A stretch of DNA of 25,285 nt from a virus. A program made the position numbers and the translations under genes. Shown here piece by piece: positions 1 through 25,285 of this stretch. The stretch is taken from the IMG/VR virus record IMGVR_UViG_3300028829_002724, positions 1-25,285 of that record; one strand, given 5' to 3'. Within the stretch, counting starts at the first letter, position 1. Each line of letters opens with the position of its first letter. The notes under the pieces were generated by a model. It saw nothing but the letters and a program-made list of their open reading frames with translations, did no database searches and was not told the DNA's origin.

Positions 1-89
1 TTGATTGCAACTTCGCCAAGTGCTAAATTGGATGTAGTAGGTAGCGCGCCCGACGTAGCCGAACGCTTTAGCTTAATCGTCTGTGCCAT
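1..89 (-). CDS. Tail fiber protein, N-terminal fragment (runs off the left edge)
   Basis: Twenty-nine codons are visible, starting with ATG at 89. The peptide begins MAQTIKLKRSATSGALPTTS and continues SNLALGEVAI before the window ends. This is nearly the same opening as the 574-residue fiber protein just upstream (MAQTIQIKRS, then a PGSLAAGELAY stretch), so the two are paralogous at least at the N-terminus. Such openings are common in phage fibers, where the N-terminal segment usually docks the fiber on the tail. A good ribosome binding site (AGAGGAAG, 7 bases before the ATG) supports the start. The gene follows the 574-residue gene after a 46-base gap. The receptor-binding part is outside the window, so its function beyond 'fiber' is inferred. 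Confidence 0.8.
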   Translation of the reverse strand, partial: MAQTIKLKRSATSGALPTTSNLALGEVAI

Positions 90-108
90 TTGGCTTCCTC
101 TTTAAACT

Positions 109-120
109 GCGTATATACGC
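109..120. promoter_or_regulatory. 12-base perfect palindrome GCGTATATACGC before the last fiber gene
   Basis: GCGTATATACGC is its own reverse complement. It lies in the 46-base gap between two fiber genes, on the minus strand just downstream of a TATAAT hexamer (131-126). If that hexamer is a -10 box, the palindrome sits at the transcription start, where an operator would be. It could instead be a small hairpin in the leader. Its function is inferred from position only. Confidence 0.35.
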
Positions 121-125
121 GAAGG

Positions 126-155
126 ATTATATTGTTTAGAATGTTCCGCCGTCGA
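126..155 (-). promoter_or_regulatory. Possible sigma70 promoter, weak -35
   Basis: The minus strand carries a perfect TATAAT (131-126) about 37 bases before the ATG at 89. The best -35 match is TCGACG (155-150), four of six bases, with an 18-base spacer. This is clearly weaker than the two consensus promoters at 2651-2679 and 17748-17776. It would give the last fiber gene separate expression. In an AT-rich phage a lone TATAAT can be chance. Confidence 0.3.
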
Positions 156-1860
156 GTGTATTTGTCCACTGAATATTATTGCTAGACCCAACCATTAAAA
201 TTTGACCAACACTATTTGAGCTATCATATGTACCTATAGGTAGACGAGCATATCCTCCATCTGTTCCGTTTGCAGCATACAAAAGATCCCCGTTTACAGT
301 TGTAGAAATTCCTTTGATTCTTAAAGTATCAGAATTTATTTCAAGAGTAATATTATCATCATTTACATTTAAAGTGTTTCCGGACTTAGAAAGAGCATCC
401 CCTGCGACTATTTGACCGGCACCAGAGAATTGTGAAACAGTTAAACTGGTAGTACCAAGTGTTGGTGCACCATTATGAGTAAATACATAACCGTTATCTG
501 CACCTACGGTACCTTGCTCTACAAAAGTGAACACACCTCCTGTAAGCTCTGCAGAAGTATTAGCATCATCTGCTCTCGTAAGTACCCAAGCAGTTGATCC
601 GTCACCAACGGTAGTAACTACATAGATACCATTTTCTGCAGCAGAAGATTGGTCTTTTACAAGAACTCTATCAGAGGCAGATAAGGAGACACCATCAATA
701 GAAAGGGCCGCAAGAGTACCCGAATTAGTTAAAGTACCTCCTGCATTATTATAATTTGCAGAAAGATTTGCGGTTGTTGCTACTACTACTGAATCTTTAA
801 CATCTAGGGCTTGTTTAATTGCATCTACATACTCTTTTGTTACCAAAGAATTAGTGCCAAATCCAGTTCTGTTTTTATACCCTGAAGGTACGGTTACAGT
901 ACCTGTGCCATCTGGAGAAAGAACCAAATCTCCATTTGTATTAGTTGTAGAAATTGTATTTGTATCTACACGTACATTATCAACATCTAGCTGCTGTAAT
1001 CCTGCCAGAGTTGTAGTTGTTGTTCCAGGATTAAGGCTAGAAGTACCCAAAGTAATAGCATTTACTGCGACAGCTCCAGAAGTTACAGTAAAGTCTGTAG
1101 CATCAAAAGATGCTATACCTTTTGCTGAAGTAGTTGCGTCATCTACAGAAATGGTAAGAGTATTATTTGTTACTGCTGTCTGTACGGGATTTGTACCAGC
1201 GAAGGCAAAAGTGTCACTAATTAGAGATATAGTATCAGTACCAGTATCTCCTGAAATATCAAGCTCTGTAGAAATAGTAGTAAAACTTACTGTTCCAGAG
1301 CCATCAGTAATGAGTGCTTGACCATTAGTACCATCACCAGTAGGAAGTGTGTAAGCTCCTGAAAATTCTACTTGTTGTCCGAACTTAATTTTTTCTGCAG
1401 AGTTTGTAGTATCAAGGGTAATATAATTATTAATTCCTTGACTAAAGGTAACAGCAGTAGCCGAATTATCAATAATAGAAAACTCGGTAGCTTGAGTAGT
1501 AATATCAATAGTGCCCGCATCAATATCTAAATCAGATGTAGGGTTAAGAATTAAGTCGCCTGCGGTTGTGTCAATCTGATTAGCAGTATTATTAATTTGA
1601 ATGCTGCCAGTAAGTAATTTATCAATTTTACTGTTTGCGTCAACAATAATAGCACTGCTTGCGGTAAGAGTTCCCGCTGTGTGGTCAAGCATATTTACAT
1701 ATAGCTCACCACCAATAGTAAGGACAGCTCCATCGTTTGGACGTCCAATAAATAGTTTTGCTGAGTTATCTGAATATGCTAATTCACCCGCAGCCAAAGA
1801 GCCGGGAGTAGCTGTACCTCCTGAGTTAGGGGAACGTTTAATCTGAATTGTCTGAGCCAT
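136..1860 (-). CDS. Tail fiber protein, 574 residues
   Basis: This is a phage tail fiber-type protein that probably contributes to host recognition at the tail tip. The N-terminus has the MAQTIQIKRS opening shared with the partial gene at 1-89. Residues of about 50-340 are low-complexity Thr/Ser/Asn/Asp beta-repeat sequence with short phrases such as DLILNPTSDLDIDAG and GDLVLSPDGTGTVTV, typical of trimeric fiber shafts. Residues of about 350-490 hold a segment recurring in phage fibers: DVKDSVVVATTANL, then LSIDGVSLSASDRVLVKDQS, then ENGIYVV. The last residues are NTLDGGTF, closely matched by the end of the neighbouring 135-residue protein. The start has GGAG 8 bases upstream of the ATG. The gene lies 19 bases after the 135-residue gene in the fiber operon. 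The receptor is unknown. Confidence 0.8.
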   Translation of the reverse strand: MAQTIQIKRSPNSGGTATPGSLAAGELAYSDNSAKLFIGRPNDGAVLTIGGELYVNMLDHTAGTLTASSAIIVDANSKIDKLLTGSIQINNTANQIDTTAGDLILNPTSDLDIDAGTIDITTQATEFSIIDNSATAVTFSQGINNYITLDTTNSAEKIKFGQQVEFSGAYTLPTGDGTNGQALITDGSGTVSFTTISTELDISGDTGTDTISLISDTFAFAGTNPVQTAVTNNTLTISVDDATTSAKGIASFDATDFTVTSGAVAVNAITLGTSSLNPGTTTTTLAGLQQLDVDNVRVDTNTISTTNTNGDLVLSPDGTGTVTVPSGYKNRTGFGTNSLVTKEYVDAIKQALDVKDSVVVATTANLSANYNNAGGTLTNSGTLAALSIDGVSLSASDRVLVKDQSSAAENGIYVVTTVGDGSTAWVLTRADDANTSAELTGGVFTFVEQGTVGADNGYVFTHNGAPTLGTTSLTVSQFSGAGQIVAGDALSKSGNTLNVNDDNITLEINSDTLRIKGISTTVNGDLLYAANGTDGGYARLPIGTYDSSNSVGQILMVGSSNNIQWTNTLDGGTF

Positions 1861-1879
1861 TTAAAAACTCCGGTCGCCT

Positions 1880-2287
1880 TTAAAAGGCTCCTGCGTCTAG
1901 CGTGTCTGAGTCCGGTGAGATGTTTCCTACCATTATAGGAACCCAGTCAAAAACTCCTGTGCTAATTTCGCGGTATACTTTTAGTTGGTTATCATCGGTA
2001 TCATACCAAGTATCCCCCTCTTCAATGTTCGGACCAGTCGGGGTACTGATTGTCCTAAAATCTTGATCTGCTAGTTTTTGCAGTGCATCTCTTACACTCC
2101 CTGCAGGGAGTGTTCCATGCCCATCGAATGAAACATTAGCAGAGTCCATATACTGAGCAGGAATTGCAAAATTATTTACAGTAAGTAGTGTCGGACTCTC
2201 CTCTAAAGTTACTGTAATATTATTCGTATTTGTTACAGAAAGATCTGTTACTTCTTCTACAATTTGTACTGTTGTTGTATCTGCCAT
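1880..2287 (-). CDS. Small fiber or tail-tip accessory protein, 135 residues
   Basis: The function is not known precisely. The N-terminal third is a Thr/Asn/Val-rich beta segment. The middle has a GTLPAGSVRDALQKLADQDF stretch of a type that recurs in phage fiber proteins. The C-terminal part has GDTWYDTDDNQLKVYRE followed by a tryptophan, a short 'G-W-Y-D-T...L-V-Y...W' motif common at the ends of fiber and tail-tip proteins. It ends DTLDAGAF, matching the NTLDGGTF end of the 574-residue fiber. It starts 3 bases after the stop of the BppU-like gene, with GAGATAAGAG as the likely ribosome binding site, so the two are probably co-translated. A fiber connector or fiber subunit is the best inference. 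Confidence 0.65.
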   Translation of the reverse strand: MADTTTVQIVEEVTDLSVTNTNNITVTLEESPTLLTVNNFAIPAQYMDSANVSFDGHGTLPAGSVRDALQKLADQDFRTISTPTGPNIEEGDTWYDTDDNQLKVYREISTGVFDWVPIMVGNISPDSDTLDAGAF

Positions 2288-2290
2288 CTC

Positions 2291-2629
2291 TTATCTCGTT
2301 ACTTCTTGATTAAGAGTTACTTTGCCCTCTATAAGACGCTTAACAATGGCATCTGCTGCTGTATGAATTTCTAAATCATAAAAGAAAAGTCCTGCTGTCA
2401 TCGCACTTGAAGTACTTGCAGGAAGTTCCATTTTAACTACACCATTTGTAGGAACTGGTATAGTACAAGTGAACGAGGCTGCCACAGTTGCGGCAGTCTT
2501 AGTTGAACGCATTTGAGCCCGGGCAGAGTATCCTGTAAGATCTTTTACGGATCCTGATTCGCTTATTGTTATGTCAATAACAAAAGTCGACCCTTGGTCG
2601 ATTGTTAAGTCATAGTTTGCGGCCGCCAT
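2291..2629 (-). CDS. BppU-like tail protein, 112 residues
   Basis: The protein opens with YDLTIDQGSTFVIDITI. DLTGYSARAQMRS follows in the middle, then a GLFFYDLEIHTA segment and a final LNQEVTR. This pattern (Q-G-S/T-F..., D-L-T-G-Y-x-A-R-x-Q-x-R, Y-D-L-E-I, E-V-T) belongs to a small beta-sandwich family found beside fiber genes in many phages and related to the N-terminal part of lactococcal BppU. The usual inference is that it links fibers to the tail tip. It is the first gene after a consensus promoter (2651-2679). AGGAG (2638-2642) sits 8 bases before the ATG. The family call is good; the structural role is by analogy. Confidence 0.75.
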   Translation of the reverse strand: MAAANYDLTIDQGSTFVIDITISESGSVKDLTGYSARAQMRSTKTAATVAASFTCTIPVPTNGVVKMELPASTSSAMTAGLFFYDLEIHTAADAIVKRLIEGKVTLNQEVTR

Positions 2630-2650
2630 TTATTTTTCTCCTATGTTGCA

Positions 2651-2679
2651 ATTATAGCAAAGGGGACATTTTATGTCAA
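2651..2679 (-). promoter_or_regulatory. Perfect consensus sigma70 promoter of the fiber operon
   Basis: On the minus strand TTGACA (2679-2674) is followed by exactly 17 bases and then TATAAT (2656-2651), matching the ideal sigma70 promoter at every position. An A-rich run just upstream could act as an UP element. The expected start is near 2644, leaving a leader of only about 15 bases that contains the AGGAG of the BppU-like gene. It lies in the 74-base gap after the tail tip gene, so it should express the fiber genes independently. Confidence 0.9.
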
Positions 2680-2703
2680 GTATTATTTTTTTGGTGGTTG
2701 TTA

Positions 2704-5700
2704 TTACAACTTACCAAGAATAACTCGTGTAACAGGACTACTAACTCCATCTATAATTTTTATAGTATTTGTGTTTCCATCTATAACTATAGATCCCGTA
2801 GTACCATCTGTTACTGTTATTTTATCTCCAGAACTGGTTCCTATTGTATTATTTCCAGTAATATTGGCTGCTGAAAGAGTGCCTTTAAATTTAGCTCCAC
2901 TGCCGTCCACATAAAACTCAGTGGATCTAATTCTTCCATTAGTTAAGTCCAGATGAGTCCCAGAAGTTGCAAAGTTACCATTTGCATTTGTTCCATATAC
3001 ACCACTGGCACTAGAAATAAGCCCAGTAGTAATATTATCTCCATTAATCGTAGTTGTAGATCCAAGACGGTTATTTAAGTCTGTAAATGCAACTAAGCCA
3101 TTAAAACTTTGTACCGCAGTAGAACTTCCTACTGAAATGCTTCCTCCCGTTCCCGGAGAGTTGTCACAATCACCAGTACCTGATCCACTATTTAGACTCT
3201 CCACTACGGTTACACTCACATAGTACCAAGTCAATGCTTGATTCGATGTATTGTATGCTTTAAATGTTGGCGCAGACGTACTCCAATTAGTCAAATTAGT
3301 TCCGGCTATAACTCCGCTGCTAAAAGTATAATTAGTAATAGTAGGAGGAGTTGGAGCATTTGCGCTAGATAAAACTTCTGCAGTGTAATACAGAGTAAAA
3401 GAATATCTTTGCCTACCGTCAGACCCTGTAGTTGAAGTTCCTGTATCGCCTTTACGGACTTTTGAAAGCGTTTGTACTTTTGAAGCGGTAAAAGAGGTGC
3501 CGTCTGAAGTTTTTCCACTGATATTAAAAGTAATTGTTCCTGAATCAGAAGTCAGAGAAGACGTACTGCTAATTCCAGCGTGTCTAGCATCTGTTCCCAA
3601 ATCTGTAAAAGTAGAAGGGGAAGAAACGCTTGAAGAGTCTGTACGAGTTACAGTCCACGTGCCATTTGAAGTTCCAGAACCATTATAAGATAGCTTACTA
3701 GCTCCTTCATATACTGCTATATCAGTACCATCATTTGCGATGGTAGTAATATTTCCACTATTATCTGCAGGATAAGTATGATTATCGTTTGATAAACTAA
3801 CAACAATTGCATCTGCACCCGTTGCCCCGTCTTGAACAACTTCTACACTTTCTGAGTCAGAAAAAGAACCAACAGTTGCTGTAACAGTTACAGAACTATT
3901 ACTTCCCATATTCGCAGCGGTTAAAGTTCTGGAGTCTCCAGTACCTGTGAGAGTTACTGTAGGACTTGTACTAAAGGATACTGCTCCAGTAATATTTTGA
4001 CGACTCGCAGTAAATACAATACTCGAAGGACTCGCAATATTGCCAGAACTATTTTTTACAAAAATTTCATGGTCAGCAGAAAGTACTAATCCTTCTGCCG
4101 GGTCTCCTTGAGCTCCTTTTTTAGATTTGCTTATAGAGTATGTTTGATTAATTACTACAGGATTTGCGGTTCCTGAATTTAAAGTATTTTGTGTAGCAGT
4201 TAGATCAAATGTTTCCAAATCGGAAGTCCAACTATTGCCACTTAGTGTATAAACACCCGAGTTGTTTATGGTAAGCGTCAACCCGTTTTTAGTAGTACTG
4301 CTAGGAGCAAAAGTTACTCCTGCAGTAGTAGCTGTTCCACCTTTATAAAATTTAAAAGTTCCTCCTGCCCCTGTTAAGCTATACGAAGTGCCGTTGTTCT
4401 CTGCAGCTACGGAATGGCTTGCATTTGTTAAGAATCCCACGAATGCGTCTGAGCCATCTTGCACAGCATAAATTGTTACGGAGTCTTGGGCTTTTTCTGT
4501 TGCAAGTGCGGCGGTACTTCCTTCAAAAAGTTCAACAGTAACTTTTACTGAATCTCCAATTGCTGGTTCATAATTTTCAAAATCGGTACCTGATAAAGTA
4601 CCACTGTTTGAAGTACCTCCTGAAGGAGAAGCTTGTCCAGTACCATCTCTATATAATGTACCATCTATATACCATTTATAGTAAGCAGTTGCAGAAACTC
4701 CACTAGTAGCTGTGGTAAATGAAATTGAATCACTTTCTGACCCTGCAATACTATAGTTGACTACATGCTTACTGGGTGTAAGAACAATAGTACGCGCATC
4801 AATACCTACATCGCCTTTTCTCGCTTTTGAAAAAGTCTGAGTTTTAGTTATTGAAAAAGAGTCACTATTTGCCATTTGACCAGAAATAGTAAAAGTTATA
4901 GATTCGGAATCAGAACCTAATGCAGTTATAGAGCCTACAATAGCTGTCGTACTATTATTTCCAGTATAAGTAGAGGCTGCAGGGGCTGAAATATTTCCAC
5001 TAGAAAGAGCTCTTGTTACTTTAAAACTGCCCGCCGTAAGACTAGTATTTGTATCTTTAAATGTTAAAGCAGTAGAACCTTCGTAAACTTGTATAGTAGT
5101 ACCAGAATTTGTAAGTATGGGGTTGCTTCCATCCGCATCAGAAGTTGCTGTAAAATTATCATTGCTTAAAGATGCTACAAGTGCATTGGTTCCATCTAAT
5201 ACTCTTTCTATACTTTCTGAGTCCGTATAAGTTACAGAATCATACATTATAGATACAGTAACTGTAACCGAAGTACTAGAATTTGCATCAAAATTAGTCG
5301 AGGTTAAGGTTCGAGTATCCCCTGTTCCTGTAAGAGTTACTGTATTACTATTTTCGTCTACTGCTGTAAATGTAATTGCTCCAGTACCAACATTTCTTCG
5401 ATTTGCGGTAAAGGTTATAGAAGAAGGACTAATTGTTCCATCTTGTTGCTGAACAAAAACTTGATGATCTGCAGTTACAGTTATTAAACTTGCATCCGAT
5501 CCATCTCGAATTTTACTAAATGTTTGAGTTTTTTCAATTCCCGTAAATTCACTTCCATTTGCTCTCTTACCCCGAGCACTAAAGGTAATACTGCCTTGGT
5601 CTGCTGATATAGCCGTAATTGTGCCAGAGCTAGCTGCAGTTGTTCCATCTCCTCCATATCCACTTACGGGAGGAGTGGTAACATTAGAAACTGTTCTACT

Positions 5701-8700
5701 AAGTACAAAAGTACCTGAAGCAAGAGCGGAGGTTGCTTGCGTATTATCATCATCAAAAGTTAGAGCAGTAGACCCTTCAAATACTTGAATATTTGTAGAA
5801 GTGTTTCCAAAATCAGGACTAGCACCAGAAGAATCACTGGGTATTTCTACGGAATCATTTGATAAAGATACGGTAATTGAATCCGCCCCCTGAAGTAGTA
5901 ACCCAATTTCTTCACTATCTGTAAATGTAGTTCCATTTGTAACAGAAGTATCCGCAACACTAACAGAAACTACTACACTTCCTGAAGAGACCGAAGAAGG
6001 TCCTATATAAACAGTATCTCCGGTAGTTGTACTTGTAGTTAAAGCAGTATCACTATAAAAAGTAGTGCCACTCCAATTTGCAGTTCCTGTAACTCCGCCT
6101 AATTTTTTAGCAGTAAGTGCAATATAGCTGGGGCTATAAGTATCTTCTTGAAGTTTTGCTTTTATAAAATTTTGAGCGTCAGTAGAAATAACTACTTGTC
6201 TAGCACTTAACCCTTCCTTAACTAGAACACAATCTGCAAAATCAAAAAATTGAGTACCATCAGAATTATATAGATTAATATCAACGCGTTCAGTACTATT
6301 TGCTACTAGAGTAAAAGGACCTGCGCTAGTAGCTGTACCGCTAGAAGGCAGTAATGTACTTCCTCCATCTAAAGAATATTTACCTGCGAAAGAAGTAGTT
6401 ACTCCATCTTGAATTTTTTTAAAGTTAAAAGTTACTTCATTATTATTAGTTCCAGAGCCTCCTTCATATTCTCCCGAATTTGGGTCATATTTTATTGTAT
6501 TTACTGTCGGCTGTATTTTGTAGACAGCACCATTTTCTCCGTTTAAAATTTTTGTAACTGTAAATACTTTTTGGCGAGTTGTATACCCACTACGCGTTGC
6601 GGTTACAACAATATCTGCATATGTAAATTCTTCTCCTCCAGAACCATTATTTAGCTGTGTAAGAGTATATATTTGATTGTTCGCCCCACTAACGGATCCC
6701 GTTACAGAAGTATTTGCTGTTCCAACTTCTACATTCCAAGAAAGACTCCAATTTGAAGTATCATCTTCGCTTCCAGAATAAACCGTCGCAGTAACACTTT
6801 CGCTAAATCCTGTTACGTTTTCGCCCTCTGTCCCTCCAACGGTTATAGCATCATTGTCAAGGTCTAAAGTAATATTACGACCGTCGCTTACTCCACCCTG
6901 CGCTCCTGTAAACTGTCCGGAAGGTTCATACGCAGAAAAAATCTCTTTCATGCCAACTTGTGAACCTGTTTGAGGAGGAACGAGAACAACATGACGAACC
7001 CAGTAAAATTTACTTAAAAATCCTTCTTCTACAATATTATCTACAAATCTTTGAGACTTGGTTATACCTAACAGAGAAGCCAAGTTTCTATTATTACTTG
7101 TGCCTCCCCATACTTCTGTAGCATAGGTGGCTCCATTAAAGTTAGTTGAATTTGTCCAAGTAAGTTCTATTCCCCCTGTTTTCAGGCCTCCTGCAGCTGA
7201 GGTAGAGGCACTTAAATTGGTGGGAGGTAAAGGAGCTGCTGGTGCTCCGGGAACAACATCTACAGGATTGATTGATCCTCTTTCTTGAGCAGCAACTATA
7301 AAAGCTGAATCTGAGTGTTCTTCAGCAGTTATTTGTACTAAACAGTTAGCGGCTAAAGTAAGATTAGTTATTCTATAAGGTTTATTTGTCCAGCCAAATC
7401 TTGGATAATCTATTTGTATAATATGTCCTGCTTGTAACTGAATACCTCTAGAAACCATTGTGAAATTAATTTTTAAACCGGCTCTAGACTCCTCTAAATA
7501 TTGTTTTGCATTAATTCTAGCATTATAGTAATTTGTGACATAGGGGGTTCGAACACTTCCTTTTTTAGGAACCATTCGATCTTCTTTTAAGTAAGTAGAA
7601 TCAAACATCATTACAGAACGACCTTCAAATCTATTTTGAGGATCGTTAATAGTTACGTCTACTTGATTATACGTTCCTTTTTGTCCTGCATCTTCAACAT
7701 TTATACTTCCGATAATATCTTTTTCAGTAATTTTATCTTTATAATGAACTTCTCCGTCAAGATTAGTACCTGAATACTGTGTAAGACTTCCTGCTGCGGT
7801 TTTGACCTCCAAAGAGTATTTTCCTTGAGAGTAGCGAAGCATTCCATTAAAATGACCTAATAAGCTATTAATATTTTCAAAAATAGATTTTGAGGTGTCA
7901 ATTACAGAATTAGCTTGATGCCGAGTAACGTGTCTTTGATTTTGCGCTTCCCAGCCTAAGTATCTCCAATATTTTACATCGTCACAATCATATAAACTAT
8001 AACCAGATGTATAAGAATCTGTAGTAGAATTATAAGATTTAATTAAAGGATTTCCGTCAAAAGTGGCCCCAGTAAAATCTATAGGGATAGTGGCAGGACT
8101 AGAAGCATTTCCACTTTTTTTGCCTAGGCTTATACCAGTAATAGTGCTACCTCCCCCAGTAAAAGTAGAAAGTACCCCATCCGCTGTTGCTTTTCTTACT
8201 TGTCCATTACTATAAAAATACTCATCCGTATAAAGGTACTTCCACTCTGCCCAACGTATTCCAAGTTTTCCTAAAACATCGGTAAATACAACATTATAGC
8301 GAGTATTTCCACCTATAGTAACTGTTTCGACACTTTTTACTGTTCCTTGAAATATTTGCCTATTACTTGGTTGCAACTCATAAATATCTCCGACAGTGGG
8401 CGGCCCGTTGGGCGTGTCTTCTAATACCATAGTTACATCAGATCTTGTATCGCAAGCTCTGGCAGCCTCAAAAAAGCTTTCTTTATCTAAATCGTCTTCT
8501 AAATCTAAATCTCTGCCATATCTCTTGCTCCTTAAATAATCCAATAACTGCATGGCAGGATTTGTAGAAACTCGAATATCATTTGTAACACTAAAAATTT
8601 TATAGGTATCATTTTGATGTGGAGGAATTTCCCAAGGAGCATCTACGGTTGCTACTTTTGTAGACTGGTCATAGTCTGTAATGATCCTTTTTTGTATGGT

Positions 8701-11148
8701 ACGAGTTCCATCATCATGTTTATGAGTAAGTTCTATTTCATAACCGTTATAAGCATCATCTGTATTAGAAGAAGTACTTGCTAGAGTAATGCCATCTGCA
8801 GATACTACGTATTCATTAACTATTTCCGTGGAATTTGTATCGGTTGTTCCTACTTGTTCAAGAGTACTACCATTTAAATTTGCTAAAAAGTTATTTAATA
8901 TATCGGCTGAAAACTCTCCGTCAAAATTATCTTTAAAAATTGAAAAAATACTTCCGTTATTTAGTGCAGCTTGCATAGCAGACGAAAGATTTGAAAGATT
9001 TATGTCTATTCCTTCAGTTACATTACTTGATACACTACTAACTTGATGCTTTAATTCAGAAGGAACTGTACCTGATACAGCAATATGATCATAAGTTACT
9101 AAAGTAAATCTATTATTAGAACCATCTTGAACATAAAAATTTGTAGTGCTACCAAGCTCCGGGTCCTCTAAGAATCTTATACGAGTTTCAGTTTGTCCAT
9201 TTATATTCGTTATGTTATAAATATCAGCAAGAACCGCAGTTCCAATAGTAGAATCATCACTAACTTTTTTAAGGGTTAAAGTATCTCCAAAATCAAAAAC
9301 AGAAGCGGCAGCATCAGAGCCGACAAAAACGGGGTCTTGCACATATGAGTAATCATAATTAAAACACTCAATTCCTTTTCCTCGTACAACAAACTCTAGG
9401 GATGGAATAGTGGTTTCACCTTCCCCTATTTGATACTCTGCTACAACATAAGCGGTATCAAGAAGTCTATGATTTGCACCCCAGTAAGGATCATCTCCTG
9501 TGTAATAATCTGTTGCTACTTTAAAATTATCAGAATTTGATAATAAAAGATTATTTGCAGGCTGATTTGGGTTACCCGCATGAAACTGTAATCGAGTGTC
9601 TATTGGACTTTCAAATCTTGTTCCTTTTTCATGAGTAATGCCTGCTCCAGAAATAGAAGCGCCTCCTGGAGTTTGATTAAAAAGAATAGGAATATATCCT
9701 ATTCCTGGCACATAAAAAGACTCTCTTTCACCTCTTCTTGTCCAATCATTATTCCCGAAAGCAAAGAAACTTCCAGGAAAGGTTTCAGAAGTAGAAGAAT
9801 TTATATTTTGAGAGGTTAGCGTATCTCCTCTGTCTGCGCGTCCTTGGCATAAAACGTCAATAGTATTTTCAGCAGTCTGGGAAGATCGTGTATCAGAATC
9901 ATTTTGGTCTATGCAAATAGACGAAGTGTCGTCAAAATAAATATCATATAAACCTCCTATCTGTCCTTCACACAAAGCGTAGGCTACAAATACTTTTTTG
10001 GAGTCAGTATTTAAAGTATCAACAAATACTGGAATACTATCAATTTTATTTACACCATAAACAACAGGAAGATAGCGAGCCTCTAAATTAAATCTAAGGT
10101 CTGCTTCTCTATCAACCTGGACTTGATATTCTTCCATAGAGTAGCTTTTCTTTAGACCAAAGAAACTACTCTTTTTCTTTAATTTATATCTTGTTTCCAT
10201 AACTTGATAAATTGCTACTAGGTTAATTGCTTGTTCACTATGCAAAAATCCTAAGTCACCCGCATATTCAGGACGAATTGTTGCTTGAGGGTCTGGAATG
10301 TTATTTCCGTCCAAGGCGCGATGATAGGGGTCTGAAGTTAGTCTGCCTTGAACTCTAGAAAAGTCCCCCCAATGGCTAGTTACTGACCAAGATACTATTG
10401 AAGATTTATTCGGGTCTTCTGTTATTTTTCCGCCTGCTATAATTCCTTTAAAAATTAAAACTGTATCAATTGCACTTCCATTATCAGGATTAATAAATGT
10501 TTTGTAAACAAATACTTCTCTGTTAATATACCGAGCATACGAACTTTGTCCTCTATCTAATAGAAGTCCTTCTACCTCTGGATTTTTAAAAGTTAAAGTA
10601 ATAGTTTCTGTTGTATTAGCAGCCGTTGCTGTTAAAGTAGTTTCTAAGGGTGTTACTACTATTTTTTTATTATCATTTTCAAATTGTTCTATTCTTACCG
10701 TTTTAGAGTTATTAGACCCTAAACTGGTAAGAGTAAGGGTATCTCCTTCTCTAAAACCTTCAGCAACTAAGTCTTTTGTACCTTCTAGACTTGATGCACC
10801 TACTGTATATGAATCTATAACTGTCGTGCTTAACGCAGCTGCAGAAACTTGTATACTCATAGAAGTTGCTCGAGCTTCTATAGTCTCTGATACAGATCCT
10901 ATATTCAGTGCTTTGCCTGCTACGTATACTTGATTACCATTTGCATTACCGTCAGAGTCTATAGACCCATCATTAAAAATAATATCCCTAGAAGCGTCAG
11001 TAAGGTAAACATAATCTGTAGCTTTTCTGGCACTTTTACCTGCTTCAGTTTTTATTGGTTTTTCAAATTTTATTAAATGAGCATAAGCAAAATCGTACTC
11101 GTTTGCAAACCAACCTTCTAATACTGGATGTATTGATCTAAGTGCCAT
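2704..11148 (-). CDS. Tail tip / host-specificity protein (lambda gpJ-like architecture), 2814 residues
   Basis: The largest protein in the window is probably the tail tip hub and central fiber that contacts the host. Residues of about 1-1300 form a hub-like region without obvious repeats. Residues of about 1305-1410 look like a fibronectin type III domain (PTNLSAST, then GGIELTWTN, then FYWVRHVVL). From about 1640 to 2575 come tandem Ig-like units. Each has a SLSND-type strand, an EGSTALTF-like strand, a TQTFSK.R(K/D)G turn and an ADHQVFV-like strand. The last 240 residues include TTINGDNITTGLISSASG, a phrase typical of gpJ-like C-termini. The gene starts in a TAATG overlap with the upstream tail gene, with AGAGG as its ribosome binding site. 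Its place after tape measure and distal tail genes agrees with this role. The large size and repeats suggest a long flexible tip fiber. The receptor is unknown. Confidence 0.85.
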   Translation of the reverse strand: MALRSIHPVLEGWFANEYDFAYAHLIKFEKPIKTEAGKSARKATDYVYLTDASRDIIFNDGSIDSDGNANGNQVYVAGKALNIGSVSETIEARATSMSIQVSAAALSTTVIDSYTVGASSLEGTKDLVAEGFREGDTLTLTSLGSNNSKTVRIEQFENDNKKIVVTPLETTLTATAANTTETITLTFKNPEVEGLLLDRGQSSYARYINREVFVYKTFINPDNGSAIDTVLIFKGIIAGGKITEDPNKSSIVSWSVTSHWGDFSRVQGRLTSDPYHRALDGNNIPDPQATIRPEYAGDLGFLHSEQAINLVAIYQVMETRYKLKKKSSFFGLKKSYSMEEYQVQVDREADLRFNLEARYLPVVYGVNKIDSIPVFVDTLNTDSKKVFVAYALCEGQIGGLYDIYFDDTSSICIDQNDSDTRSSQTAENTIDVLCQGRADRGDTLTSQNINSSTSETFPGSFFAFGNNDWTRRGERESFYVPGIGYIPILFNQTPGGASISGAGITHEKGTRFESPIDTRLQFHAGNPNQPANNLLLSNSDNFKVATDYYTGDDPYWGANHRLLDTAYVVAEYQIGEGETTIPSLEFVVRGKGIECFNYDYSYVQDPVFVGSDAAASVFDFGDTLTLKKVSDDSTIGTAVLADIYNITNINGQTETRIRFLEDPELGSTTNFYVQDGSNNRFTLVTYDHIAVSGTVPSELKHQVSSVSSNVTEGIDINLSNLSSAMQAALNNGSIFSIFKDNFDGEFSADILNNFLANLNGSTLEQVGTTDTNSTEIVNEYVVSADGITLASTSSNTDDAYNGYEIELTHKHDDGTRTIQKRIITDYDQSTKVATVDAPWEIPPHQNDTYKIFSVTNDIRVSTNPAMQLLDYLRSKRYGRDLDLEDDLDKESFFEAARACDTRSDVTMVLEDTPNGPPTVGDIYELQPSNRQIFQGTVKSVETVTIGGNTRYNVVFTDVLGKLGIRWAEWKYLYTDEYFYSNGQVRKATADGVLSTFTGGGSTITGISLGKKSGNASSPATIPIDFTGATFDGNPLIKSYNSTTDSYTSGYSLYDCDDVKYWRYLGWEAQNQRHVTRHQANSVIDTSKSIFENINSLLGHFNGMLRYSQGKYSLEVKTAAGSLTQYSGTNLDGEVHYKDKITEKDIIGSINVEDAGQKGTYNQVDVTINDPQNRFEGRSVMMFDSTYLKEDRMVPKKGSVRTPYVTNYYNARINAKQYLEESRAGLKINFTMVSRGIQLQAGHIIQIDYPRFGWTNKPYRITNLTLAANCLVQITAEEHSDSAFIVAAQERGSINPVDVVPGAPAAPLPPTNLSASTSAAGGLKTGGIELTWTNSTNFNGATYATEVWGGTSNNRNLASLLGITKSQRFVDNIVEEGFLSKFYWVRHVVLVPPQTGSQVGMKEIFSAYEPSGQFTGAQGGVSDGRNITLDLDNDAITVGGTEGENVTGFSESVTATVYSGSEDDTSNWSLSWNVEVGTANTSVTGSVSGANNQIYTLTQLNNGSGGEEFTYADIVVTATRSGYTTRQKVFTVTKILNGENGAVYKIQPTVNTIKYDPNSGEYEGGSGTNNNEVTFNFKKIQDGVTTSFAGKYSLDGGSTLLPSSGTATSAGPFTLVANSTERVDINLYNSDGTQFFDFADCVLVKEGLSARQVVISTDAQNFIKAKLQEDTYSPSYIALTAKKLGGVTGTANWSGTTFYSDTALTTSTTTGDTVYIGPSSVSSGSVVVSVSVADTSVTNGTTFTDSEEIGLLLQGADSITVSLSNDSVEIPSDSSGASPDFGNTSTNIQVFEGSTALTFDDDNTQATSALASGTFVLSRTVSNVTTPPVSGYGGDGTTAASSGTITAISADQGSITFSARGKRANGSEFTGIEKTQTFSKIRDGSDASLITVTADHQVFVQQQDGTISPSSITFTANRRNVGTGAITFTAVDENSNTVTLTGTGDTRTLTSTNFDANSSTSVTVTVSIMYDSVTYTDSESIERVLDGTNALVASLSNDNFTATSDADGSNPILTNSGTTIQVYEGSTALTFKDTNTSLTAGSFKVTRALSSGNISAPAASTYTGNNSTTAIVGSITALGSDSESITFTISGQMANSDSFSITKTQTFSKARKGDVGIDARTIVLTPSKHVVNYSIAGSESDSISFTTATSGVSATAYYKWYIDGTLYRDGTGQASPSGGTSNSGTLSGTDFENYEPAIGDSVKVTVELFEGSTAALATEKAQDSVTIYAVQDGSDAFVGFLTNASHSVAAENNGTSYSLTGAGGTFKFYKGGTATTAGVTFAPSSTTKNGLTLTINNSGVYTLSGNSWTSDLETFDLTATQNTLNSGTANPVVINQTYSISKSKKGAQGDPAEGLVLSADHEIFVKNSSGNIASPSSIVFTASRQNITGAVSFSTSPTVTLTGTGDSRTLTAANMGSNSSVTVTATVGSFSDSESVEVVQDGATGADAIVVSLSNDNHTYPADNSGNITTIANDGTDIAVYEGASKLSYNGSGTSNGTWTVTRTDSSSVSSPSTFTDLGTDARHAGISSTSSLTSDSGTITFNISGKTSDGTSFTASKVQTLSKVRKGDTGTSTTGSDGRQRYSFTLYYTAEVLSSANAPTPPTITNYTFSSGVIAGTNLTNWSTSAPTFKAYNTSNQALTWYYVSVTVVESLNSGSGTGDCDNSPGTGGSISVGSSTAVQSFNGLVAFTDLNNRLGSTTTINGDNITTGLISSASGVYGTNANGNFATSGTHLDLTNGRIRSTEFYVDGSGAKFKGTLSAANITGNNTIGTSSGDKITVTDGTTGSIVIDGNTNTIKIIDGVSSPVTRVILGKL
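3420..6240 (-). repeat. Tandem Ig-like coding repeats in the tail tip gene
   Basis: Four diverged units recur with a spacing of roughly 630-750 bases (about 210-250 residues). Their SLSND/FLTNA-type starts lie near 5885, 5200, 4455 and 3825. Shared landmarks are SLSNDS, SLSNDN, FLTNAS and SLSNDN; QVFEGSTALTF, QVYEGSTALTF, KFYKGGTA and AVYEGASKLSY; and TQTFSKIRDG, TQTFSKARKG, YSISKSKKG and VQTLSKVRKG. A partial extra unit (STDAQNFIKAK) lies near 6190. Divergence shows old duplication, not a recent or assembly-made repeat. Boundaries are approximate. Confidence 0.75.
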
Positions 11149-11918
11149 TATTGTACCTCTACCAAATTAAGAGAAAAAGAATATAAATTCTGAGTATTTA
11201 AAGAATATTCTTGAATATCTCCAGACATCATTACTTTTAATAATGGAGTAGTGAAAACAAGGGTATCTGCTGCTGAAAGAGATTTTTGAAGCGTAGGCAT
11301 ACAATGAATAACTAATTGATGAGTGCCTGCAGGAGTATTTTCATTAGTATTATAAGTAGATGAGGTTGCTACGCGAGTCACCATATATGCTTTTTTATGG
11401 TTAGAATTAGCTGCGTTGAAAGTAAACATATCGCCCGGAAGAGGAGTATTATGAGTAGTTGAATTATAGTAATTAGCGTTACCTAGAGTGGAGTCTCCTT
11501 GTATTGTCATTAATCGAGTTCCTACAGTCTCACTAGATACAGTCTTTAAAACATTAGAGGCGCTCCAAGTAGCAAAAGTAGAGTCTTTTGGCACTCTATT
11601 TTGAGGTAAAGAAATATAGAAATAATTATTGCGAAGTGCATTTCTTTGGAGTAAAAAAGTATAAACAGGGTCAAACTGTTCCCGAGTCATAGGATTATAA
11701 GTAATTTTTATTTTCCATTTATGCGCTGCTACATATCGAGTAAGAATTCTTCCTGAGTTAGTGGAATCTTTAATTCGAGGTTGATCTGAAGTAAGAGAAA
11801 CAGATGCAAACCCCGGGCCCGCTGTTCCGCCGCTAGATGTTGCTAAACTCTGCCCAGCATCTCCTATGGGATAGTTGGGATCAGGTAATACATCTAAATA
11901 ACTAGTAAAAGTTGTCAT
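11148..11918 (-). CDS. Distal tail protein-like, 256 residues
   Basis: This tail protein lies between the tape measure and tail tip genes, where siphoviruses encode the distal tail protein that joins the tube to the tip. Residues of about 65-100 (KWKIKITYNPMTREQFDPVY, then a YFYISLPQNR segment) resemble the beta-rich N-terminal part of small tail-tip proteins. The end (SLNTQNLYSFSLNLVEVQ) is the kind of strand-forming tail that packs in a ring. I see no signal peptide or membrane segment. Both junctions are TAATG stop-start overlaps, so translation is coupled on both sides. The role rests mainly on gene order, since distal tail proteins are poorly conserved; a lambda gpM or gpL-type tip component is an alternative. 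Confidence 0.6.
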   Translation of the reverse strand: MTTFTSYLDVLPDPNYPIGDAGQSLATSSGGTAGPGFASVSLTSDQPRIKDSTNSGRILTRYVAAHKWKIKITYNPMTREQFDPVYTFLLQRNALRNNYFYISLPQNRVPKDSTFATWSASNVLKTVSSETVGTRLMTIQGDSTLGNANYYNSTTHNTPLPGDMFTFNAANSNHKKAYMVTRVATSSTYNTNENTPAGTHQLVIHCMPTLQKSLSAADTLVFTTPLLKVMMSGDIQEYSLNTQNLYSFSLNLVEVQ

Positions 11919-14900
11919 TAGTATCTATTTACTCCTCCAGCTGAAGGGGTAAATACTGATGTATCTACTCCTTCAACAAAGTCTTGACCATAAGAATTTG
12001 CAGCTTGTCGAATCATTCCAATTATATTTCCTCTCTGTTCAACTAACAAATCTTCAACTCCTGACGCATCAATTGTATTAATATTAAAACTTACATTCGT
12101 AGATGTCATAGGAGTGATGTCATCATTTGGTACAATTCGTCCGGGAATTTCGGGTACAAATAGCTCTGGTCCCTGCTCCCCGACCATAAATGCTGTATTT
12201 CCACCTTCTGCTCGATTTCTGTAACCGGAGAAGGCTGGCGTAAAGGCTTCTGGGCCTCCTGTACCGCTTTCTCCTCGGAAATAACCAAGCTCTCCTCGTG
12301 CTGATCTAGATTTTGCTAAGTCTACTGAGTCTCTACGCTGTCCTGCAGTAATAGTTTGAGGGCCTGAAGCAGATACAGAGCCCCCTCCCCCATTATATGT
12401 CATGCTCTGAATAGTTGCTAATTGTTGGGCACCCATTGCAACAACCACAGCAGCCGCGGCAGCAGCAATTGCGGGGCCTACATAAGGAATACCCACCATT
12501 GCCTTATAAGCTTCCATTGCACCTGTGGCTGTTGCCATAATAGTTTGTGCAATCTTCATCTTTTTATCTGCTTCAAAAGCTTTTCGTTTCTCTGCGTCTT
12601 TCTTTTTCTCAAGCTGCGATATTTTTGCAAGACTCTGTTTTGATTTTCCGTCTCGTTTTTTCTCTGCTTCAATTTCTTGGTCTAAAGCTCGAACTCTTTG
12701 CTCCGAAGCGGCTTTTTGTACAGAACCAATTGTTTGAATAATACTCATTGCAGCGCTCATGCCTGCCATTATTTTATCAGCCGCACTTGCTCCTTCGGTG
12801 CCTATAATCTGAAATGCACTCGTAAAAGTTTCGGCTATATTTGCAATGCCACTTGACATTGCGGCCATTAGTTCACCTTCTGGGCCTAATTTTCTAAAGT
12901 CTTCTGCTAAGTTATCAAACGTTGAAATAGCAGTACTAATACTTACTTGTATGTTTTGTGCTTGGGCGATTTGAAGTGCAGCTTGAGCCGCTTCAAGCTC
13001 CTTTGTTAAATCCTCTCCGTCACTAATTCTTTGTCTTAGCCCCTCTAATACGTTTTGGGCATTCTGTACTGCCGCTCCTGCTGCGTCTCGTGCTTGCTGT
13101 CCTGCAAACGCTCCCGGAAGGGAAGAAGACCCAATTCTACTACCAATTTGTTGCGCAGCATTTAGTCGTAATTGAGCTCCTGCAAGTTGAGTTTTAATTT
13201 GAAGTAATTGTTTTTCTCTTTCAAGTTTCTCCCTATCGGCTACTTCTAGATTAGTCTTTAATTGCATTTCGATTGTCATTAATCGAATTTGGTCTGCTCT
13301 TATGCTGTTTTGAAGATTTAGAGAGGTAGCAAGACTGCCAGAAGTAAATGAAGCAGCTGTTTCAGCTATGTTAAGAGCTCTTTGAGCTATATCTATGGCA
13401 TATAGTTTTGCTAAAAATTCGTCTGCGGTCATGCCTGTTGCTTTTAAGGCTTCGTTATAATCTTTTAAAGCTTTTATAGCTGCTTCATTCTGTCCGAGAG
13501 TAGTGAAAGCATTTGAGGTATCTTCAGAAGTACGCTTTAACTCTTCTAAATTACGGATTGCTCCTAGAATATCTCCACCTCCAAGAGTATCTCTTAATTG
13601 CGTACCTATTTCGTCTATTCCTGTCTTCAAAGTCGAGGATCCCGAAACAGCAGCACTTGCAGCAGCTTCAAGTCTTTCTAACTCTTCAAAATTCATATTT
13701 TGTACAGCTCTTTGGTAAGACTCAGAAACACTCCCTAAACCCTCTAAAGCCTCCATTAAAGCTCTGGTTGCTTCTTCTCTATCTTTAGCATTCATTACGA
13801 ATCCAAGAGTCTCAGAATCTGTTAAGCCATCATTTTCATCAAATCCGCCTAAACGCTTTTTATTTATTGCACTAAGAGCAGAAGACACCTGCATACTTTG
13901 TAATGCTTTTGCTACAGAAAGTCCTTTTTTAGCCGCGTCTGTTTCTTCCGACATTCCCGCTACTACATTACTTAGACTTTCTTTCAATACGTCCAAATTA
14001 TCAATATAAGAATTTAGTGCTTCATTAGAAGCTGCAGTAGCTTGTCTACCGTCTTGGAATCCCTTCAAAAACTTACCAAAAGAACTTTCTTCCAACATTT
14101 GGACAAATTTACTTGATTCTGTATTTAAAGGTTTAAATTCTCCCGCTAAATTACTAACTTCAATAGCTCCTTGCCCAAAACCTGCAAAAGAACCTTGTAA
14201 GTTACTTGAAAATTCTATTAAGCCAAAATCTTTTCCAGTAAAAGCATTTAAACTAGATATAAATCCATTTATTTTGTCTACAATATCGTTTACAAAACTA
14301 TCCAAACCACCAAGAACGGTAGAAATCATGTCGCTAAACATCATTTTTACACTTTTAACAACTGTACGCCACCCATTTAGAAAACTATCAATAAACCCAA
14401 AAAATCCGGGAGCAATATAATTTATACCTTTAGCTACAAAATTAAGTACAGTATCAATACCTGCCGCAACAGACCGAATAATGCTAAAAGGAGAGTTAAC
14501 AACAGCCATAACTAATTCTTTTATCATTATAAGAATACCAACTACACCGGCGAGGCGCATTGCACGATCCATTTGTTTGCCCATAAATGCTGCAGCTTTA
14601 CCCGCAGCAAGAAAGGTTTTCGTTCCAAAATTTTTAATAGTTTGAAAGTATATTCTAGCCTTTAATCCTGCTTTGTCCCACATCAAACCTGCTCTCTTAA
14701 AAAAGCCTACATTTGATTGATCCATTTTTGCAAGACTAAGTTTTAAGCTGCGTACCATATCAATATTAACGCCTTGAAAAGTATTTTTAAGAATAGCGCC
14801 GCTTTGTTTATATTGAGCTTCCGCATCTTTCAACATTTTCTTAAGTTGGCCTTTTTGTTGAGGTGTTAATTCTTGACCTTTTGCAACTTTTTGTACTAGT

Positions 14901-16018
14901 GCGCTTCCTCCTGCTTTGTCTCCTTCCTTTAAAATACCTCTTGCTACAGACTTGGCCGAGGCAACTTTTGCATCATCAAGTTTTTTATTTGTTTTTTCTA
15001 TATCTGCTTGAAAGTCTCTTAGGGCGCCCTTAGCGTTATCTAACTTTTCTTTGGAAGCAGTTTCTATGTCTCCAAATTTTTCTTTAATTGCATCCATAGG
15101 GAGTGCAGCTTTACCAATACTAAGAGCCAGTAAGCCGAAAGCGGCTACTGCTGCGGCACCGCTTTTATTTAAAATATTTGCTATGCCTTCGAATACGGGA
15201 AGAATAAATTGAGTAGCACTTTTAATGATATCTTCTAAAGTTTTACTTAATTTTACAAAAGGATTAGTAGCGCCATCCACATCTCCAAAAAGCTCATTTA
15301 ATTGTCTTTGGGTTTCTATAAGAACGGCTTGACTTCTTTGAGCTGCATTGAGTTCGTCTCTATTTCGACCAATAGCATCAGCGTATCGTTGTGTAGCTTC
15401 TTCGAGCCGAAGAGTAATACCTAATTCATCTAGTAATTCTGGTTCAGCTTTTGACGCGCCACGAATTAGACGGTCAAAAGAATCTTGAAAATCACGTCCC
15501 AAAGCTGTCGAAGCTTTTCTAGCGCCTTCTGCAAGATCTTCTAATTGGCTTGGTGAAAAGCCTTTTGCAAGACCAATTGCAGCTGCTTCTCCCGCTTCTC
15601 TAAACCCTAAAAGACCATCACTAGCCTCTCTTAATCTTTGAGTTACAGAACCTAAAGCTGTTCCGGTTTTTTCCGCAAAAGCTACTTGTGATTGTTCGAG
15701 AAGTTTTACATCTGCAGCACGCTTAAAGAAATTATATGCAGCACTTAGAGCAAAAACATTTGAAGCTAAAACAGCATACGCAGGAACTAAACCGCTTCCT
15801 ACTGTTTGACTTTGCTTAGCAAAAGATTTAGTAGTGTTTGCACCAAGCTGAGCAGTGCCTTTTTCTAATTTATTATAGCGATTTCTCTTTTTCGATAACT
15901 CGTCGGTTGAGGTTCCTAATTTATCAGTTTCGGCAGCAGCTTTTTTAGCTTCACTTCCTATTATTGATAAACTACCATCGTCATCAACCTTAATTTTTAA
16001 GTTAATCGAATTAGCCAC
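11918..16018 (-). CDS. Tail tape measure protein, 1366 residues
   Basis: This protein sets tail length and is ejected with the DNA. It is the long Ala/Lys/Glu/Gln-rich helical protein expected directly after the tail assembly chaperones. Likely membrane-active segments lie around residues 485-510 (VVGILIMIKELVMAVV) and 1176-1200 (Ala/Val-rich, containing GPAIAAAAAAVVVAMG). Near residues 1271-1296 is the tape measure C-terminal signature FMVGEQGPELFVP followed by GRIVP. The start is GTG (16018), not ATG, and overlaps the end of the upstream chaperone frame by 8 bases with only a weak AGAG site, so translation is probably coupled. By analogy with T5 (1219 residues, about 180 nm) and lambda, the length suggests a tail of roughly 200 nm. 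Lysozyme or peptidase motifs were not recognised. Confidence 0.95.
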   Translation of the reverse strand: MANSINLKIKVDDDGSLSIIGSEAKKAAAETDKLGTSTDELSKKRNRYNKLEKGTAQLGANTTKSFAKQSQTVGSGLVPAYAVLASNVFALSAAYNFFKRAADVKLLEQSQVAFAEKTGTALGSVTQRLREASDGLLGFREAGEAAAIGLAKGFSPSQLEDLAEGARKASTALGRDFQDSFDRLIRGASKAEPELLDELGITLRLEEATQRYADAIGRNRDELNAAQRSQAVLIETQRQLNELFGDVDGATNPFVKLSKTLEDIIKSATQFILPVFEGIANILNKSGAAAVAAFGLLALSIGKAALPMDAIKEKFGDIETASKEKLDNAKGALRDFQADIEKTNKKLDDAKVASAKSVARGILKEGDKAGGSALVQKVAKGQELTPQQKGQLKKMLKDAEAQYKQSGAILKNTFQGVNIDMVRSLKLSLAKMDQSNVGFFKRAGLMWDKAGLKARIYFQTIKNFGTKTFLAAGKAAAFMGKQMDRAMRLAGVVGILIMIKELVMAVVNSPFSIIRSVAAGIDTVLNFVAKGINYIAPGFFGFIDSFLNGWRTVVKSVKMMFSDMISTVLGGLDSFVNDIVDKINGFISSLNAFTGKDFGLIEFSSNLQGSFAGFGQGAIEVSNLAGEFKPLNTESSKFVQMLEESSFGKFLKGFQDGRQATAASNEALNSYIDNLDVLKESLSNVVAGMSEETDAAKKGLSVAKALQSMQVSSALSAINKKRLGGFDENDGLTDSETLGFVMNAKDREEATRALMEALEGLGSVSESYQRAVQNMNFEELERLEAAASAAVSGSSTLKTGIDEIGTQLRDTLGGGDILGAIRNLEELKRTSEDTSNAFTTLGQNEAAIKALKDYNEALKATGMTADEFLAKLYAIDIAQRALNIAETAASFTSGSLATSLNLQNSIRADQIRLMTIEMQLKTNLEVADREKLEREKQLLQIKTQLAGAQLRLNAAQQIGSRIGSSSLPGAFAGQQARDAAGAAVQNAQNVLEGLRQRISDGEDLTKELEAAQAALQIAQAQNIQVSISTAISTFDNLAEDFRKLGPEGELMAAMSSGIANIAETFTSAFQIIGTEGASAADKIMAGMSAAMSIIQTIGSVQKAASEQRVRALDQEIEAEKKRDGKSKQSLAKISQLEKKKDAEKRKAFEADKKMKIAQTIMATATGAMEAYKAMVGIPYVGPAIAAAAAAVVVAMGAQQLATIQSMTYNGGGGSVSASGPQTITAGQRRDSVDLAKSRSARGELGYFRGESGTGGPEAFTPAFSGYRNRAEGGNTAFMVGEQGPELFVPEIPGRIVPNDDITPMTSTNVSFNINTIDASGVEDLLVEQRGNIIGMIRQAANSYGQDFVEGVDTSVFTPSAGGVNRY

Positions 16019-16400
16019 GCGATTTTCTCTTTAGCTTGTCGTACTCCTTTTTCAGTTGTTCGGAGGACTTTTTTATAGCTCTTGAGTCTAAGAAGGATAA
16101 TATTTCTAAGAAAAACTCTTTATCCTCTATTCCGTAGACTTCTATAAAATATTTTAAATTTGTATAGTCTTTTCCGATATATCCTATTTCTGGATAAATT
16201 CTATCCCCTAAAAGATTGAACGCCTGTACTGCATCGGTTACTATACTTGGAAAATCTTCCCAGCCCGGAGGCATTTCTTCTGGTGCTGGTTCTCTTCCTA
16301 ATTGTTCCATCATCTCAAGATATCTATCTTGAGTCATTCCAGTGTCGCTATTCTGAAGCAGTTTTTCCAGTCTTTTTAGACACTCTTCCTTCTCGTCCAC
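16011..16400 (-). CDS. Tail assembly chaperone, second frame (gpT-like extension)
   Basis: This 129-codon frame overlaps the end of the first chaperone by 53 bases and ends just inside the tape measure start, as gpT does in the lambda G-GT arrangement. The nominal start is GTG (16400) with no recognisable ribosome binding site. Reading is open upstream only to 16412, after a TAG. The frame is +1 relative to the first chaperone, so expression by frameshift (+1 or -2) would give a fusion of about 261 residues. The sequence is charged and helical (DEKEECLKRLEKLLQ at the start, EYDKLKRKSRG at the end), as in other such extensions. The chaperones bind the tape measure and recruit tube subunits; they are not part of the finished tail. 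A separate start at the ATG of MTQDRY (about 16337) is possible. Confidence 0.75.
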   Translation of the reverse strand: MDEKEECLKRLEKLLQNSDTGMTQDRYLEMMEQLGREPAPEEMPPGWEDFPSIVTDAVQAFNLLGDRIYPEIGYIGKDYTNLKYFIEVYGIEDKEFFLEILSFLDSRAIKKSSEQLKKEYDKLKRKSRG

Positions 16401-16797
16401 TACGAAAATTATCTAAATCAAAGACTACCTCATTGAGCCAAGTATCAAATTCTGTAGAGTTAGTTACTAAAACTTCTGCATTTTCTTTTGAGTACTCTAT
16501 TTCTGTTGTAGGATCTTGATCATCCGTATTAATAAGAAGCAAAGTTTCTAAATGCTCAACAGTAAGTCCTTTCCAATTTTTAATGCTTGCTTCTGCGAAC
16601 TCAGTGACAAATTTATCTTCGTCTAAGTCTTCTACAAGTTGTCGAGTTTTTCTATCAAATTTTTGAGTTGTGCATCTTTTGCGAAGAGATGTAAGTTCTT
16701 TTCTTGAAAGATTTGCTACTTCTACTGAAAATCCGGGCAAGCCCGCAAAATCAATCCATGCCGATTTAGTATCGACCATAAGTTTTTTAAGTTCCAT
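16348..16797 (-). CDS. Tail assembly chaperone, first frame (gpG-like), 149 residues
   Basis: This small protein lies just before the tape measure and is overlapped by a second frame, which is the classic position of the gpG-type tail assembly chaperone. The sequence has an N-terminal beta part (KSAWIDFAGLPGFSVEVANL) followed by a helical part (LSRKELTSLRKRC, and VEHLETLLLINT), a composition common in this group. The ribosome binding site is the strongest in the window: GAGGAGGT (16810-16803), 5 bases before the ATG and overlapping the stop of the preceding tail gene. This fits a need for many copies. A small share of ribosomes probably shift frame near its end to make the extended form. Confidence 0.8.
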   Translation of the reverse strand: MELKKLMVDTKSAWIDFAGLPGFSVEVANLSRKELTSLRKRCTTQKFDRKTRQLVEDLDEDKFVTEFAEASIKNWKGLTVEHLETLLLINTDDQDPTTEIEYSKENAEVLVTNSTEFDTWLNEVVFDLDNFRSGREGRVSKKTGKTASE

Positions 16798-16802
16798 TTA
16801 TG

Positions 16803-16810
16803 ACCTCCTC
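16803..16810 (-). promoter_or_regulatory. Near-perfect ribosome binding site of the chaperone
   Basis: GAGGAGGT matches the 16S anti-Shine-Dalgarno over eight bases and lies 5 bases before the ATG at 16797. It also overlaps the TGA of the preceding gene, so it can capture ribosomes that have just terminated. It is the best such site seen in the window. Confidence 0.85.
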
Positions 16811-17699
16811 AGTCAGTGTCGTAATTAAGTTTTGTTGCAAAATTGGAAGGATATAATGGTGAATACCTCCAATCATAGTTTCGTAAAAATACAGGAGAGC
16901 CAGTATTTACTCTAGTTGTATAAGAAACATCCCCTAAAAAATGAATACCTCTAAAGGTGTTACTTAAAGCACTAAAATCCCCGCTTCCTGCTTTTAGGTC
17001 AAGAGAGGCGTTTGCCTTAAAATCTGACGCATACGATGTTGTTGTATCTGTTAAATATTGAGCAATTGATCCCGCTAATATTCTTTTAGATAAGGTGAAC
17101 CCCGATGGATACATCGTGGTTGCAGATATAGCGTTATTTACAGTTTTATACCCTGTCCATTGTATGTCATTTTGAAGTTCCATACTGACACTCACAACAT
17201 CCGTCATAAGAGAAGGACCATCTAAATAAATTTCCACTTTTGGAATAATATAAGTTTTATCTGTAAATGCACTGCTTGGAGTAAATCCGCTTACTCCTCT
17301 ATAAAGCTGTGCCGCTTCACCCGAAATCTGTAGAGCCAGGGGACGAGATCGCTCGATAACGTAATTCCCGGTTGTCATTACTGATTTTCGAAGGCGGTAA
17401 GTATCTGCCTGTGTTTTAATATATAAATCAAACTCTGTCACATCGACTAATAAAGTTTGTAATATAGTATAGTTATCTTCTGCCAGTAAAGGTACTTCAA
17501 AAGAAAAATTCGCAACGTTAGCTGCATTTATAACACTTTCTTCAAACAGGTCACTAGGAGAATGAATGGTAGCAACTGGATAACTTTGTTCAGAAAACGT
17601 CTGACTAAAAGTTATATTACTTACATATATTCTATATGTTGTACCCCCGCTAACTACATAAACTTCTACATCTTCTTTAAAGTTATATATTGACGGCAT
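16809..17699 (-). CDS. Tail protein, possibly a second tube-like protein, 296 residues
   Basis: The specific family is not recognised. The protein is beta-rich, with no signal peptide, helix-rich part or membrane segment. It opens with EDVEVYVVSGGTTYRIYVSN and ITFSQTFSEQSYPVATIHSP, which parallels the opening layout of the tail tube protein just upstream (a short strand, then a 'FSQ' strand, then a switch segment). Its location between the major tube gene and the chaperones suggests a minor tube-like subunit, perhaps at one end of the tube, or a cap. It is the first gene after the terminator and consensus promoter at 17748-17820. Its ribosome binding site (around AGAGTGA) is modest. Role by position and weak resemblance only. 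Confidence 0.6.
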   Translation of the reverse strand: MPSIYNFKEDVEVYVVSGGTTYRIYVSNITFSQTFSEQSYPVATIHSPSDLFEESVINAANVANFSFEVPLLAEDNYTILQTLLVDVTEFDLYIKTQADTYRLRKSVMTTGNYVIERSRPLALQISGEAAQLYRGVSGFTPSSAFTDKTYIIPKVEIYLDGPSLMTDVVSVSMELQNDIQWTGYKTVNNAISATTMYPSGFTLSKRILAGSIAQYLTDTTTSYASDFKANASLDLKAGSGDFSALSNTFRGIHFLGDVSYTTRVNTGSPVFLRNYDWRYSPLYPSNFATKLNYDTD

Positions 17700-17747
17700 T
17701 TAATTCACTCTGCTTGAAGGCTTGGTTTTTATACTCCTAACTATTGT

Positions 17748-17776
17748 ATTATAGTTTACATAAGGAGAAATGTCAA
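17748..17776 (-). promoter_or_regulatory. Perfect consensus sigma70 promoter after the tail tube gene
   Basis: On the minus strand TTGACA (17776-17771), a 17-base spacer and TATAAT (17753-17748) form a perfect sigma70 promoter. An A/T-rich stretch lies just upstream and the terminator at 17798-17820 precedes it. Transcription should start near 17741 and cover the minor tail protein, chaperones, tape measure and tail tip genes. It matches the fiber promoter at 2651-2679 in both hexamers and spacer length, while the spacers themselves differ. Confidence 0.9.
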
Positions 17777-17797
17777 GATTTATTTTTCGTAGGAGTA

Positions 17798-17820
17798 ATA
17801 AAAAAGGGGCCGGAGCCCCT
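17798..17820 (-). terminator. Rho-independent terminator after the major tail tube gene
   Basis: On the minus strand AGGGGC and GCCCCT form a 6-base-pair GC-rich stem around a TCCG loop, followed by a run of T. It starts 18 bases past the stop of the tube gene. It should end or reduce the transcript that brings in capsid and tube genes, and lies immediately before a fresh promoter. Confidence 0.9.
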
Positions 17821-17838
17821 ATTAAAGAGTAGTATTTA

Positions 17839-19119
17839 TTATACCTTATAAGTAAGAACTACTTCGTCTGTGTCATCAATTGTCTGAGGCAGTGCCATAA
17901 AGTTAGTCTCGAGAGAGATAACATCTTCAATTGAGTGCGTAGGAATTTCAATGTGCGCTGTTGCACAGTTAAACTCCAAGCGGTTTCCGCTTCCCCCACC
18001 AATTGCAAATACCAGTGCAAAAGAATTGGTAACAACATTTGAAATGTTACGCAAATCTTCAAAGAAGTCTCTTGACAAGTTAGAATCAAAAGTACTAGTA
18101 TCTCTGGTTAAGTAACAAGTAAAGCTTCCTGATACTGCTCGACCTCCAGTAACATGGCCTACTGGAACGTTCACAATACCCAATTCTTCCGGAGTAATAT
18201 ATGTAATATTATTTGAAATAGTAATATTTCCTCCAGTTAGAGTTAAACTATATGAAGATTGAAGCTCATTTGTACTATCATTGTCGGGGTCCTGCGACGT
18301 GGGAGTAACAGTTAGTGTAGTAAGTCGATTACGAATAAAGTTAGCAGTATCAGTAATCTTTTCATTGACATAACTAGTAGATGCTTCTGTGCCTGCTCCT
18401 ACATTTGTCATAACGTAGAGTCTGTACGCATCGTCTGAGTCCAGCCATACATCTCCCACTGCAACTGTAGTTCCGTCTTGAGTCGTGTCACCGTTTACGG
18501 GCATCGTGGCATTTTCTTCTGTGCTTCCTGTAAAGTCAATTACTTCCGAACACTGTCCACTCCAGTTAATGGTTGCAATACCGTCAATTTCAAAATCCAC
18601 GCTCGCTTCGTTTACAACTACATCCTTTAACTTAACTACAGAACGCGAAGCATCGCCAAGTACAAAATAAATATTTGCAGTTCCTAAAGTTGACTTATTT
18701 GATTCGTCAAAGTTAATTACAGATGAAGAACCTGCGGGAGTAATTACATTACTACCGTTACGATCAAAATCATAAGTTGTACCATCGTAGTTATCTGCAC
18801 CCGCCATTAACGCCCAAAGAACCTCTTCTACTGCGTGAACTTCTGCAGACCCGTCAGCAGCTCCGGTACCAGAGCCAGCAGACGTAAAAGGACGTACATA
18901 TGTAGAAATGGACCACTCACCTGGGGCGAGAGAATCATTAAAAGCACGACGACCTCTTCGACTTATTCCTGCAGAAGATTCCATTTCTGAAAGTGTAATT
19001 TCTGAGCTATTGTTTGCTTGTGAAAAGCTAAAGCCGTCTAAGACAGGAATTTCCCATACTACACCATCAAATTCGATGAAGCATTTACTGTCGCGGCTAA
19101 AATATAATTGTTCTGCCAT
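17839..19119 (-). CDS. Major tail tube protein, 426 residues
   Basis: This protein polymerises into the hollow tail tube through which DNA leaves. It opens with KCFIEFDGVVWEIPVLDGFS, then EITLSEMESSAGISRRGRRA and a GEWSISTYVRPF segment. This looks like a tube-fold strand order: strands, a long inter-ring loop, then more strands. HAVEEVLWALMAGAD follows. The C-terminal half (from about residue 245) repeats a beta-rich layout (SYSLTLTGGNITIS, GRAVSGSFTCYLT). At 426 residues it is about twice the size of single-domain tube proteins and near T5 pb6, which has two tube domains and forms trimeric rings; the same may hold here, by inference. The ribosome binding site AGGAG lies 9 bases before the ATG. 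A terminator follows directly, consistent with a highly expressed last gene of its transcript. Confidence 0.8.
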   Translation of the reverse strand: MAEQLYFSRDSKCFIEFDGVVWEIPVLDGFSFSQANNSSEITLSEMESSAGISRRGRRAFNDSLAPGEWSISTYVRPFTSAGSGTGAADGSAEVHAVEEVLWALMAGADNYDGTTYDFDRNGSNVITPAGSSSVINFDESNKSTLGTANIYFVLGDASRSVVKLKDVVVNEASVDFEIDGIATINWSGQCSEVIDFTGSTEENATMPVNGDTTQDGTTVAVGDVWLDSDDAYRLYVMTNVGAGTEASTSYVNEKITDTANFIRNRLTTLTVTPTSQDPDNDSTNELQSSYSLTLTGGNITISNNITYITPEELGIVNVPVGHVTGGRAVSGSFTCYLTRDTSTFDSNLSRDFFEDLRNISNVVTNSFALVFAIGGGSGNRLEFNCATAHIEIPTHSIEDVISLETNFMALPQTIDDTDEVVLTYKV

Positions 19120-19182
19120 AGTAATATCTCCTATGCGTATTGAAAGGACGTGGACGTGAACATCTGTTCGTGCCAGTCGTTT

Positions 19183-19635
19183 CTAGTATCGAACCTCTAT
19201 AAGAATTTCTCCCACTCCTAAAGGCTCTAGTACACCCTCATCAGTATCAATACTAATGATTGTGATTTGTTGACAATTAAATTCATTATTTTGCTTGTCA
19301 AAATATTGTAAATTTGAGTTTTCTTCAATAACCGTTTCAATGTCTTCCATAAGAGCATTAAGTGCATTCTGCGCTTCTTCCTCTTGAACATAGCAACGAA
19401 TAGTTACTGATAAAAATCTATCCTTGTAGCCCCCTCCTTGGTACTCTCTTGTTTCACTTCCCGCATTTAAATGAATTGCTGGAAAATCTTCTACTTCATC
19501 CCAAAACTTTAAATAAGGGTGAACATTGTTAGCAACATCAGATAAGTATGCTCCAGACCCATCAATATTTTTTAATTTCTCTGCAAGAGCTTGTACTATA
19601 TTTGCCCTTCTAGAAGTATAAGTTCTTGCCGCCAT
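19183..19635 (-). CDS. Tail terminator (gpU-like) protein, 150 residues
   Basis: This protein caps the finished tail tube and takes part in head-tail joining. Residues of about 47-80 hold WDEVEDFPAIHLNAGSETRE, then a GG-containing loop and RFLSVTIRCYVQEE. This 'D-F-P-x-(I/V)-x-L-x-x-G-x-E-x-R' plus 'R-F-L-x-V-T-I-R-x-Y-V' pattern is characteristic of siphovirus tail terminator or minor tail proteins. A helix follows (AQNALNALMEDIETVIEEN) and the end returns to strands (VGEILIEVRY). It starts in a TAATG overlap with the neck gene and has AGGAG upstream. It lies directly before the tube gene, the usual order. The 63 bases between it and the tube gene contain no convincing promoter. Confidence 0.8.
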   Translation of the reverse strand: MAARTYTSRRANIVQALAEKLKNIDGSGAYLSDVANNVHPYLKFWDEVEDFPAIHLNAGSETREYQGGGYKDRFLSVTIRCYVQEEEAQNALNALMEDIETVIEENSNLQYFDKQNNEFNCQQITIISIDTDEGVLEPLGVGEILIEVRY

Positions 19636-21038
19636 TACATTCTCCTAGTGTATAATCTTCCTACCACTAATGTTGCTGCTATTTCTCTAATTGACTGGTC
19701 TATTAAAGCTCTAGGGTCTCGTTCTCTACTTGAAAATCTTGAACCACTAGTAGATTCAAATACTTGATAAGGATTTTTTTGGTAAGTATAGCCAATACTT
19801 GGGTATCCTGCTCGTGTAGTACTAATATCTGTGGCTCTTACACTTTGTGCAAAACGTCCTGTGCGATTTACAAGCCTGGGCTCTCCCATATTTTTTACAA
19901 GTACATTTGGAAGTGCTTGATTAATTAAAGCTAGTAAAGCTATTGGTGATTTAGCACTTTTTTGAGCTTTAGTAGCTCTTGGATAGCTTTTCTTCGCTTT
20001 CTTTTTCTTTTTTCGTTGTGCAGAAGCTCCTGCAATTTTTGCAGTTCCAGTACTTCCTTTCGAGGTTTCTTCTTCGGGCAACTTAGATACTGTAACAGAA
20101 ATACTTTTTGATGTTTTTAACTCTTTTTTAATTTTATCTGCTACAATATGTAATGCTCTTTCCTGAACTCGAGTAGTAAGAGGTTTGCTGCCTCCCGCTT
20201 CCATATATTGCTGACCAAAAGTACCTCGAAGACATTCTTCTGCTAGTATATCTTCTAATTTTTTTCGAATTTGTTTCCAGTCATACTCTTCTGAACCCGC
20301 AGGGTTATTAGTAGTGTCACCAATAGTCAAAGGAATTTCTAAAGTATCTGATACAGAATATTCTTTAACATCTGTTCGTTTTTTCCAAGTTCCTACTACA
20401 TCTCCGTAATATTCTCCAATAGACCGTGCAATTACTGCGGTCTGAGAAGGAGTAAAATCAGACTCTACTACATTAGAAAGGAGATTTTCATAAAGTTTTG
20501 CTAATGAAAATGACCCTACAGTAGTTTTATCTTCGTGAAGAACTTGAGTTCTTCGATTAAATACTCCAAGAGTATCTCCTGCTTTTAGTTTTTGAGATGT
20601 TTTTTTATCAAAACCCCCAAAGTTACTAACGGCATTCCATCCTTGTTTAGAAATAATATTCCGTATACTAGAATGAAGTCCTTGAGGCTGTCGAATAACT
20701 ATTTCATTTCCGTCTTTAAATATACTTCCCTTTCTTCTTCCTCGGGTTTTTGCATAATAAGTTTCAAAATTATTAAATACTATAGTTGCAGCATGTACTG
20801 CCGCTGCCTCTATTGAGGCTATTTTTTCTGCACTTTCGTTTAAATCTTTAAACGACCTGTCTTTGTATAAGGCTGCTATTGTATTATTCTTATACAAAGT
20901 GATTAAATCTTCTTTTGTAATTGTAGTAATATGAGGGAATCCCCCCATATGACTTCGTAAAACCGTGTCCCAGCGTCGGCGATACCGAGGGTTTGTTAAA
21001 AACTCTTTTATAAGTTTGTCTACAAGAGCTTTGCTCAT
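19635..21038 (-). CDS. Neck / head-tail joining protein, 467 residues
   Basis: A structural neck protein is inferred from position between the gp6-like connector and tail terminator. Residues 1-340 are mixed helical and of unrecognised family (ending near VQERALHIVADKIKKELK and the VSKLPEEETSKG linker). Residues of about 342-365 form a very basic stretch, RKKKKKAKKSYPRATKAQKS. The last 100 residues contain NRTGRFAQSVRATDIS followed by YPSIGYTYQKNPYQVFE, resembling the R-x-G-R/S-L...S...Y-A-x-Y-x-E pattern of HK97 gp10-type tail completion proteins. At 467 residues it is much longer than gp10 alone (about 120-170), so it may be a fusion of two neck functions. An A_AAA_AAG slippery heptamer in frame at 20013-20007 lies in the basic linker. 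Both ends are TAATG overlaps. Confidence 0.55.
   Translation of the reverse strand: MSKALVDKLIKEFLTNPRYRRRWDTVLRSHMGGFPHITTITKEDLITLYKNNTIAALYKDRSFKDLNESAEKIASIEAAAVHAATIVFNNFETYYAKTRGRRKGSIFKDGNEIVIRQPQGLHSSIRNIISKQGWNAVSNFGGFDKKTSQKLKAGDTLGVFNRRTQVLHEDKTTVGSFSLAKLYENLLSNVVESDFTPSQTAVIARSIGEYYGDVVGTWKKRTDVKEYSVSDTLEIPLTIGDTTNNPAGSEEYDWKQIRKKLEDILAEECLRGTFGQQYMEAGGSKPLTTRVQERALHIVADKIKKELKTSKSISVTVSKLPEEETSKGSTGTAKIAGASAQRKKKKKAKKSYPRATKAQKSAKSPIALLALINQALPNVLVKNMGEPRLVNRTGRFAQSVRATDISTTRAGYPSIGYTYQKNPYQVFESTSGSRFSSRERDPRALIDQSIREIAATLVVGRLYTRRM
20007..20031 (-). promoter_or_regulatory. Candidate -1 frameshift site, dnaX-like
   Basis: In the reading frame of the 467-residue neck gene, codons 342-344 are CGA AAA AAG, which places the canonical slippery heptamer A_AAA_AAG at 20013-20007. 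An AGGAG (20031-20027) lies 13 bases upstream, the kind of stimulatory Shine-Dalgarno element known in E. coli dnaX, where the same heptamer is used with a 10-base spacing. A -1 shift would add 12 codons (EKESEEKLSKSY) and stop. No strong downstream hairpin was found, so efficiency may be low. Confidence 0.4.
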
Positions 21039-21619
21039 TAAAAGTTTTTATACATATCAAGAACTCTCTTAATATGATCCGGGAATGCTACGCTATTCGC
21101 CAGACTAGTTGACCCCTGATTTTGTATACTGGCTCCACCTAAAGTTCTTCTTTCTTTGTGCTCGTCTCTTAAATAGTAAGTAATAAGATCTACAACTGCT
21201 AGTTTTAAATCTTCAGGACAACTACTGTATCCTGCAGTATAGGTAACTCTTACTGACCCCGCTCCTTGTGGCCAGTTTTTATAGGTACGTCCTGTTACAT
21301 ACAGCACACTATCCGTAGCTGTATCTAAATAATATTCAGTAGTTGGAACAGTGGCATAATTTTCATCTACTGAGTCTCTTTTCTCTACCGATACAATATT
21401 GTTTACAGGACTTTCTGTAAGCTGTAATATATGAGTAGCCCAATTTACACTAAAAAGTTCAACTTTATTAGTAGAATAATAATCTATTAATGAATTACCG
21501 CAATAAGTTTTTACTAATTGACTCACAGAAGGAACTAAAGTTGCTAGACGCAGGTCTTCTTTAGGACTGCTAATTCCTTCTATTTCTTTATAATCTGCTA
21601 AAGTAATTAAATCAGTCAT
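21038..21619 (-). CDS. Head-tail connector, HK97 gp6-like, 193 residues
   Basis: This is a neck protein of the gp6 or 'phage QLRG/adaptor' type that sits under the portal. The N-terminus (LITLADYKEIEGISSPKEDL, then LRLATLVPSVSQLVKTYCG) gives the typical opening helices. The middle has a beta insert (ELFSVNWATHILQLTESPVN, then SVEKRD). Near residue 120 comes NWPQGAGSVRVTYTAGYSSCPEDLKLAVVDL, quoted here in part as VRVTYTAGY and PEDLKLAVVDL, the hallmark of this family. The C-terminus ends in helices (FPDHIKRVLDMYKNF). It follows the capsid terminator by a few bases and has only a weak ribosome binding site. Its stop shares one base with the next start (TAATG). Confidence 0.85.
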   Translation of the reverse strand: MTDLITLADYKEIEGISSPKEDLRLATLVPSVSQLVKTYCGNSLIDYYSTNKVELFSVNWATHILQLTESPVNNIVSVEKRDSVDENYATVPTTEYYLDTATDSVLYVTGRTYKNWPQGAGSVRVTYTAGYSSCPEDLKLAVVDLITYYLRDEHKERRTLGGASIQNQGSTSLANSVAFPDHIKRVLDMYKNF

Positions 21620-21630
21620 AAGTCCATTAA

Positions 21631-21661
21631 TAAAAACTTGGGGAGGAAAACCTCCCCAGTT
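21631..21661 (-). terminator. Rho-independent terminator after the capsid gene
   Basis: On the minus strand TGGGGAGG and CCTCCCCA form an 8-base-pair stem with a TTTT loop; a one-base bulge allows three further pairs. A T-run ending in TTTTTA follows. No promoter is visible before the next gene, so neck genes must be read by partial read-through, which would keep them well below capsid levels. Confidence 0.9.
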
Positions 21662-21672
21662 TATAAAGCTAA

Positions 21673-21747
21673 TTAAGCTTCGTGATCAATCTTGATTACA
21701 GGCTCGTTACCTGCACCGTCACCGGCCAGAATTTCTTCAAAACCAAG
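21673..21747 (-). other. Alternative (-1 frame) C-terminus of the capsid protein
   Basis: From codon 639 (His) of the capsid gene a -1 reading gives 24 residues, starting LGFEEILAGDGAGNEPV and ending IDHEA, then TAA 12 bases before the terminator stem. This ending looks like that of HK97-type capsids ('V-x-A-x-x-L-G-F...A-G-D-G-A-G-N') and uses the same GGT, GAA, AAC, CTG codons as the rest of the gene. The in-frame ending (LVLKKFWPVTVQVTSL) does neither. A missing base near 21744-21750 would explain it. Confidence 0.65.
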
Positions 21748-23054
21748 TGACAAGCTACGATGACACGACGCTGGTTCATGACTTCGTAATCTTGCTCAAC
21801 AGTTACACCACGGAGTCGAGGCATAACATAGTTACGAGTGTAACAAGCGAATGCAGCAGGAGCAGCAGCTACTTCTGCGGGGAACTCTTCGGATACGATT
21901 ACGGGCGAACCGTAAACAGCACCGATAGTACCAACAACTCGAGCGGCCAAATCAGAACCAACTTCGTCCAGAGTCTGGAAGTTGCTGTCATTCAACAGAT
22001 CAAAGTAGCTTTGCTGGCTAACAATGTAAGCCATATCGCTGGGCGAAAGACCATACTTACCCATTGCTTCACGAGCGCCTAACAGCATGGCTGAAGTTAA
22101 GCGAGTGCCTGCAGCCAAAGAGAAGGTACCGGGATCATATGCAGCTGCATAGTTGTCCAAGCCAGAAATAGTACCGTTACCATTGATGATAACATCCTCT
22201 ACTGCACGACCATGTGCGCGAGCAACTGACTCAACCAGCATAGGCATCAAGTTAATGAGTACCTGCTCGTCTACGTCGTTGTTCATAAAGGTGGTTGATA
22301 CCAAACGATAAGCGTTGAGAACAACTTGCTTAGCGTTATACTGGTTAGCAGTTACCTGGGGACGGTTCTCCAAGTTTCCTGAAGTAGCGTCGGCTGCCCA
22401 AGCAGCTTTACCAGCATCAGTTTGGATTGGCAATACAGTTGCACCACCGTTGACAGGAAGCTCACGGAACAATCGAGCTACTTTCAGCTCATTCATGATT
22501 TCCTTTTCGATCAGTGAAGAAACTTCCTGGTCGATGTCAGCAGCGTTAGCAGCGTAGTTTACGCCAGCCTTCTCTTGCAAGTCACGTGCAAAATCAGTGT
22601 CCCAACCCTTACGAGTCATAACACCCAGCATGTGAGCAGTTACAAAGTCATTGCCCCACTTAGCAATATCAGACTTCTCAGCCCGATCGCCAAATACACG
22701 CTTGGACTCACGCATTTTAGAGATTTCGTCAGATTTCTCTTCGAGGTCCTTCTTGTACTTAGCCAGAGTCTCTTCCATATCGCTATTACGCTTATTCAGA
22801 TCCTCTTGTACGTCAGCCAACAGTCGCTCAGTACCAGATTCGATACCAGTAGTGATTGCAGACTTGACTTCTTCTTCTTGAGCAGCTTTTTCAGCAGCTT
22901 CTTGAACTGCCTTCTCTTCTGCTTCTTGGGCTGCCTTTTCTTCGACAGCTTTCGTCTCAGCTTGCTTCATAGCGATCTTAGCAGCAGTCTCCTCTGCTAC
23001 TTTCTTCGCAAAAGCTTCCAAGTCGATTTCGGGAGTTTTTACTTCTTCCGACAT
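21696..23054 (-). CDS. Nested scaffold-major capsid protein from an internal start, 452 residues
   Basis: ATG at 23054 is in frame as codon 204 of the protease-capsid fusion (EIK-MSEEVK). AGGAG (23065-23061) lies 6 bases upstream, an ideal site and much better than that of the full-length start. Initiation here makes scaffold plus capsid without the protease, exactly the part HK97 encodes as a separate gene. This would supply hundreds of capsid subunits and only a few protease-bearing fusions, similar in principle to the nested C/Nu3 genes of lambda. The call rests on the start signals and domain boundary. If the frameshift at its end is corrected, the product ends at 21673. Confidence 0.75.
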   Translation of the reverse strand: MSEEVKTPEIDLEAFAKKVAEETAAKIAMKQAETKAVEEKAAQEAEEKAVQEAAEKAAQEEEVKSAITTGIESGTERLLADVQEDLNKRNSDMEETLAKYKKDLEEKSDEISKMRESKRVFGDRAEKSDIAKWGNDFVTAHMLGVMTRKGWDTDFARDLQEKAGVNYAANAADIDQEVSSLIEKEIMNELKVARLFRELPVNGGATVLPIQTDAGKAAWAADATSGNLENRPQVTANQYNAKQVVLNAYRLVSTTFMNNDVDEQVLINLMPMLVESVARAHGRAVEDVIINGNGTISGLDNYAAAYDPGTFSLAAGTRLTSAMLLGAREAMGKYGLSPSDMAYIVSQQSYFDLLNDSNFQTLDEVGSDLAARVVGTIGAVYGSPVIVSEEFPAEVAAAPAAFACYTRNYVMPRLRGVTVEQDYEVMNQRRVIVACHLVLKKFWPVTVQVTSL

Positions 23055-23663
23055 TTTGATCTCCTGTTTAGCGGATTTTTCCGCTTCGTCCGGTGTTTCA
23101 CTAGCTATAAATGAATTTTCATCCTTAGCCAGAGACTGACCGGCTAGATCTACACGATTGGTGAAAGTTTTCTTGAATTCATTGTACTCATCCATAGAGT
23201 CAAATGACTTCGCCAGAGAAAAAGTTGCTGCTTGATTACAAGGTACCGATACAACTGATACTTCAAACAACTCAGCATCCTTAATCTTTAATCCGTCAGT
23301 TTCCGATAGGTAATCAGCATCCTTGACTCGGAAACCAACAGAAAATGCTCCAAGAATGCCTTCTTTTACTAATTGCGCCACATGATCAGGCGCGGATTTT
23401 GAAATTTTAGCCTTTAGTTCAAGACCATTTTCAGTGACTTTAAGTCCTGTGGCTCTACCAATAGGCTTATTATAATCATGATTGAAAAGAATAATAGGGT
23501 TCTTTTCAAAATTGCGAAGTCCACCTTTTGTCCAAGCTTCTGCCATAATAACATCATTTGCACGATCCTCATCATGAGTACTTGCCATACCGCAGATATG
23601 AACCCCTCCGTCATCTTCGTCCAGAGCTTTAAAAGTAGATGTAAGATTAAAAATCTTTTCCAT
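21696..23663 (-). CDS. Prohead protease - scaffold - major capsid fusion, 655 residues
   Basis: One frame encodes three parts. Residues 1-150 are an HK97-type S78 prohead protease: His62 in FNHDY, Ser108 in GAFSVGF and Glu134 in ELFEVSVVSVP are the expected catalytic positions. Residues of about 204-320 are an Ala/Glu/Lys-rich coiled coil, the scaffolding delta-like domain. Residues of about 330-655 are the HK97-fold capsid, with VEDVIINGNGTISGL, YIVSQQSYFDLL and YGSPVIVSEEFP. Cleavage probably occurs near residues 318-332. An internal ATG (codon 204) with a strong ribosome binding site should also give the scaffold-capsid part alone. The gene starts in a TAATG overlap with only a weak site. 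The last 16 codons look out of frame: a -1 shift at codon 639 restores a normal capsid end. Codon use is more GC-rich than in nearby genes, as expected for the most abundant protein. Confidence 0.92.
   Translation of the reverse strand: MEKIFNLTSTFKALDEDDGGVHICGMASTHDEDRANDVIMAEAWTKGGLRNFEKNPIILFNHDYNKPIGRATGLKVTENGLELKAKISKSAPDHVAQLVKEGILGAFSVGFRVKDADYLSETDGLKIKDAELFEVSVVSVPCNQAATFSLAKSFDSMDEYNEFKKTFTNRVDLAGQSLAKDENSFIASETPDEAEKSAKQEIKMSEEVKTPEIDLEAFAKKVAEETAAKIAMKQAETKAVEEKAAQEAEEKAVQEAAEKAAQEEEVKSAITTGIESGTERLLADVQEDLNKRNSDMEETLAKYKKDLEEKSDEISKMRESKRVFGDRAEKSDIAKWGNDFVTAHMLGVMTRKGWDTDFARDLQEKAGVNYAANAADIDQEVSSLIEKEIMNELKVARLFRELPVNGGATVLPIQTDAGKAAWAADATSGNLENRPQVTANQYNAKQVVLNAYRLVSTTFMNNDVDEQVLINLMPMLVESVARAHGRAVEDVIINGNGTISGLDNYAAAYDPGTFSLAAGTRLTSAMLLGAREAMGKYGLSPSDMAYIVSQQSYFDLLNDSNFQTLDEVGSDLAARVVGTIGAVYGSPVIVSEEFPAEVAAAPAAFACYTRNYVMPRLRGVTVEQDYEVMNQRRVIVACHLVLKKFWPVTVQVTSL
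23061..23065 (-). promoter_or_regulatory. Internal ribosome binding site of the capsid
   Basis: AGGAG, 6 bases before the ATG at 23054, inside the linker between the protease and the scaffold coiled coil. It falls at the one place where a start would make biological sense, which argues against chance. Confidence 0.8.
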
Positions 23664-23986
23664 TAGTCTTCACTCTTTTCTTCTGCCGGGGCAGCTTTGC
23701 TCAAAGCCTCAAGAGGATTAGATTTAACTTTCTCTTTGGGCTTGGGCGCAGGTTTTGGTGCGGGAGCTGCTTTAGGAGCATTAATTTGTTTCCAAGCGTC
23801 AGGCATTTCGTGTTCAAGAATACCTACCATCCGCGGCCAATTACCGAAAAGATTAAAAATCATTCCGATTCGAACAGGGGCCTTTGAATCAAGTTCCCAC
23901 TCTTTTCTGGTCATAACATGACCTACTTCTAACATATACATTGCAACATCTTGCAGTACAGCCATTCTTGCGCGTGCTCTAGCCAT
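23663..23986 (-). CDS. Small protein with a homing-endonuclease-repeat-like segment, 107 residues
   Basis: The function is unknown. The start is placed at ATG 23986 because AGGAG lies 6 bases before it; an upstream ATG at 24019 would add 11 residues but has no such site. Numbered from 23986, residues of about 15-60 (VGHVMTRKEWELDSKA, then IGMIFNLFGNWPRMVGILE) have a helix-turn-helix look and match the loose pattern of the repeat found beside HNH endonucleases (G-x-x-(P/M)-T-x-x-E-W..., F-G-x-W). After that comes a Pro/Ala/Lys linker (PKAAPAPKPAPKPKEK) and an acidic end. It overlaps the portal stop by 8 bases and the protease start by TAATG, so it is co-translated with both. Possible roles are a minor head or DNA-binding protein, or a relic of a homing endonuclease. 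The repeat call is tentative. Confidence 0.65.
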   Translation of the reverse strand: MARARARMAVLQDVAMYMLEVGHVMTRKEWELDSKAPVRIGMIFNLFGNWPRMVGILEHEMPDAWKQINAPKAAPAPKPAPKPKEKVKSNPLEALSKAAPAEEKSED

Positions 23987-25166
23987 CAGTTTCTCCTTCT
24001 TCTGGGCGTCCACCCTCATCAGGATTTATCGCGCTCCCTGCAATATTTGCAGGTACTCGCAGTTCATCAAAACCTTCAATAGGGTCGAAATTAATTGCTT
24101 CTCTTGCTTCATTTGGAGTAATAATACCAGTATTTACAAGTGCTGAAAAATACTGAGCTTGGTCTCGTAACTCTGGTTGAAGTGCGGGAATATTAGTAGC
24201 ATCTTCAATAATTTCAAATCCAAAGAATCTTTCTAGAGCAAAGTTAATTTTTCTTACTATGGGAAGAATTGTTTCCAAGTAGTAAAGTCTCATGTTTGGT
24301 CGAAGGTTCGCATTGTTTCCAGAGTCTAAAAGAATCGGGGGAATACCAAGCGCCTTCAAAATAATTTTTTCGTTTTCTGTAATTGCGGATTGAAAGTCAA
24401 GTTCCTTAAAGTTTACATTTGAAATACTATCCACTTCAATTCCGCCGTCGAGAATTAGAGGCCTACGACCTCCTGCATCTGGACGATATCGAGCAGTCCA
24501 AGATTGAATCATTCGCTCTTTAATTTTCTCTGATAAGGTGTTTGGAGATTTAAGTACTAGACCTGGAACGGCTCCATTTTTAAAGAAATTATCTTGGAAC
24601 TCTCGCATATTTTTCATAAGAACCATAGTACGCAGGGCCGGCTTTAGTCGTGAGACTCCTCTATAAATAGAATAAAAAGAGTTTTCTTTAATGTGAATAA
24701 TTTCACTAGGAGAGTAATTAATTGTCTCATTATAAGTAAACTTTTCAATATAAGTAGACTCGCTAGCATGAATATGCATCTTGCTAGCGGGCAAATGATA
24801 GAGGTGTACTCCATCAAAATACATAAAAACATTGCCGTCTAAAAGATAGTCCGTAATTAGATTACGACGAAAAGTACTAATATCTTGAAAAAGATTAGGC
24901 TCTTTATTAAGTAATAAGTTTACCCTAGATCTTTTAATGTTCTTTACAACACTTGTTGTATTAAGTTGTCCACCAATTTTTGTATTTATTTCAGCGCAGT
25001 CGTCTACAATCATATTTACGCCGCGATTAACAATTTCTAGGTCTTCGTAAGCCCTTTCATAGCTTGTGTGCTTTTCACGAGAAGACTCTACTTTATGATC
25101 AAAATGAGGCTGTGCGGGATTTAACTTCTCCTCTGCCTCCTTTTGCCAAAAATTATACCAAGCCAT
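23979..25166 (-). CDS. Portal protein, HK97 gp3-type, 395 residues
   Basis: The portal forms the dodecameric ring at one capsid vertex through which DNA is packed and leaves. Signature parts are the DLEIVNRGVNMIVDDCAEIN helix near residues 42-61, the GLVLKSPNTLSEKIKERM region near 200, and the clip/stem region ending in ALGIPPILLD (272-281), which matches the 'G-(V/I)-P-P-x-L-L' hallmark of the HK97 family. The C-terminus has NTGIITPNEAREAINFDPI, also typical. The length is normal for the family. The ribosome binding site AGAGGA lies 5 bases before the ATG. The start overlaps the end of the upstream HNH gene by 14 bases. The terminase is expected further upstream, outside the window. Confidence 0.95.
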   Translation of the reverse strand: MAWYNFWQKEAEEKLNPAQPHFDHKVESSREKHTSYERAYEDLEIVNRGVNMIVDDCAEINTKIGGQLNTTSVVKNIKRSRVNLLLNKEPNLFQDISTFRRNLITDYLLDGNVFMYFDGVHLYHLPASKMHIHASESTYIEKFTYNETINYSPSEIIHIKENSFYSIYRGVSRLKPALRTMVLMKNMREFQDNFFKNGAVPGLVLKSPNTLSEKIKERMIQSWTARYRPDAGGRRPLILDGGIEVDSISNVNFKELDFQSAITENEKIILKALGIPPILLDSGNNANLRPNMRLYYLETILPIVRKINFALERFFGFEIIEDATNIPALQPELRDQAQYFSALVNTGIITPNEAREAINFDPIEGFDELRVPANIAGSAINPDEGGRPEEGETDG

Positions 25167-25285
25167 GCTTTCCTCTTTGAATCTCTACCCAACGTTTTTG
25201 TTTAGGCGCTGAATGTAATGTTGGGTTACGCCCGTATATTGAATGTAATTTTAAGTGGTGTGCATGACATATTGTAACAGTTTCA
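25153..25285 (-). CDS. HNH endonuclease, C-terminal fragment (runs off the right edge)
   Basis: The frame is open from the right edge to TAA at 25155-25153 and encodes 43 residues beginning ETVTICHAHHLKLHSIYGRN and ending WVEIQRGKHGLV. The C-H-x-H-H-x-x-x-H arrangement followed by a basic tail is the end of an HNH nuclease: the second half of the beta-beta-alpha-metal site plus its closing helix. HNH proteins next to terminase and portal genes assist the terminase in HK97-type cos phages, which is the likely role. The alternative is a free-standing homing endonuclease. The 14-base overlap with the portal start suggests an integral member of the operon. The N-terminal half is not in the window. 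Confidence 0.75.
   Translation of the reverse strand, partial: ETVTICHAHHLKLHSIYGRNPTLHSAPKQKRWVEIQRGKHGLV

Follow-up and report, generated by a model that had tools for sequence, protein, structure and literature searches.

Tail assembly chaperones of the lambda gpG/gpGT and HK97 types are produced through a −1 ribosomal shift at a heptamer, and among different phages the chaperones use −1, −2, or +1 shifts, with a +1 event very likely in HSTV-2 (Atkins 2016; PMC5009743). A TTT-CGn site has been proposed for the HF1-group haloviruses (Dyall-Smith 2020; PMC7230728). In influenza virus, +1 frameshifting at UUU_CGU is proven for PA-X, with the logic of tRNA-Phe moving from UUU to UUC and with a junction peptide, and a class of UUU_C sites was predicted (Firth 2012; PMC3498833); UUU_CGN sites are also described in amalgaviruses, where the effect of CGN may not be a matter of tRNA availability (Nibert 2016; PMC5052127). 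The marine phage described here would almost certainly make the long form of its tail chaperone by ribosomes skipping one base at UUU-C, in contrast to the −1 heptamers of the lambda and HK97 systems. The UUU_CGN motif is thus already known from influenza PA-X and the amalgaviruses and as a proposal for HF1 haloviruses; what is unusual is its conservation throughout a phage family that includes T5, a member recorded as having no signal, and a change of shift direction within one gene family.

The window, by which we mean the entire 25,285-base stretch analyzed (IMG/VR virus record IMGVR_UViG_3300028829_002724), carries on its minus strand a T5-like siphophage structural module identified by profile searches and coding for a portal, a protease-capsid ORF (assigned by inspection), a tail terminator, a major tail protein, a baseplate tube, the chaperone pair, a tape measure protein, and a distal tail protein. 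We note that a 655-aa ORF at 21696–23663 on this strand appears by eye to have a prohead protease-like N terminus and a capsid-like C terminus in one frame. The coordinates of the features are listed in the table.

Features of the chaperone locus and its neighbors in the window.
Feature	Position	Strand	Remarks
Tape measure protein	11918..16018	−	Directly downstream of the chaperone pair; phrog_3779 (tail length tape measure protein), E=1.1e-73
Predicted frameshift fusion	16011..16797	−	261 aa; junction ..FDLDNF-VVDEKEE..; computed, putative product
+1-frame ORF, T-like domain (T5.142 homologue)	16011..16412	−	130 aa counted from the slip
Hairpin CTCAAGAT-agat-ATCTTGAG	16314..16333	−	74–93 nt downstream of the slip codon, beside the +1-frame ATG, just beyond the frame-0 stop
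Tail assembly chaperone N-domain ORF (lambda gpG-like; T5.143 homologue)	16348..16797	−	149 aa
A-site codon CGT	16402..16404	−	C at 16404 is the base that a +1 shift would skip; CG unchanged in 118/118
P-site slip codon TTT (Phe)	16405..16407	−	Unchanged in 118/118
GAG GTA GTC TTT, Shine-Dalgarno (SD)-like (GAGGU) element	16420..16431	−	24–13 nt upstream of the slip codon; synonymously frozen
Baseplate tail tube protein (p140-like)	16809..17699	−	Upstream; Pfam PF23779 Baseplate_Tube_p140, 47.4 bits, over the cut-off; phrog_3889

The chaperone function of the pair is assigned by homology. The order of genes is that of G/GT-type chaperones, with tail tube genes, the chaperone pair, and the tape measure protein in succession, and the first ORF matches phrog_313 (Tail assembly chaperone; E=1.2e-18), the family of the first ORF in every clade tested. 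The second ORF, which matches phrog_3914 (tail assembly chaperone; E=2.2e-22 in the window), lies out of frame and is conserved through the overlap, as in G/GT-type pairs. The N-domain was modeled with AlphaFold (pLDDT 88.6), and a structure search with the model retrieved the Shivani tape measure chaperone (TMq 0.92, E=5e-15) as well as other tail assembly chaperones, including Mu FS-gp41; the PDB matches of the model to YqbN and the HK97 chaperone (2ob9) are weaker.

Relative to the first ORF, the second occupies the +1 (equally, −2) register and not the −1 register, as the original prediction held; the −1 frame stays open for just 4 codons, and the window does not have the canonical −1 heptamer (X_XXY_YYZ) arrangement. 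Frame 0 runs from the ATG at 16797 to a TAG at 16350–16348, and the +1 frame is open from 16412, right after a TAG at 16415–16413, to a stop ending at 16011; the opening point and the other coordinates in the prediction are correct. Relatives were fetched by the first ORF (80), by the second ORF (78), and via a divergent member, L173 (80), together with six from genome assemblies and cultured T5-like phages from GenBank; searches with a 14-row alignment yielded no usable pattern. The register is +1 in all 79 IMG/VR relatives with a complete gene and −1 in none of them (0/79), and no intact relative in the clade of the window or among the T5-like phages departs from +1. This constancy, together with TTT CGN in 130/132 distinct loci, shows that the register of the overlap is no chance event.

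Comparison of the slip codon across relatives, suggested in the original prediction as a check, finds TTT CGN in frame 0 and within the shift window, with the +1 frame open across it, in those 130 loci, as expected of the UUU_CGN class of +1 sites. The two exceptions are L137, which has a deletion over the site, and L170, an Aeromonas phage record with a broken ORF. Among 118 uncultured-clade loci, mostly marine and anchored on the site, TTTCG is invariant. On a tree from which the nine codons immediately preceding the site were left out, parsimony assigns no change to the third base of the TTT, against 8 and 5 for two further conserved Phe codons close by. Dual-frame coding could account for part of the conservation of G at +4. 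In a set of 137 loci that includes a few contigs twice, 81 have a +1 frame that is closed until −5, and the earliest frame-0 stop is at +6, so the shift must take place on AAY, TTT, or CGN; the shift windows of all loci intersect at −5 to +6 around the TTT, which holds just AAY TTT CGN. Vibrio phage 70E34-3, for example, reads AAC TTT CGT TAA. The A-site codon in this set is CGT in 109 loci, CGC in 20, CGA in 6, and CAC in 2, with no CGG. At Phe-Arg pairs in other genes of these phages, TTT-CGN is seen 41 times versus 83 expected, in contexts that were deduplicated but are not phylogenetically independent.

These data separate the three sites put forward in the original prediction. TTT_C at 16407–16404, with tRNA-Phe moving from UUU to UUC, is the one that comparative evidence favors. 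The second, AAA_A at 16377, is not preserved (relatives read AGA AAG, AAA CCG, GGA TCG, or CAA CAG), nor is the codon of the third, a −2 slip at GAA (16392), and both positions fall past the frame-0 stop in T5-like phages. A +1 slip on a codon adjacent to UUU (AAY_U or CGN_N) is exceedingly improbable: both codons are within the common window, but AAY is replaced by ACT, TCT, TCC, ACC, TAC, or CGA and re-pairs poorly, and the third base of CGN varies, with the codon also changing to CAC, such that UUU_C alone is invariant with full re-pairing. A −2 slip in the fashion of phage Mu would give the identical net register, and the 277-aa product of the joined coding sequence (CDS) in the Shivani GenBank record has the −2 length (+1 would give 276 aa). 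We nonetheless find it barely credible, since tRNA-Phe moving two bases back from UUU would meet ACU, AUU, CUU, or CCU, every one mismatched at the first base, leaving no cognate re-pairing of the kind expected for a Mu-like site, and other −2 sites are not conserved in the relatives. Two further mechanisms were rejected. A stop codon-dependent shift does not fit a frame-0 stop lying 6 to 90 nt past the TTT with CGN in the A site, and transcriptional slippage does not fit a T run of just 3 to 4 at the site.

We therefore place the slip on TTT_C, the sole invariant candidate and one at which tRNA-Phe can re-pair fully. The long form of a lambda G/GT-type chaperone pair very probably arises by programmed +1 frameshifting of ribosomes at UUU_CGN; the register, the invariance of the site, the passage of purifying selection from one frame to the other, and both domain families are directly observed, and we infer the slip mechanism, its efficiency, and, by homology, the function. 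Most ribosomes would read AAU UUU CGU and stop at the TAG at 16350, giving the 149-aa short form, while on others tRNA-Phe would re-pair from UUU to UUC and skip the C at 16404. The computed fusion has 131 aa up to the Phe (codon 16407–16405) and 130 aa beyond it, and the sum of 261 agrees with the approximate size first predicted. It would carry the T-like domain, and by analogy with lambda (PMC5009743) its G part may bind the tape measure protein and its T part the tail tube protein.

Independent initiation of the second ORF, from an internal start or by translational coupling and with an incidental overlap, would be consistent with most deposited T5-like GenBank records, which show two separate CDSs with a gap, with the Sugarland record, which gives a ribosome binding site for the second gene, and with a +1-frame ATG at codon 22 past the slip in 84/130 loci. 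However, the second frame has no conserved start codon: several relatives encode Ile, Leu, or Phe where others have the ATG at codons 22 to 26. In 87/130 loci, including the window, there is no start with a 4-nt SD sequence within 40 codons of the second frame, whereas an SD precedes the first gene in 130/130; the GTG at 16400 has no SD sequence, in agreement with the prediction that it lacks a ribosome binding site.

Selection provides a further argument. Across 915 pairwise comparisons among 101 representatives, frame 0 has a pN/pS of 0.12 between −60 and 0 and of 1.41 between +6 and +51, and the corresponding values for the +1 frame are 1.66 and 0.42. Purifying selection thus passes from frame 0 to the +1 frame at the TTT, with frame 0 constrained before it and free after it. 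The constraint on the +1 frame starts straight after the TTT, about 60 nt ahead of the first commonly present ATG, which argues against independent initiation, as does the invariant TTT that independent initiation leaves unexplained; we consider that alternative very improbable and retain the +1 shift at UUU_CGN.

The closest precedents differ in several respects. The original prediction named Mu (−2) and Listeria phage PSA (+1) as the known exceptions to −1 shifting; both are indeed non-−1 systems in phage morphogenesis genes, as the site in the window would be, yet the shift in Mu is −2. The +1 shifts of PSA, on the other hand, affect capsid and tail-shaft genes and not a chaperone; they occur at CCC, in one case beside a stop codon (PMC5009743). 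Among chaperones, nearer precedents come from HSTV-2 (PMC5009743) and the HF1-group haloviruses (PMC7230728), which share a tail chaperone in the +1 register and a proposed +1 shift. We checked this in HF2, which reads AAG TTT CGC AGA TAG in the +1 register at the end of the tail chaperone. These are archaeal myoviruses, however, and the HF2 chaperone falls in other PHROGs (14268 and 12163), pointing to reuse of the motif and not to demonstrated homology. The influenza A PA-X (UCC_UUU_CGU) and amalgavirus (UUU_CGN) sites have the same P-site and A-site motif but belong to eukaryotic RNA viruses translated by 80S ribosomes, and the E-site codon in the chaperone relatives is AAY, ACY, or UCY, not only UCC as in the PA-X motif. 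Why an A-site CGN promotes +1 slippage on UUU is a question for which these phages offer a tractable bacterial system. Two +1 loci, L248 and L255, have UUU_CAC (Phe-His) in place of UUU_CGN and are natural variants probing the A-site requirement.

T5 is a classic model phage that has been recorded as being without a chaperone frameshift signal; searches for −1 sites overlook UUU_CGN. The announcement of Sugarland states that its chaperone, like that of T5, has no predicted frameshift signal (PMC6256483), and both records annotate two separate chaperone genes. Contrary to this, ACT TTT CGT with an open +1 frame is present in both T5 (AY543070; L264) and Sugarland (MG459987; L266), and the candidate signal is there in the +1 direction with the UUU_CGN motif; Shivani (KP143763; L162) also has TTT CGT. 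No paper describing a +1 signal in T5 was found among the open-licence literature, and an earlier report is possible. The T5.143/T5.142 pair and its relatives share with the window the two gene families, the TTT CGN site, and the +1 register, although identity to the window protein is at most 41%, the frame-0 stop is 2 to 10 codons after the TTT, the GAGGU element is absent, and a hairpin near +70 is not enriched. A shift at UUU_C defines exactly which fusion is to be expected from each of hundreds of T5-like genomes annotated with two genes, and in T5 itself the junction would lie in the tryptic peptide ..HLDTF-VAQK (DNAVMLMQNSAAFDSWINQTVFHLDTF-VAQK). In L170 (Aeromonas phage AhP_Mru1), the chaperone region is interrupted by many stops, the annotation shows nothing but tiny ORFs on either strand, and the sequence is probably of low quality.

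The relatives fetched via L173 split into two registers. In 54 distinct loci of a sister clade, the second ORF is in the −1 register, and, as in the lambda and HK97 systems and in contrast to the window, −1 heptamers are present at the same codons: A_AAU_UUU in 34, G_GGA_AAC in 17, A_AAU_UUC in 2, and C_AAU_UUU in 1, of which 53/54 are canonical. They sit on the very Asn-Phe codons of the +1 site, within a common window of −4 to +6, and the second domains are homologous across registers, with 22/22 of the −1 representatives with a second ORF of >60 aa matching the T domain of the window, 19 of them at E<1e-3. On a 64-row tree of the N-domain (sequence up to the site), the shift direction needs only one change, and the −1 clade forms one side of a branch with support of 99/92. 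Midpoint rooting, which places the root only provisionally, puts the T5-like and Vibrio +1 members outside and so suggests that +1 may be older than −1. This is a natural experiment in which shift direction has changed at the same codons of one gene family. We offer, tentatively and with somewhat more doubt than confidence, a broader reading in which the exchange of UUU_CGN for A_AAU_UUU or G_GGA_AAC at one pair of Asn-Phe codons, accompanied by a compensating register change in the second ORF, switched the direction between +1 and −1; UUU_CGN would shift bacterial, archaeal, and eukaryotic ribosomes alike, with CGN acting otherwise than by tRNA scarcity, and the uncultured clade would have new additional helpers in GAGGU, lying 20 to 24 nt upstream, and in the hairpin some 70 nt downstream.

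At the frozen element upstream of the site, GAG is present in 118/118 loci, though GAG makes up only 30% of Glu codons in these genes (GAA being usual), with 0 changes versus 14 at another Glu codon in the uncultured clade. Two roles for GAGGU were considered and rejected. As a ribosome binding site for the +1-frame TTG 5 nt on, it would serve a frame that in most loci meets a TAG immediately, since the TTA or CTA at codon −3 is followed by G. As an SD stimulator of the prfB type, it would lie 19 nt from the UUU, outside the ranges known for such elements.

Structure was sought on the 3′ side of the slip. Dinucleotide shuffling gave no sign of a stimulatory structure immediately 3′ of the slip in the +1 group (mean z −0.12), and synonymous resampling gives a mild, broad structure signal (z about −0.9). 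Farther downstream, at +67 to +103, representatives of the uncultured clade have a mean z of −2.84 versus synonymous-codon resampling, and the hairpin keeps its place in these relatives, spanning roughly +66 to +97 and overlapping or adjoining the +1-frame ATG, with stems of 4 to 11 bp and differing sequences. The hairpin could hide the internal AUG, or slow or queue ribosomes.

Some of the contigs call for comment. L137 and L235 are one contig (IMGVR_UViG_3300028829_004816) in which the +1 register is kept and the slip site is lost through the deletion of about 48 nt; it may represent a defective phage, an assembly error, or the use of another shift site (TTT_G). L177 to L182 are contigs of the phage group of the window placed in GTDB bins of Halieaceae, Betaproteobacteria, Neomarinimicrobiota, and Bacteroidetes, and since these bins belong to unrelated phyla, they are likely binned phage contigs.

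Follow-up and report, generated by a model that had tools for sequence, protein, structure and literature searches.

A four-base loss near the end of the major capsid gene in one T5-like phage contig

What accounts for a phage capsid gene whose reading frame ends unlike those of its relatives, while a second frame carries the expected ending: recoding, a true mutation or a fault of the contig? The gene in question lies in IMGVR_UViG_3300028829_002724, of which 25,285 bases of virus DNA were analysed (the window). This window carries a T5-like structural module on its minus strand, and its gene order follows that of T5: portal, protease, capsid, head completion, tail completion, tail terminator and tail tube. 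The genes and reading frames concerned are these:

23979-25166, minus strand: portal gene, assigned by family matching
between the portal and capsid genes, minus strand: small gene without a family match
21696-23663, minus strand: fused prohead protease and HK97-type (T5-like) major capsid gene as read, 655 amino acids, assigned by Pfam, PHROG and relatives
21038-21619, minus strand: head completion gene
19635-21038, minus strand: tail-completion-like gene, 467 amino acids
19183-19635, minus strand: tail terminator gene
17839-19119, minus strand: major tail protein gene
2704-11148, minus strand: open reading frame of 2814 amino acids

Further tail genes follow the major tail protein gene on the minus strand. 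In the tail-completion-like product (19635-21038), the match to the T5 p143 profile (255 positions) is limited to residues 322-433 and scores below the Pfam cut-off; its long N-terminal stretch has no Pfam assignment, and the open reading frame in the same place in a related contig, L090, encodes 423 amino acids. The open reading frames at 136-1860 (574 amino acids) and 11918-16018 (1366 amino acids) gave no Pfam match at E 0.001.

The tail region also contains a probable tail-assembly-chaperone pair (genes 16348-16797 and 16011-16400, minus strand, overlapping around 16348-16410), upstream of the 1366-residue frame, which resembles a tape measure. The identities of the chaperones and the tape measure are presumed from their position. 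The second frame of the pair opens by +1 (or -2) near AAT TTT CGT, which is common to the window and loci L084, L085 and L087 and reads AAC TTT CGT in L086. Eight more distant loci (L088, L089, L090, L099, L104, L106, L107 and L108) have GAA AAT TTT AC, which contains the canonical -1 heptamer A_AAT_TTT, and their -1 frame is open; in a ninth, L091, the pair is cut by the contig end. It is possible, judging from these sequences, that the direction of frameshifting has switched within one tail gene pair.

The identity of the capsid gene is supported by several profile matches. Residues 22-157 match the S78 prohead protease family (PF04586) at 59.5 bits (cut-off 21), and residues 377-625 match the HK97-type capsid family (PF05065) at 32.3 bits (cut-off 24.2). 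PHROG matches are to phrog_617 and phrog_80, and a capsid-domain profile built from 29 relatives matches the solved chains 8ho3 (E 3.5e-52), 8zvi (9.8e-52) and 5tjt (2.6e-51). By these profile matches the gene belongs with T5-like HK97-fold capsids that carry a fused S78 protease. Its likeness to the T5-type major capsid (PDB 5tjt, 6okb, 6oma and 6omc, with the related chains 8ho3 and 8zvi) rests on phrog_617, the profile match and the gene order; it differs from that capsid in that the window copy is without the normal capsid end. PDB 5tjt is presumably the T5 capsid, although its record is named only "Major capsid protein". Structure models made for an intact relative and for the window's version were of low confidence (mean pLDDT 60.2 and 61.7, pTM 0.47), and no inference was taken from them.

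The departure from the family is confined to the end of the gene, where residues 1-639 match relatives and the final 16 residues do not. Three features describe the break:

21696-21746, minus strand: spurious ending that follows His639 in frame (16 codons and a stop), with no likeness to the relatives compared
21673-21747, minus strand: original capsid ending, now displaced into the -1 frame, LGFEEILAGDGAGNEPVIKIDHEA (LGFEEI...IDHEA), 24 codons plus stop, like the in-frame endings of relatives
between 21751 and 21752, minus strand: breakpoint inside [AS][ST]Q[SA]LGF at which four bases are absent by comparison with relatives, placed by blastn gaps and a codon comparison of 76 relatives

In the zero frame the protein closes with ...RRVIVACHLVLKKFWPVTVQVTSL before a stop at 21698-21696, and the -1 frame reads its ending from 21747 to a stop at 21675-21673. 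Where close relatives have the conserved motif, the zero frame has ACHLVLKK, and the -1 frame carries what remains of the ending.

For comparison, the best 80 of at least 596 relatives confirmed in IMG/VR were used; these 80 are 65-98% identical to the window in their best segment and 44-96% over residues 381-639. The site is reached by 76 of the 80, the contigs of L005, L018, L029 and L061 stopping before it, and all 76 continue in one frame through [AS][ST]Q[SA]LGF into an ending of similar kind. Full-length capsid loci in hand give the same picture: all 87 (79 distinct proteins, as some contigs were fetched twice, such as L007/L092 and L003/L106) have a single open frame of 653-684 amino acids with the motif. 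Another 16 loci are partial. Among these, L084 (46% identical) reads AAQSLGF in one frame, and the only two-frame loci are L082 and L083, Demerecviridae records from GenBank phages in which protease and capsid are separate genes, whereas the window and its close relatives have them in one open frame. The motif is also in frame in a separate set of 17 loci, several of them repeats of contigs already included, and in L106-L108. In an alignment of 29 selected relatives, its Q, L, G and F do not vary.

The size of the lesion follows from the blastn alignments. Gaps were tallied in the 14 top-ranked whole-window alignments; all but the L085 piece cross the site, and in each of these 13 the relative carries four bases more than the window. 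Gap positions, binned by six, fall in bins starting at 21744, 21750 or 21756, and the exact spot was taken from the codon listing of the 76 relatives; it lies about 25 codons upstream of the original capsid end. A first-pass annotation had described the gene as frameshifted near its 3′ end at His639 and had suggested a one-base error. The break is real in the sequence, and its junction is actually just ahead of His639, but the absence of four bases contradicts a one-base event. The proposal that the -1 frame holds the usual capsid ending is borne out by the 76 relatives that reach the site (among the best 80 of at least 596). With the two C-termini aligned, the -1 ending matches relatives and the zero-frame ending does not, and none of the relatives compared shares the in-frame ending.

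How long ago the ending was displaced can be judged roughly from its codons. Compared with L017, all 24 codons of the -1 ending specify the same residue with 9 synonymous differences, and this residue identity is far beyond chance. Counts of synonymous and replacement differences over the 24 codons are 9/0 for L017, 6/1 for L011, 7/1 for L006, 4/2 for L009, 6/2 for L107, 7/2 for L003 and 5/4 for L091. The opposite excess is seen with L001/L002 (2/3), L004 (4/5), L093 (3/5) and L079 (3/20), and loci with the ending ...DFAA give 3/5 or 4/5, save L091, L094 and L098. Across the 29 loci of the same length, synonymous differences outnumber replacements in 11 and are fewer in 18, a mixed signal. When differences are sorted by codon position in the -1 frame, the third position takes the greatest share in each of the six relatives tabulated. 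As the displaced ending is still protein-like in the -1 frame, the lesion appears to be either of recent date or artefactual; with so few differences nothing finer can be said.

An intact second frame could also be reached by recoding. T7 gene 10 (10A/10B) and Listeria phage PSA provide known cases of recoding near the end of a capsid gene, and the window resembles T7 gene 10 in that its -1 frame extends the capsid beyond the zero-frame stop. For a T7-like capsid, such a frameshift has been suggested from sequence, without proteomic support (PMC3080317). The window differs from the 10A/10B case in having no canonical slip site, in that the relatives compared have no second frame, and in that the zero-frame product is aberrant here. 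One further feature bears on the question:

21640-21657, minus strand: stem-loop like a Rho-independent terminator, 7 bp stem followed by a T run, from sequence and fold

A terminator-like element also stands 3′ of the gene in the relatives printed (by eye, uncounted). The -1 stop does precede the stem, as had been noted, at a distance of about 15 bases by recount and not 12.

That programmed -1 frameshifting or another form of recoding restores the normal ending is extremely unlikely. The open -1 frame with its protein-level conservation and the precedents in other phages speak for it, as does the 116-nucleotide region including the terminator, which folds better than shuffled sequences (z -3.84, for folds without pseudoknots). 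Against these, and in agreement with the first-pass annotation, no canonical X_XXY_YYZ heptamer occurs in the possible overlap, which runs from the last -1 stop upstream to the zero-frame stop and comprises 32 codon positions, and the best candidate slip position, 21743, allows only partial pairing after a -1 slip. Once the terminator is left out, the fold energy is -25.0 kcal/mol; six intact relatives span -19.9 to -28.6, and four of these fold less stably than the window. A two-frame arrangement conserved in relatives was not found, the frame being single in 76 of the best 80 (the other four end earlier) and in 87 of 87 full-length loci, so that there was no need for a mechanism to evolve. 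These observations also give no support to the new kind of recoding that had been raised as an exciting prospect. Very unlikely, too, is a real phage with a shortened, altered and still working capsid end. Past LGF the relatives differ in length and sequence, which suggests that this part is tolerant, but the gap also breaks Q-x-LGF, whose Q, L, G and F are shared by all 29 aligned relatives, and nothing similar occurs among the loci compared. The broader notion that the gap is fixed in a living lineage, with the normal ending made by an uncatalogued non-canonical shift or with capsids assembled from truncated ends, would be just as hard to credit as recoding.

The break is an ordinary lesion, isolated and confined to one metagenome contig, and there is no support for recoding. 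It is highly probable that the lesion is unprogrammed, whether it originated as an error or as a true allele. The gap itself, its size and its absence from all the relatives compared are shown: the capsid gene of this one contig lacks four bases, which shifts the frame, exchanges the conserved end for 16 unrelated residues and leads to an early stop. Such a loss could stem from a faulty path or join at a branch of the assembly graph, or from thin read support.

A second contig bears on the choice between these origins through a shared block:

21608-21751, minus strand: block of 144 bases that matches the opening 144 bases of L090 (3300028844_004652) without a difference; L090 starts at the breakpoint

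L090 begins exactly at window position 21751, the first base past the gap, and diverges after the 144 identical bases. Beyond the block it has a different head-completion gene (74.8% identity over 21034-21751, the identical block included), while the head-completion gene of the window is nearest to that of L100 (98.96% at the amino acid level). Searches with a 29-base and a 43-base piece of this block found only L090, and queries for its intact upstream neighbour, made with its downstream sequence and with block pieces, matched only L090 itself. It is reasonable to suppose from these sequences that a graph branch or a contig boundary lies at 21751. The coincidence would fit a preceding base that was ambiguous in the assembly graph of the sample, in which case gap-bearing reads existed; it would also fit a contig boundary at 21751 across which the window was wrongly joined. 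As side observations, the contig of L061 ends after ...VIVA and that of L029 in ...EVMN, both within about ten codons of the breakpoint, and conserved sequence near the breakpoint may fragment assemblies in general. Because these contigs also stop nearby, the coincidence with L090 is weaker as evidence for either reading.

The ancestry of the surrounding region (14556-25285) is mosaic. Among the loci in hand, the nearest is L085 from 14.6 to 19.9 kb (89-98%), L100/L094 from 20.0 to 21.6 kb, and L001/L005 from 22 to 25.3 kb at about 90-94%, the capsid body (22-24 kb) being about 93% identical in DNA. Such a mosaic neighbourhood is natural for phages and is equally expected of a chimeric path.

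On balance, the gap is more likely a fault of this metagenome contig than a trait of a thriving phage. This is favoured over a true allele because selection should act strongly against a capsid that loses Q, L, G and F, residues unchanged in the 29 aligned relatives. In a benchmark, indel errors are associated with viral assemblies from mixed strains, chimeric contigs being the probable cause (PMC11443906). The window resembles such frameshifting indels or chimeric joins in metagenome contigs in having a single gap, absent in the relatives compared, at a place where another contig begins. Against an error, the other 15 minus-strand open reading frames of the window have no frame break relative to the top-four relatives printed, where covered (136-1860 and 2704-11148 in their N-terminal parts only), so the contig does not look error-ridden in general, nor like the product of noisy reads left uncorrected.

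A true allele with the four bases deleted in the sampled population, picked up by the assembler from a defective or weakened minority or from phages complemented by co-infecting intact ones, is a serious possibility, if held at less than even odds. A short deletion is an ordinary mutation, and no second lesion was seen in the window. The start of L090 at the first post-gap base would fit a de Bruijn graph with two predecessors, since the base before 21751 is T in the window and A (of a CAG codon) in the intact relatives that have G at 21751; if L090 starts there on account of two different preceding bases, the deletion junction would have been present in reads, which favours a true allele. Selection, on the other hand, should keep rare any allele with a gap in a motif whose Q, L, G and F do not vary among 29 relatives. 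The junction is also absent from the other contigs scanned: its 21-mer had no matches in viral_contigs and none in genome_contigs, though the window's own record was not returned either, so that near copies may be left out. The earlier view that an error is the simplest explanation, with a real truncating mutation as the alternative, still stands by inference, apart from the size of one base that it assumed.

Ideas about recoding are left unchanged by this capsid lesion. When a frameshift is met in an essential gene of a metagenome contig, the relatives should be compared before anything else; here that comparison revealed how large the lesion is and what the normal ending looks like, and it made a recoding mechanism unnecessary. 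A second contig that starts exactly at a breakpoint may be a useful hint for judging lesions in virus collections.
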